Shown: in pieces, positions 1 through 64,000 of the stretch
How the letters are laid out: the number at the start of each line of letters is the position of its first letter
Position numbering within the stretch: the first letter of the stretch is position 1
NCBI RefSeq assembly: GCF_964355755.1
Contig: NC_092676.1
Coordinates: 13,808,288-13,872,287 of the forward strand
Direction: 5' to 3'
DNA length: 64,000 bases
Source: Antedon mediterranea
Lineage: Eukaryota > Echinodermata > Crinoidea > Comatulida > Antedonidae
The notes under the pieces: model-generated
Told to the model about the DNA's origin: nothing
The model's database searches: none
The model's input: the letters and a program-made list of their open reading frames with translations, nothing else
Program-made: the position numbers and the translations under genes

Positions 1-177
1 AATACATTTTACTTTCTTATGCCTATACATCAGAAAAATAAATACAGATAAATTAAAACAGCAAAGGCTCAATCTCCGGGGTCTAATCTGTTACTTATTG
101 AACCACAGATATCATATAGGCATACTGTACACAAAACCGCAGTTTTTAATTTTGCAGCTAATACTAAAAATAAAATA

Positions 178-203
178 TAATATATATATATATATATAGT
201 ACC

Positions 204-262
<59 letters not shown>
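178..262. repeat. (TA)n followed by (GTA)n microsatellites
   Basis: A run of TA dinucleotides is followed within a few bases by about 19 perfect GTA/TAG triplets. The sequence before it (1-177) shows no recognisable feature. Confidence 0.97.
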
Positions 263-329
263 CATTATAATATTATGTCTAGACAACTGTGAACTCTTTT
301 TGAAGATTTAAAAATACACAAAAATGACC

Positions 330-1475
330 TATTTTAATGTTTTTCCGAACGTTCTTATAACGTTAGGTAGATGTTATCAATAAAGTTATGTAAATATCAT
401 TTTAAAAATTATTTTGAACGTTCTTATAACGATAGGAAAATGTTATCATTAATGTTATGTAAATAACATATTTTGAATGTTATTCTGAACGTTCTTATAA
501 CGTTAGGTAGATGTTACCTATAAAGTTTTGTTAACGTTATTTTGAACGTTCTACTAACGTTAGGAAAATGTTATCATTAATGTTATGTAAATAACATATT
601 TTGAATGTTATTCTGAACGCTCTTGTAACGTTAGGTAGATGTTACCTATAAAGTTATGTAAATATCATTTTTTAACGTTATTTTGAACGTTCTTCTAACG
701 TTAGAAAAATGTTATCATTAATGATATGTAAATAACATATTTTGAATGTTATTCTGAACGCTCTTGTAACGTTAGGTAGATGTTACCTATAAAGTTATGT
801 AAATATCATTTTTTTAACGTTATTTTGAACGTTTTTCTAACGTTAGGAAAATGTTATCATTAATGTTATGTAAATAACATATTTTGAATGTTATTCTGAC
901 CGTTCTTATAACGTTAGGTAGATGCTACCTATAAAGTTATGTAAATATCATTTTTTAACGTTATTTTGAACGTTCTTCTAACGTTAGGAAAATGTTATAA
1001 TTAATGTTATGTAAATAACATATTTTGAATGTTATTCTGAACGTTCTTATAACGTTAGGTAGATGTTACCAATAACGTTATGTAAATATTATTTTTAACG
1101 TCATTTTGAACGTTCTTCTAACGTTAGACAAATGTTATCATTAATGTTATGTAAATAGCATATTTTGAATGTTATTCTGAACGTTCTTATAACATTAGGT
1201 AGATATTACCAATAACGTTATGTAAATATTATTTTTTAACGTTATTTTGAACGTTCTTCTAACGTTAGAAAAATGTTATCATTAATGATATGTTTTAATG
1301 ATGAATGTTATGTAAATAACATATTTTGAATGTTATTCTGAACGTTCTTAGGCCTATAACGTTCAAACGATGTTATGACAAAAATATTCTGCGAATGAAC
1401 GTTATTTGAATGTTATACGAACGTTCGTAGTAAACCTAACCAAACGCTAACCAAAATATAACGTTAGCTGAACGT
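330..1475. repeat. Satellite array: ~70-bp monomers in ~141-bp dimers
   Basis: About 15 monomers can be followed by the recurring core GAACGTTCTTATAACGTTAGG, starting near 347, 416, 488, 545, 614, 686, 755, 828, 897, 968, 1038, 1109, 1178, 1250 and 1338. Alternate monomers are more alike (one ends AGGTAGATGTTACC, the other AGGAAAATGTTATC), giving a higher-order period of about 141 bp. Most monomers contain the palindrome GAACGTTC, and AACGTT recurs throughout. The array decays after 1340. No coding potential is seen. Confidence 0.93.
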
Positions 1476-1659
1476 GTTTTTGCTAGGGGAGTGGCTTTCT
1501 AGTTTTCAATTGTTTTGTTTAGTAACCATTTAGGAATCATCGTATATGAATCTTAACATGAATAATTATTTAGTTTAGTTACATTAGTGATTTAAAGTTT
1601 GACCATGCTTTGCCAGGGTTGATCCCTATGGAACGCCTCCTCTGCCTTCAGTTCACATT

Positions 1660-1942
1660 TATCATGCAGTAAACACCAATGGTCATGCAGTACACACCAA
1701 ACATTATGCAGTACACACCAATCGTCATACAGTACACACCAAACATCATGCAGTACACACCAATCGTCATGCAGTACACACCAAACATCATGCAGTACAC
1801 ACCAATCGTCATGCAGTACACACCAAACATCATGCAGTACACACCAATCGTCATGCAGTACACACCAATCGTCATGCAGTACACACCAATGGTCATGCAG
1901 TACACACCAATCGTCATGCAGTACACACCAATCGTCATGCAG
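1660..1942. repeat. 21-bp tandem repeat (about 13 copies)
   Basis: The unit is ATGCAGTACACACCAAtcgtc (21 bp). Copies alternate between AATCGTC and AAACATC endings for most of the array, giving a 42-bp higher-order unit. Because 21 is divisible by three, both strands stay open, which produces spurious reading frames of 92-110 codons that should not be taken as proteins. Confidence 0.95.
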
Positions 1943-2312
1943 TCAAATATTGCGTAATTTATACCGCCACCTATCGACAAAATCGAATATCACGTGACGG
2001 CTGTAAAACTAAGACTATTTATACTTCTTATTATGGAATTCAATAATTACAATGGCCTCCTAGCCGCGCCTGTGTCTCGCATTAATAAATTATTGTATAT
2101 ATAAAAAAACAGAGCTTATGTGTAGCGGTTAAAATAAGTACAGTATGTCAAGCATAAAGGAAATCTTAGAGTCGATGGCATTAGTTTTACAGCCGTCTAA
2201 TAAACGTCACTTGATATTTGATTTTGTCGATAGGTGGCGGTATAAATTACGCAATATTTGACTGCATGACGATTTGCGTGTACTGCATGACGATTGGTGT
2301 GTACTGCATGAC
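1660..2312. mobile_element. Foldback-type element with 21-bp repeats in its inverted arms
   Basis: The sequence at 1938-2012 reappears as its reverse complement at about 2181-2263, with few mismatches and continuing outward into the same 21-bp repeat on both sides. The left arm carries about 13 tandem copies (1660-1942) and the right arm only two to three (2263-2312). The roughly 170-bp centre has no open frame of note. Long inverted arms made partly of short tandem repeats are typical of foldback elements. No transposase is encoded, so it would be non-autonomous. No convincing target duplication was found, so the ends are approximate. Confidence 0.75.
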
Positions 2313-2394
2313 TATTATTATTAGCTAGCTCTAGCTCTCTCTATTCTGCCTGTTCGTTCAAAAGAAGAACGGTTGCTGTTACACATCTTTTGCG

Positions 2395-2570
2395 CATACT
2401 ATATGAACACATGAGATGGAAAGATTAGACCCACGAGAATAAAGAATGTATATCATTTGTGTAATATTAATTTTTTAATTCTATTCTATTAAGTACATTG
2501 ATAAATAAGTATGTATGTACTCAACGGAAACTTTACATAAGCATGTATATTAGAATAAACAAGGCCAACA
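2395..2570. repeat. Diverged fragment of the repeat family complete at 44819-45757
   Basis: The stretch around 'gaacacatgagatggaaagattag acccacgagaataaa' (split here for length) matches 19565-19760 and, in reverse complement, about 45320-45480. It is a truncated, diverged copy of internal sequence only. Confidence 0.65.
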
Positions 2571-2636
2571 GCCATAAGTCGCGTGCTCTCAGAAAAAAAT
2601 GAACTTTCAAAAAGTAATGTACTTTAAACTTCTATG

Positions 2637-2745
2637 TACATCAAAACAGTTCAAAAAGTACAGAAATACGCAAAGTGATACCCGACAGACCGACCGACCG
2701 ACAGACCGACCGACATAGTGAACTATAGAGTCACGTGCACGTCTA
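2637..2745. repeat. Dispersed repeat with internal GACC/GACA microsatellite (copy 1)
   Basis: The order is: CAAAACAGTTCAAAAAGTACAG, a short spacer ending GTGATACC, a GACAGACCGACC-type microsatellite, then CATAGTGAACTATAGAGTC. The same order of blocks occurs at 16673-16815, 16815-16965 and 17512-17640. No coding content is visible; the element class is unknown. Confidence 0.8.
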
Positions 2746-2870
2746 AAAACGAAATGAAACGCTTCTATTGGGCCGTAGCATCATGAGACAAACTTTTAGT
2801 CGCGGGGGATACGCATAAGGTAAAACAAACGACCGATTGAGGGCTCACTACTTTTTAACGTGGATGTAAA

Positions 2871-2916
2871 CATCATATTCTTACTCGTCTTCAAGGAACA
2901 ACTTCAACTCCAGTTA
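2871..2916. repeat. Target-site duplication, left copy (46 bp)
   Basis: Identical to 4095-4140 over 46 bp (up to 49 bp counting ambiguous A residues). It flanks the 5'-truncated LINE. Before the insertion this was leader sequence of the Helentron-like element. Confidence 0.95.
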
Positions 2917-4094
2917 TAGAGTAATAGAGTACAATAATGTAGACATAAGAATTAGCCAATTTGCAGATGACACTGTGTTTTTTCTCAAAGACCAAAACTC
3001 AATTAAACCGATTATAGATATACTGGATGAATTTTCTATATATTCTGGACTCAGAATTAATTATGAAAAAAGTAACATTACGAGAATAGGATCGTTAAGA
3101 AACTGCGACTATAAAACGCCATCTGAGAAAAGTATTTCATGGACCAAAGGCCCAGTAAAATACTTGGGTGTTAATATTTCTTGTAATTTTAATGATATTT
3201 TCAGACTCAATTTTCCAGATAAGGCTAAAAATGCTGAACAAGTATTAAATATGTGGAAACAACGCTCACTTACTTTGTTTGGAAAAGCAACTATTATTAA
3301 GTCACTGTTTCTCCCGATATTCACGTATGTTTTCTCAAATTTACCAGACCCACCCGATTGTTTCCTTCAAGATATTCAAAGTAAAATTTTTAAATTTATA
3401 TGGAACGGAAAACCCGATAAAGTCAAAAGAAAAGTCATGCTTAACAATTTTGACGAAGGAGGGTTAAAAATTTGACAACAAACTTAATTGGAAAAACCTT
3501 TTCTCAAATTTACACGCCTGTACAAATGACACTAAGCTAAAAAATGTTCAATTTAAATTTATTCATCGTATAATTTATACAAATACAATGCTCTTTAAGA
3601 TGTCAAAGGTCGATTCACCAATGTGTAGTTTTTGCAAGGAAAAGCAGGAAACACTGCTACATATGTTCTTTGAATGTGATCTGGTAAAGAAAATTTGGGA
3701 AAATGTAAAACAATATATGTATCGAAATATCAACAATAACTTAATTATCACCAAAGAAAGTATATGTTTTGGTTTTGGAAAAACACACAGTGATGCAAAC
3801 ATTTTAATTTTAATTACAAAGTGGTACATATTTAGTTGCAAAATCAAAAAACAATTACTTAATTATAATCATTTATTTCATATTTACCAAAAATACAAGG
3901 CAACCATATTATTAGCAAAATGATTATTAAGTGTATTTTTGCGATACATTATTTTGTTTTCTTTAATTTCATTACTCTCTTATTTTTGAGAGAGTATTAT
4001 TTCGTTGTAATAGTTACGTTGCCTTTATATATTAATTTTGTATTATGTATGTGATGAAATGAAATAAAAAAACAAAACAAAAAACAAAACAAAA
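2917..4094 (+). mobile_element. 5'-truncated L1/Tx1-like LINE insertion
   Basis: The insertion starts inside the reverse-transcriptase palm domain and ends in an A-rich tail made of AAAAC units (about 4064-4094). It is bracketed by a perfect 46-bp direct repeat. Being cut at the 5' end with an A-rich 3' tail and a target duplication is the classic outcome of target-primed reverse transcription. The 3' UTR (3924-4063) has no further open frame. It lies 3 bp before the start codon of the downstream element's first gene, in its leader. Confidence 0.93.
2918..3923 (+). pseudogene. LINE reverse transcriptase C-terminal fragment (L1/Tx1-like)
   Basis: The frame opens directly at the truncation point and contains the palm motif QFADDTVFF (FADD form of YxDD), then GLRINYEKS and KYLGVNIS, then WKQRSLTLFGKATIIKS and a GGLKI block. 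These are the post-palm and thumb landmarks of L1-type elements. The frame stops at 3473-3475. A different frame (3588-3923) continues with a C-terminal CCHC-type zinc knuckle (CSFCKEKQETLLHMFFEC), so a deletion with frameshift removed part of the region between the two. No endonuclease and no upstream RT motifs are present. It is a dead-on-arrival copy. Confidence 0.9.
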
Positions 4095-4140
4095 CATCAT
4101 ATTCTTACTCGTCTTCAAGGAACAACTTCAACTCCAGTTA
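4095..4140. repeat. Target-site duplication, right copy (46 bp)
   Basis: Perfect match to 2871-2916. The next bases are ATA followed by the start codon at 4144, so the LINE landed within the leader of the gene rather than in its coding region. In the uninterrupted arrangement the frame is open upstream as far as 2824 but contains no in-frame Met before 4144. Confidence 0.95.
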
Positions 4141-4143
4141 ATA

Positions 4144-7100
4144 ATGGCTCTACAATCACTCCTTCTCATAAACACAGCAAATGGAGATGATAGAAACGCT
4201 TGCTTCTGCAACAGCATAATTCAAGTTCTACGAAGAACTTACTCAATTAGAAACCATATTGTGCAAGCTATGACTAGTCATTCTCTCAAATGTGAATTGA
4301 AAGATATTTTTCTTGCTCAAGGAACTTCAGAAATAAAAAGTGCTGCTAAAATTCGGAAATTGATTGGTGGGGACTTTGCAGTAGGCACACAGCAAGATGC
4401 CAAGGAATTCATGGATACTCTCATTCAACGGTGTTATCCCTCACACCAAAATCCCTTCAGATTCACTATGAAAAATCAGTTTCATGCACTAAGAACTTCT
4501 CACTGTTCTTCTTGTGTTCAAGACCCAATAAGTGACAGATCGTTTTCTCTTCATCTGCCTCTTGAGAATGAAAAAGAAACAACACCAGTAAGACTCCAAG
4601 AAATGATAAATCGCTATTTCAGTCCAAGCACTGTAAATAAGCGCTGCAGTAAATGTTCAAATCCATCTGAACAGAACTTTACTGTTCATAAACAGTTCAC
4701 AGAGTCTGGACCATACTTGTGCATTCAACTTTTAAGGTTCAACAATGCTCTTAAAAAAATGAATCATTTTGTAAAGGGTTCATTTGAAATCGCCGTACAG
4801 AATGTTAATTACAAACTAATAGCTGTCATCAATCACCAAGGACTATTCCATAGTGGACACTACTATTCTTTGCTGGAGTGTGCTGGAGGATGGTATAAAT
4901 GTGAGGATGCCAAGTTTCCTGAGAGAATAGCAGAAAATTCAGTTTTCTCTGTTCTCAATTATGTTTACATTTTTGAGAAAGTTTCTGAACTCGGAGCAAT
5001 CCAAAATCGATCATCAAACACTACAACACAACACTCTACTATTTTTATTAAAACTGCTTCAATTGTTGATGCTCCTGAAAAGAGCTCAAATACACAACTT
5101 TGTTCTGGTCCAAGTAACACACACAACAAAGTTAAGACTACAATTAATGTTTTGTCAGAAGACTCTGATGAGGAGGATTTCATTTTCATTACTCATCCTC
5201 CTAAAAAAAATCAACATTCTTTTTCCAATTTACCAAAAGATATTAGTAGTTGGTTCAATGATGGAAAAACTGAGCCAGACAGCATTTCAAATGTTTCAAG
5301 TGAAGTTATACAAAAAGCATCTGATGCCAAATCTTCAAAAAAAATATCCACCTTAATATCTGATAACAAGTCTAAAAATTATATTGGTCAATATACAGAT
5401 GACTTTGAAACAAGAATCTACAGTCACAATGTGAAAAGCTGCTTCATTCAACTGGGCTCAAGAGTTGATGAACAGACAAAACTTTCATCTTCCACAGAAA
5501 CAATCAGCATTTCGTCTGAAAACTCAGAACAAAATTCATCAGCTACAAACTCTTCTGAATCCAAACTCCAAAAACAGCCAAGGAATGGCTTGGGTGCATA
5601 TACTGATATTCATGGAACAAGAATCTTTATGAAGGCCTGCTCTGTGAACCTAGGACAAAGAATTCAAAGTGATGACTTATCTAACAAACTCACAACCAAA
5701 GAAAATTTGGAAAAGTGCATTGGCTGCAACAGAGCATTTAAAAGAATCATTAGACATTTGCAACAAAAATCCACATGCAGAAACCATTATGATCTTGAGA
5801 AATTGAAAAGTGAATCAATGTCAAGGAGAAAAAAAAAAGTACAAATAAATAAGAAAAACTATCGTGAAGCAAAAAGACATGAAAATGAAAGTCTGTACAA
5901 ACAGAAATCTGCAGCAGTAAAACAAAACCAAAGAGAATCAGAGAGGCAAAAAAATGAACAATCCTTTCGGCAAAAAAGATCAAAGGAAAAGCAAAGTGAA
6001 AGAGTTTCAAAGAGTCAGAAGAATGAAACTTTGTTTAAACAGAAACTAGCAGAAGAAAAACATAAGCAAAGAGAATCTGAGAGACAGAAGAATGAAACGT
6101 TGTTTAAACAGAAACTAGCAGAAGAAAAACATAAGCAAAGAGAATCTGAGAGACAGAAGAATGAAACTTTGTTTAAACAGAAACTAGCAGAAGAAAAACA
6201 TAAGCAAAGAGAATCTGAGAGACAGAAGAATGAAACGTTGTTTAAACAGAAACTAGCAGAAGAAAAACATAAGCAAAGAGAATCTGAGAGACAGAAAAAT
6301 AAAACAGCTTTTAAGCAAAAAAAGGCAGAAGAAAAGCAAAGTGAAAGAGTTTCAAAGAGTCAGAAGAATGAAACTTTGTTTAAACAGAAACTAGCAGAAG
6401 AAAAACATACGCAAAGAGAATCTGAGAGACAGAAGAATGAAACTCTGTTTAAACAGAAACTAGCAGAAGAAAAACATAAGCAAAGAGAATCTGAGAGACA
6501 GAAAAATAAAACAGCTTTTAAGCAAAAAAGGGCAGAAGAAAAGCAAAGTGAAAGAGTTTCAAAGAGTCAGAAGAATGAAACTCTGTTTAAACAGAAACTA
6601 GCAGAAGAAAAACACAAGCAAAGAGAATCTGAGAGACAGAAGAATGAAACTATGTTTAAACAAAAACTAGCAGAAGAAAAACACAAGCAAAGAGAATCTG
6701 AGAGACAGAAGAATGAAACTCTGTTTAAACAAAAACTAGCAGAAGAAAAACATAAGCAAAGAGAATCTGAGAGACAAAAAAATAATACGGCTTTTAAGCA
6801 AAAAAGGGCAGAAGAAAAGCAAAGTGAAAGAGATTGTAAAAGACAAAAAAATGAAACAGCTTTTAAGCAAAAAAGGGCAGAAGAAAAGCAAAATGAAAGA
6901 GAGACAGAGAGACAAAAGGATGAACAGTCATTCAAGTTGAAACGTGGAGATGAAAAACAAAAAGGTAGACTGAAAGGTGCTGATTCAGCATTCAAACGGA
7001 AACAAGCATTTCTTGAATCAATTCGAGATGGTAGGACATACATATGCATTTCATGTCACCGCAAGTTATACAAGAATGGTGTTCATGCCTTAAGAAGTGA

Positions 7101-7560
7101 TTGGGAATCTGAGCTAGAAGACCATCATCCCGGATATAAAGAGAAATGCCTTGGACCAATAATAAGAAAGAAAATGCCCCGTCCTCACAAACCTAACTCT
7201 CCTGATGATCAAAGTTCTGACTTTATTTGTTTCACTTGCCATACATATATGATAAAAGGCAAAATGGCTCCGATGTCCAATCAAAACAATTTACAATTAG
7301 TAGACATCAGCAATCATCCCGAGTTGAAATTAAAAGATTTGGAAAACCAGCTGCTTGCTCGGAACCTAATCTTTCAAAAGATAAAACTTTTGCCAAAAAG
7401 TAGGTGGAATGCAATGATTGACAAAACTGTCAATGTGCCTATACCAGAAGAGGAAATAAGCGACACAATTGAACACCTCCCTCGAACTCCAAAAGAGGCT
7501 CATGTTATACCAGTGCAGCTGAAAAGAAAAAAGAGCATGAAAAACACAGGAATATGTTAA
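4144..7560 (+). pseudogene. USP (C19) protease - zinc finger - coiled coil - Helitron N-terminal region
   Basis: An 1138-codon frame. Residues about 8-280 form a ubiquitin-specific protease fold. The Cys box is NACFCNSI with candidate nucleophile Cys20. A CSSC...CSKC metal-binding pair and a LLRF strand follow. The His box is HSGHYYSLL with candidate His239, and CEDAKF supplies the likely third residue. All catalytic positions look intact. Residues about 412-441 and 481-507 repeat a motif of the form YTDxxxTRI...CxxxLGxRI. Residues 525-548 form a CxxC...H...C...H zinc finger. Residues about 570-945 are 23-residue charged repeats predicted as coiled coil. Residues about 965-1130 hold CISCH and CFTCH motifs and the GKMAP...LPR...KRKK landmarks seen at the start of many Helitron Rep-helicases (DUF6570-like). 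The stop at 7558-7560 comes from a frameshift near 7540; the next frame continues the same protein. ATG 4144 is the first in-frame Met. Confidence 0.85.
5850..6960 (+). repeat. 69-bp in-frame tandem repeats encoding charged 23-residue units
   Basis: The unit encodes variants of ESERQKNETLFKQKLAEEKH plus KQR. Roughly a dozen and a half units are visible, the most alike at 6010-6300 and 6360-6500, with AFKQKKAEEKQSERVSKS-type variants interspersed. The pattern suggests recent unequal exchange of multi-unit blocks. The antisense strand is also open across the repeats, giving a spurious 160-codon frame at 6567-7049. Confidence 0.93.
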
Positions 7561-8533
7561 CTGTGAAAAAATCATTAAATGCAATGAAAGAATGAAAAGC
7601 ATGGGAAATCGTTTCTATCAGGATGTAAATGCAAATCTTGAAGAATACACAAAGAAATGTCATGAGGCAGATGATGAGAACTTTCTCTTCTCATCAGTAA
7701 GTAAAAAAGATGCCAGTAAAGAAAATCTTCATGCAGAAGAGGCTTTCAGTGATATGGATTCATTTGAAAAAGAATTGTTTGAGCCTAAGTGTGACAATCA
7801 AGATGACAGTGACCAGAACCCTAGTGGAGGCTATGAGAAAGTGTCAGATGGCCAAGATGAACAAGAAAATAAAGAAGAAAAAAAATTCATTGAAAAAGAC
7901 TCCATCAGGAAGCACCAATTCAATTATAACTCCAGCAGTTGCTTTGGGGAAAATATGCCAGAAATCAGCGCTAAAAATAAAGTTGATGATTACAAACCTC
8001 TTGTCTTAGCTCCAGGAGAGGGAAAAATTCCTACAGATTTTCCTGAAAACTGGGAAGCTTTATCATTTCCAACTCATTTTCCTAATGGGAGAAATGATAA
8101 AGATGAGGAAAGACAAGTTAAGCTCAGAGATCCATTTTACTTCACTCAAAGGGCAATGAATTATGACCCCAGATTTGCAAATGATCCAGCTTATATCTTT
8201 GCAGCTAATGCCTATACTGAAAAGAAACAAATCAACAACAATATCAGTTTGGCCTTTCAAAGAGGAAACAAGAGACTCTCTAGTAGTGGTCAATTAACCT
8301 ACACATTAGATGATCCACACATGGTTCTTGATGGAATAAAAAACACTCCCAAATACTGGCAAAAGGCAAGATATGAGCTGAACGCAAAAGTTGAAAATCT
8401 TGGACCTTTTGACATGTTCTTTACATTGTCTTGTGCTGATATAAGGTGGCCTGAAAACTTTACATCCATATTAGATGGTCACAACTTAATCTATGAAAAC
8501 ACACATGGTGAGGAACCGTTGATGGACAATTGA
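7544..8533 (+). pseudogene. Helitron-like N-terminal domain of Rep (frameshifted continuation)
   Basis: The frame is already open upstream of its first ATG (7592) and picks up the protein after the frameshift near 7540 (residues QEYVNCEKIIKCNERMKSMG). An acidic linker follows. Then come FPTHFPNG, a block of aromatic and charged residues, KYWQKARYEL, and LGPFDMFFTLSCADIRWPE. The last is the signature of the Helitron-like N-terminal domain found just before the HUH motif. The frame stops at 8531-8533 where a second frameshift, probably with a deletion, precedes the Rep His motif. The usual segment between these blocks is missing. Confidence 0.88.
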
Positions 8534-8536
8534 CCA

Positions 8537-9290
8537 CTAAAACTACAGAATTGAATTCCAGTTCAGAGGAGCTCCACATACACATGGAGTTTTATGGGTG
8601 GACTGGAACAAAGTAACCCAGATTCCAAAACAGCATGTTGAAAATTTCAAACAAGCCAAAACACTGATAAGATCCAACAGTGAACTGTCTGATCAACACA
8701 AAGATTCTATGGCAATGATAGCGGATCATGCTATATCTGTGTCACTGAGAGATTCCTCTGTGTCTGAAATAGTGAAAGAAGTGCAAGTTCATCACCATAC
8801 TAACAAAGCCTGCCGAAAGTATGGAACAACTTGCAGATTCAACTTTCCTAAGTTTCCAACAAGAAAAACTTTGATAAGTTCACCCTCTAATTATGCTTTT
8901 AACAGTGAAGAAGAGAAAAACTCAAAAATGACAAGGTACAAAACAGTCTTAGATGCCGTAAAAGAGATCCTAGAGGATGATGATAAGATGAAAAAAGTGT
9001 GTTCACACAAACAGAAAGAACTGCAAACACTTGTTAATCTTGACAAAGACAAATGGAGAATAAGCCAGATTATTCAAAATGCAGAATATAACAACAACAA
9101 ACACTGTTCTGTTCCAGCTAATTTACATCATCATTTTCAATGAAAAATCAAGGAAAATGGCATGGCAGATGTTATTCAAATCAAAGCTGTACATGATGCA
9201 ATGGCAAACAACAAAATTAAAATTGATGAGCTGTTAGAAAAGAGAATTGAATTCATGGTAACTTTTCAATTGAAAAGTTTTCTGATGTAT
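8537..9290 (+). pseudogene. HUH Rep nuclease core, part 1 (two-His motif)
   Basis: Although the first ATG is at 8598, the frame is open upstream and includes YRIEFQFRGAPHTHGVLW. PHTHG at 8574-8588 is the HUH metal-binding motif of Rep endonucleases. Downstream, HHHTNKACRKYGTTCRFNFP is the conserved Cys/His cluster that follows it in Helitrons. A TGA interrupts at 9141-9143. The same frame then continues (MADVIQIKAVHDAM) until a frameshift at about 9260-9290 moves the protein into the frame of the tyrosine motif. Rep normally nicks the element end and stays covalently attached through tyrosine to start rolling-circle-type transposition. Confidence 0.87.
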
Positions 9291-9640
9291 GCTCCAAATT
9301 GGAGGAATATGAAAATGCTTTATCTGTCAACAATCGTGGATACATGCCTTTCTATAAAAGAGATGTTGCTGAAATAATGGTCAACAGCTACAATGCTGAA
9401 TGGATATCTACATGGAATGGAAACATGGACATTCAGTTGTGCCTTGACTTTTATGCTATCATTACATACATAAGTGACTACTATTCCAATGATGACTCTG
9501 GAACCATGGATATGCTCATTAATGCTCTAAAAGATGCATAAAATGAGGATTTAAGGACCAAATTGAAAACGGTTGCTTCAGTGTTTCTTACACACAGACA
9601 AATGGGGGAAAGTGAAGCTTACTAAAGACTTCTCCCACAC
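9290..9640 (+). pseudogene. HUH Rep nuclease core, part 2 (tyrosine motif)
   Basis: The frame reads EEYENALSVNNRGYMPFYKR, then EIMVNSYNAEWISTWNGNMDIQ, then ITYISDYYS. The tyrosines at 9467, 9479 and 9482 are the candidate catalytic residues. The same frame runs on into the helicase, interrupted by TAA at 9539-9541 and again at 9623-9625 (between GESEAY and RLLPHMHL), so Rep and helicase were one polyprotein. Translation would now end within Rep. Confidence 0.87.
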
Positions 9641-11344
9641 ATGCATCTGAAGGACTCAAATATTGAGGCAGTTTTTGCCCCTACTGGATTTAATCCTAGT
9701 AATTTTCTGAAAAGAATTGATGATGATGCTCAAGTTGATGGTAAAAATCTCATTGAAGTAGAAGGTCGTGAAGGAAAATATCAAGAAAAGGCTTCAATGT
9801 ATGAAAAGTATCTAAGAAGAGATTGTAATTTGCAACCTGAGATTAAAGACCTATGCTATGCTCAATTTGTTAAGCGATACAAGTCCTTCAACTACAAGCA
9901 ATTGGAGTCCTCAAAGATGTATGACATAAATGAAAATTTAATCATAAACAACATCATCGTCACTGAAAGAATAGAAGAGAATGAGAAAGTCAATAATCTT
10001 CCTATATACATCAGGATCAAAAACACTCAACATGATGAGCCATCTTTTGTCAAGTTAAGAAGAGAGCTTGTCCTTCGTTGTCACAAATTCAAGAAAAGCA
10101 AAAACCTCCATGAACATCTTGTCTCTGAACTTCAGTTATTCCATCCACATACAAACAATCCCATGGATGGTCCAAGCTACACTCTTGAACAAGAAAAAGA
10201 AGACCTAAATGCCTGTCAAAAAACATTTAGTCAATCAGAATTTTACAAGGTGAAAAAAATGTTAATGCCGTACTTAGAAAATGTTGAAAAGGGTATGGAA
10301 TCAGCGCAAGAAATGAGGAAGGACATTGGGGATGTCCTTGATCCCCAAAATGAGCAAGATAAAGCTGAATGTGAGGAAATTGGACTTGAAGATAATCCTG
10401 AGTATGCAGCAAAGGATTTTGAAGGCCTTTTTGAAACTGAGGACCCCACTCCATCAACTGGATTATTCAAGAGAGTTACACCAAGCTCAGATAACACTCT
10501 CTTTCCACTCATTCGACAAATGGATGATGCACAAAGACTAGTGGTTAATAAAGTAATGCAATACATCAAAGAAACAATTATCTCCAGAAAAGAACCAGCA
10601 ACAATCTCTGTTCCAAGGTTTATAATCCAAGGTGGAGCTGGTGCTGGAAAAAGCTCCGTCATTCATGTGGTAGTGCAGTTAATGGAGAAACTCTTAAGAC
10701 AATCTGGAGATAATACTGACAATCCTTATGTTCTTCCACTCTCATTTACTGGAACAGCGGCAGCAAACATTGATGGAATGACACTGTATAGTGCCTTCAA
10801 TTTCCCATTCAACAATCAGTTTTTATCTTTACCAGACAAATTACGAGACAAAAAGAGAGATAAGCTGAAACTTCTGAAAATGATCAACATTGATGAATTC
10901 AGTATGTTGAAGGCCGACATGCTCTACCAAATTGACCTTCGTCTACGCGAATTGATGGAAGCTTCAAAAGAGGCTTTTGGAGGTTGTGCAGTCCTATTGT
11001 TTGGTGATATTCTGCAGTTGAAGCCTGTAATGGGAAAATATGTGTTTGATTTGCCTATATCATCAGACTACCACGCCTCTTTCTACATAGAATCACTATG
11101 GAATACCTTCAGAGTCATTCATCTGTTAACTAATCACAGGCAAGGTGAAGATCATGTCTATGCTGATCTGTTAAACAGAGTAAGGACTGGAAGTCAGAAT
11201 GAAAATGATATCACCGTACTGCAAGAAAGGGTAAGACCTTTAAACCACCCTGACATTCCAAAAGATGCCCTTTTTGTAACATGTACAAACAAAGATGTAA
11301 ATATTATAAACAACACCAAATTGGAAGAAGTGCAAGAGCAGTAA
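9641..11344 (+). pseudogene. PIF1-like helicase, N-terminal and core motifs
   Basis: A 567-codon frame in register with the Rep tyrosine motif. After a linker comes the helicase: Walker A GGAGAGKSS (about residues 330-338), a GTAAANI motif, Walker B INIDEFSML, the GDILQLKPV motif III and a NHRQ motif IV. These are the SF1B PIF1 landmarks, which in Helitrons unwind the displaced strand during transposition. The frame ends at TAA 11342-11344, but the same frame continues immediately into the remaining motifs, so this is an in-frame nonsense change rather than a natural end. Confidence 0.92.
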
Positions 11345-11955
11345 ATAGATATTCCTGCACAAATCTGCAGTACGGCTCAAAAAGAACCAAAATTCAAAAC
11401 ATCCAATGATGGTTCTATTTTCAACACTCCCCTTCAAAGGCATCTACAACTCAAAAAAGGGGCAAAGGTTATGTTGACATACAATGTCGATGTAATTGAT
11501 TGTTTAACAAATGGAGCAATGGGGGAAGTTGTTAGTTTTATTTTTGACCAGAAAGGCAGAGTCAAAACAATTCTAGTTCATTTCAACGATGAAAAAGTTG
11601 GAAAAGAAAGACGCCTCAAATATGGTAGTTTGCAACAACAGTATCCTGGTATTCATGTTACCCCTATTGAGAAAATCGAGTTTAAATTTTGTTTATCAAA
11701 AAAACAAAGTGGTAATCAGATGTTAGCTGCTGTACAGTTTCCCCTCAAACTTTCCTTTGCCTGCACTGCTCATAAGATGCAAGGAGCAACCGTGGCCAAG
11801 CCTAACTCTCTTATCCTTGATTTAAGAGGTGTTAGAGAGCCAGCCCAAGCTTATGTCATGCTTAGTCGGGTACAGGCAATTAGTCAACTGTATATAATTG
11901 AAAAAATTCCATCTGATAAACTATATCCATCTAAATTAGCAATGACAGAGCTTAA
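11345..11955 (+). pseudogene. PIF1-like helicase, C-terminal motifs V-VI
   Basis: Same frame as the preceding segment, carrying LKKGAKVMLTYNVD, LTNGAMGEVV, LKLSFACTAHKMQGATV and AYVMLSRVQAISQLYI, the final PIF1 motifs. The apparent stop at 11969-11971 lies inside an inserted element that starts after TTAA at 11952-11955. In the pre-insertion arrangement codons TELK run directly into RLSDIS of the endonuclease at 15851 onward, in frame. Confidence 0.93.
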
Positions 11956-12779
11956 GAGCCATTGTCTGTAAAAATCAAAGATTTGGTGGCAGATGTAAAA
12001 AAATGGATTTCTCTCAAATTTTTACCATGAATAGACATTTCAATAAAAAGCATATCTACAACATTCATTTTAATTTTTAGCCTCCGTTGCCATGACAACG
12101 GTCAATTATCCAAATTTTGATGTTTTTGCCATTTTTCACAGATTTTCTATAGTGAAAAAGTACAAACTTGTATACTTATTTTAACCAAAAATACTTACAT
12201 TATACAGTTTTTGTTTATAGCAGTGTAAACAACATGTATTGAGTTCCATTTAATGTAGAAAAAAAATTAATTACAAAATGGAGTTTGGTTGATACCATTA
12301 TTTTAAAAAGGGGTGTTTTTAAAAAATATTTTTTTTATAAAAGTATACCTCATAAACGTACCTATAACTTCCAAAGTGGTGTTTTTAAATCAATGAGGTT
12401 TTTTAATTTGATAGTCAATAGGTTTTTCAACAATAATCACGAAAAAAACACTGGGGTAAATTTCGTACATAGGTTTTGTGTTGCCAGGAATATACGAAAA
12501 ATGCAAAAAATATAACAAAATATCAACAAACAAAACACATGAAACACAATTTAAATATGGCTAATCCAATAATAAAATGTATATATGGCTTGTCATATTG
12601 CTACTAGAGTCATACAAATAGTTTAGATAAAATAGGAGAATGTGTTGCCAGGTTTATTTCAAATAATTGCCAGAAAAACAGTATTTTGCATTGAAATATT
12701 TAGTTGATGGAAAATAATGTTAAACTTGGAAATAATTGAGTCAATGGTTTTTATAAATTTTTAAATCTATTTTGTGTAA

Positions 12780-14450
12780 AGAGATACAGAAAGACCTCCC
12801 AAAAAATCTGACCTTGTAAATAGGTCATTTGAGGTCAAAAGGGGTCAGATTGCAAAACAGGACAGGTCCCCACTTTACTACAACTATTAATGTTTTATCA
12901 AAATTTACAAGATAGTTCATAACAATTCTCAACAATTTTCATATTTTACCTATAGTGTTACCTTAGCAACCATTTCTATGTGTAACTAAGGAAAGTAATT
13001 TTTAAAAAACGTAAAAAATGGCGTTTTTATAAATACAAAGAATTGATTGCATTTGTACATGTTTCTCAATTTTACTTCTACTGCATTCCATTAATGACAA
13101 ACTTGACCTTGTAAATTCATTCATTTTGAGGTCAACATTTTACCATAGTAACTGTTTCTATGCGAAAATTTAAAAAAAATAAGGGGTTTTTCATAAATAA
13201 AAAACATTTTTTCTACATAGTTTTACATTTCTACTTTTTGCCAAATTTACTGAATCCTAATAATCTCAGAAAGAAAGTCTTGACGAATCTGAATAAAGGT
13301 TAAAAAAAATGACCTTTAGTGTTATCTTAAACCTGTTTACGTAACAAATGATATTTAAAAAAAAAATTAAATATGGAGTTTCATGAAAAAATAAAAATTT
13401 TACATATTGAGGTCAAATGACATCAACATTTTACCTATAGTGTATTGTAGCAACTGTTTCTATACGTAACTAAGTACAATATTTTTAATATGGGGTTTCA
13501 TGACTACAAACAATTGATTACATAGCTTTACTACCTTTTCCCAAATTTACTTATCTACTGAATCCCAGAAAATGTCTGACCTTGTGAAAGGGTCATTTTT
13601 TGGGTCAAGTTATGTCAAAATGAATTATTTATGTTATCTTAGAACCTGTTTCTATGCGTAACTAAGGATAATTGTTTTGTTAAATACAGTTGAACCTCCC
13701 GTAAGTGGCCACCCTCGGGACCTGGAAAAGTGGCCGCTTACGGGTGGTGACCCCTTACGGGAGGTTCTGCCGATAAAAGGCCAAAATCACCTATTATGGC
13801 TATATACGATATTCTTAACGAAACGAGCCTCTCAATTTTCCAGCTAATTGTAGGCATATTATTATTTATAATCATGTGGTTTAGTAATTTTTAGCTTTTT
13901 TAGACAAATTTTAAAAACTTTTATCATATGAAAAATGGTCGGTCAAAATCTGTGTAGTTTTCTCATCTCTTCACAGTAATGTTTTTAAAACCTCTTCAAA
14001 ATAAAGCTAATATATAAAGAAATACAATAAACATGCACCTCTAATTCATAGGTCCATGCAATAAGTATCACATTTTTCGATTGGCCGCTTACAAAAAATC
14101 TCATTTTTAGTATAAAAAGGTGCTCGCAGCTGCTTACGGTAAGCACCAAATGCACTAATTAGATAGGAAGAACAAACAGGCTTTTCAAAGTGCGTCCGTT
14201 AAGGGAGGTGGCCGCTGTAAATCAAATATGGGGTTTTCATGAATAAAAATAATCACAGAAGAAAGTGCTTACGAATATGACCTTGTGAAACGGTAATTTG
14301 AAAAATGCAAATAAGGCATGCCTGCTAATAATCTACAAATTTAAATTTGTATGAGATAAATATGCAAAATCTAAAGAATATCTCATTTTTAGTTACCATA
14401 GTAACTGTTGCTATGCATAACTAAGGGAAATTAAATAATTATCAGATAAT
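12780..14450. repeat. Degenerate internal repeats of the TTAA element
   Basis: Blocks resembling 'accTGTTTCTATGCGTAACTAAGG' (split case for landmarks) recur near 12966, 13148, 13450, 13643 and 14400, and CTGACCTTGTGAAAGGGTCA-type blocks near 12810, 13105, 13580 and 14278. The spacing is irregular (about 180-300 bp, longer across the nested element at 13687-14217). They look like old tandem duplications inside E1. Confidence 0.7.
13687..14217. mobile_element. pogo/Tigger-like short element (TA target)
   Basis: The 531-bp segment starts CAGTTGAACCTCCC and ends GGGAGGTGGCCGCTG, with imperfect inverted ends, and is flanked by TA on both sides. GTAAGTGGCCAC near the left end pairs with GTGGCCGCTTAC about 20 bases further on, a subterminal hairpin. 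CAG...CTG ends with TA targets fit pogo-like Tc1/mariner relatives. No transposase is encoded. Its base composition is clearly richer in G+C than the surrounding E1 sequence. Confidence 0.65.
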
Positions 14451-15850
14451 TATTAATTAATAATTATTACTGAATCCAACCATCACAGTAAATAAAATAT
14501 AGAATTTAAAACCAATATTTAATAATAAAGTGTGATATTTTACATGCTGACCTTCAATGAAATGAAATTTCAAATCAGGGCTTCAATATTTGTTATGTAG
14601 CATTAACATACCTGAGTATATCATTGACTTTTGATTGGTTCTATTTTGGGGAGGGAAAAGTGGTGGATCCAGGACTTTTAAATAGTTAGGTGGTTGAAGG
14701 CGATGGTCTAAAAACTTTACTTTATGTCCTATCTTTTGCATTGCAATTTTTAACTTGGGGTGGGTGGGGGCTTGGAGAAAAGGGGGAGGTGGTTGGATGG
14801 AGGAGTTTGAATCCGTCTATTCATTGGGGCGATAGTAGCGGCAGTGTGGGTGGTGCTTGAATGCATGCATTTGACACTCTATAGTGGATGATCGACCAAA
14901 GTGTTGCAGTTTATCTTGTTGTGGTTATAGTCGGGGTGGGGGTGGGGAGGGGTGGTAGTCAAAAGTGGTGGTGGATGGGCATATGGGATCTGCTTAGGTT
15001 AGCAAATAAAAGAAGTAAACAAATGAAAGAGGAGCTTCAAAATAAGAGAGGAGTAATCTGTTGCAAAGATTAAAATTCACAACGATCTGATAATTTATTC
15101 AAATTTCCAGAGGATATAACCTATAAAATGACATTAAAACTGGGAATTACAGAATCTATAATTAAAAATTAATTTTTTTTCTCACAACACAACTAGAACT
15201 ATATAAAACATTAAGAATTTTTCTGACCAAGTTTCAAATCAAATAATCAAAGAAAATAAAATGTTTTTACTAATATACCATGGTTTTTTTTATATAAAAA
15301 TGCCTATGTTTCTCGCAACACTGCTTGTAGATTTTAAATTTACCCCAGTATTTTATTTTAGAAATCAATTATTAAACATTAGAACTACCTATTTGTAATA
15401 AATCAGCTAAAAAAATACACCACTTTGGGCGTTATGGTGAAGTAAAGTTTAGTTGCATTGAACAATTTAAAAAAAGTGAAAAACACCCCTTTTTAAATAA
15501 ATGGTATCTCCCAAAGTATGAAATAAAAAAAATAAAAAAATTTGAAACAGGTACACAATGCATTGTTATTATGCATACACTAATTATTTTTTATAATTAA
15601 ATGAACAACACAAAAATATCGTTCATCAAAGTAGTGCCAATATCCATTTTAAAAAACCTTAAAAAAGGACAAAATTTGTCAAAAACACAAATTTGGCCGT
15701 TGCCATGGAAATATACGTTTGAAATAAAAAATACTTCATATTTGATTTCTCTCAACACATATATAGCCATGTACAAAATTTGAAAGAAATCCATTTTTAT
15801 GAGTCTGCCACTTTTTTTGATATTTCTTTGATTCTTACAGACAATGGCTC

Positions 15851-16497
15851 TTAAAAGGCTTTCTGATATCTCCATGAACAAAATTGAATCACTTATCAGG
15901 AAGAGTATTGGTATCTCAAGCTTAAGTATTCGGTCTTTACCTGATAAAATCCATGATCTTAAAGTAGACTATACATTGAATCTGTCTATGGTTGTCTGTC
16001 TACAAGAAACATGGTGTGAAGATGACTACTCCAACGACCACTTAAATATTGATGGATATTATCTGCACTTAACCAATCGTGGAAAAGGAAAAGGAATTGC
16101 TACCTATTTCAAAAAAGGTTTTTATCTTTCTGAAGAAGTAAACAAAGAATTATTTCAAATGACCAAATGTTCAAGTAGATATCTGCATGTGATAAACGTG
16201 TACAGGTCTCAAAATGCTTCCTCTGCTGAGTTTTTACAGCATTTAGACTCACTCATTGATGATTGTGAACAGTGTTATATTGTAGGTGATTTCAACATTG
16301 ATATCTTACGTACTGTACACCCCATTGTAACCTGGATTTTCTCAAAAGGTTTCAGTCAGTCTGTGCAATATCCAACCCATGAAAAAGGGGGACTTATTGA
16401 TCATGTTTACATCAGATCAGAGAGAGGTTTTGAACTCTTCACACATTGGCCTTACTACTCTGACCATGCTGCAAACTGTCTTGTTTTGCATGAATAA
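15851..16497 (+). pseudogene. EEP (AP-endonuclease-like) C-terminal domain of the Helentron
   Basis: The frame contains LSIRSLPDKIHDL, LQETWCEDD (metal-binding Glu), GKGIATYF, YIVGDFNID (Asp/Asn), GGLIDHVYI and YYSDHAAN (catalytic His), the ordered motifs of the endonuclease/exonuclease/phosphatase fold. Helentrons carry this domain at the C-terminus after the helicase, which is where it lies once the TTAA element is removed. The ATG at 15844 is contributed by the inserted element's end, so it is not the native start. All catalytic motifs are intact. The natural stop is at 16495-16497. Confidence 0.9.
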
Positions 16498-16672
16498 AAT
16501 GTTATATAATATATAAACTTTGCTCTTGCTGTTTCTTGCTGTTGTTCTTGCTCTTTTAATAAACAAGCATAGTGAACTCTTTTCTCTTAGGAAGCTTAGA
16601 TAGAATATTAAATGACACAACAGCCCGCATATAATAACTTAGAACAACTTAGAAATGTAATGCCTTAGAAAA

Positions 16673-16975
16673 GCGATACATCAAAACAGTTCAAAAAGTA
16701 CAGGAAAGCGATAAAACGCATAGTGATACCGGACCGACAGACAGACAGACCGACCGACAGACAGACCGACCAACCGACCGACATAGTGAACTATAGAGTC
16801 GCTTCCACGCGACAAAGCGATACATCAAAACAGTTCAAAAAGTACAGGAAAGCGATAAAACGCATAGTGATACCGGACCGACAGACAAACAGACCGACAG
16901 ACAGACAGACTGACAGACAGACCGACAGACAGACGGACCGACCGACATAGTGAACTATACTGACCGAAATTACTG
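16673..16975. repeat. Tandem pair of GACA/GACC microsatellite-bearing repeats (copies 2 and 3)
   Basis: Two units about 142 bp apart, each running AAAGCGATACATCAAAACAG, GGAAAGCGATAAAACGCATAG, GTGATACCGG, a GACAGACC microsatellite, then CATAGTGAACTATA. Copy 2 ends with GAGTCGCTTCCACGCGAC, whereas copy 3 is cut short after CTATA. Reading frames here (for example 16723-16950) are microsatellite artefacts. Confidence 0.9.
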
Positions 16976-17511
16976 AACATGTTTAAAAATGTTGAAATGT
17001 TTAAAAACATTTATTTTTTTTTAATTTACACGTGCGTAGCCTGTCACTTTTGACGTGCTCGTATAACGTAATTTCGAGTTGAAAAGTAAGTCAAGAAAAA
17101 AGAGATCAGGCAAAAAGAGTGCGCAATAACATTTAACGCGCAGTGCGCGCGCAAAAATCTGCGTACTCATGGCAATTTTGTAAACGCTTAAAATTGCCTG
17201 AAACGTACTCTTATTTCATCGAAAATAAATTTTGAAAATTTTAAGCGCGCGTGCGCATGCGTTACATGCGCTACGCACGTAATTGTATTACCATATGATG
17301 ATTTATGCCCTGAAATTTATGAGTACCAAATTTTATTTAATTGTGATTCATGGTTGTTAAGATATGATTACAAACGTGATTTCGTTAAATCGTGCGTAGA
17401 CCGCGTAATTTTTTATTGCGCACCGTGAAAACATAACCACATTGATTCCTGGCCATAAGGAATATTCTGTGAAAAATTGACTTAGCTAGATTAAACTGAT
17501 ATCAAGATAAG
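16976..17511. other. Non-coding spacer with CpG-rich, alternating purine-pyrimidine patches
   Basis: No coding signal. GCGCAGTGCGCGCGC (about 17140) and GCGCGCGTGCGCATGCG (about 17247) are alternating purine-pyrimidine stretches of the kind that can adopt Z-DNA. CGTGCGTAG-type words recur, suggesting an old repeat. Confidence 0.5.
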
Positions 17512-17640
17512 GTCAGAAAGCGATAAAACGCATAGTGATACCGGACCGACAGACAGACAGACAGACCGACAGACAGACCGACAGACAGACAGACCGACCG
17601 ACCGACGTAGTGAACTATAGAGTCGCGTCCACGCGACTAA
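17512..17640. repeat. GACA/GACC microsatellite-bearing repeat (copy 4)
   Basis: GAAAGCGATAAAACGCATAG, GTGATACCGG, a GACA/GACC microsatellite, then CGTAGTGAACTATAGAGTCG and CGTCCACGCGACTAAAA. It has the same block order as copies 1-3 and the most complete right end. Confidence 0.9.
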
Positions 17641-17870
17641 AAATGTACATACTGTATTTTTGTGTAATGTAATTTTTTAATTTTGCTGACTTACTCGGAC
17701 TGTGTCATACCTAACAAACACACAAACGTCACACACACCCACACAGTACTAACTAGAAGATATAGACATGGGCTTTAGAGACTAATAATTTGGCCTAATA
17801 GTATTAATAGAAACTATAATTTTAACACGTAATTCTTTAGTAATAAATTCTATTAAACAACACCATAAAC
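17641..17870. repeat. Internal fragment of the 44819-45757 repeat family
   Basis: Matches 19725-19930 almost throughout (shared GAGACTAATAATT, GGCCTAATAGTATTAATAG and TAACACGTAATTCTTTAG blocks) and matches about 45060-45330 in reverse complement. No terminal inverted repeat is present, so it is truncated on both sides. Confidence 0.85.
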
Positions 17871-17884
17871 TAAAAAGGCTGATT

Positions 17885-18065
17885 ATTTGAGCAGGGGTCG
17901 TCAAACACACGGCCAGTCTGTGGTTCTTTTTTGGTCAGCCTGTGGTCCCGAGGGCGCTAGACATTTCGGTCAGCCAGAGCCATATATTGACGCGCGAGCA
18001 GGTACAGTAAATGTTTTTCTCCCAAACTATAGAGGGCGCTACCCAACGTTTATTACCAGAGCCAT
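17885..18065. repeat. Inverted relative of 23560-23725
   Basis: GGCCAGTCTGTGGTTC, then GGTCAGCCTGTGGTCCC and GAGGGCGCTAGACAT, occur in reverse-complement order at 23580-23700. The shared words flank a LINE insertion and other repeats, so the pair may be two ends of one old element or two independent copies. Confidence 0.7.
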
Positions 18066-18489
18066 TTGAATATATTATTATTATTGTTTATTACCACAGT
18101 TTTTCAATCATAATTAATTAATAGGTTTTATAGGTCTATAAGAATGATTTAATGTTCTATTAAAATCGACTCGGTTAAGAACCAGCAATCTAAAATCATG
18201 AATATATCCTCTTAACATTTATTATTTCAGTTTAGTTTCATTGACATTTTGTTTTTTTTGTATATTAATTATCATTAAAAATTCAATATTTGAATCGTCA
18301 TCTTTGGTTATTAGTTTAGAGATTGTAAGCAGCCAGTGTGTAGTTTAACAACACATAAAAACAAAATCAATTATTTTGAATTAAATCTAACATGGTATTA
18401 TAATAGTAAAGCAGCCAAGAACACAAACACAATTTATTAATTCATTTTAAACTTTATTTAACTTTTTTTTGTAGTTTAAGCTCAACATT

Positions 18490-18790
18490 GGTATGGTCAA
18501 TCCATTGTAATAAACGTTGCATTGACATACAATGCTCTACGTAAGCTTTAAGCTTTCACTCTAGAAGAATGAACAATCAAAGGTAAAACAATTATTGAGA
18601 ATATATGCACACCGTTGTAATAAACGTTGAATTGACACACAATGCTCTAAGTAAGCTTTAAGCTTTCATTCTTCAAGAATGAACAATCAAACCATTATTG
18701 AAAATATACTGTATTACAAACCATTAAACAAAACGTTGAATTGACACACATCACGCTTTAGAAGAATGAACAACGAAACTCGATTTGTTT
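18490..18790. repeat. About three tandem copies of a ~109-bp repeat
   Basis: The block TAATAAACGTTGMATTGACA, then CAATGCTCTA, GTAAGCTTTAAGC and AAGAATGAACAATCAA recurs starting near 18508, 18617 and 18727, the last copy partly deleted. No coding content was recognised. The flanking 18066-18489 is AT-rich and featureless. Confidence 0.85.
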
Positions 18791-18803
18791 TTCCTACATG
18801 AGA

Positions 18804-19055
18804 TTACGTGGTTGCAGCTAACATTTTGTCAAGCGTCATATTGCAGAAAACACCTGGTAATTTATGTGCTACTTTATTCAACAGCGTAACGTTTTTTCTA
18901 CCAAATGTTCTGAAAACTGGTCCATGATCTGACGTGTCAGTCAATGATTCGTACTTTACATACGCATGGATCATCTCATGTTTTCTTTCTGTTTTTATAC
19001 TTGTACTATTATTGTTGCTCTTTTGGCGCTCCATAGAAACAAAAACATTGAGCAT
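18804..19055 (-). pseudogene. Fragment with SprT-like zinc-metalloprotease HExxH motif
   Basis: An 83-codon frame containing KHEMIHAYVKYESLTDTSDHGPVF. HEMIHAY is the HExxH zinc site, and DHGPVF resembles the GHGxxF block that follows it in SprT/SPRTN-family proteases, which degrade DNA-protein crosslinks. About 45 aligned residues remain; the upstream helices and the downstream zinc-binding loop are not visible. It may be an exon remnant or captured fragment within the repeats. The assignment rests on this short motif pair only. Confidence 0.45.
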
Positions 19056-19564
19056 GGGGAGCTCGAGGAGTTACATTACAGTATACAAAGAAACGCATCT
19101 GTAAAATCATAAATTTAAAGGATTTATTTATTTGTTATTATGTGTTTCTCCTTCTGAAAGTACTTATAAGTCCTAATTTTAAAGTGTGGTGTTCAGGATA
19201 AAGTTAGCCAACAAATTTGGAGTCAAAATACAAGAAAGGCAGGTGCGTCAGAAAAACATCCTCTGAACCAACACAATGGAGTAAATATATACAAACAAAC
19301 ACCCCGTCAAGTTTGTTTGTTGTAAAGAAAAAATATACATTTACTCAACGGGCGAAAATAATGTGAGTTTATCTATGTTTTGCGGTGGTATTAAATTATA
19401 TTTATGGTAATAAATGAAACCTACTGTGTTTAAAATTATGTATGGATAAACAAGTATTGTTTTTAAGCTGTAGTATATCTTAGAATTTGTAATCTTAGGT
19501 CTTGGGTCTTAGCTTTCGTGATCTTAGGTCTTAGGGGCTCTTAGCTTTCGTGGTCTTAGGTTTC

Positions 19565-20136
19565 GTGACACCCGCTTAGACCCACAAGAATAAAAAATGT
19601 GTATAATTTGTGTACTGTAATTTTTTAATTCTGCTATTTTATTATCAAACAATATGCATGTACTCAAAGGAACTTTAAAAATGCGCGTATATGAACACAT
19701 GAGATGGGAAGATTAGACCCACGAGAATAAAAAATGTATTTTTGTGTAATGTTTATTGTTTAATTTTGGCTGACTTATTACTCGGACTGTCATAACTAAC
19801 ACACACACCTCACACACACCCACACTACTAGAATAGAAATGGGTTTAGAGACTAATAATTAGGCCTAATAGTATTAATAGAAACTATAATTTTAACACGT
19901 AATTCTTTAGTAATAAATTATATTAAAAACTACGCCGCTATTCTTTTATGAAATCCCACGCGGCAACCACAGCGGAGATTAGGCCTAGAATCGTACCGCA
20001 CTTGTGCAATCACTTCTTGTTGCTATACGCTTGGGTGCACACGGAACAAGAAAATTTAACTGATGAATTATTCATGTTTATTTTGTGACGTTTCATGAGG
20101 GGGTCCCCAACTTATGTACGAAAAAAAAAATCGCGT
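19565..20136. mobile_element. Truncated copy of the 44819-45757 MITE-like family
   Basis: Collinear with the reverse complement of 44819-45480. Internal sequence (19565-19930) is followed by the terminal repeat TGTGACGTTTCATGAGG..CCAACTTATGTACG (20083-20125), ending at about 20136 in TCGCGTCCGG. The other end is missing. A LINE begins immediately after the terminal repeat. Confidence 0.8.
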
Positions 20137-21660
20137 CCGGAACAGTTTACAGTTTGCCATATTAACATACGTAGTCTAATCGTTCCAGGTAAACTAGCTG
20201 AAATTCAACACCTAGCAAATTTAAATAACTATGATATTATTGCTTTAACAGAAACATGGCTAGATCAAACTATCTTGAACCATGACATTTTACTAGACGC
20301 TTATCAAGAACCTATTAGAAATGATAGAAACCGCCATGGCGGCGGATGTGCTCTTTATATATCTAATTCTATACACTTAGTTAATTCCCATATTATTTGT
20401 AATGATCTCTTGTCAGATGTGATAAGGTGTGAAATACAAGTTTCAAACTGGACGATTTTGACTTATGTATGTTATAGGCCACCACAAAGTGATGTTCAAT
20501 CTGATCAGGATCTACTTGACTATTTTCAAAACAGTACTAATAACTTTGTTTTGTCTCGACACAGCTTAACTTTAATGATGGGCGATATGAATGCTCAAAA
20601 TAACAACTGGTACAATGATGGTAACACAAATAGATTTGGAAAATCATTTTACGAATTTTTACAACAAAACGGTTTAACTCAACACATCAATATGCCAACA
20701 CGTTGTATAAAAGACCAACGGTCTTGTATTGACCATATAGTTACTAGTCAAAATGTATATATTAATGATTTTGGTGCATTGTGCCCACTTTTAAATTGTG
20801 ATCACAGTCCAGTATATGCAAATATTGATATTCGTATCATACGGGACAAGCCATACAATCGTAAAATATATCTTTTTGAAAAAACTGATTTTAATTTATA
20901 TCGCAATGCTCTTAATTCTGTAAATTGGGAAGAAGTTTATTCATCTTCAAAGGTTGAAGATGTTTGTCATAATTGGATTGACTTATTTAATAATTGTGTT
21001 GATAACTATATTATATCTAAGATTATAACTGTGCGTCCTAATGACAAGCCTTGGATTAATGCGCATATTAGAGCTCTTATTCGCAAAAGAAATCGCGCCC
21101 ATTCCACTGGAAATAACTCAAATTCGCATATGCAACGTTTTAAGAAAATTCGCGCAAAAGTTGTTAAAGCAATAAGAAAAGCTAAACAAACTTTTTTGGA
21201 TAAACAATTTGATTTAATAATGAATAAAAACTGTGATTCAAAAACGTGGTGGTCTACCATACATTCAGTTTGTAATTCCAAACAATATTATAAGATTCCT
21301 CCAATCAAATTAAACGATGATGTCCTAACTTTAAATAGTGAGAAAGTTAAAGCTTTTAACAATTATTTTAAATCTCAATCGTTTATTCCTAATCATGATG
21401 ATTTTCCTTCGGACTTCACATATAGAACTGCATCGAGACTCTCAACTCTAAAATTATCTGTTGATGAGATCATGAAATTATTAACTATGCTGGATAAAAA
21501 CAAGGCGATGGGACCTGATGAAATTCACAGTATCATACTAAAAGAATCTGCTGAAATTATTGCACCCCATTTGACAAAGCTTTATAACTTCTGCATAAGC
21601 CAAGGATATTTTCCTGTGGAATGGAAAAAATCAAATGTCATTCCTCTGCATAAAAAGGCA
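20137..21660 (+). pseudogene. LINE ORF2 part 1: EEP endonuclease and RT fingers
   Basis: Motifs in order: FTVCHINIRSL, ALTETWLDQ, GGGCALYIS, MGDMNAQNNNW, RSCIDHIV and CDHSPVYANID (endonuclease, complete), then a linker and the RT start AMGPDEIHSIILKE and WKKSNVIPLHKK. The frame appears to start at ATG 20095, but the first 14 or so residues are translated from the flanking MITE terminus. A one-base frameshift near 21655-21660 shifts the continuation (NYRPISIL) to another frame. Confidence 0.9.
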
Positions 21661-22454
21661 ATAAATCCCTTATTGAGAACTACCGCCCTATATCCATACT
21701 TTCAAACTTTGCAAAAATGTTTGAGCGTGCAGTTTTTGATATAGTATATAAATACTTTGTGGATAATAAACTTCTTACTCAATTCCAATCTGGTTTTACA
21801 CCAGGTGACTCGACAACTTATCAACTTCTTTATCTTATAGATACATTTAATAGAGGTTTAGATTTAAGGAAAGAAGTAATCTCGGTATTTTTGGATATTT
21901 CCAAAGCCTTCGATAAAGTTTGGCATAATGGGATTATATACAAATTAAATCAATATGGAATTAATGGCACTCTTCTAAAATGGTTCCAAAGTTACTTAAA
22001 CTCACGTGAGCAACGTGTTATTATTGAAGGAACTACCAGTCCTTGGGTGACCATTACAGCAGGAGTACCCCAAGGATCTGTTTTGGGTCCATTTTTATTT
22101 ATTGTATTCATAAATGATATGGTTGATAATATCAAATCTAATATTAGTTTATATGCAGATGATACTTCGTTATATGATATTTGTACAGATCGTAATATTT
22201 CAGAACAAAAATTAAATGGTGATCTTAATGTCATTTATAATTGGGCAAAAAAATGGAAAGTAACATTCAATGCTAACAAAACGAAAGCTATACTGTTTAC
22301 ACGTAAACATTTAGATAACTATGTTAGTTTAAATTTCAATAATGTAAATCTACAATTTGTAAATGATCATAGGCATCTTGGTGTAATGTTTAATGCAAAA
22401 CTCAAGTGGGATTCCCATATCCAATCTGTAATTAACAAAGCGTCTTTATCTTAA
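21660..22454 (+). pseudogene. LINE ORF2 part 2: reverse transcriptase core
   Basis: The frame opens with NKSLIENYRPISILSNFAK just after the frameshift. It contains SVFLDISKAFDKVWH (motif A), AGVPQGSVLGP (motif B), SLYADDTSLYDI (motif C, YADD intact), KTKAILFT and HLGVMFN. It stops at TAA 22452-22454 inside the otherwise conserved INKAS...NMLRR segment, an in-frame nonsense change. Confidence 0.92.
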
Positions 22455-23352
22455 AATATGCTACGTCGTGTCAAACATTCTACCTCGACAGGCTCTCTGT
22501 CACATTTACATATCACACGTTAGACCATTAATGGAATATGCAGCTCCTGTTTGGTGTAATATTCCAGATAAATTAAGTGATGAACTAGAAAATATCCAGA
22601 TTTCTGCAGGTAGAATATGTACTGGTGCGTGGAAACATACAAGTCATAATGCATTAAGACAAGAATTAGGCTGGTTATCATTGGAAAAACATAGACAATT
22701 TCTTAACCTAATACTGTTTTTTAAAATTATTCATAAGTTAACACCAGTGTATCTTTACTCCTTATTTAATTTTTCTGACAATATTGAAGTTTATAACTTG
22801 CGTAACATCCGAAATATAATAATTCCATTTTGTAAGACCACATCATATCGTTTATCTTTTGTCCCATCTATTATAACACATTGGAATGAGTTAAATAATG
22901 AAATAAAAAATTCCTCATTTCTTGTTGAGTTTAAAAAATTGCTACTGAAATCCAATATGTTTGAAACAAAAAAACGTTCTTATTATGATACAGGTGATAA
23001 GAAGATTAACCAAAATCACACTAGAATCCGACTTGGTTTCAGCTGTCTCAATTCGCATTTATTCTTACATGGACTTCGGGACAATCCAAATTGTACTTGT
23101 GGCTTTAATGTTGAGAATCCGCTTCATTTCTTATGTTACTGCCCTAATTATAATACACAAAGAGATATTCTACTTGTAAGCGCTAACTCAATTATTGAGG
23201 ATATCTTAGCCAAGGATTTTTCTTTAACATTTAATTTTACATTTTTAAGTGAAATTTTTATTTTTGGTTCCGATCTTCTATCGAATTGTGAAAATGCTTT
23301 ATTATTTTATTATGTACAACAATTTCTTGTTAATTCTGGAAGATTTAATTGA
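22455..23352 (+). pseudogene. LINE ORF2 part 3: thumb and C-terminal Cys-rich region
   Basis: After a second frameshift near 22490 the protein resumes as LCHIYISHVRPLMEYAAPVW, through the thumb, to a C-terminal CTCGFNVENPLHFLCYC zinc-knuckle-like motif. The stop at 23350-23352 appears to be the native end. In total ORF2 carries two frameshifts and one stop, so it is inactive but not old enough to have lost any domain. Confidence 0.88.
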
Positions 23353-23559
23353 TGTTTCTGTTAGTTGTTTTAAAATGTTGTATTTGTTAATCTGAGGCGC
23401 CTCTGTGTAATATACTGAATAAAAAAAAATAAAAAAAAGTTGTTAGTTTTATATTTATAATTATTTGGATATAGGAGGCCTAGGGTACCTGTTAGATCGA
23501 TCTTGACTGCTTTTAATTTTCCCGCTAAATAAAGGTATGTGAAAACAGCTGTAGAGGGC

Positions 23560-23725
23560 TCACTTTAGAAAAGCATGGAAAAGTTATGTCTAGCGCCCTC
23601 GGGACCACAGGCTGGCCGATATGTCTAGCGCCCTTGGACCACAGCCTGGCCAAAAAAAGAATCACAGATTGGCTGTGTGTTTCATGCTAGCGCCCTCGGG
23701 ACCACAGGCTGGCCCAGAGCAAAGA
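23560..23725. repeat. Repeat with CTAGCGCCCTCGGGACCACAGGCTGG words
   Basis: The block CTAGCGCCCTCGGGACCACA occurs twice here, plus a diverged copy with TTGGACC, and in reverse complement at 17885-17970. The intervening AAGAATCACAGATTGGCTGTGTG also matches the other locus in inverse order. Confidence 0.75.
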
Positions 23726-25195
23726 TCTTGAATACAGTAAAGTAAGATTAGTCCCTACATAGCATATGTTAAGATGTAGGCTACTTATTTAATTACATAA
23801 ATTTACCTGTTCTTGTCTTTGGGAAAATTGTAAAACTTAAGTTCTGGGTTGGCCTTTGAATTGCTTTTACAATTAATTGCAGCACAGTACATCCCTCAAC
23901 TTTTTCTCTTTTCATTCATTGTTTCTTAACCATACAAACTTTGGCGCGACTCCTCAATCTCTTTTCTAAAGAATACTGCGATCGTCACGCAAATGTTCGT
24001 TACTTGTTTAAGCGAGGGGGCGCACTATAATTTGACGCTTCTAAAGTGTTACGCGTAAACTCGGGTAGTGTCCCATCTTTAGTATATAAGATCTTTGCCC
24101 AGAGCCATATATATAAAGAGTTACGACATTGAAAATTAGAAGCCATTTTTGTGTCAAAGAATTCGTACGCTGAGGGCGCGCGCGTCTCTTTTGTATAGCG
24201 TTTTCCTATAGTTCATGCATTATTTTTAGATTTTTTTGTCTATGAAATAACGCTTATATTCCGTTTTAATTTTAGTAATTAATTTTATTAATGGTATTAA
24301 TTTGGTAACAAATATATATTGTGTCTATAATAACAAAAGAATAAATGCTAGGGCCTACATGCAATTTGAAAGCGCACGGTGCGCACGTAGCACTAAAACA
24401 TCTATTTTCGCGTGAATTGTTTTTCCAGCCTTTTATAGTAATTTTACCAACTTTTAAACAACTTCGATTTAAAATCACGTCATACGAGCAATTCGAATTG
24501 GACAATTCGCGACCGTTTTTGTTGAAAAGTTCAAAAATTCGTCAAAATCATGACTTTCTTTAAACAGTTTTTTTTTTTTAGTTTTTGAAGTTTATTTTTG
24601 TTACATATGCTGGAAGTAGATGAGTTGTAGATATCGGATCATGCATCAATATGGCTAACCGGACATTGTGACGTCATCGTTTGGCCACTCGAATATAAAA
24701 TATAGGATTTTTGTTTCTTTCGTCATAGCTCATCACATTTAATAGACCGGAGATTAGACCGCATCTCCACTTATCCGTATTCCATTTTGCCCCATATTTT
24801 GATATTGTCTAGGTCAATCAATTTTCTTTCGCACGATGTTAATGACGTCATCATGATCAAAATTAAGCGTGAAACGCTTGGGTCACTTATTTTCATCATT
24901 ACAGTAACTGTTAATATGTTATAGCTCCTCAGAAAAAAAAGTGATACTCATGATTTAATCATTTTCTGGAAGCATTTGAATTGTAGATACAAATTCATGT
25001 ACACATTTTGCGCATCGGATGTTGTGACGTCATCATATGGCCAGTTGAATTATAAAGGTCGTATTTTCATATTTTGCGTCATAGTTCATGACATTTTTTA
25101 AAAGAGCGTGCATATTCTACGTATCCAAATTTCTTCAACGTTAATATGTTGTTGCTCAGATAATTCCCTTCCCAAAATTGCTATCGACGAATTTC
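23726..25195. other. Intergenic stretch with a diverged duplication
   Basis: No coding frame was recognised. Segments 24655-24790 and 25010-25145 are diverged direct copies sharing TTGTGACGTCATC, TGGCCA, TATAAA and TCATAGYTCATSACATTT landmarks about 356 bp apart. Both contain the CRE-like palindrome TGACGTCA. The rest is AT-rich without visible structure. Confidence 0.6.
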
Positions 25196-25198
25196 ATT

Positions 25199-25221
25199 AG
25201 AGAGTTTACGAAACACGACGG
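25199..25221 (+). repeat. Harbinger-like left terminal inverted repeat
   Basis: 23-bp perfect inverted match to 37748-37770, followed by a weaker subterminal similarity (both arms continue into CGACGAC/CAGTG-type words). Flanked by ATT. Confidence 0.88.
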
Positions 25222-25341
25222 GAGCTCAGACAACGAGTGATTGACAGTGCCCACTGACGACACTGCGCCTGCGTCAGTAATTTCACCAGTTGTCGTCTGG
25301 TCGAAGACATGTTCACAGTGTACGAATAAAAAACACAAACA

Positions 25342-25366
25342 ATGACTTCTCAATTAGCTGCCCAAA
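25342..25366 (+). CDS. Myb/SANT-like protein of the Harbinger element, exon 1
   Basis: ATG at 25342 starts codons MTSQLAAQ plus one base. In the uninterrupted arrangement the next bases are GTATGT (G at 25367/27310 plus TATGT from 27311), a good splice donor. Joining to 27957 keeps frame (phase 1). The hAT-like element inserted exactly at this boundary, so the left copy now reads A followed by GCAGGC and the real GT lies 1.9 kb downstream. Splicing would need a GC donor or would have to remove the insertion within the intron. Inferred from frame compatibility; no transcript evidence. Confidence 0.7.
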
Positions 25367-25367
25367 G

Positions 25368-27305
25368 CAGGCGCGGATTCAAGGGGGGGCCACGGGGGCT
25401 CTAGCCCCCTCATCGGGAGCCTAGCCCCCCCCCCCCCCCCCCCGTCAGGGAACACGGGTACTTTTTGTCGGGGAATATAATATACAGTAAAAAACGTTCG
25501 CGTTCACTTCATAGCTTCAGCGCCTAGAAAACCACGACGTTCCATTGACCGTGAGAGTACGTCAGAGGGCTATTATGCACTTTTATGCATTCATTTATTG
25601 CCAGCGATCTAACTTACTACTAAACATTAGCTAGGTACGCACTTGTCTGGCGGTATCCCTTTGTACGAATCGTTCAACGTTGGGTCGAGACGCGTGATAT
25701 CAAGTTCCATCCAGGGACCAAAATGTGTAATGTAGTTATTTTCCAGGCGAAGTTTACCGACGGTTACCGAAGGGAAGACGGGTACTTTTTGTCGGGGAAT
25801 ATAATATACAGTAAAAAACGTTCGCGTTCACTTCGTAGCTTCAGCGCCTAGAAAACCGCGACGTTTCATTGACCGTGAGAGTACGTCAGAGTGATATTAT
25901 GCACTTTATATGCATTCATTATTGCCAGCGATCTAACTTACTATAGAAAACAATAGCTAGGTTCGCACTTGTCTGGCGGTATCCATTTGTACGAATCGTT
26001 CAACGTTGGGTCGAGACGCGTGATATCATGTTCCATCCAGCGACCAAAATGTGTACTGTAGTTATTTTCCAGGCGAAGTTTACTGACGGTTACGTCGTGT
26101 GTACTGCGTCGACGTACGCTACACTACAGCAAAAACGAATTATGTTAATTGTTCGTATGTTCACCAATTTTTTAATTTACAAGTAACCTTCTGTACCGTG
26201 GGGCACCTAAAATAAATTTGTCATCCATTACTAAACAAAAAAACATGCCATTTTCGCTTAGCCAACATCTTATTATAGCTAAGTTATTACATTTTCAATG
26301 TCCTGTAAGTGTATGTCATGAATTTCTCACCACTCGGAAGTCCAGATGGTACGCACGCATACACTTGGGAGGAATAAACTTATTTCCCCCGACTGAAAAA
26401 GGTCTACGCTTGCGTTTTTTAAGCCTCTAGGCCTGATGTTTCCAAAGTATAAAATGCAATTTTTTGAAGACCTGCAGCTCTAGTTTTAAACATTTTCTTA
26501 GCTCAGCCCCAACAATAAAGCTGGTCATATTTCGAAGTACAAGAAGTGCATTTTCCGGGACCTAACATCTCTATTTTTCAAACATTTCTTAGCTCAGTCA
26601 CAACCATGATAGGGACTTCTTATATATTTTGTTTCATGTTTTGAAGTATAATAAGTCCAATTTCCGGGACCTCCAACTCTATTTTTCTAAATTTTCTTTG
26701 AACTTTTATTCTTTAAATTGAAAAATATGGATTGAATGAAACAGTCATCGCGCATCGTTTTTTTGCACGCAGTATTTTATTTATGCATTATAAAAAATGG
26801 AAAAAATGGCTACCCTAAATCTGATTAAAATGACCTCAAATGACGCTAGAACGCGTTGCTTCCGGACCCCCACCGAGGGCCCTTTGCGGCCCCCCTGGCC
26901 CCCAGCCTAGTGATGCTCGCTTCGCTCGCATAGCCCCCTCGTCGGGGAATGTAGCCCCCGCGCGCGTCGGGAAGATCCTGGCGCCACCCCTCTGGTACTA
27001 GGCCTAGTAGTAGAGGAATAGGCGCGTGCGCAATGAGCGGGAGGGATTTGAGGCCTACAACAAAGGTGAACGATCCGAACTTACTTTCATTGCGGTCCAA
27101 GCGTCGATATCTAGACTGTATCAAGTTACAAGGGCCAAAGCGTGTAGTTACGCACTACCCTGGCGGTGTCCCTTTGTACGAATTAATTAAAGTTACAATT
27201 CTATATTTAGGAGTTGACCCAGCTTACGCGCGCCGCCGCGGGCGTCGATTTGCCCTCTACGATCGCGTGTGCCCCCAGGCAAAAATAATCCTGGATCCGC
27301 CCCTG
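25368..27305. mobile_element. hAT-like element with CAGGSGCGGATYC ends and 5-bp target duplication
   Basis: Left end CAGGCGCGGATTCAAGG, right end CCTGGATCCGCCCCTG, flanked by CAAAG on both sides (25363-25367 and 27306-27310). Long C and G runs lie near both ends. It contains a tandem duplication (25452-26098) and a second terminus-like GGCGCCACCCCTCTGG block near 26985, so it may itself be composite. Short frames such as 26218-26430 and 27033-27344 show no recognisable domain. The same terminal family is at 51944-52286. No transposase. Confidence 0.7.
25452..26098. repeat. Two direct copies of a ~324-bp unit
   Basis: The unit from CGGGTACTTTTTGTCGG through GAAGTTTACYGACGGTTACC appears at about 25455-25772 and again at 25779-26098 with a few percent difference. 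A weak third relative, CGCACTACCCTGGCGGTGTC, is at about 27148. Confidence 0.92.
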
Positions 27306-27439
27306 CAAAGTATGTATATTTGGTTATGTTTATATTTAAAATGATTATCAATTAAATAATGGAATCCTAAATAATGTTTGCATCGATTTTAAATTTATGA
27401 CCTGATTTAATAATAGATAAAATTATCACTTAAAACAAA

Positions 27440-27870
27440 GTTCCCTCTGCTGCCTAAAAGTAGGCTAGAATAGGTCTGCCTAGGCCGTAGGCGCACTAGG
27501 CTAGTAGCTATCTATCTAGGCCTAGGCTACTTATAGGCCTAACTAAACTACGGCCTGTTCTGCCTAGTCCTACATAGGCCTATACTAAGTCACTAACTAG
27601 GCCTAGCTAGGTAGGTAGCCTAGCTAGGGCCTACTAACTTTCTTAATTATTAGGCCTAGCCTACTAGCCTAGCCTTGGCTAGTAGGCCTAGCTAGGTAGA
27701 TAGTAGTAGTAGTAGGCTAGGCAATGCCCTCTGGCCTAGAGTAGTAGGCCTAGGCTCGTACTAATAATAGTAGCTACGGTAGGTCATACCAGTCATTTTT
27801 CATCCAGTCCTGTCTACATTGGTTATACCTAGGACTTGGTTTGAGGCCTAGCCTAGGCCTATAATAATAC
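27440..27870. other. TAGGCCTA/CTAGGC-rich low-complexity stretch (Myb gene intron 1)
   Basis: Dozens of overlapping CTAG, GGCC and TAGGCCTA palindromes occur in about 430 bp, far denser than elsewhere, though the same words are scattered across the whole window. It lies in the inferred first intron of the Myb-like gene. No frame or known element was recognised. Confidence 0.7.
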
Positions 27871-27956
27871 TGAGCTATAACAACATCAATGACAGAATAC
27901 TTTTAATCTGTAGTGTTATTGATTGATATTACATACATTTTTTTATCCTATTTTAG

Positions 27957-28373
27957 CAAAAAAAATATCTCCAACTAAGAAGTGGTCTCCAGAAAAGGAT
28001 GACCAGCTAGTGAAGGAAATGATTACGCTGGATCCTTTCCAGTACAGAGAAAGAACGCAGCAACGCGGAAAAGTATGGAAAGACATTGCAGGCAATCTCT
28101 CACCATCTTTCGACTACAACTTAGATGGAAGAAATGTTAGGTATAGATGGAATCTATTAAAGGACAAGTTGAAGGCAAAATTGAATAATGAGATAAGAGG
28201 GTCTGGTATCGCTCCACCAGCATTATCAGAAACAGAAGCTGCTGTAGAAGATTTGCTAAGTCAGGAGAAAGATGCATTAAATATAAGATCAGAGAGTGGT
28301 GATGCAGCCGCAGCACGAGCTGCAGGTGAAGAGGTTAGGAAGCGCTCATTAGAGACATTTAGACTAAATCAAG
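27957..28373 (+). CDS. Myb/SANT-like protein of the Harbinger element, exon 2
   Basis: Preceded by a T-rich tract and TTTTAG, followed by donor GTAAAT. Encodes KKWSPEKDDQLVKEM, then KVWKDIAGNL and NVRYRWNLLKDKLKAK. The spaced tryptophans and basic helices are those of a Myb/SANT-like trihelix domain, which in Harbinger elements binds the element ends and brings in the transposase. The C-terminal half is helical and Ala/Glu-rich. The exon is open throughout, and joining at phase 1 on both sides gives a predicted product of about 218 residues with exons 1 and 3. Confidence 0.8.
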
Positions 28374-28683
28374 GTAAATTGATCTTGATGACATATTTAT
28401 TCCATTTTTGACATGTTTTTACTAAAAGTAAAGCAATACAAAGACAAAAATGTAGACAGAGATGATGTAATTAAAACTTGATCTCATACTGCAATATGTA
28501 TGGTAAGCAGTACGTAGACAAAACCATTTCTATCTGTCTATATAGTGTAAATGATATCATGTTGTCTATTTTTTCCCAAAAATAAGTATACCAATCTGAG
28601 CAGTCATAGTGTATTGTACATGAAAAAGAATTGCACAATATTATTATTTAGTCATATATTTTTATTTTTATATATTAACAGAG

Positions 28684-28898
28684 AGGTAAAAAAAAGCAGA
28701 GCAAGTAGTACAATGGAATTTTTAAAAGTGAAAATGGAGAGTGATGCTGCTGCTAAGAAAAAAGCTGAAGAGACGCAATCAAGTATGTTGTTGATGATGA
28801 AACAACAAATGGAATTAACTCGTCAACAGATACAAAATCAAAACGTTCAAATGAATAAACAAATGGAGCTCATGCTCCGTATAATTGAAAAAAAGTAA
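28684..28898 (+). CDS. Myb/SANT-like protein of the Harbinger element, exon 3
   Basis: Of three closely spaced AGs in AACAGAGAG, only the second (28682-28683) keeps frame from exon 2 (G + AG = Glu). The first would give an immediate stop. It encodes EVKKSRASSTMEFLKVKME, a Lys/Ala-rich stretch and a Gln/Met-rich helix (MMKQQMELTRQQIQNQ), likely a coiled-coil oligomerisation tail. Stop TAA at 28896-28898. Confidence 0.8.
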
Positions 28899-28999
28899 TG
28901 CTCTACCTCTGTTTTTCTGTCAGTTTTTACAATGATTTAGTCTGAAATGAACCTCTTTACCTGCAGCTTGTGCTCCATCCATCTTATATTAACTTAGCA

Positions 29000-29262
29000 A
29001 ATCTTCTATGGTTGTTTCTGATGCTGGTGGACCAGACCCCTTTATCTCATTATTGAATTTTGCCCTCAACTTTTCCTTTAATATATTCCACCCATCCCTC
29101 ACATTTGTTGATGTCAAAAGATGGTGAATTATTGTTTGCAATGTCTTTCCATACTTTTCCACGTTGCTGTGTTCTTTCTTTCTACTGGAAAGGATCCAGT
29201 ATAATCATCTCCTTCACTAGCTGGTCATCCTTTTCTGGAGACCACTTTGTACATTTAGTGCT
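29000..29262 (-). pseudogene. Inverted, degraded copy of the Myb-like exon 2
   Basis: The reverse complement aligns with about 27980-28230 over most of its length with small gaps. Landmarks such as GTGGTCTCCAGAAAAGGATG and CTGGATCCTTTCCAGTA are shared. It has an in-frame stop after LDPFQ and frame-disrupting gaps. It lies between the 3' ends of the two convergent genes. Together with exon 2 it could form a long RNA hairpin if transcribed through. Confidence 0.9.
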
Positions 29263-29809
29263 TAGTAATATTTTTATTTAAATTACATCCAAAGACCATG
29301 AAGTATGGTCTTGTGATATTTCTCACGACTCAATAAATCAATTAGCCTTTTCTATATCAGACCCTCATAGGTCATGAAGTTTTATAATAAAAGTGTATAT
29401 ATAAAGTAATTATAATTGTGCAATATCAATAACTTTTAAAGTTTTCTGTAGTAAACATTAATGTGCAATATAAAATTTAAACAGTTAATTTACAGTACTA
29501 TAAATGCATTTTTTTTATTGTTACAGCATGAAATTTTGCTATACTTAACTTCAATATAATTTATTTTTCAATATATTTTTCAACAAATTGCATATACTGT
29601 AATACACATTGTAAATAAAAGTGTATAAATAAGTAATTAGTAAATATCAAATATTTAAAAAAATGCAATAACAACTTTTAAATTGAACAATATTATACGG
29701 TATACAAAACTTACTGAGTAATCTTAATGGATTACTGTATTAAAATTAATAATATTTAAACGTTTTAAAATCATTTTTGTTTTATTAAAACTTGTATTGC
29801 TTGTGTAAC
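29263..29809. other. AT-rich intergenic spacer inside the Harbinger-like element
   Basis: Between the inverted Myb copy and the transposase stop codon. Very AT-rich, no frame or repeat recognised. It presumably contains the polyadenylation region of the transposase gene. Confidence 0.5.
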
Positions 29810-30599
29810 TTATCGAAAATATTCCTCAAGGGCAGGCGGATCGAGTTGAAAGCTTCTTGACGTAATATTGCCATAAAGACAAGTGTGGGCATTTGTCAAC
29901 AGACAACAAACTACATAGATTTTCCCAATTGCACTCAGGCCTATTTTTTGTGTTTTTTTAAAGTCTACAAATTTCCAGTTTTCTACAATGTCTCTAAACA
30001 GCCATTCAACAGATACTCTAACCTGGCTCATAGATCTGTTGTAGTCAACTTGAGCCTGAGTTAAGTTTCCTTTAAAAGGAGCCTGTGTTAAGTTTCCTTT
30101 AAAAGGAGCCTGTAAATGAACACGAAGCGGGTATGCAGGGTCTCCATAGATACAAAGGGGATCTCCATTTCGACGTACAGCATTGCGTTCTAACTTGTGT
30201 AGTAGGTTTGATTCCCTCAACATGAAGGCATCATGACGACATCCTTCGATGGGTCCAAACAGATTTGCTATAAGTCCATTTGGCGTGACGACTGATTGAA
30301 ATTTTAATGAGTGAACACGCTTATGACCATTATAAACTATTCTTTGATTTTCTCCAGGCCTGCAAATCGGACGCACTGTCCCATCAAAGAAACCCCAACA
30401 ATTGTCAAGTGCAGCACCGGAACTGTGTATTGCAGCAGCAAAACGTTCCAAAAGATTGGCACCATATCAATGTACCTGCATGGATATGCAAGTCTCTTAA
30501 GCAAAATGCACACTGTTTCAATGCCAGTAATTTTAAGTCCATTTACACATCTAATTTCATCCGCTATCCGTAGAGCTCTCTGCAGTCTGTAGATATCTT
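29810..30599 (-). pseudogene. Harbinger DDE transposase, exon 2 (catalytic domain)
   Basis: On the minus strand, acceptor AG at 30600-30601 is followed by EDIYRLQRALRIADEIRC and LKRLAYPCRYIDMVPIF, in frame with exon 1. The protein then jumps to LERFAAAIHSSGAALDNC in another frame: the usual 40-60 residues between these blocks are missing, indicating a deletion with frameshift near 30450. Catalytic motifs remain: FFDGTVRP (Asp), IYGDPAYPL (Asp), VSVEWLFRD (Glu). A 27-bp tandem duplication gives QAPFKGNLT twice. DDE_Tnp_4-type transposases cut and rejoin the element ends in the nucleus. The exon ends at stop 29810-29812. Confidence 0.88.
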
Positions 30600-30714
30600 C
30601 TTTTTAAAATCTTTAAATAAAAATTAAAGCTGTGACTAACTTGATATTAAGGAAAGGCCTAGGCTATTATATAAATATGTATGTGTTAGTGAATAAAATA
30701 TCAACAATAGTATG

Positions 30715-30921
30715 TGTTCTGTTTGGGAGGTTGCTGGGTTTGTTTACTTGAATCTTTACTTGCAAATAAGTACCACACACGAATTGATTATAACAACATC
30801 ATTTATTTATTAAACAATAACAAACTTTACTGTGACGATACAATCGCCATTTTCAACAACAACGAAAATCCAACAACAGAGGGCGCTATGACCCTTTTTG
30901 GAATATGGCACTGTCTTAACA
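30715..30921 (-). repeat. BEL/Pao 3' LTR (207 bp)
   Basis: Starts TGTTCTGTTTGGGAGG on the + strand and ends CTGTCTTAACA (TG...CA ends). Appears identical to 36938-37144. It contains AATAAA-like words suitable for polyadenylation in either orientation, but none was verified. Confidence 0.95.
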
Positions 30922-30938
30922 GCCGCCCCCGAATTTCT
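30922..30938 (-). promoter_or_regulatory. Candidate polypurine tract
   Basis: Read on the minus strand, AAATTCGGGGGCGGC lies immediately before the 3' LTR. A G-rich purine run at this position primes plus-strand DNA synthesis in LTR elements. Confidence 0.6.
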
Positions 30939-31231
30939 TAGGAAATTCGCCTTATCAATCAAGATATCAAGTCATGTACTTATTTTTCTGTATTATTAAT
31001 CAACAGATTACATTTCTTTTAACATTAAAATGATTTAAGTTGCATAAAATTACGCGCCTTTTAAGTCAAAACTAATAATCACGGGCTCGATTCTTCGACT
31101 TGATCGTCACATTTCATCAACTTCACGAGCTTTGCCACTGGTCGTCGATAAGCCTTTTTGTTGACACGAACATCCACCACTCTCACTCGGTTGTCACTGC
31201 TTGGATAGAGTGCCGAAACAACACCGACTGG

Positions 31232-34200
31232 CTACTGAGATCGGCTCAACTGGGGATCTACTATCATCACCACGTCTCCAACTTCTAAGTTTTCGACTTC
31301 CTTCTGCCACTTCTGGCGCCTTTGCAGAGTCGGTAGGTATGACCTGATGAACTGACGCCAAAACTGATCCGCTAGAACTTGACTATGTCGCCAATTACGC
31401 CGTCCTTTCAGTTCTGACTCGTCGTACACCACCATAGGTAGGGCAGGATCCCGCCGCCCCATCAACAACATATTTGGCGTAACTGGGTCGATATCAGCTA
31501 TCTCGGAGGATGCGTAGCCAAGAGGTTTAGAGTTCATAATACCTTCCACTTCCGTCAGAACAGTACGTAGCACAACATCAGGTACTACTCGGTCTCGTAG
31601 AACCCCTTTCAGCGCACATTTGATAGAGCGCACTTCCCGCTCCCACAATCCACCGAAATGAGGAGCACTTGGAGGGTTGAAGCAAAATCTCACTTTAAAT
31701 TTTGCCAGACGACTGGTCAACTCTGGTTCCATTGCCTTCAGTGCAGTCTTGATCTCTTTCTCCGCTCCCTTGAAGTTTGTCCCACAGTCACTACGGAGCT
31801 CATATGGTACTCCTCTGCGTGAGGCAAAACGCCTATACGCCATCAGAAAATGATCCACATCAAGAGACTCTAACAGTTCTACATGAACGGCACGGGTCGT
31901 CATACACTTGAAGACAAGGCCCCAACGCTTCTCTTGTGACCGCCTAACTTTCACTGCAATTGGACCAAAGCAATCCATCCCGGTAGAATAGAAAGGAGGC
32001 TTATTCACCCTTAATCGGGATTCCGGCAAATCAGCCATTCTGGGTATCAGTGGTTTCTGCCGCCAACGTTTGCAGTCAGAGCATTTTCTGAGTATACCTT
32101 TAACAGAGGTTCGTCCTCTCAATATCCAGAAGCGACGACGCAGATAGGCGAAAACTTGCTCGGTTCCGGCCTGGTGGCTGAAATGATTATCAGCATCCTG
32201 GATAAGCAACTTGGTTACTGGATGTGATGATGGGAGGACAATTGGATGTGGTTCTACACTAGTTTTGTTATCCATTTTCCTTAAACGTCCACCAACTCTA
32301 ATTAGATTTGTCGTTTCATCCAGCTCTGGAGAGAGCTCCAACAGACGACTACTCTTCGGTATTTCTTTCTGGGTTTTGAGCGTCGCAATCTCTTCTTTAA
32401 ATGATTCTTGTTGGGCTCGTTGTAAGAGTTGATATTCGGCATCACATACTTGTTCTGCAGTTAATACAACTGAATCTTGTCCATCAACTGCGTTGAGTTT
32501 CTCTCCCAGTGCTTGTACAAGTTCTGGCCAGGTCGGGAATTCTTCCAAATCTATATTCTGTACTGGAGTCGCCAAGGTTACACCACAAAATAGGGACTTC
32601 TTTATTTCGTTGGTATCTACAGATGAATTTAATGATGAGACTCGAGTTCGTGCCAGCACTGAGGCACTATGACTCTGCCATGTATCTTCTGCCTCTAGCA
32701 GCCATGAAGGTCCATCAGTCCATCTGGATCCTTTTCCGAGCTCTGTCACTGACAGACCTCGAGTAATGTCATCTGCAGGGTTTTCATCTGTTCGCACATA
32801 ACGCCACACACTGTCGGATGTCAACGTCTGGATTTCAGCTATCCGAGTCCCCACAAACACCTTGAAACGACAGGAATCTGATTGTATCCATGTAAGAACT
32901 GTTGTTGAATCACTCCACATATTAATATGTTCCACATCCAGGGTGAGTGCATTGGTGATAGTCTGAGCTAGTTGTGCACCAAGAAGAGCCCCAAGTAATT
33001 CCAGGCGTGGTATAGAAGTGAGGCGTTTTGGTGCTACTCTGCATTTGGCCAACACGAAACTCATGTGAACACTACCGTCACTATCCATTGAGCGTAAGTA
33101 GGCAACGGCACCATAAAGCTTCTCTGAGGCATCACAAAACACATGTAATGTCATTTTTACAATTGTGCTGCTCATGTTAGATGGTGTATAGCACCGCTGT
33201 ATTCTTATTGATGGAACTTTCTCCAATTCATCACACCATTCTTCCCACCTTTGTCGAATGTCAGGATCTTTTACTTCTTCATCCCAATCAAGCTTTGTTG
33301 ACCAGAGTTCTTGAACAATCGTTTTGGCTCTGGATGTGAAAGGTGCTATATCTCCGAGTGGTTCAAACTGACTGGCAAGCACTCTGAGAGCATTGCGTTT
33401 GGTAAGTTTTCGGTTATCTGGAGATTTGGCTGGGTGGTATAACTCATCACTGTGGCAATCCCAATAAAGTCCTAAAGCTGGCTCTGGTTCCCCATTAATT
33501 TGACTGAGGGAAAGTGACTGCAATTGATGACCGGACTGTACGTCAGTGGGTAAGTGTTCAACTACATCTCGATGGCTGCTGGCATATTTTACCATTTGGA
33601 ACCCAGCTTCATTTAGACACTCACGTGTCTTATCTACAAGTTCCTTGGCTTCTGATATAGTGTTACGACTGGCTAGTTGATTATCCACATATGTCTCATT
33701 TTCGATGGTATCCTTGACAATTGGGTAGCGATCTTTTCTATCATTTGCCACCTTTTGTAAGGCAAATGTTGCACAACAAGGGCTACAAGCAGCTCCAAAT
33801 GGGAGTACCAGCCACTCCATTACAAGCCAAGTATCCATCTCGTCATCCCACCAGAGGAATCGCAACATACGTCGGTCTTCTGGGGCCAGTCTCACTTGAT
33901 GGAACATTGCGGTGATATCGCCGGATACTCCAACGCGTCCTTGTCGGAAACGTAGCAGCACGTCCAATAGTGCTGGACTTAGAGTCGGTCCAGCGAGTAA
34001 CTCATCGTTCAGATTCTGACCATCATATTCAAACGAACAGTTGAAGACAAGTCTGTACTTCCCACTACTGTGTACCACGTGACAGGGGATGTACCATCCT
34101 AATTGCTGCTCCGGAGACAATGTGTCAACAGGCCCTATAACTCGTATGGAGCCGTTCGTCTTCAGCTTGTTAATATATGATCGACAGAAGTCTACCAACT

Positions 34201-36859
34201 CTGGTTTGCGGGATATTTTTCTCTGGGTAGAAAGAGCTAGGCTCTGAACACATCTCGGTGTACTAGACGGGGGTCTGTACCCAGGTTTCCACAGGAGTGG
34301 CGTCTGGAGTCTTTGTACACCTTGGACCTCGACCTGCTTGGTACCATTTTCCAATGTCTGAATAGCAAACTTGTCATTCTTTGACCGCACTGATTCCTTT
34401 GGATTTACATGGTGCAACACATCTACTGCCATAAATCTTTCCATTAATTGGTGCAGCTTATGTTCTGGTTGAGTGCTAGTGTACATCATCTGAGGATGTC
34501 CTAGTAGCTTTCCTTGTTTCTGGAGACCCTGCTTTCCCTGTACAGTCCAACCAAATAGTGTCTTGACCGCAACTGGTGAACCCGTTTTGGGTCCTCTTCT
34601 AGTTTCCAACGACAGAGTACATTCAATGTTATCGGCACCAATCAATATCGTCGGCTGCACCTTTTCGGCAGTAAATAATGGTAGTCCTCTAAGGTGTGGC
34701 CATTTTGACTGCAACCTCTCCGCAGAAACTGTATAATCCCCAAGTTGGACTTTAGTGGCGGCAAAGGCACACTTGATATTGAATGTCTGGTCTGGTTCTT
34801 CTCTGGGCGAGAGGGTGAAGTCCACACATTTTCCTTTCCAGTCAGTGTCACCTGTTACCGTTTTAACTTTGATTGACTCTTCCTCACCATTAATGCCCAG
34901 TTCATTTATCAATCTTTCTGATACCATCGTGCGTTCTGCACACTCATCAAGAACACCGTATGTGTTTACTAAACCTTTGGCACCATAGATGGTTAGGGGT
35001 ACAACTTTGATTAGTACATCGTGGTAGTCAAGTTTAGCAGTTAAACCCATTCCAGTACATAGTTGAGTTGGATTAGGTACTGGTTCAACTGGAGCTGGGG
35101 CTGGTGCTGGTGCAATCACTTTGTGGAGACTACTTCTGTGGTCCTTTGTACATTCCTTGCACCTTTTTGGAAATGGGCAAACACCATCATGCTTCTTAGC
35201 ACACTTTTTGCACCGGTTGGTGGTCTCCAACCATTTAATTTTGTCTGCATAGCTAATCTTGGAGAAGTTACCACATGTTTCTAGGTAATGTCCGCTTTCA
35301 TCAACATCACAATACAGGCATGTAACACGCTTCTTAGCCTTTGAACTACTTTGAGTAATATAAGCCTTCGTGGCAGGCGGTTGTTCACGTTTCTTCTGCT
35401 GTTTAGCGGTTGCATATGGTTTTTGGTCTCCTGTACCATGACTCATTTTTTCTAGCAGTATTAGACCAGCTGGTCCTGTTTTCTCCTCTAACCATGTTGA
35501 AAGGTTTTGAACAGTATAGATCATTCCCTTTTCCTGTTTCCACATCTTGAATAGAAACTCATCGTGGAGCCTGTCTGGTAGTTTCTTTGTCAGGTCTGCC
35601 GCATACCGATGGTGATTCAGCTCATTCCCATGGTTTAATTTGTTGGCAGTCTGGACCACAGTTACCAGTTCATCCGAAAAATCTCTGAGACCAGCCCAGT
35701 CCCCTTGATGTATTGTAGGGCGTACCTGGAGCTGGTCCAATAACCCTTGAACGATTCTACTGGGATCACCAAAGGCCTTCTCCAACTGTTTCATGGTTTC
35801 CTTGTAAGCGTCATCTCCTAGCATGAGGTTACGGTCAGCCATTGCTAATGGTCGTCCGCCAAGGTGACTACGTAAATATGCAAACTTAGTTGCTTCGGGT
35901 AGCTGTAATTTCGCCTGACTCATCACACTATCCCATACTGATTTAAATGTCACATACTGCTTAACATCGTGTTCATCACAGAATTTTGGTATATTCAGTT
36001 TTGGTAAACCATCCCAAACTCTACTAATACCAAACACTGGGTTAATACTCTGGGTCGTTGGTTGGTATGTCGGTTGGTATGCCGGTACTCCGGGAGATGG
36101 ATTGAATGACGATGCAGTAGAATTTAGTACCGGTATGTCAGTACAAAGTCCAGCATTCCGTACGTTACTTGTCGTAACGGTATGCATCTGATGTTGTGTA
36201 ATATTTTGCACATCATTCATAGGCACTGGCATATGCGGTATTGTACTTTGTGCATTACTAGTGAACCTGGACATCCAGGGTCTTGTACTCATTACATCAG
36301 TAACCATGGTAAACGTAGGTTTAGTGTTCGCCACCCCGTGTGGTGAGATGGTTTGTATGGGTGTGTACTGATTCATCATACTGTTTACCGCATAAGTTTG
36401 TTGAGTACACACTTTCGGTCTGGCTGCATTCTGTATTTCTGTCCGATTAATAATACTAGCACTGCTAGTAGTAGCAACAACGCTTTCACTGACCGGTACC
36501 GTAACAGTCCTTGTAACGGGTTCTGGACTGCTTTCTGTAAGGTTGATGTCAGTCATTGTTGTGTCTGCCAGGAATTTCTTCACATGATCTTCGGACGTTT
36601 CGTTGGGAGATGTGGTTAACAATTCATTTAGGTCTTCATTTAGAACGGCGGTGAGTGTGTCCGCTTGTGCTCGTAGGGCCTGTGCCTTGCTCCTCGCCTT
36701 TAGTATATGTAACTCGGCTTCTTTAGATGCAATTTCCACTGCAGCCATGGCTTCTGTCTCGGCAGCAGCGGCATCTGCTAACACCGAGGCTCTATGGTTC
36801 GATGACCTCGACGATAGCTTTGATGATCGGCGACTGGAGCACGTGGATCGGTTAGACAT
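31232..36859 (-). CDS. BEL/Pao gag-pol polyprotein (two apparent inactivating changes)
   Basis: An 1875-codon frame. Gag occupies roughly residues 1-500, followed near 511-575 by a Cys/His-rich region (CLYCDVDESGHYLETC, CKKCAKKHDGVC). A protease-like LDECAERTMV follows, then RT with GDITAMFHQVRL and LPFGAACSP, the RNase H region with VFCDASE, and an integrase with an HHCC-type zinc region and D,D,E positions in GMDCFGPI, RSDCGTNFKG and LWEREV. Two oddities: the RT palm motif reads YVDN where the family has YVDD, and the frame ends at TAG (31232-31234) where the family has Trp, after which the same frame stays open for about 45 more codons (PVGVV...RPVAKLVKL). Otherwise uninterrupted. Confidence 0.93.
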   Translation of the reverse strand: MSNRSTCSSRRSSKLSSRSSNHRASVLADAAAAETEAMAAVEIASKEAELHILKARSKAQALRAQADTLTAVLNEDLNELLTTSPNETSEDHVKKFLADTTMTDINLTESSPEPVTRTVTVPVSESVVATTSSASIINRTEIQNAARPKVCTQQTYAVNSMMNQYTPIQTISPHGVANTKPTFTMVTDVMSTRPWMSRFTSNAQSTIPHMPVPMNDVQNITQHQMHTVTTSNVRNAGLCTDIPVLNSTASSFNPSPGVPAYQPTYQPTTQSINPVFGISRVWDGLPKLNIPKFCDEHDVKQYVTFKSVWDSVMSQAKLQLPEATKFAYLRSHLGGRPLAMADRNLMLGDDAYKETMKQLEKAFGDPSRIVQGLLDQLQVRPTIHQGDWAGLRDFSDELVTVVQTANKLNHGNELNHHRYAADLTKKLPDRLHDEFLFKMWKQEKGMIYTVQNLSTWLEEKTGPAGLILLEKMSHGTGDQKPYATAKQQKKREQPPATKAYITQSSSKAKKRVTCLYCDVDESGHYLETCGNFSKISYADKIKWLETTNRCKKCAKKHDGVCPFPKRCKECTKDHRSSLHKVIAPAPAPAPVEPVPNPTQLCTGMGLTAKLDYHDVLIKVVPLTIYGAKGLVNTYGVLDECAERTMVSERLINELGINGEEESIKVKTVTGDTDWKGKCVDFTLSPREEPDQTFNIKCAFAATKVQLGDYTVSAERLQSKWPHLRGLPLFTAEKVQPTILIGADNIECTLSLETRRGPKTGSPVAVKTLFGWTVQGKQGLQKQGKLLGHPQMMYTSTQPEHKLHQLMERFMAVDVLHHVNPKESVRSKNDKFAIQTLENGTKQVEVQGVQRLQTPLLWKPGYRPPSSTPRCVQSLALSTQRKISRKPELVDFCRSYINKLKTNGSIRVIGPVDTLSPEQQLGWYIPCHVVHSSGKYRLVFNCSFEYDGQNLNDELLAGPTLSPALLDVLLRFRQGRVGVSGDITAMFHQVRLAPEDRRMLRFLWWDDEMDTWLVMEWLVLPFGAACSPCCATFALQKVANDRKDRYPIVKDTIENETYVDNQLASRNTISEAKELVDKTRECLNEAGFQMVKYASSHRDVVEHLPTDVQSGHQLQSLSLSQINGEPEPALGLYWDCHSDELYHPAKSPDNRKLTKRNALRVLASQFEPLGDIAPFTSRAKTIVQELWSTKLDWDEEVKDPDIRQRWEEWCDELEKVPSIRIQRCYTPSNMSSTIVKMTLHVFCDASEKLYGAVAYLRSMDSDGSVHMSFVLAKCRVAPKRLTSIPRLELLGALLGAQLAQTITNALTLDVEHINMWSDSTTVLTWIQSDSCRFKVFVGTRIAEIQTLTSDSVWRYVRTDENPADDITRGLSVTELGKGSRWTDGPSWLLEAEDTWQSHSASVLARTRVSSLNSSVDTNEIKKSLFCGVTLATPVQNIDLEEFPTWPELVQALGEKLNAVDGQDSVVLTAEQVCDAEYQLLQRAQQESFKEEIATLKTQKEIPKSSRLLELSPELDETTNLIRVGGRLRKMDNKTSVEPHPIVLPSSHPVTKLLIQDADNHFSHQAGTEQVFAYLRRRFWILRGRTSVKGILRKCSDCKRWRQKPLIPRMADLPESRLRVNKPPFYSTGMDCFGPIAVKVRRSQEKRWGLVFKCMTTRAVHVELLESLDVDHFLMAYRRFASRRGVPYELRSDCGTNFKGAEKEIKTALKAMEPELTSRLAKFKVRFCFNPPSAPHFGGLWEREVRSIKCALKGVLRDRVVPDVVLRTVLTEVEGIMNSKPLGYASSEIADIDPVTPNMLLMGRRDPALPMVVYDESELKGRRNWRHSQVLADQFWRQFIRSYLPTLQRRQKWQKEVENLEVGDVVMIVDPQLSRSQ

Positions 36860-36918
36860 ACTTGTTTAGGCTAGGCTAGGCTATATCAGTAAAATGTGAT
36901 AACTTACTTCTCAAGTAA

Positions 36919-36935
36919 TCCGGCTCGAGGGACCA
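36919..36935 (-). promoter_or_regulatory. Primer-binding site matching tRNA-Tyr 3' end
   Basis: Two bases inside the 5' LTR. The + strand reads TCCGGCTCGAGGGACCA, which equals the 3' end of a eukaryotic tRNA-Tyr (TCCGGCTCGAAGGACCA) with one mismatch, so minus-strand synthesis is probably primed by tRNA-Tyr. The tRNA match is from memory of the conserved acceptor stem. Confidence 0.75.
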
Positions 36936-36937
36936 AA

Positions 36938-37144
36938 TGTTCTGTTTGGGAGGTTGCTGGGTTTGTTTACTTGAATCTTTACTTGCAAATAAGTACCACA
37001 CACGAATTGATTATAACAACATCATTTATTTATTAAACAATAACAAACTTTACTGTGACGATACAATCGCCATTTTCAACAACAACGAAAATCCAACAAC
37101 AGAGGGCGCTATGACCCTTTTTGGAATATGGCACTGTCTTAACA
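36938..37144 (-). repeat. BEL/Pao 5' LTR (207 bp)
   Basis: Apparently identical to 30715-30921, indicating a very recent insertion, because the two LTRs start identical at integration. Confidence 0.95.
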
Positions 37145-37445
37145 GTATGACCAACAATCAACTTGGTAACATTAATTCAGACACTAATTTATCTCTAGAC
37201 AAGTTTAATAAGTCTAGTTCGCTAGTATAAATAATAAAAGCCTACTTTCTGGCCTAGGCCTACAAATAAATAATTAATTTAATTTTAAATGTAACAATTA
37301 TCAAATTACACTACTTTTATTAGTAATGAACCTATTGATGTAAATTCAATTGAATTTAGACCTACTATCAGCTATTTGCTTTCATAAAATATAGGCTTTA
37401 CTAGATTCTTACCGTAGGCCCTATGATTGGTTGGTGGTGACTTAC

Positions 37446-37608
37446 CTGAAAAACGCGTTGCATTCGTCGTCATTGTACGATTATTGTAATCTTTGTACTG
37501 TACATTTATATTATTGCTTTTATTAAAATCATACAAAAGTAAATACTCCTCGGGGTCAATTATATCATCGTAAAGTGCGATATTTAATGCATCTTGTACG
37601 GAAGCCAT
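37446..37608 (-). CDS. Harbinger DDE transposase, exon 1
   Basis: Starts MASVQDALNIALYDDIIDP (ATG at 37606-37608 on the minus strand) and ends NATRFS plus one base before donor GTAAGT (reads ACTTAC at 37440-37445 on the + strand). Joined to the acceptor at 30600, the split codon becomes Glu and the frame continues EDIYRLQ, a normal N-terminal arrangement for Harbinger transposases. The native intron would be under 600 bp but is now about 6.8 kb because of the BEL/Pao insertion. The 5' leader from the terminal repeat is about 140-160 bp. Confidence 0.82.
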
Positions 37609-37747
37609 GGCTGTTTGTTTATATCATATCAAAACTATCGTGACGCGACGTCGTCGCGAATCGCGTATCGTAATCGAACTTTTTAAAGTGGACGACAACC
37701 AGCATTTCACACATCAGCGCGCACTGGTAATCCGTCGTCGTCCCTCT

Positions 37748-37770
37748 CCGTCGTGTTTCGTAAACTCTCT
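37748..37770 (-). repeat. Harbinger-like right terminal inverted repeat
   Basis: Perfect 23-bp inverted match of 25199-25221, followed by ATT (37771-37773), the same three bases as on the left. Confidence 0.88.
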
Positions 37771-37773
37771 ATT

Positions 37774-38560
37774 ATGATGACGTCATCATGTTAAAATTTG
37801 CAATAAAAGACGGGTTCCGTCATTTCCACCTATTCTGCACTGTATGTAGTATGTATATAGTATAGTATAGTGTATAAGACACAAAATAGAGGGCACACTA
37901 AGATTTTATTTTCTTCAGGTCACCAATGGCATAATCGTTCTTCTGTGCGCAATATGCTAAGTATGACAGGCATGTGGTGTTTGCGCGGCGGATAACCTAA
38001 CTCGTCTACAGTGACGAGTTCAAATCTAGTTAATTGTTCGTTTTATGAAATCTATTTAGTAAAAAAAATCCTTTAGTTGAACATGCATGCCCTGTGTGGC
38101 ACAGTTCAATTACGAAAGACCAAACTAAGTAAATAGAAAGAGTTCAAAAAGGAGCTCTACAAATCATTTATGCCATGAACTATGTATCCTACGAGTCTGC
38201 TCTTATATTATATTGTCAGACCTTCCATCTCTATGGTAGCACTGTCCTGAATGGCGACACATGTACACTGTTGTTGCTCTTAGACTTATTGTAGTCTAAA
38301 TCAGCGATTGTGGTTGAAGTTTTTGCTGTTTTTTGGTTACGGTGTTATACAGTAGATGAGTGGAAATAGATGAAAAATAGGCGTTGAGTCAAACAAATTG
38401 CAACAGTTTTGTTTTTTTTGCTGAAACATACGCAACTATTATGTAAATATTATCATATCCAAAATCTACCCTGATCTGCCCATTATTAATTACCTAATTT
38501 GCATAAATTAAAAATGGCTGCGATTTGAAACTTTTGACCCTAATTATCTCGTAAACCATC
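37774..38560. other. Intergenic sequence, no gene recognised
   Basis: Contains TGACGTCATCA next to the transposon end, a small TATAGTATAGTATAG run near 37855 and AT-rich sequence. No frame or known repeat was recognised. Confidence 0.5.
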
Positions 38561-38564
38561 AAGT

Positions 38565-38925
38565 ATTTTATATAAGAATGTATTAAACACAAATATAAAC
38601 ATGACCCTAAACATTCGGAATAGCACATTTGATTACCATTTGATGGGTCAAAGGTCATTTCATTATACCTTATAAAAAACCATAATTATCTATTAAACCA
38701 TCGAATATTTAGTATAAGAATGTATTAAATACCAATATAAAAATGACCCTAAACATTCCGAATATGACATTTAATTTGTCATTTGACCTTCGGTCAAAGG
38801 TCATTTCAGTATACCTTATTATAAAAATGCTATGATTATATATTAAACCATTAAATAGTATAAGCATGTATAAAACACCAATATAAAAACATGACCATAA
38901 CAATTCTAAATAATTCAATCTGGGT
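38565..38925. repeat. About 2.5 tandem copies of a ~144-bp repeat
   Basis: TATAAGAATGTATTAAA marks copy starts near 38572, 38715 and 38860, each followed by CCAATATAAA, ATGACCCTAAACATTC and GGTCAAAGGTCATTTCA. GGTCAAAGGTCA is a direct repeat of AGGTCA-like half sites. Confidence 0.88.
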
Positions 38926-39092
38926 TTTGAACTTTTTTTGAACATTAATTTTACATATTAATATATTGTACTATCAATTATTCAATATTAGGCACATTGG
39001 CATAATATTAATTTAAGCTCATACACTAAAGATATCATATTAACAAAATAAAATTTAGAATGTTGCATGAACTCTTACTTGCTATGTGTGGT

Positions 39093-40285
39093 CAGTGGCG
39101 TATCCAGGATTTTGAAGTTGGGTGGGGGGCCAGGAATTGCCAATTTTCCGACAAAATTAAGCGTGGTTCCCACTAGAACGCATCACAACATTCATTCATT
39201 CATTCATTCATTTATTCGGTCAAAATCAACATACAATACATGATTACATAACAATGTTACAATACAAAAAGTCAATAAGTCATATTGTCTTATATGGGAT
39301 AACGATGCAAAATTAAAACCAAATTAAATATTATCTGTTAGTATGTTGTATTAATATTACAATAAAAAAAGAATTACAAAAATCTGACTTGTAGTTTTCG
39401 AAATATAGGGTCTAAAACATCGCCGAAAATGATCGTTTTTAGCTACGAAAGAAGTAAAACAATTTGCGGCCTTAGTCGACAATTCTATTAACTACGCCAT
39501 TTTTGGTTAAAATAATATATAATTAAGTTTTTTAGTAATTTATTTTATATATCACCATTGGAAATATCAATAAAACATGTTATTAAATGCTTATAAAATA
39601 TATAAAGTTGTTTACTTAACGGAATTCGGACAAATTCATTGCTCTAACTTTGTGTAGTAACGATCAGAGAGACCATTATGATCGACTTCATGGTACACGC
39701 GCGAGAGAAAACATTCCGCTGCGGGTGATTCGCATCCACCAATCAAATCAGCCAGAATCCAAAATCATTCAACCGTGAGCAATGCCAATCACGAGAAAGC
39801 TCAGCTTCCAATTCCAAAAATTAAAAAAATTGAATAATAAAGGCCTCATATCGAGAAAAAAACGGGTTTTTGGCACTTATAATAAATATATCTCAGATAA
39901 AAAAGCCCATGGCATGTGGAACTATTATAATCTTAGCGTAGGAAGACATACAAACACCAGGTCATGAGAGGCTCAACTGCAAAAACAAGGTTGAATAGGG
40001 TATGTTCAAAGACTTTTGAGTAAACAATCTAGCGTGTACGGCCGTTCGTGCTAGATGATAAGATATTTTAATCACATTGTTTTACGTGTTTGGTTAGATG
40101 TAATGAAAATAAAAAATAGTTGATCTGAAGGGAATGATATGATATGTAAAAAAACAAACACTCAAAAGAATTATGTGTACAGTTCAATTATTGTCAGAAT
40201 AATAGTTTATTCTTATTTGCCTAACTTTTTTTTTTCAAATCACCACAAACCCCCCCCCCCCCCTCCCCCACTGGATACGCCACTG
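39093..40285. mobile_element. hAT-like non-autonomous element A (8-bp TSD)
   Basis: Inverted ends CAGTGGCGTATCCAG...CTGGATACGCCACTG flanked by TGTGTGGT on both sides (39085-39092 and 40286-40293). Eight-base duplications and CAG ends fit hAT. 1193 bp without a transposase, with an (ATTC)n run near 39190 and poly-C/poly-G near the ends. It matches element B (54729-58450) in inverse orientation throughout and preserves the uninterrupted site CCGTTAAGTAAAC-equivalent (39613-39625 in reverse complement). Confidence 0.92.
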
Positions 40286-40435
40286 TGTGTGGTTGTATCG
40301 AATTTGTGGTAACACAACTTAATAAAGAAACTTAAAAGTTTATAAACATCCGTTGGTGTACAACACAGTATAACTTTCCTCTAATTTGATAAAAATCTGT
40401 AACATTGTTATAGATAGATATCACTATCTCCAATA

Positions 40436-40998
40436 ATATCAGTATTGTCTTCCAACAAAATATTTGTACAGATGCCATCCTGGCATTCGCCACAAGAGTT
40501 TGTACAGTAGAGGCCATTTTTTTGTAAGAACATTGTAAGGTATCGCAATATCCCTTACATTTGCACCTTATTACCTTCAACAGTTCACGAGGTGCAGGGC
40601 TAGAATCCATAGTAATAGGCATCAACTTTCCATTCTGTAATTTCCAACCCCACTCTTCTGGCTTTAGGTGGTTGTTCCCCATCCACACGAATGATATTTG
40701 CAGAGTCTGATGTAGGTGGAATGCTTTGTACTTCTATACTACAAATGCTTTTTAGAACTTTTTCATTGAATTTCTCATGGCGCACGTCATTAATGCTTTC
40801 TTCACATCCACCATACAAATGAACAAGGGCTGTCACCAGCTTTCTTAATTGTATCGTGATTCGAATATCTTGAAAGAAATAGTTCTCCGTGTTGCGTAAG
40901 TAACTCTTTTTTCTTTAAAACTATCCATTTCCCGATGCTGTATAGACGAGAGGTGGTATCACATCCACAAAGAGCGTGAAGAAATGGCAAAAATCTTC
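40436..40998 (-). pseudogene. Transposon-type ORF fragment with HALCGCDTTS motif and Cys-rich tail
   Basis: Three overlapping minus-strand frames make one protein: FLHALCGCDTTSRLYSIGK (40940-40998), ALVHLYGGCEESI...SIPPTSDSAN (about 40700-40836), then KPEEWGWKLQNGKLMPI, SSPAPRELLKVIRCKCKGYC and a C-terminal Cys cluster (CTNSCGECQDGIC). The HAxxGCDTTS...PPT...WGW...APxxLLxxIxCxCK order recurs in many repeat-encoded animal proteins, which I recognise as TE-associated without being able to name the superfamily. At least two frameshifts. Confidence 0.6.
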
Positions 40999-41289
40999 AA
41001 AACTGATCTTTAACACTAGTATTTTTCGTAAAATGTTTCATTAGAGAAAAAAAATATATACATTTTGAATAAATCAGTGAAAAAATAAATTCTCTCGGAC
41101 TAGTAGTTTTTGAGATATGGTAACCCTGTAATTTCACCCTAATTTGCATATTTAAGCTAATTTGCATATCATCAGGATGAGTGACAGAGGTGTATAGCTC
41201 AAATTTTGATCTCCTCATCATATATGACCATTTAAAAAAGAAAAATCTCTGTTTGCAATTTGTTTCACTCAAAATGATAGATTGCCTAG

Positions 41290-42360
41290 CCTACAATGCA
41301 GTTCGCATACAGAGCGCATCGTGGTGTAGAGGATGCTACAGCAACACTCCTACATTTCATACATAAACATAGATCTAAAAGGTACTTATTCAAGAGTTTT
41401 ATTTATTGACTCTTCCTCGGCCTGTAATACAATCCAATGTCATGTTCTTTTAACCAAGCTCCTGAAACTCAACATTAATCCATCATTGATAATGTGGGTT
41501 AGAAACTTTCTCCACAATAGGACCCAACAAGTCAACGTAAACAAACACACCTCTAATATACTCTACAATAATACCGGTTCCCCACAAGGATGTGTCTTAT
41601 CCCCCTGCTGTACATCCTCTACTCCAATGATTGCTGTCCTCTGTCCTGAATGGCGGTCAAGTATGCCGACGACACTGCTCTTGTGGGTCTAACCATGGAA
41701 AGGAAGCCTTACTCTATAAATGAATATTATAATGAGGTGTCAAGGTTTACTGCCTGGTGTAATGATAATTATTTAAAATTAAATACCAAAAAGACATGTA
41801 AAATGATAATTGACTTCCGGAAAAATAAATTGAATGAAAATCTAAAAATTGGAAACGATAACATTAGGATTGTGTCTGAAATTCAATATTTAGGTACCAC
41901 TATTGATGATCGGTTAAAATGGAATCAAAATACACTCAGACTTTATATGATGCCTCAACTAAGAAAATTTAATTTTGACAAAACAATTCTTAAACTTTAC
42001 TATAATTCTTTGATTTCTAGTGTTATTTCATTCTGTTTTACAATCTGGTTTAACTGTTTAAGTCAAAAAGACTATGCATTATTAAATAAAATAAACAGAA
42101 GGGCGTATATGATTACTGCAATGACCATAGATGATATGACATCTACCTATGAAAAAACTGTGATCTCTATGGTAATGCGCCGTATCCTATCACAACCTTC
42201 TCATCCGCTCTATAAAGAATATAATTTTCTACCATCATTAATCCGACTTCACTCCCATTGTGTGCGAGCAACCCGTTATTCCAAATTATTTATCCCTAAG
42301 TCAATTACAGTTTTCAACAACACCGTTACTAGATAATTTGATTCCGTTTAAGTAATTTAT
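41290..42360 (+). pseudogene. LINE reverse transcriptase fragment (Rex1/CR1-like)
   Basis: Pieces in three frames: FAYRAHRGVEDATATLLH (from about 41302), GTYSRVLFIDSSSACNTIQ (motif A), NNTGSPQGCVLSP (motif B), KYADDTALVG (motif C, from 41653), LNTKKTCKMIIDFRK and EIQYLGTTIDDRLKW, ending LFIPKSITVFNNTV with a stop near 42336. Frameshifts near 41372 and 41610 and a TGA before motif C break it. No endonuclease is present. It starts within the RT, so it is 5'-truncated. The clade was assigned by eye. Confidence 0.85.
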
Positions 42361-42479
42361 TGTGTATAACGTTTATGTGTAATTTTGTATAGTGTGTATA
42401 ATGTTCTTTTACATTTATTCGTTCTTTAAATAGTGTACAAAAAACGAATTTCCGATATGTTTTATTGGACCAAATAAAT

Positions 42480-42702
42480 GCTGTGAGAGCAGTGCATTAT
42501 TATTATTATTATTATTAGCTAACAGAAGAGTCCAACTCTTACTGAAATTTGGTAAAGGATTAATAAAGTCTGATACATTTAGAAGCATTCTTCCCCCCGT
42601 TTGTGACATTAGCAGAACCCTGAGGTCTGCGCGTAAGCATCGACTTGAAATCCCGCTTGGTCGTACAGAGAGATTTAGATCTTCACCAGTCCCTTTCTAA
42701 GT
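42480..42702 (+). pseudogene. C-terminal tail of another LINE
   Basis: An (ATT)n run (42495-42516) is followed by NRRVQLLLKFGKGLIKSD, then LPPVCDISRTLRSARKHRLE and LGRTERFRSSPVPF before a stop. The pattern LPP...GRxLR...RTERF..SPIP is the usual extreme C-terminus of Rex1-like LINE proteins. It may belong to the preceding fragment or to a second copy. Confidence 0.65.
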
Positions 42703-44818
42703 CCGACTCATTATTGATGATGTTTCAATGAATATTGAATAGGCTGGTACTATTTAACTTACCGGTGGACACATTTTAATGTGTTAATTTTTTTTTAAAC
42801 TAGTTTTACTATTTATACATACTGTATGTATATATTTTTTTTATCAAATATTGTAAAATACTACTTTTCAGCATTTTGGTTGCCGTTGTATTATTGATTT
42901 CTTTTTTTATGAATAAATATACCTGAATATATAGTCTACTGCATGTAAAAAAACTAATGAATGTCACGAGTACAATTAGAATGTACAATTATTAACCATT
43001 TGTTAAACTACAAAAAAGGTATCTATTTCGTCTAATTAAAACCATAAACATTGAGAATATTTTTACTAATTTTGTTTCATCATTTAATTTGTTTAAACGC
43101 CATGATATTTCTAATATGTCTGAGGAAACTTAATTGTATATATTTAGTCTTTTCAGTCGCAACTTTTCCCACGTGTTCTGTTTTGCCCTGGTTATTGAGA
43201 TTTTAATTTCCATTGATTTACTGTTTCATATTGATTTTTAGTACCGGGCCTAGCGATTTGAGCTATTGTTACGCACAGGGCCTATGAAACGCAACATAAA
43301 ACAGCCACAAATCGTAATTAAAACAACGTTTTGAAAAAATACCACCCCAAAAACAAGCATATTTCTTTAAAAAATAATTTTACGAATTGCATTTATTTTT
43401 TTTTGGTTTGATTTATACGATTTGTAGCTGTACACATTTAAAGCATATTTCGTACAAAACTAATATTTTACGAATTGCGTTGATTTTAAAGAATTTTTTG
43501 TTGTTGATTTTACGATTTGCTGGTCTACATATAACTTGAATAAATTTCATAGAAAGCCGATTGGTCTATGGTATAAACATTATTTTTATGTTCATTATGA
43601 AAAAAGTGCACTTTAGGCCTATCAAACACAATCTCAAAGGACATATAGGCATACCTACATTTTGTATTACAACATTACACTGTATATAAATCTTAAATAT
43701 TACGTAGTACTCTATGGTGCTGCTGGGCACGACAATGAGCTGACGTGCATAAAAGGTTCGCTGAATAAACTCAATATTTGCATATAATCAGCTTAACCAC
43801 TGGCAAAAAAAACAATTAATCGTCCAAGACAACATGTCTACTACTACCAGATCGTCCGGGCAAATAAATCAAAACGTGGATCTACAAAAACAAGTGATTC
43901 TACTAAGCCTGTCACTAACATCAACAACGAAGGTGAGTTAGACCATGGATTAAAGAATAGAAGGATATGCATCGACGTGAGATCAAGGGTTCCTTGACTC
44001 TCGCCGACAGACCGCGGACCGCCCACAATCATTGTCATCAGTTTAATTAACCGCATGGTAACAACGAAACGGTCGCGTGCCTAATATATTGTTTACTACT
44101 GCACATGTGCAACGACATTTAACTTTGTTGGCTACGCTTCTTTCGCGCGTTCTTTGGTGGCATGATGATAGCGCTAGCAACAATGGCGACAAACAATTTA
44201 TACGACGACGAATTTAGTTATAACCTTTCTGATGAGGAATTGTAGATGCTATAATTGTAATTAGTATAGGTTTCTGCCGCGATTGATCTACGCTAATGTT
44301 TTTATGACTTTAAAGTAGCATTTTATGACCTAACTATGACATCTGAGACAATAACTATTTGTTGTCTCATCCTACATACATGTAAAATTACAAAATCAGC
44401 AAGGATACTTGGCCTAGGCCTTCTAGGCTTACTAGTAAACCATAATATGATTTGCCGACATTGATACTGCCTAGGTAGACAACGTGTAATCATGATCTAT
44501 ATACTCACCGTTGTCTTACTTCTTATGTGAATAATAATAGGTACTTCGTTTGTTCGTGTTTAAGTTTGCCCTGCGTGTACTTTTCAAAACGACCGCTAGG
44601 TAACGAATCGCAACTATACATAGCCAGCCAATCCCGGATCAGGGATCGCTGTTTTCATTCAATTAGACCCGGTGATTGGATGTGATGTGAATGACATAAC
44701 CACTAGCCAATCACCAGGCACTACAATTTAAATATAATCACATCGATCATTAAGGAGATTTATGAAGAAACCACTGCTTAGCCATATATTAAAAACACGA
44801 TTGTTGTATGGGTGAACA
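42703..44818. other. Intergenic sequence with scattered minor features
   Basis: No domain was recognised. A 20-codon frame MATNNLYDDEFSYNLSDEEL is at 44182-44244; its acidic character resembles transposase first exons, but nothing more supports this. GACCATGGATTAAAGAATAG...ATGCATCGACG at 43940-43978 recurs in inverse orientation at about 46196-46240. Confidence 0.5.
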
Positions 44819-45757
44819 CCGGCCAGCGATTTTTTTTCGTACATAAGTTGGGGACCCCTCATGAAACGTCACAAAATAAACATGAATAATTCATCAGTTA
44901 AATTTTCTTGTTCCGTGTGCACCCAAGCGTATAGCAACAAGAAGTGATTACACAAGTGCGGTACGATTCTAGGCCTATCTCCGCTGTTGTTGCGGCGTGC
45001 GATTTCATAGAAGAATAGCTGCGTTTTGTGTGGATTGTCGAAATAATCAGCCTTTAGTTTATGGTGTTTTTAATATAATTTATTACTAAAGAATTACGTG
45101 TTAAAATTATAGTTTCTATTAATACTATTAGGCCTAATTATTAGTCTCTAAACCCATGTCTATTCTAGTAGTAGCTGTGTGGGTGTGTGTGACGTGTGTG
45201 TGTTAGGTATGACCAAAGATAGTTACACTATCTTTGGTATGACACAATCCGAGTAATAAGTCAGCAAAATTAAACAATAAACATTACACAAAAATACATT
45301 TTTTATTCTCGTGGGTCAAATCTTCCCATCTCATGTGTTCATATACGCGCATTTTTAAAGTTCCTTTGAGTACATGCATATTGTTTGATAATAAAATAGC
45401 AGAATTAAAAAAATACAGTACACAAATTATACACATTCTTTATTCTTGTGGGTCTAAGCTTTCTTTGGGCTATGTCCAATGAATTACTACTTAGTTTAAT
45501 GTCTTGCCTAGCTGTCGATTAGCCTCGACTCGACACATTTTGTGTGAAGAGTGCGCGAAGGCAATCACGTGAATTGACTTAGAATCCTAGGCCTACTGTA
45601 GAAAGTATCGTATCGCAGTTGTGTATAATCACTTCTTGTTGCTATACGCTTGGGTGCACACGGAACAACAAATTAATGAATTATTCATGTTTATTTTGTG
45701 ACGTTTCATCAGGGGGTCCCCAACTTATGTACGAAAAACAAAATCGCCACCGGCCAC
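44819..45757. mobile_element. MITE-like element with ~150-bp inverted termini (family reference copy)
   Basis: The left arm (CCGGCCAGCGATTTTTTT...CGTACATAAGTTGGGGACCC...) and the right arm ending ...GGGGTCCCCAACTTATGTACG..AAATCGCCACCGG are inverted repeats over about 150 bp. The right arm runs through TGCTATACGCTTGGGTGCACACGG as does the left in complement. The interior (45040-45460) matches 17641-17870, 19565-19930 and 2395-2570. No coding capacity. It carries a tiny hairpin insertion at 45214-45236. Confidence 0.85.
45214..45236. repeat. 23-bp perfect hairpin insertion flanked by GTATGAC duplication
   Basis: CAAAGATAGT-TAC-ACTATCTTTG is a perfect inverted repeat, flanked on both sides by GTATGAC (or GGTATGAC, sharing one G). 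Sister copies at 17641-17870 and 19565-19930 lack it. It looks like a minimal hAT-type remnant with a 7-8-bp target duplication. Confidence 0.8.
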
Positions 45758-46290
45758 GCTAACAACATACATGGTCAAATGCATAATTTAATATTCTATA
45801 GATTAACGCAATTTTTAATGACAGAAGATGGCAGGCAAATTATGATAATTCAAATATAAAAATTGCATATTTTATTAATATTACCAACTACTTAAAATTA
45901 CCAGTCGTAAGAAAGTGAACTTTTCGTAGTCCGATTGTGATGAAACTAAAACAGAATTATTCAGCAATATATTTTTGTTGTCAATTAATCATCGACGCAG
46001 ACATGTCAATAGAACATTCAGACTGCGCATACGATTTCTACATGGTTACGTTTTGGTCTCAAAAAATGTAACAGTTGATTCGCAGCGTTTTACCAGAGGG
46101 CCGCGGTTAGAGACACGGAGTTCAATGAGCGTGTTTGTTTGTTTGATTGGCAGCAGTGCTTTAGTATAGGCAAGCGCATTGTAAAATCGTTTGATGTCAC
46201 CGTCGATGCATATCCTTCTATTCTTTAATCCATGGTTAGACCCACCCAGCATACCGCAGCCCGATGACTTGGGTCCAGGCCAACTTTCGG
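45758..46290. other. Spacer, no gene recognised
   Basis: Frames at 45975-46169 and 46046-46324 lack recognisable motifs. Contains the inverse copy of the 43940-43978 block. Confidence 0.45.
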
Positions 46291-46905
46291 ATATGATACG
46301 GCGGTACTTAGGGATACACAACACCTTCTATCCGATGACAAAGAACTTGTAAACATAGTTGCAGAAAGTATAAGTCAACATATCTTGTCATCGCCGGTCC
46401 TGCTCAACAGTATTGTTACATCGATATGTGAAAATGAAACGATCATAAAATCGATATTGTGAAACCATAATAGAGCGGGTAAGTCAAAATGTTTACGTTA
46501 CCCATGACAACCAACTTGTAGAGGGCGAGATTTATTAACTTAAAGAGACTAACACAAAACTGAAGCAAGATATAAACACAATAAATGAAAAGTTAGATGA
46601 CTTAGAACAATATAGCAGACGGAACTGCCTAATATTACACGGGGTTCCAGAATCTACAAACGAAAACACAGATGCATCTGCATTAGACATCATAACATCT
46701 CGTATCACCAACAACGTGGAAATAACGGACTTTGATCGTGTTCGGTAGGAAAAAGCTACTTCATGACAAGATCAAATCCAAACCTTGTCCAATCATAATG
46801 AAGTTTAAAGCATACTCTATTCGTGCGGACGTGTTTCGAAATAAGAAATCTCCATACACAATAACTGAAAACCTAACGCAAAAACGGATTATGTGGCTAT
46901 AACGT
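46290..46905 (+). pseudogene. LINE A ORF1 remnant (coiled coil + RRM-like)
   Basis: Pieces read DDKELVNIVAESISQHIL, then LKQDINTINEKLDDLEQYSRRNCLILHG with VPESTNENTD, and downstream IIMKFKAYSIRADVFRNKK and ENLTQKR. The LDDLEQYSRRNxLxxxGVPE block followed by a P-I-I-x-K-F strand is the usual order in LINE ORF1 proteins, which bind element RNA. Several frameshifts and stops. It probably belongs to the LINE whose ORF2 begins near 47190. Confidence 0.75.
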
Positions 46906-47189
46906 CCTTCCTTTTTAAAATGTATTGTGATGAACATAATTAATCATCTTTAAAAAAATTGTTACGCCATTATCTATCAATTTATAAATGCAAATCACGA
47001 GAAATTAATGCGAACGTATTATTATTTACACTTGTAATTAATAATCGTCCTTTTTTCTTATTTTTTTTGTAACCAATCAATTTGTTTCTTTTTTTATCTA
47101 TGTTATGTACTGTAATAAGTGTATTTTTTTTTTTGTCACAACACTGCTCACACTAACTGTTTATCTTCTAGTCTTTACAACCCCTCTAC

Positions 47190-47388
47190 TGTTATAAATG
47201 CTTAAGCAATCTACTTACTTTCAACCACATCGATGACGTCGAAGAATTCCAACATGAAATAAGCCAACTTAATCACGATCAATTAATTAATTTCTCAAAA
47301 TTAAAACACCTAAATATTAACCCATTCAAACTTAACTACACTGACGATTATAATGACTATTTAGTCAACAACGATACCTGTGAATACT
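47190..47388 (+). pseudogene. LINE A ORF2, N-terminal piece
   Basis: Reads CYKCLSNLLTFNHIDDVEEF, then LINFSKLKHLNINPFKLNY and ends NNDTCEY at the insertion point of LINE B. Continuation across the insertion (47388 to about 48329) gives CEYYFNDTF in frame. CxxCLxxLLPF...INPF...SCxYY is a known leader of EEP-type LINE ORF2 proteins. Confidence 0.8.
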
Positions 47389-48327
47389 GATTCAGATTCA
47401 GATAATATTTATTTAGATAATAATGAATGAATATATACAAAATAGAAAAAAGATATTAAAGTGAACATAGATAAAGCAGTAATTGGTAGTCATTATTATC
47501 ATGGATCCCTTCTAGAAGTTAAAAACTTGTCTCGTAGGGACCCACAACAAAACACATTACTAAAAAAAATAAAAATAACCTAGAATATATAATTATATAA
47601 TTTAGGATAAAAAATTACAGTATAATAACATAACTAACATCTTCTTTATAAAAATTATTTAAATTATATTTCAATAGTTTCATGATAATTATAAATGAAA
47701 TAACTACCGATATTGGTAAATGAAAAAAAAAAAAATATGTATACATAAATTATAATTCCAGTATATAGTATATACTATATATACATTATATATAGTATAG
47801 ATTAAAGATTGCAATAATAAACAACAACTAATATTTTGTGTAAGACATAAATAGTATATGAGTATAAATAATGATAATAAGCATAATAACTAAGCAGTAT
47901 AATATTTAGATATATAATGATTCTTTAACTTTTTTCGGAAAGTAAATAATGATATTGACGTTTTGATATTTGGTGGGATATGATTCCACAAATTAGGACC
48001 TGATATAGTTAAAAATTTAGTTTTAGTAAGTCTAGCAAAAGGAATGTTTAAATGAGAAGTTCTTAAATTGTAATTGTGAAATTTGGTACGTTTACAGAGC
48101 ATATCAATCATAGAAATAGGAAGTTGGTTTTTAAAATAATTAAACATAAAACTGGCAACTTGAACATTGTGGATATCCGTTAATTTTAATATACCAAGAC
48201 GTTTAAAAAGGGGTTCAGATGAGGTTCTATATGGTGAAAAAGTAATAATTCTAGCTGCACGTTTTTGTAATTTAGTTAATCTAGCAATATTAGAAGAGTA
48301 ATCTGCAGCCCAAATAATGTTACAAAA
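47389..48327 (-). mobile_element. LINE B: 5'-truncated LINE inserted into LINE A
   Basis: Minus-strand RT C-terminus: CNIIWAADYSSNIARLTKLQ, RAARIITFSPYRTS, then YNLRTSHLNIPFAR, SGPNLWNHIPPNI and FRKKLKNHYISKYY ending at stop 47890. A 3' UTR follows to a terminal CTGAAT microsatellite (CTGATTCAGATTCAG on the + strand at 47387-47401), the short-repeat tail common in CR1/L2-like elements. About 3-4 bases (ACT) are duplicated at the junctions. Confidence 0.85.
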
Positions 48328-48328
48328 C

Positions 48329-49655
48329 TACTTTAATGATACATTTAATACCAGATTTACTAATGATAAATTCAGTATAATACACATGAATTCACGTAGC
48401 CTAACCAAAAATATTGATTTTCAATAATAGGACTCAGTGAAACCTGGTTCAATAATAACAATGCTCCTCCTCCACTTACTAACATCCAAGGATATATACA
48501 ATGGCCCAATCCGACCGCACAGGAAAGAAAGGCGGAGGAGTTGCCTTGTTTATAGATCGCCCAACAGCTCAATTCATACATTCAACAACAACCTATCTAC
48601 CTCAATTGATACTTTGTCTAAAGAGAAATATTTGTTCATTTGTGGAGATTTTAATCTTGATCTTTTAAATTCTTTAACCCACGGACCCACCAATGACTTT
48701 CTGAATACAATGTACGCTGCCTATCTCTATCTTCTTATTGACAAACCTACAAGAATCACGACCAAATATTCCACCCTCATCGACAACATTTTCACTAACG
48801 TAATAAAACACAACATCACTCCAGGAGTTCTTTTCAACGACATAACTGATCACTTTCCTGTATTTCTTCTATTGAACACATCAAACGAACCCACAACCAA
48901 TGCTAAAGAAAACTTCTACTCAAGAAAAATGACAAATTATTTGCATCACTAGGAATTGATCTAATGACCACTGAATGGAATGAAATATACCAGCATAACT
49001 CAGCAAATGAGTCTTTTAATTTATTTAGTAACAAATTTTCCATCTTATATAACCAAAACATACCTAGAAAAAAGATTAAAATAAACAAACAAAAAATAGC
49101 AAAACCATGGATAACAAAAGGAATTATTAAATCCATAAACACTGGAAACAAGTTGTAAAAAAAATATTTAAAATTACCAATATCAAAGAACAAAACAAAG
49201 TACATAGACTATAGAAACAAACTAACCAAACTTATCAAAATATCACGTAAACAACACTTCTCAAACAAATTTAACAGCTACAAAGACAACATTAAAAAAA
49301 CGTGGCAAACAATCAACAACGCACTTGGCAAAAACACAACTAAAAATATACCTAATTTCTTTAATAACAATGACTCAAAAATCACCGACCCCGTAGATAT
49401 TGCTACCAATTTTAACCGATACTTTGCAGAAATAGGTCCTACGTATGCCTCAAACCTTCAATCATCTTCCGGGAGCCATTCTGATTTTCTAAAAGACCCT
49501 ATTAAAAACTCTATTTTTTTCGCTCCTACTTCTAAAAAAGAAATTATTGACATAACCTCAAAATTCAAAAAAGGTAAAAGTCCGGGCCTTGACGATATAT
49601 CTCCAAAAGTAGTTAAAGACATTGCACCTCTAATTTCGGAACCGTTAACATCTAA
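48329..49655 (+). pseudogene. LINE A ORF2: EEP endonuclease and RT start
   Basis: Resumes YFNDTFNTRFTNDKFSIIHM, NSRSLTKNID, then (after a small deletion with frameshift) IIGLSETWFNNN, GGVALFI, YRSPNSSI, YLFICGDFNLDLL, STLIDNIFTN and NDITDHFPVF: an EEP domain. Then FFNNNDSKITDPVDIATNFN, KKEIIDITSKFKKGKSPGLD and ISEPLT, the beginning of RT. It ends abruptly at about 49655 against the MULE fragment. The RT core is missing. Confidence 0.82.
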
Positions 49656-50640
49656 TATGTGTTGTTCGCCTGGTTGTGCCATGTGATGCGAATATGTTCC
49701 GTTGACATAAGTTGTATCAAAGTAGTCAAGAAAGTCCTCTAATACTGCAGGTGAATTTTCCCGTAGGTGCTGCATACCTTCTTTGACCTAGATAAAACAA
49801 AGATTATTTATGAGTAAAGTAGAATGATCAATGTTCCAGATAATTCTTAATTTGAAATCATGTAAGAGTCATTTTTATGTTTTAAAGTTATGGTGCTACA
49901 GTACGAATGAATGTTCAAATTAAATTGAAAAAAGAAATCAAATAAAGGGACATGACAACATAGCTTGTAGAACAATTAGATAGAAAAAAGTTATTAAATC
50001 AATTATTAAAGCAGTAAAATTATAAAGAAACATTATAGGCTAAATGAACAAGTAAAAAATCACCATCTTGAAATGCATAATTCTATATGAACGAAAGGTG
50101 GAAATTAAACAGATAAATATAAATAAAATATATTGTAAAGATAACATACCTTATCTGGAGGCAGGAAAGCGAGACCATCTACCATTCCACAGAAGTGCTG
50201 GATTTGCTCGTCTTCCATGTACATTGAAGCAAGGCCGAGAGTCTGCAGCTTTCTCCATGAAGATTGTGTTAAGTGGTTTATTTATTAAGGTTGGGTTTGG
50301 TACATAACCTAGTAGTCTACATTGATCAACAATGGCAGTAAGAAATTGTTTGTAATGTTCTTGCAATTTTGATGCAAGTAGCGCATATACAGTTGTTATC
50401 GAATTTTCTTCTAAATCAACGCCAATCACATACAATTGCTTATAGAGTTTTGGGCTGGTTTTAAATGTTCCATCCATAAACCAGGTTGTTGAATTGCATA
50501 GGTGACGCAAACCATCCGAAGTTGCAAAAACTGTGACACGGTCATTATTAACAACCATAGCATCATGGATTAGAAAGTCTCTGTCATCAACAGTTAAATA
50601 ACACCTACACCCAAATTGCTATTCACAATAACACAATTGA
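49656..50640 (-). pseudogene. MULE-type transposase fragment, two exons
   Basis: Minus strand. Exon A (50640 to about 50150) reads CYLTVDDRDFLIHDAMVVNN, then WFMDGTFKTSPKLYKQLYVI and STVYALLASKLQEHYKQFL-type helices, the MULE catalytic region with its first Asp. A frameshift near 50225 is needed to continue QIQHFCGMVDGLAFLPPDK to donor GTATGT. An intron follows, then exon B (acceptor TCTAG at about 49790) VKEGMQHLRENSPAVLEDF and YFDTTYVNGTYSHH. The protein is cut off at 49656 by LINE A. The V-K-E-G join across the intron is in frame with the alternate reading. Confidence 0.75.
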
Positions 50641-50746
50641 ATAAAAATTGATTGTCCAGCACTCCCACTTTACAATGGTAAAGTCCATTGTTGGGTGGCT
50701 TTTTACAGTGGTGGCTTTTTTCCGATTTCCGACAAGAAATTGAGGT

Positions 50747-50816
50747 AACGGGACGATTCGGCCCTGGGACGATTCGGCCCTGGGACGATTCGGGCCGGGA
50801 CTATTCGGCCCACTCA
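50747..50816. repeat. 16-bp iterons GGGACGATTCGGCCCT (left copy)
   Basis: Three to four head-to-tail units ending GGGACTATTCGGCCCACT. About 51 bp match 60953-61003 in reverse complement with roughly seven mismatches, so the pair looks like two ends of a DNA element. Confidence 0.8.
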
Positions 50817-51943
50817 AATGTATTGACTTTGACAAGAATTTTAATATGTTTAAATAATGTATGTTTTTATTTCTTTAGGCCTATTATTTATAGAGGAGAA
50901 TGAGTAGTGGGCCAAGACAAGTGGATGATGGATCTTCGTAGACGTTTTCATAAGACTCCTTCACAAGTTGAATAGAAAAACGATAACAAATATAGCAATG
51001 GGCCTAGTATTATAATTGATTAGAAATGTGTTTTGTATCAACGTTTGATTAATATTAAATTAATAAAACATTTTATTATACGGGTTTTCTGTAATGTTTT
51101 CTACCGGTTTGATGATTTATTGAATACTATAGGCCTATAGTTAATTTACTGAATTTGGAAAATGACATTTTTACATCAGTGGCACTCAGGAATTACACAG
51201 TACCGTAACAATTAAAAAATATAAATCTCTCAATTAATGAGAGATAAGCCTACTACTGTACTATAAATTGATAGTAGAAAATAACGATGATCAGGTTGAT
51301 CGACATTGCAGTAACAATATTAAAGAGAAGACAATAATTGTTAAAACAATAATTAAAAACTCTCAATTAAAATGAAAAAGCTGGACAGTCAAAATACTGA
51401 AGACATTTTCCGATTATTATATGATGATATACTACTAATCTATAAATTGATGATAGAAAATAATGATGACCAGGTTTTATCGATGAACACGTTCACTTAC
51501 AATTGTAGGCTATAATAACACTAAATAAAAATGGGAGACCTCTGAAAACTAATTAGTATAGTGTTTGGTATGATAAACCGTCGAAATAATTATTGCAAAA
51601 TAAGGCATTTATTTTAATACTGTACAGTATATTTTTTGGGTGGGGTGTTGTATTGGGTGGGCGCGGTTGAATGGTTTGACAATTAGTATTGTTTCGAAAA
51701 GTATTAAACAGCCAATAGCACGTTCTTGTACAACTTAACAATGAAGCACACACAAAACAGTCAAGACAATACAAAAATGTAGTTGTTTTTCCGTGAGTTA
51801 AGCTGACCCACCCAAGGACAATCACCATTTTCGTATTGACTTCATTGCTGATCAAACTATAGTCACAGTTTCTCTCTAAATTGCGTGCTTTTTTATTTTA
51901 AATTCAGTGAATAAATTTTACAGTTCTTCTAGTTTTGCGACGT
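50817..51943. other. AT-rich spacer with a diverged duplication
   Basis: Segments near 51245-51300 and 51425-51485 are diverged direct copies (CTATAAATTGATRGTAGAAAATAAYGATGA core). No coding frame was recognised. Confidence 0.5.
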
Positions 51944-52286
51944 CAGTTGCGGATCCAGGGGGGGGGGGCACCCTTTTATGTGCGAGAGTACCATTTCCGG
52001 CCATCTGGTACGTCATTTAACAAAGTTCGCACCTTTTCCGCCATGTGCAAACGCTCACTCTTGCGCGAAGCCTTTAATAGGCTAGTGCTTCAGTTTTCAT
52101 ATTTAAAATATCAATTGTTAATACATTTATAATAACGTGAGAGTGCCATTTCCGACCATCTAGTAGAGATGTTATATTTTCAAAATCGCCTCAGCTCAGC
52201 CACAACCATGGTCGGGCTGAGTTGGTGTGGACTCTCTACAGTTGCGCCCCCCACCCCCCATTCACAAAATCCTGGATCCGCCCCTG
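51944..52286. mobile_element. Short hAT-like element, CAGGGGCGGATCC family
   Basis: Left end CAGTTGCGGATCCAGG, right end CCTGGATCCGCCCCTG, flanked by GACGT on both sides (51939-51943, 52287-52291). 343 bp, with long G and C runs near the ends and no coding capacity. Same terminal family and same duplication length as 25368-27305. Confidence 0.7.
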
Positions 52287-52291
52287 GACGT

Positions 52292-53042
52292 GACTCTTTT
52301 GGATTCAGCGGAATTGAGTCTGGGTTTTTTTTTCTCGACAATTCGTACTTTATATTTGTTTGGAGTGTATTGGTGTCTGCATTTTGACAGTGAATTAAAT
52401 TAGATTACCTTCTTGGATCAGCTAAAGTATCAAGTTATAACTTCATGCAGCCTAAGGTATGGGAATATTTTTATATTACTACTATATTACAAGTGGGTTC
52501 TATATATAATCAACTATCAGTTGGGCTGCATTATAATAAAATGAACACTAAAATTAAATATTGAAAACGTATTTTTATTTTTAAAAATTAATTAATTTCT
52601 GGATACACATACGCGAAACCCACATACGCTGGTGGCGCCCTTTCAGACGTGATTGAAAGTTTGGACCAATTAGAAGTCTTGAAATAGAGGAAAGCGCCAC
52701 CAATGTTATTTTTGATCGAAAAACTTTGTTTAATAAATAATACGAATATTCTCTCTCACTAGCATGCAGTAGTCGCAGTTAAGAGCGGCATCCTCTATCT
52801 AGAAATGTAAATTAGTACAGGAAATAATATTAAACTAAATAATATAAATAAATTCATAGCTATATAGATGTTTAACAATGTTGATTGTACTTGTAATTAA
52901 CCATCACATTTATTTTAATTTGTCAAGTTGAAGCAGACAACAGATGATGTTATATAAATGTTATAACTATTATTTACCATGCAAAAATATTATAGGCCTA
53001 CCTATCTGTATTACTATTAATATAATATTTTCCTGTTTTACA
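52292..53042. other. Spacer, no gene recognised
   Basis: AT-rich. Ends with a pyrimidine-rich tract and TTTTACAG immediately before the PHD-like exon. Confidence 0.5.
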
Positions 53043-53215
53043 GAACACTCGCAGCCACCCTTGTGGTGTTTGCAGCACAACCTGTGGGTTGAACTCGGTA
53101 AAGTGTGTAGGTTGTGGCACCATGCTAGGTGCGAGGTTTTGTCGCTAAAACAGCTTTCGGATTTGGGGGAAATCATGTTGGAATATTATTGTCAGCGATG
53201 TTGCGGTCGGCCATA
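53043..53215 (+). pseudogene. PHD-finger-like exon (frameshifted)
   Basis: Preceded by acceptor TTTTACAG. One frame reads NTRSHPCGVCSTTCGLNSVK then CVGCG. The other frame continues WHHARCEVLSLKQLSDLG and YYCQRC. Joined by one frameshift near 53115 these give C-x2-C, C-x2-C, H-x2-C, C-x2-C, the PHD zinc-binding order. PHD fingers read histone tails in host proteins but also occur in repeat-encoded proteins. The neighbours here are all transposable elements. Confidence 0.5.
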
Positions 53216-53770
53216 ATATAACTTTGGGAACTCATTGTCTCGTATAAGGAAATCATATGAAGTTGGAATGCTACAGTCTGCTGTGTGTTCTTGACACATT
53301 GTCAGTTTTACTTTTTTGTTAGTAGCCCTTCCTAAATTTGAGTTATCTAAAACTATTTAGCCTACCTAGGTCTAGCCTAGGCCAGAAAGCCTATATAGGC
53401 CTAGCTAGCTAGTAGGTGCCTAGGCTAGTATATTTTAAACAAATAAATAATAATAAATAATTATTCGAAAATGAAACTTACAGTCAGATGGAATACTTTT
53501 TCAGTTTCTCTACTACTCTAGGTTGGCCGAGAATTCGTTTTTCATCCTCGACCTAGGCCTAGCTTAGCAAACAAAACACCAAATTCCCCGGAAAAAACTT
53601 GGCTAAACTTACACAAAACAATACCGTTTGTAAACACGACGGTATCAGAAGAATTATTTACATATACATAATTGTTTAGTTCAAACACCTTTGAAAACTT
53701 GATAATAATATTCCAACTTGATAAAAACCGATAAAAAACTGTATAAAGGGTGGCCAATGTGAGGTTTTTC
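53216..53770. other. Spacer with CCTAGGC-rich patch
   Basis: TAGGCCTAG-type words cluster at 53360-53430. A 77-codon minus-strand frame (53542-53775) has no recognisable motif. Confidence 0.45.
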
Positions 53771-53900
53771 ATCATGGGGGGAATTTTCTGTTAATAGCAG
53801 GCAACCATGTAGAATATATCCCTTATGGGATGACAAAAAAGATAGGGGTGGATGCCGCTCTCAAATTTCAGGTCAAAGGTAATTTTCAAGGTTATAAGGT
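53770..53900. repeat. Inverted counterpart of 60705-60850
   Basis: GTTAATAGCAGGCAACCATGT, ATGTATCC-like and GGATGCC-type blocks occur in reverse complement at 60705-60850, each next to a GGGGGG/CCCCCC run. The two probably are the ends of an old element about 7 kb long that contains hAT-like element B. Confidence 0.65.
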
Positions 53901-54728
53901 CAAATATAGCTTTAAGCTGTTTTCAACAACATATAAGCTAATTAAAAGAAATGTAACCATTATTGGATCATTATTGACATATTGCTGTAGATGGTGAAGT
54001 TCATCAATTTTTCAACTTACAAGTTTAAAGGTCATTTTCAAGGTCATAAGGTCAAATAGAGGACAGACTTGTTAATTATCGGTATTAATAATTGAAATAA
54101 ATATAATTTTCATGATAGCCTGGGGCTGATTGTTATAGTGTGGTGTCAAAAAGACCAGAATTGTACTGGGAAGATTTTAAACTTTTTTAGTCACTCCTGG
54201 AAGGTGTTCAAGGAATGGAGATGATGAGTCCTAGAGTATCAAAATAACCGAAATTGGAGGCCTACTGGAATGTCTTAAATTTCATTTAAAAACAGAGGGT
54301 TTGTGGGTTGGGAGTAATGGGCGGCATGGGCACATGCCAATATTCGAAATTTTTCTGGGATGGAAGGAGGTAACGCTCTGGGGTGGGTATTTCTTCAAGC
54401 ACTGATATATAATGCCTACTGGCCATCTGGGTAACGGCAAACGATTGAATCACAACCACATATGCATGCTTTTGGTAACAAATTCATCTGGCTCTTTAGT
54501 TTACATACACATGTAACAAGTTCCAAACTGACAACTGAGTTTTTTTTTTTATTTTAAGTGTTTCCCGAAGTAGAAATACAGTACTTTGAAGTGAAATACT
54601 TAATATTTAAGGGAAATATTATATCACTAGTGTTAATGGTATATATAGTCACTGAGTCTAGATGGAGGTAGCACCAAAGAGTAGTCTGTTCAAGAGTACT
54701 ATATATTTGGCAATATTAAACTTTAGTG
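53901..54728. other. Spacer with AAGGTCA-rich short repeats
   Basis: AAGGTMATTTTCAAGG and ATAAGGTCAAATA occur near 53875 and again near 54035. No coding frame was recognised. Confidence 0.55.
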
Positions 54729-57700
54729 CAGTGGCGTATCCAGTAGGGGGGGGGGGGCCCCCCCCCCCTGATTTCGTTTCCGTCGGCACATCATCGCGGC
54801 CGTCGGCAAACAAAGGTGCCGGGAAAAAAAATAAACTATTTATTCTGACAATAATTGAACTGTAAACATAATTCTTTTGAGTGTTTGTTTATTTACATAT
54901 CATATCATCATTGATCCCTTCAGATCAACTATTTTTTATTTTCATTACATCTAACTAAACACGTAAAAAATGTGTAGCACGTACGTACGGCCATACGCGG
55001 TAGATTGTTTACTCAAAAGTCTTTGACCTTACCCTAAAACCTTGTTTTTGCATGCAGTTGAGCCTCTCATGACCTGGGATTTGTATGTCTTCCTACGCTA
55101 AGAGATTATATAGTTCCACATGCCATGTGCTTTTTTGTCTAAGATATATTTATTAATTATTATAAGTGCCAAAAACCCGGGTTTTTTTTCTCGATATGAG
55201 GCCTTTATTATTCAAAATTTTTAAAGAAAAAGCACGTCATATACCATAAAAAATATCCATGTATTTCATTTTTGGAACAGAATATTCCTTGAGGCTCAAC
55301 TACAAAACCACCATTTTGTGATATGATGTCATCGTAAGCCAATCAAAGCTGAGCTTTCTCGCGATTGGCATTGCTCACGGTTGAATGATTTAGGATTCTA
55401 GCTGATTTGATTGGTGGATGCGAATCACCCGCAGCGGAATGTTTTCTCTCGCGCGTGTACCATGGATCTCTCTGATCGTTAGTACACAAAGTTAGAGCAA
55501 TGAATTTGTCCGAATTCCGTTAAAGATGTATTGTCCCCCAAAAAATGAAAAATAAAGATGAAAAAAATCAAATTTTGAATAGACCCTTTTGTAGTTAACA
55601 TAAAGTTATTCACTTCCACCGAAAAAAAATCCGAAAAAAATATTGATTTCGCTTATAAAAAAATCAAAATAAGTTTACCATTTTTTCGAACTCATCGGCT
55701 CAGAAATTAGGCCGGTAGAGCTAACTCATACATATGCATGATATGTTAATGAGCATCCACACAGCAGAGATCTGATCTAACAATGGACGATGCACGTTGT
55801 ATGTACAACACCACCAGAGATCGACGCGACTCGACTGTGGGTTTCCCTGGCCTGATCGTATAATGTAAAGCTGAGCTGTTAATTTGTCGGTAAGTAGGCC
55901 TAGACGGTTATTTTAAATATAATAATATATATAACGCAATAATAACAGGAAGGTAAATTAATTAACTTAGCCTGGGATTTTTTCAGTTCAGGGCTAGGCC
56001 TAGAATAATTAATACATGCTGCTGCATATTACTAGGCTAGTATTAGCAAGCAGACTGTGACAATCGGGTCCCTGCAGAATATGCCCAGCTAGGCCCTATA
56101 CATTGTACTCTTCATAGACTGGCCTAGGCTATATGCCATCAATCTTAGCTACATTCCGAAAATACAGCCAGCTTGCTGTACCATATATATTTACAGTTGA
56201 AGCTTGTTTAACTAATTTTTATGATAAAAATAAAACAAACATTTTTCAGGGAAAATGGTTGCAATACAAGCCTGAAATTGAGAACCTTCCAGCAGCACTG
56301 TACAAGTAGACAGAGGGGAAAAGCCAGCTTAGCCATTTTACAACACAAACAAATGTTCTCTGTACTGTAGTAAGTCAAATATTTATTTTCTCTTTTTATA
56401 AGTTATAACATTATAAGTAATGTGTTTTAATTACCATAGAAAGGTAGTATACTTATTTGACTATGTCAAAGTAAGCAATTTCACTAGCCCAATTTTGCAC
56501 TAAATATGCATGATCTATTTTTTCCAGATTTTCATACTTTGCTTTTACTTTTTTTAAAGATGTTGAGCTGATGAAGACTGGAACAGAGGTCACCCAAAGA
56601 CAACAATGATAGACTCAGTATTGGAATATGATTGGATATTGCAGGAAAAATATTTCCGACTCTCCTGCTGCATTCGGCCAATATGTTCTTGTCCAGCTTG
56701 TAAAATATTGTATAATTTTTTTTGTATTATATGTACAGTATATTATTTTGTAAACATAACATTCAATAAATAAAAAAAAACTACTACAACAGTACACAGG
56801 ATAAATTCTTCAAATTTACTTACACTTCATAATTTTACTGTAAATATTACAGTGCAAAAGGAGTTAATAAAATATATATATACAGTATATCTTATTGAAT
56901 TCCTATATTGTTTTTTGTGTCAATTTGTCTACTAATTATCAATGTGTTGATTGTGGCAGTAATTACGACAGCTATAGTCTTCTAAGATCGCTCACATCCA
57001 TTACAAAGTGTCATTTTAATAGTAAGAAACGTTTCAATAAATTGTGAATGTTGCCACTGTACGATACATTTTATGTTTCTCACTACTTGCTCTTATTGTT
57101 CAATCAATCAACCTAAAAAAAAAAGAAATTTGTGTCAAAATATCTGCATAAAATGTTTATTTGCGGAATGTTAATTTGAACCTATTGCATTTGATACAGA
57201 AAATATTTTTAAAATATTGCATCAGTAAAACATCCAAAACAATATTTAGATTTTCTTCTTTTTTTTAATTTTCACTGCCGAATAGATAGTTGAAATCTTT
57301 AAAAATTAAACCAATTCATTATGATAGAAGCAAAAATACATCTCTTCTGGTGGTGGTCTACTGTAGCCCTAGCTAGCAGTGTACTGCCTAGGCCTACTAC
57401 ACTCTACTTCTAGAGACAGAAGTAGGCAGCAGTTAGGCTACTCGAGACTGTCAGTGCTAGTAGTAGTAGTAGACTAGTAGTAGTACAGTAGCAGCAAATT
57501 CGGGCCTAGGCCTTGCTAGGCCTCTCCTGTTAGCGAAACAAAAACTCACCTAAATGAATAACATTCAACATCAAAGTTACCAACTGTAATTCTAACTTAG
57601 CATTCTGCTAGCTATAGTTTTCGTGTTTTCTTCAAGATTCGTCTCGCATCACTACTCGACTCTCTCGCACGCATGCATTGCTATCGTTGTTGGCTGTTGA

Positions 57701-58450
57701 TTTGGAAAGCATCATCATCCACATGATGTATCCATACAATATGAATATTTATGAGCTAACTCAGGTCAAGGGTTAAATTAAACCGGAACACATTTGTCTT
57801 CCAGACAAATAGCTTCCGGTTGGTTAATTTTTGCATTAAATTGCGATTTTCCCGTGTAAAAAATTATTTTTTTCAATCCAAATTGAGGTCAAAGTGAATA
57901 ACTTTTATGTGCAATTAAAATGGCAAATTCAACAAAAATATTGAAAAAAATTTTTTTTTCAGGGGGACAATACATCTTTAAGTAAACAACTTTATATATT
58001 TTATAAGCATTTAATAACATGTTTTATTGATATTTCCAATGGTGATATATAAAATAAATTACTAAAAAACGTAATTATATGTAATTATTTTAACCAAAAA
58101 TGGCGTAGTTAATAGAATTGTCGACCGAGGCCGCAAATTGTTTTACTTCTTTCGTGGCTAAAAACGATCATTTTCGGCGATGTTTTAGACCCTATATTTC
58201 GAAAACTACAAATCAGATTTACCTAATTCTTTCTTTATTGTAATATGAATACAACATACTAACATATAATGTTGGTTTGGTTTTAATTTTGCATCGTTAT
58301 CCCATATAAGACAATATGACTATGTAATCCTAGAACATATTGATCAGAGACGTCGTGTATGTACAGATAATGACACCAATTTTGTCGGCAAATTGGCAAT
58401 TCCCGGCCCCCCCCCCCCCCCCCAACTTCAAAATCCTGGATACGCCACTG
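54729..58450. mobile_element. hAT-like element B (8-bp TSD) interrupted by a TTAA element
   Basis: Ends CAGTGGCGTATCCAG...CTGGATACGCCACTG, flanked by CTTTAGTG on both sides (54721-54728, 58451-58458). Its outer parts match element A (39093-40285) in reverse orientation. Subtracting the 2.46-kb insertion leaves about 1.26 kb, nearly the length of A. Short poly-G/poly-C tracts near the ends differ in length from A. No transposase. Confidence 0.93.
55520..57981. mobile_element. 2.45-kb TTAA-flanked element E2 nested in hAT B
   Basis: The element proper is 55524-57977, with inverted ends AGATGTATTGTCCCCC...GGGGGACAATACATCT and TTAA on both sides (55520-55523, 57978-57981). Subterminal sequence is also inverted-repeat-like (AAAGTTATTCACTT in both arms, GAGYTARCTCA in both arms) to about 200 bp. 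The empty site is preserved in element A. The interior includes (TAG)n near 57460 and AT-rich sequence without a transposase-like frame. Same TTAA target as E1 and E3 but different terminal sequence. Confidence 0.93.
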
Positions 58451-58458
58451 CTTTAGTG

Positions 58459-59435
58459 TACACTGTACGTGGAAAGTCTTAATCTTAATCAATTCCATTT
58501 ACAAGGAGTGGATGCGTTAGAAATGGTTTCCAGTATGACCTCTTCCCATAACCAGCAAATAATGACGTGCTGCAACCCGTAATGGCATGGAAGCTGGTTA
58601 GATTATTCTTAATAGGTTTTCAACCACTTTATTGTTCACTATACCAGACATCGTCCATACTTTTGTAGGCTACTGTTACAAAGTGCATATCATTAATTAA
58701 CATCAACTTTCATGTATAATTGCAATCTCTTTGTTATTGACATAAAGAATGTCTAAAAATTTGTGATATTTGTTCTCCAAACCGATGAGTGTGGCCCAAA
58801 ACACATACGGAAGTACAGATTAGTACATTGGGACTATCCTTTCAATCGTGTCACTGGTTTTATCCACCCCTTTCCAATGTAATGATCAAATACAACAAAA
58901 TGATGAAATATCTAGGTAACTTGCATAAATACTTGCATAGTCACCAAATGTTTACAGCCATGTTTACTGAATCCTATAGTGCATGACCATCATTTCTTCT
59001 GGAACATCTGTGGGTATTTCAACGCCATCCATCAAGATATGTGAAGTCATATTTGGTTAAAGATATTAAAATTGGGCTATGATCATACTCCAATGGTTGA
59101 TCAGCAGATTTTCTGTCAGTTTTTATATACTTTATCGAAACAGTTGCCTTATAGAAATCCGCAAAGGTTTAGAGCGATGCTTTTTCAGTGGCACATGAAG
59201 TTTTAGGTTCTACTGTTTTTTTTCTTTCAATAAGATCTTCCTTATCATCTGTCAGGTCGAAAGAATATTGTGTATTATGTGTGATTCGTGATCAGTCTGA
59301 CCATGTCATGCAGAACCTATCAATGAATTACAGCGTTTCTTGTTATACCAATGATTCTATTTTGAATTGATCAATCATCCACTCAGTGTTTAGAATATTT
59401 GGTTCTGATAGTTTAGATAGGTAAACTTGTTTACC
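58459..59435. other. Spacer, probably non-coding LINE or repeat remnants
   Basis: No frame with recognisable motifs. Composition is similar to the LINE remnant at 59440-59810, so part may be its decayed 3' sequence. Confidence 0.4.
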
Positions 59436-59439
59436 CTTT

Positions 59440-59810
59440 TAACCTCATTTCTACAACGAATCCAATCTGTTTTTAAATGTGTTGGTGGTTTCAGAAATGA
59501 CGACTTCGGTTGGCAAACTATTCAAATATATAATTATTAATTGTGAAAAAGTGGATCTCCTATCAGTCCTTTGTGAAATTTAGGTTTAAAAAGTCTAAGC
59601 TGATGTTCTCGTGTATTTCTGCTTAGATTGCATCTCATTTGAAGGAAGTCTTCCTTGGCTACACCCTCGAAATCTTTTGAAAATTTTCAATCAAGTCACC
59701 ACGAATTCGTCTGTCATACAGGGTTGTTAGGCCAAGAAACTTTAAACAATCTTCATATGAATAAGAATGGATAGCTGGAATTTGATTTGTCGCATGACGT
59801 TGTCCTCTTC
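59440..59810 (-). pseudogene. LINE C-terminal remnant
   Basis: Minus-strand pieces in two or three frames: YEDCLKFLGLTTLYDRRIRGDLIE, then FLQMRCNLSRNTREHQLRLF, then LPTEVVISETTNTFKNRLD. YExRLxxLxLxxLxxRRxRGDLI and LPxxVVxxxxxxxFKxxLD are the standard end of CR1-like LINE proteins. Many frame breaks; old. (First motif split to landmarks: YEDCLKFLGL, LYDRRIRGDLIE.). Confidence 0.75.
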
Positions 59811-60640
59811 AAGTGCGTTTATGTCTCTTTGGAGAAATGGATTTCATACCTGGACACAGTACGTAACGTAATGTTTGTAAATAACGTTAAAACCGTCTTT
59901 ATATGTATTTATGTGTATAAAGGACTTAATTACTTAAGGAGTTTTATATTTGTTATCACCGTCAGCCATGATAGCATAGATGCGAAGGCCTCAAGAAGAA
60001 GTCCCCAATTACCACTCCTTCCAACCTTGATAATGTCCAATAGTTAGGGTTTTTGAAAACAAAGACTCGATACCCAGGTTTCTCTTTCGAGATTTCTTGA
60101 AACAACAAACTTCAATAAAAACTTGTATCATTGAAATAATGAAAAAAATGTTTAAATAATTACATTATAGGGGGTCTCTGACCCAAACAAAAACATCTTG
60201 ACATTAGGTCATATAGGGGGTCTCTGTTTTCGAAATTTTTCTAAAAAAAATTTCTAAATATTATTACATTATTATAGGTAATGTTAATATTTTTTCTAAA
60301 AACAAATTTCTAAATATTACTGTATTACATTATTATAGGTAATATTAATAATATTATAGTAAAAGACCAATCTTTTGGTACATATGGCGTTTCATACATA
60401 TATAACACTTGACCTATTTTTTCCGACAAAAATCAAAACGATGACTGGTGGACAACATAAAAAAGACAAATTTACAACAGACTGGGAACAGCCTATTAAA
60501 AAACTGTGTGTACTTTACAGAAATATGTGAAAACAACATTTTGAGAAAATGACACTTTTATATTTAATTTCCTATGTTTTTATGTGTAAACTTAAATGTT
60601 TATCTCATAATTACTATAATATGAAGCATCAGTTGATCTT
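59811..60640. other. Spacer with minor duplications
   Basis: TATAGGGGGTCTCTG occurs twice (60168, 60210), and TTTCTAAATATTA...ATTATAGGTAAT twice (60250, 60310). No gene was recognised. Confidence 0.5.
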
Positions 60641-60704
60641 CAGATATACTTTTTTGGATAGATCTGATGATATAGATGATTTTCCGTGAATAAAAAAAAA
60701 TCCT

Positions 60705-60850
60705 ATATTTTGACCTTGTTTGACCTCTTGACCACATAAACTGACCTTAAAACCCAAAACTGAAGATGGCACCCACTCTATCGTTTTTGTCACCCCACAA
60801 AGGATACATTCAACATGGTTGCCTGCTATTAACAAAAATGCCCCCCAAAA
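60705..60850. repeat. Inverted counterpart of 53770-53900
   Basis: See the entry at 53770. Here the block ends with TGCTATTAACAAAAATG and CCCCCC. Confidence 0.65.
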
Positions 60851-60919
60851 CTTTTTATAGAGGACTTTTGTGTATTTGGCCTCTCTACTATAATTAACAA
60901 TCGTTGGGTTTGTCTAAAT

Positions 60920-61003
60920 GTGGGACGATTCGTGGGACGTCCCACTAAAAGTGGGCCGAATTGTCCTGAGCCGAATCGTCTCAGGGCCGAAACGTCCCTG
61001 AAT
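60920..61003. repeat. 16-bp iteron block (right copy, inverted)
   Basis: GGGCCGAATTGTCC, GAGCCGAATCGTC and GGGCCGAAACGTCC follow one another. In reverse complement they align with the left block at 50747-50816 over about 51 bp. Immediately followed by LINE C coding sequence at 61004. Confidence 0.8.
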
Positions 61004-62582
61004 TGACAATTGACAACAAACTGAACTGGAAGCGTCACATTAATACAATTTCCAACACAATCTCTCGATCTATAGGTATAAATAAACAAACTCAAATTCA
61101 CTTTCCCACAAAACATTTTACTTTCCCTTTATAATACCCTTATCCTGCCACATCTTAATTATTGCAACATTACTTGGGCTTTCACACATTCTAAACACCT
61201 AACACTTTGTCCATGGACTAGCACAGAAACAACAAGACTTGACAAACTTTTTAAATTACAAAAAAAGTCGATCCGCATCTGTACCCATTCCCAACACCTC
61301 ACTCATTCCAAACCATGGAGTAACTCCATGTTCCAAACCCCTTTTCTACAAAGTAAAAACTCTTAAAGCCCCATTCCCTACGTTTTTTAGATCTAATTTA
61401 AGATCACAAACTATATTTAATGTAAAAATAATACTATATGGTCCTATTGCGATAACTTTTTTCGTCTTTAAACGGTTAAAAATGTGAAAAATAAATCGAT
61501 TTTAATAATTATAGCGGCCCGCTATAAATCCCAAAATGCATTGCGCGCGGATTGATATTTTTGTTTTTCACCTGTAATTCGCCCACTTTTCGATCGATCG
61601 TGAAGCCAAAACAAATGGAAGACTCCTAACTTTTCAGCGAAAATACCGGGTGTTCCCCAATTTGTATCAACGGAGTCTGGCAAAAATAGAAAGACAATTA
61701 ATGCAGCAACTATACAACGTCAGGCTAGGTATATAGCTAGCGTACGATGTTCGTACGTTACCGATGTTAACCAGCTAGGCCTACAAAACTAAGCCTAGAA
61801 CGTACATTTAAGACAAGGAATGACATGGTTTAATGTTTTGAAAGTGATATACTGTATATGTATTATTTTCCAAAAAACGTCCAAAATTGCAGGGAAGGGG
61901 TCTTTAACATCTTCGACATAAATAAATTACAGACTGCTTTATTCATGCACAAATTTAATAATCAAAAACTTCCTATAACCGATTCTTTACAAAAAACAAC
62001 GATGTTCACAATTATAACACCCGCAACTCAAATAAATATATCCCAATCAATAACCATTCCACAGCAAGAAACTCAATTAAATCCACTGGCCCTATTTTAT
62101 GGAATTCTTTTCACACCTCCCTAACTAACCGCTCTTTCGAATCCTTCAAGTTTAGCTACAAATCATCGTTGGTATCAAAGTATTCAATCGATCTCCCCTA
62201 AGAATTCAGTCGTTATCCTCTAACCCAGTTTTTTAACTCTTGTCCAGCTTCTTCGTCCCTTCTGTCCTCGTTCTATCACGTGTTTTTGTCATGTGTCTTG
62301 TTGTGCTTGTGTATGTAGCTTAAATTTTTTATTATTTTTTCTTTATTCTTGTTATTTATTTATTCATATCTTATTTTTATTTATTTATTGACTACTTTTG
62401 AAACATTTATTATATATACTTTTTGAATTATTTTTTTCTGTTGGAACTATCCTTAAAGCCCTCTGGGCTTATTTATGTTTCTCCAGCATAAGTGCATTCT
62501 AATTTAAAAAAAAAAAAACACTGTAATATTAGTTCACAATGATGTATCTTATGAAAATAAATTGAATTGAATAAATATTGAA
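61004..62582 (+). pseudogene. LINE C: RT C-terminal region, split by a TTAA element
   Basis: Motifs: IDNKLNWKRHINTISN, LPHLNYCNITWAF, TTRLDKLFKLQKKSIRICTH, PLFYKVKTL, then after the insertion (61367-61907) NIFDINKLQTALFMHKFNN, VHNYNTRNSNKYIP, GPILWNSF and SFKFSYKSSLVSKY, with a stop near 62200. The 3' UTR ends AAATAAATTGAATTGAATAA, a TTGAA microsatellite tail. Several frameshifts. The motif set resembles the LINE family of A. The RT core is absent, and the left boundary is the iteron block. Confidence 0.85.
61363..61907. mobile_element. 0.54-kb TTAA-flanked element E3 inside LINE C
   Basis: The element proper is 61367-61903, flanked by TTAA (61363-61366, 61904-61907). Imperfect inverted ends AGCCCCATTCCCTACG and AGACCCCTTCCCTGCA (right end in complement). 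Removing it rejoins KVKTL to NIFDINKLQ in frame. It contains GCGGCCCGCTATAAATC and CGATCGATCG words but no frame of note. Confidence 0.85.
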
Positions 62583-63415
62583 GAATAAAAAAAAAAACAA
62601 GAAATAGAAACTGTATTATTATGTTTTTAAATGCAAGAAAGCAGGAGAGACGAGTGAGATTATAGGCCTACTGTATCCATTTCACTCTTCCATGCCAGTA
62701 AAGCACTGTGGTCAGGTAAAAATACTAAGAAAGTATTGAAATTCGCACAGAAATATCTGTATTATGTACTGTGAAAAGAAAACCATCTGTTGATTTCAAA
62801 AAGACAATTATTATCACACATCTGCAACTATAAAAAAAATAGGCCTACTGTCTACAAAACAATACTAAAACACATGGTATTTTATATTTCAAAGTTCTAA
62901 TACTGTTCTGTTTACACATATTATTACTGAAAAAATCTAGGTTATATAGACTCGCTATATAAATATATTATACAGCCTATATAGATACGTGAACATGTTG
63001 GTCGAAATGGCATCACATGACCACCGTTTGAAGGATTGTAAATGTTTGGACATATACAACAATCCAGCGAACCGAGTAATTTTCGTGTAGCAAAAGGTTG
63101 AGAGGTTAAAATCTCTAGACATGTCAACATTAATATCTTTGTTACTTTTTGAAGGCTAGCCTAGCCACAAGCAGAGAGGACAACCCAGCCAGGTCTACTG
63201 AATACATCTGATACTCAAGATTTGTCTTTTAATGATCAATTATTTTCCTTCTTAGGAGGCTGAGACAATTTGGTATTAGATCAGAAGGGATATCCATTTA
63301 TGTATGTTACTAAATGTGCCTAAAAAATCATAGGCATACTCCAACGTTCTATTGGTACTTTGTACACTAAATGTTTACTCAAAAAGGCTACATTGATCAA
63401 AAATGATCCATACCA
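62583..63415. other. Spacer, no gene recognised
   Basis: AT-rich. A 62-codon minus-strand frame (62942-63130) shows no motif. Confidence 0.45.
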
Positions 63416-63672
63416 TCCTGGCAACCATCATTTCCAAACTATGTAATGTCTCACAGTCACAAATATAGATCGATACTTGCAAAAACTAATAGGTCAGTTT
63501 CTTCTTTCTACCAAACAGCAATCCGTGTAATTAATGACACATTTTTACTTTAAGCATTTAATTCGCCGAAACCTTTTATTTGTTGTTAGCCAAACCAATT
63601 CATTTCAATGTAAATGTTTTTTTATATATTTACATATGACAATAAATTTATTTACTTACTTACTTACTTAAA
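63416..63672 (+). pseudogene. 3' end of a CR1-like LINE
   Basis: SSFYQTAIRVINDTFLL corresponds to the last coding residues (NSFxxxAIRxxN pattern). A 3' UTR ending GACAATAAATTTATTTACTTAC with a (TTAC)n tail follows at 63648-63670. Strongly 5'-truncated. Confidence 0.6.
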
Positions 63673-63818
63673 CTTTATGTTCTGAAGAACATCATCCAAC
63701 ACATCTATTGTCATCTCTGTAAAACATCAATATGTTGGTAATCCATTTGTTAGACCCACATAATCATTCAGTATTCCAATTTTCTGGAAATATATTAAAT
63801 TCTTTTATACAAAAAATG

Positions 63819-64000
63819 TCAGTCTCTGTTTTCCATAACTTCCTGCAAGACTTCATCAATTTTATCTCCTTCAAGGTCATTAATCAATTCCTGAAATTCT
63901 TCTTCATTTACCACTGATTTAAGAAGCTTAATCACATGACTTCTGAGATTTGTCAGTTTTCTTTCAGAATCTCCAAAATTAACAGTTTGCACTGCTCTTG
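63819..64000 (-). CDS. Partial terminal exon of an unidentified gene (runs off the edge)
   Basis: Open from the right edge on the minus strand, ending in a stop at 63819-63821. Encodes about 60 residues including TNLRSHVIKLLKSVV, EEEFQELINDLEG and KIDEVLQEVMENRD. This is regular amphipathic helix sequence without LINE or transposase motifs, so it may be the window's only host coding sequence. The product is not recognised. No internal acceptor was needed within the window. Confidence 0.45.
   Translation of the reverse strand, partial: RAVQTVNFGDSERKLTNLRSHVIKLLKSVVNEEEFQELINDLEGDKIDEVLQEVMENRD

Follow-up and report, generated by a model that had tools for sequence, protein, structure and literature searches.

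The Helentron family described here raises a question of substitution: can a USP-type (C19) deubiquitinase stand where related elements carry an unrelated protease, and if so, what would it do there? The window, a stretch of 64,000 nt on C7 of Antedon mediterranea, contains a decayed Helentron copy at about 2558–17642 (+) with two insertions inside it. An earlier note had placed the element at 4144–16497; comparison with other copies shows the true element to be larger.

The element and its N-terminal domain

The features of the window copy are as follows.

2558–17642, +: whole Helentron copy, termini set by comparison with other copies
2577–2585, +: 5′ subterminal inverted repeat AGTCGCGTG, pairing with CACGCGACT at 17630–17638 (exact-match scan, each once in the window)
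2917–4091, +: LINE fragment (RT) inserted in the 5′ leader (PF00078, 2e-8 on 2870–3472)
4144–5013, +: predicted USP (C19) deubiquitinase domain (PF00443, 2e-20; the end is an estimate, the Pfam match stopping at aa 262)
4201–4203, 4858–4860, 4903–4905 and 4906–4908, +: predicted USP catalytic codons Cys20, His239, Glu254 and Asp255 (PDB USP alignments)
4504 and 4645, +: USP CxxC pairs (motif positions)
5716–5778, +: zinc-finger-like Cys/His motif (our naming), the first segment common to the OTU-bearing sister L012
5875–6924, +: 69-bp coding tandem repeats, 15.2 copies, charged linker (Tandem Repeats Finder)
6985–7557, +: Cys-rich Helentron domain (genome matches; 43% to L012 over 106 aa)
7541–9538, +: HUH Rep region, broken into three parts, 7541–8530, 8541–9140 and 9251–9538 (PF14214, 1.2e-8)
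9626–11968, +: PIF1-like helicase in two pieces, 9626–11341 and 11345–11968 (PF05970, 2.7e-18; PF21530, 2e-6)
11956–15850, no strand given: inserted TTAA/TIR element of about 3.9 kb (near-identical inverted ends GAGCCATTGTCTGTAA.., TTAA on each side)
15850–16494, +: EEP (AP-type) endonuclease, C-terminal element domain (PF03372, 5e-10 on 15832–16494)
16677–17642, +: 3′ terminal repeat units with (GACR)n arrays (Tandem Repeats Finder; copies)
17621–17638, +: final hairpin AGTCGCGTCCACGCGACT, end of the 3′ terminal repeat region

The 5′ end is common to the C1 and C2 copies and to L006, L020, L021, L022, L024 and L025, the 3′ end to the C11 copy and to L006, L020–L023 and L025, and these ends recur in copies with differing flanks. 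A T–T insertion reads as A and A on the window strand: AA directly precedes eight of nine listed 5′ ends, and A directly follows 11 of 12 listed 3′ hairpin ends, including the eight taken as outer ends; the terminal As may be the element's own. The 3′ hairpin folds modestly better than its shuffles (z = −1.73; 14 of 200 equally good). The subterminal repeats are 9 bp long, compared with 12–15 bp for the mite families in the available text of PMC4067079.

Between these ends the modules run in the order USP, zinc finger, charged repeats, Cys-rich domain, Rep, PIF1 helicase and EEP. Rep and helicase, in broken frames, and a C-terminal EEP, here split off by an insertion, are all found as in Helentrons. 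The Rep pieces share 94–99% amino acid identity with the C1 copy, and the HxH of the HUH Rep lies in PHTHGVLW. While the earlier note was right that USP through EEP lie on one coding strand, and that Rep and helicase are broken, the strand comprises several broken frames and the 3.9-kb insertion separates helicase from EEP. This insertion, which we take to be piggyBac-like by its ends, is missing from the C1, C11 and C2 copies, and the one frame scanned within it (12243–12512) gave no Pfam match. Because the end of the helicase adjoins the EEP in those three copies, the EEP belongs to the Helentron, and its origin in a separate LINE is ruled out. The LINE piece in the leader is flanked by a verified 49-bp duplication (2868–2916 and 4092–4140), and the leader is uninterrupted in the C1 copy.

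The USP lies in an open reading frame at 4063–7560 (+) that runs for 1,165 aa without a stop, with ATG 4144 inside, and is in frame with the zinc finger, charged repeats and Cys-rich domain. From that ATG, the protein matches PF00443 (UCH/USP) over profile positions 7–239 of 254 (E = 2e-20), and phmmer against PDB chains returned 34 rows at E ≤ 1, all of them ubiquitin carboxyl-terminal hydrolases (best USP21, 7.3e-8). Motifs are present at aa 18 (Cys box), 83 (QQDAKEF), 121 and 168 (CxxC), 196 (LLRF) and 238 (His box). PF00443 is the only Pfam match in 4144–7557, where PF02338 (OTU) is absent at E ≤ 1; genome-wide, PF02338 has no row at the window's place, and PF04843 (VTD) matches neither the scanned window frames nor, in any of its 51 genome matches, this position. 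The profile match, Cys and His boxes, CxxC pairs and LLRF bear out the earlier reading of a Helentron polyprotein that starts with a USP, C19 and not OTU being the family matched, and confirm at the level of sequence that the window encodes a predicted USP-type deubiquitinase at the polyprotein N-terminus.

That all USP catalytic positions are intact, as had also been claimed, is true of Cys20, His239 and Asp255 but not of the canonical Asn/Asp position, which is Glu254 in alignments to USP21, USP15 and USP36. The adjacent Asp was the vital residue in four of five USPs tested, and Glu is not listed as a third catalytic residue for human USPs, in the available text of PMC10867860. A single-sequence AlphaFold2 model of the domain had a mean pLDDT of 31.

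Other copies, constraint and the sister lineage

The USP occurs with the same scaffold at four loci: the window, C1, C2 and a divergent copy on C10. The C7, C1 and C2 copies share one arrangement within different flanks. Identity of the C1 copy to the window is 98–99% (amino acids) in both USP pieces, while C2 has 97% over residues 1–136 and 53–90% in other pieces; the Cys/His USP motifs are also present in both. At three more loci the first ~70 USP codons survive directly within the 5′ terminus of the element: derivatives at C11 and C5 pass from about USP residue 70 straight into the EEP, and one at C2:9.18M retains residues 1–68. With seven loci carrying USP sequence in the genome, the family is small, and no intact member of it was found, all USP-bearing copies read being broken or deleted. 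In the C10 copy the catalytic His and Asp are gone, by decay or as an inactive lineage, and the 18.5 kb read there contains no Rep. At C11:7.0M the 11.3 kb read before the Rep contains no USP, and this copy also lacks the Cys-rich part and the first Rep part. Relatives in viral contigs came to two pattern matches, none confirmed, and PADLOC gave no match. Judged from these copies, the USP is a module passed down within this Helentron family.

Window and C10 copies are 46.5% identical over 228 aligned USP codons and 56.2% identical in the Cys-rich domain. The corresponding pN/pS was 0.46 for the USP (bootstrap 0.38–0.55; shifted frames 0.94 and 1.43) and 0.36 for the Cys-rich domain, a codon comparison that shows protein-level constraint on the USP between two lineages. 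Closer pairs carry too few changes to decide: three synonymous and three nonsynonymous in the USP between window and C1, and a ratio of 1.16 over 70 codons between window and C5.

The sister lineage L012 has an OTU in its N-terminal slot, followed by homologous Cys-rich, Rep, helicase and EEP domains. Helicase trees join it to the window element with support of 99/99 with an outgroup and 100/100 without, both carrying long-branch warnings. Homology begins at the zinc-finger segment (CIGCNRAFKRIIRHL.. in the window versus CKGCGKSFKRLKGHL.. in L012), within a blastp HSP (E = 4e-6) that also spans the charged repeats. The Cys-rich region (6925–7557) has 72 genome matches, itself included. Among the matches listed, and with distance limits of 5 kb for OTU and 12 kb for USP, 70 merged loci divide into 50 with OTU upstream, five with OTU downstream, four with USP, none with both and 11 with neither; the last figure is an upper bound, because two of these loci have a VTD match and one (L018, C6:28656690) has OTU-family sequence by tblastn. 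VTD (herpes-tegument-like DUB) has an OTU no more than 2.5 kb downstream in 49 of its 51 matches, and the abundant Helentron families of this genome carry VTD plus OTU on the N-terminal side (for example, L019). By profile assignment, the Helentrons of this one genome thus carry deubiquitinases from three unrelated families: OTU, VTD and USP. The domain orders support placing the USP in the slot that OTU holds in the sister lineage. OTU is probably ancestral and USP derived.

What the USP may do for the element

We favor, as the probable explanation, an inherited N-terminal USP module of a decayed Helentron that most likely strips ubiquitin to aid transposition. During rolling-circle transposition, the USP would remove ubiquitin from the element's own Rep–helicase–nuclease, or from host proteins that act in repair or on chromatin. 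This would spare transposition proteins from degradation directed by ubiquitin, or would tune the response of the repair machinery. We infer the catalytic activity, the substrate and the benefit to transposition, and among possible roles protection from ubiquitin-directed control seems the likeliest. A broader proposal, which we put forward tentatively and would not expect to hold in full, is an obligate Helentron deubiquitinase slot filled by at least three unrelated families (OTU, VTD and USP), in which a module switch upstream of the zinc finger replaced OTU outright, catalysis by the USP relies on a Glu–Asp variant and deubiquitination is required, not accessory, in transposition.

The USP could instead be a processing protease that cuts the Helentron protein into Rep–helicase and other parts, a role suggested in the earlier note: its N-terminal place in a long multidomain frame is typical of such enzymes, and cleavage of Rep, helicase and endonuclease is proposed for the Helentron OTU in the available text of PMC4067079. 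We nevertheless consider this unlikely, and the suggestion went unsupported. USPs need a ubiquitin-like substrate, and the scanned frames gave no match to a ubiquitin-like domain (short stretches between broken frames fell outside the scan). Six GG dipeptides occur in those frames, none of them RGG, and the only one that fits L-x-G-G, LIGG (aa 73–76), lies inside the USP, as does CAGG; PSGG, IQGG (Walker A), AFGG and EKGG lie elsewhere. The OTU and VTD of the same genome are likewise deubiquitinase families.

Helitron-type elements capture gene pieces, and the USP might be passenger cargo taken from a host gene and of no benefit to the element. Such capture by Helitrons is stated in the available text of a maize paper (PMC4528327). 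Yet this reading is improbable too: the USP is in frame at the polyprotein start, was kept in two lineages at 46.5% identity with a pN/pS of 0.46, diverged alongside the Cys-rich domain (56.2%), occurs together with OTU at 0 of 70 loci, and matched no host gene when searched against the genome. Recruitment from a host, as once proposed, still fits, but a donor was not found, the search with the window USP (14 candidates scored) having matched Helentron loci alone. A chance fusion, with a host USP fragment lying upstream of a Helentron at the window locus only, is hardly credible. The genome does have 71 PF00443 matches, four rows of which are Helentron copies, but the USP is not a landed host gene: four loci have it joined to the same scaffold, the copies at C7, C1 and C2 among them with different flanks, and three more loci that keep its N-terminus have the 5′ end of the element in common. 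A chance upstream insertion is refuted by the C1 and C2 copies, by the derivatives and by the divergent C10 lineage, which together uphold the earlier view of the USP as part of the element.

OTU and VTD were already known in Helentrons; the USP adds a third deubiquitinase, unrelated to either, at the equivalent place in the architecture and within the same genome. A USP where the closest relatives hold an unrelated OTU suggests that these elements need ubiquitin removal and can draw on different enzyme families. That the USP occupies the OTU's slot, was not found with OTU among the listed loci and is constrained points to ubiquitin removal, not the fold, as what is selected. OTU/USP exclusivity and protein-level constraint together amount to a natural replacement experiment, and what ubiquitin does in rolling-circle transposition becomes directly testable through DUB module swaps or a cysteine knock-out.

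Comparison with known systems

The window USP resembles the cellular USP21, USP36 and USP15 in its aligned Cys box, His box and conserved Asp, with QQDA and CxxC pairs present, but has Glu where the canonical residue is Asn/Asp and is fused to a transposon scaffold. The icefish Chionodraco hamatus has a Helitron2, Helinoto, which Capriglione reportedly described in 2014 and which is said to have three deubiquitinase-like domains; it resembles the window element as a Helitron2-type element with DUB-like domains, of which it has several, and if one of these is a USP, the novelty here shrinks. No description of a USP-bearing Helitron was found in the partial texts of the literature searched, the Helinoto paper itself lying outside that set. 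The Trichomonas vaginalis protein XP_001314237.1 joins C19 to a transposase, as in the window, but its domains are Transposase_11 and Peptidase C19, and it comes from a protist and not from a rolling-circle Helentron (excerpts of PMC2836005). Helentrons as described in the available text of PMC4067079 share with the window element the Rep, PIF1 helicase, C-terminal EEP, subterminal inverted repeats, 3′ palindrome, microsatellite-like arrays and short derivatives with the same ends, perhaps also a T–T-compatible context, and differ in an accessory protease that is OTU in place of USP. VTD/OTU Helentrons (PMC9741609 in its accessible part; L019 here) likewise bear deubiquitinase domains towards the N-terminus of their polyprotein, although OTU, VTD and USP are separate Pfam families and the VTD active site is Asp-x-His. 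According to the same portion of that paper, zebrafish Helitron VTDs are active deubiquitinases, and its authors suggest that differing DUB classes can meet the same need.

USP domain and coding frame of the window copy

The presence of a USP-type deubiquitinase domain (class C19) at the start of a Helentron polyprotein, as proposed in an earlier note, was borne out by a PF00443 match from the ATG at 4144 (Pfam, E = 2e-20) and by PDB rows at E ≤ 1 for the window protein, all 34 of which were USPs. The domain lies in an ORF (4063-7560) that is stop-free over 1,165 aa and continues in the same frame into a linker, a zinc-finger-like motif, a 69-bp coding repeat present 15 times and a Cys-rich domain. 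Farther downstream, several broken frames encode Rep, PIF1 helicase and EEP, in agreement with the broken Rep and helicase described at the outset. The interval 4144-16497, originally taken as the element, proved too short, since DNA comparison with other copies places its ends at ~2558 (5') and ~17642 (3'). Two insertions were recognized in this copy:

2917-4091, LINE fragment between the two exact copies of a 49-bp direct duplication (2868-2916 and 4092-4140)
11956-15850, inserted 3.9-kb element with TTAA on either side and near-identical inverted ends

The 49-bp duplication is long for a target-site duplication. The 3.9-kb element is piggyBac-like by its ends, and the one frame scanned gave no Pfam match; it parts helicase from EEP, two domains that are adjacent in the copies on contigs C11, C1 and C2. 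Elsewhere in the window are a BEL/Pao-type retrotransposon with an open 1,877-aa frame (31232-36865, minus strand; Peptidase_A17, 6.4e-47; RVT_1, 5.5e-9), a LINE with an endonuclease frame (20089-23352, plus strand; PF03372, 8.7e-13) whose next frames are reverse-transcriptase-like by eye, and pieces of a DDE_Tnp_4 transposase (29813-30466, minus strand; 2.1e-26) and a MULE-like transposase (50154-50618, minus strand; 3.2e-5, below its cut-off).

Copies, ends and short derivatives

Searching the genome (354 Mb, 18 contigs) with the USP domain yielded 12 matches at seven loci (14 candidates scored). Most or all of the domain is found in the window (C7:13808288-13872287), at C1:33.09M and at C2:18.91M; residues 1 to ~70 only at C11:8.36M, C2:9.18M and C5:21.02M; and a divergent lineage at C10:14.50M (41–43% in its pieces). 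From the USP onward, the C1 copy is 98.8% identical to the window over 2,007 bases. The C2:18.91M copy has an internal deletion and consists of USP, linker and repeats, the helicase end and EEP, while EEP directly follows the USP start at C11:8.36M and C5; no later element parts were seen within the 2 kb read at C2:9.18M. Despite many stops, the C10 copy keeps the order USP, zinc finger, charged repeats and Cys-rich domain; Rep was not found there. The USP domain belongs to the Helentron element. Against its universality counts a copy at C11:7.0M, in which the later Rep, helicase and EEP are present and no USP was seen in 11.3 kb read before Rep; this copy also lacks the Cys-rich and first Rep parts.

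The termini of the window element feature a pair of 9-bp subterminal inverted repeats (at 2577 and at 17630) together with (GACR)n arrays and a 3' hairpin. Helentrons and short derivatives with subterminal inverted repeats, a 3' palindrome and microsatellites are described in PMC4067079; elements with hitchhiking (GTCY)n microsatellites are mentioned among its references. A stretch of 146 bp at the 5' end was scored at 40 places (88–100% identity; 40 of 594 first-look candidates scored), including the window as well as the USP copies on C1, C2 and C5, and the 3' 177 bp occurs at seven, the window included. Because two short elements, L020 (C1:23350283) and L021 (C6:6942763), carry both ends ~0.3 kb apart, a larger non-autonomous family may have the USP Helentron as its autonomous partner, with other partners possible. 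The L021 derivative (66-336) sits within a tandem-repeat-like stretch (GATGTGTAA..), where the target site might be readable.

Relatives with OTU and VTD domains

By helicase, the nearest relatives are the loci L011, L012, L013, L017 and L018 (28–46% in their pieces). In L012 an OTU deubiquitinase (PF02338, 2.8e-6) takes the slot held by USP in the window; downstream of it come a zinc-finger motif resembling that of the window, charged repeats, a Cys-rich domain, Rep, the helicase and EEP. The OTU region of L012 recurs in L011 and L018; none was seen in the stretches read of L013 and L017, the latter ending before its Cys-rich match. A 13-row helicase tree, using two presumed canonical Helitrons (L026, L027) as outgroup, joined the window and L012 (99/99; 100/100 without outgroup) apart from nine other rows. 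These nine count as OTU-bearing by match positions, Pfam scans having covered L012 and L019 only, and both tree outputs carry long-branch warnings. A scan of 968 aa of L026 showed PIF1 and Helitron_like_N and gave no match to a deubiquitinase or EEP. The window element ends had no nucleotide match in L012 or L018, in sequence reaching 0.5 to 2.2 kb past the coding parts. The intact L019 (3,078 aa read), whose sequence stops short of the element ends, combines a VTD domain (herpes-tegument-like; PF04843, 3.3e-9) with OTU (3.4e-8). At this and other loci, numerous Helentron frames stay open over about 3,000 aa.

Genome-wide, 72 Cys-rich matches merged to 70 loci, with OTU within 5 kb upstream at 50 and just downstream at 5, USP within 12 kb at 4, USP and OTU together at 0, and neither at 11; these last include two loci with VTD and one (L018) with OTU-family sequence. 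VTD gave 51 matches, 49 with OTU within 2.5 kb downstream. By parsimony, OTU would be ancestral and USP derived. The five loci with OTU just 3' of the Cys-rich match (C1:6989022, C6:11574606, C7:9281556, C8:12196295 and C9:14021010) suggest another module order.

Constraint, catalytic residues and role

Between the window and C10, the USP is 46.5% identical in amino acids over 228 aligned codons, with pS 0.752, pN 0.348 and a ratio of 0.46 (bootstrap 0.38–0.55; shifted frames 0.94 and 1.43). For the Cys-rich domain, 153 codons give 56.2% identity and a ratio of 0.36 (1.52 and 1.08 in shifted frames). These ratios are indicative only, since the synonymous sites approach saturation and tblastn favors matches that resemble protein. 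Synonymous/nonsynonymous USP changes between close copies are few: 3/3 for window–C1, 5/10 for window–C2 and 1/4 for window–C5 (L022).

The suggestion that all USP catalytic positions are intact holds for one acidic residue and not the other: the position after Glu254 aligns as Asp in the window USP, USP21, USP36 and USP15, but the canonical position, Asn in USP21 and USP36 and Asp in USP15, is Glu254 itself. According to parts of PMC10867860, the adjacent Asp is >96% conserved in human USPs and vital in USP1, USP15, USP40 and USP48, and USP7 needs the canonical residue instead; the canonical residues listed there are Asp, Asn, Ser and one Gln, with Glu absent from that list. Catalytic activity of the window USP is plausible. 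The C10 copy has lost the catalytic His, and its Asp reads Glu.

Self-processing of the polyprotein by the USP, one of the roles initially envisaged, lacks a likely ubiquitin-type site, as the single L-x-G-G fit among six GG dipeptides, LIGG, lies within the USP itself. We favor a role in which the USP would deubiquitinate transposition proteins or host factors.

No USP-bearing Helitron was found in the literature searched, largely by title and abstract. Helinoto reportedly carries three deubiquitinase-like domains, going by a paper title, and their classes possibly bear on the novelty of the USP. PMC2836005 reports a Trichomonas protein in which transposase_11 is combined with a C19 domain. 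Beside OTU and VTD, the USP fits as a third deubiquitinase class of Helentrons.
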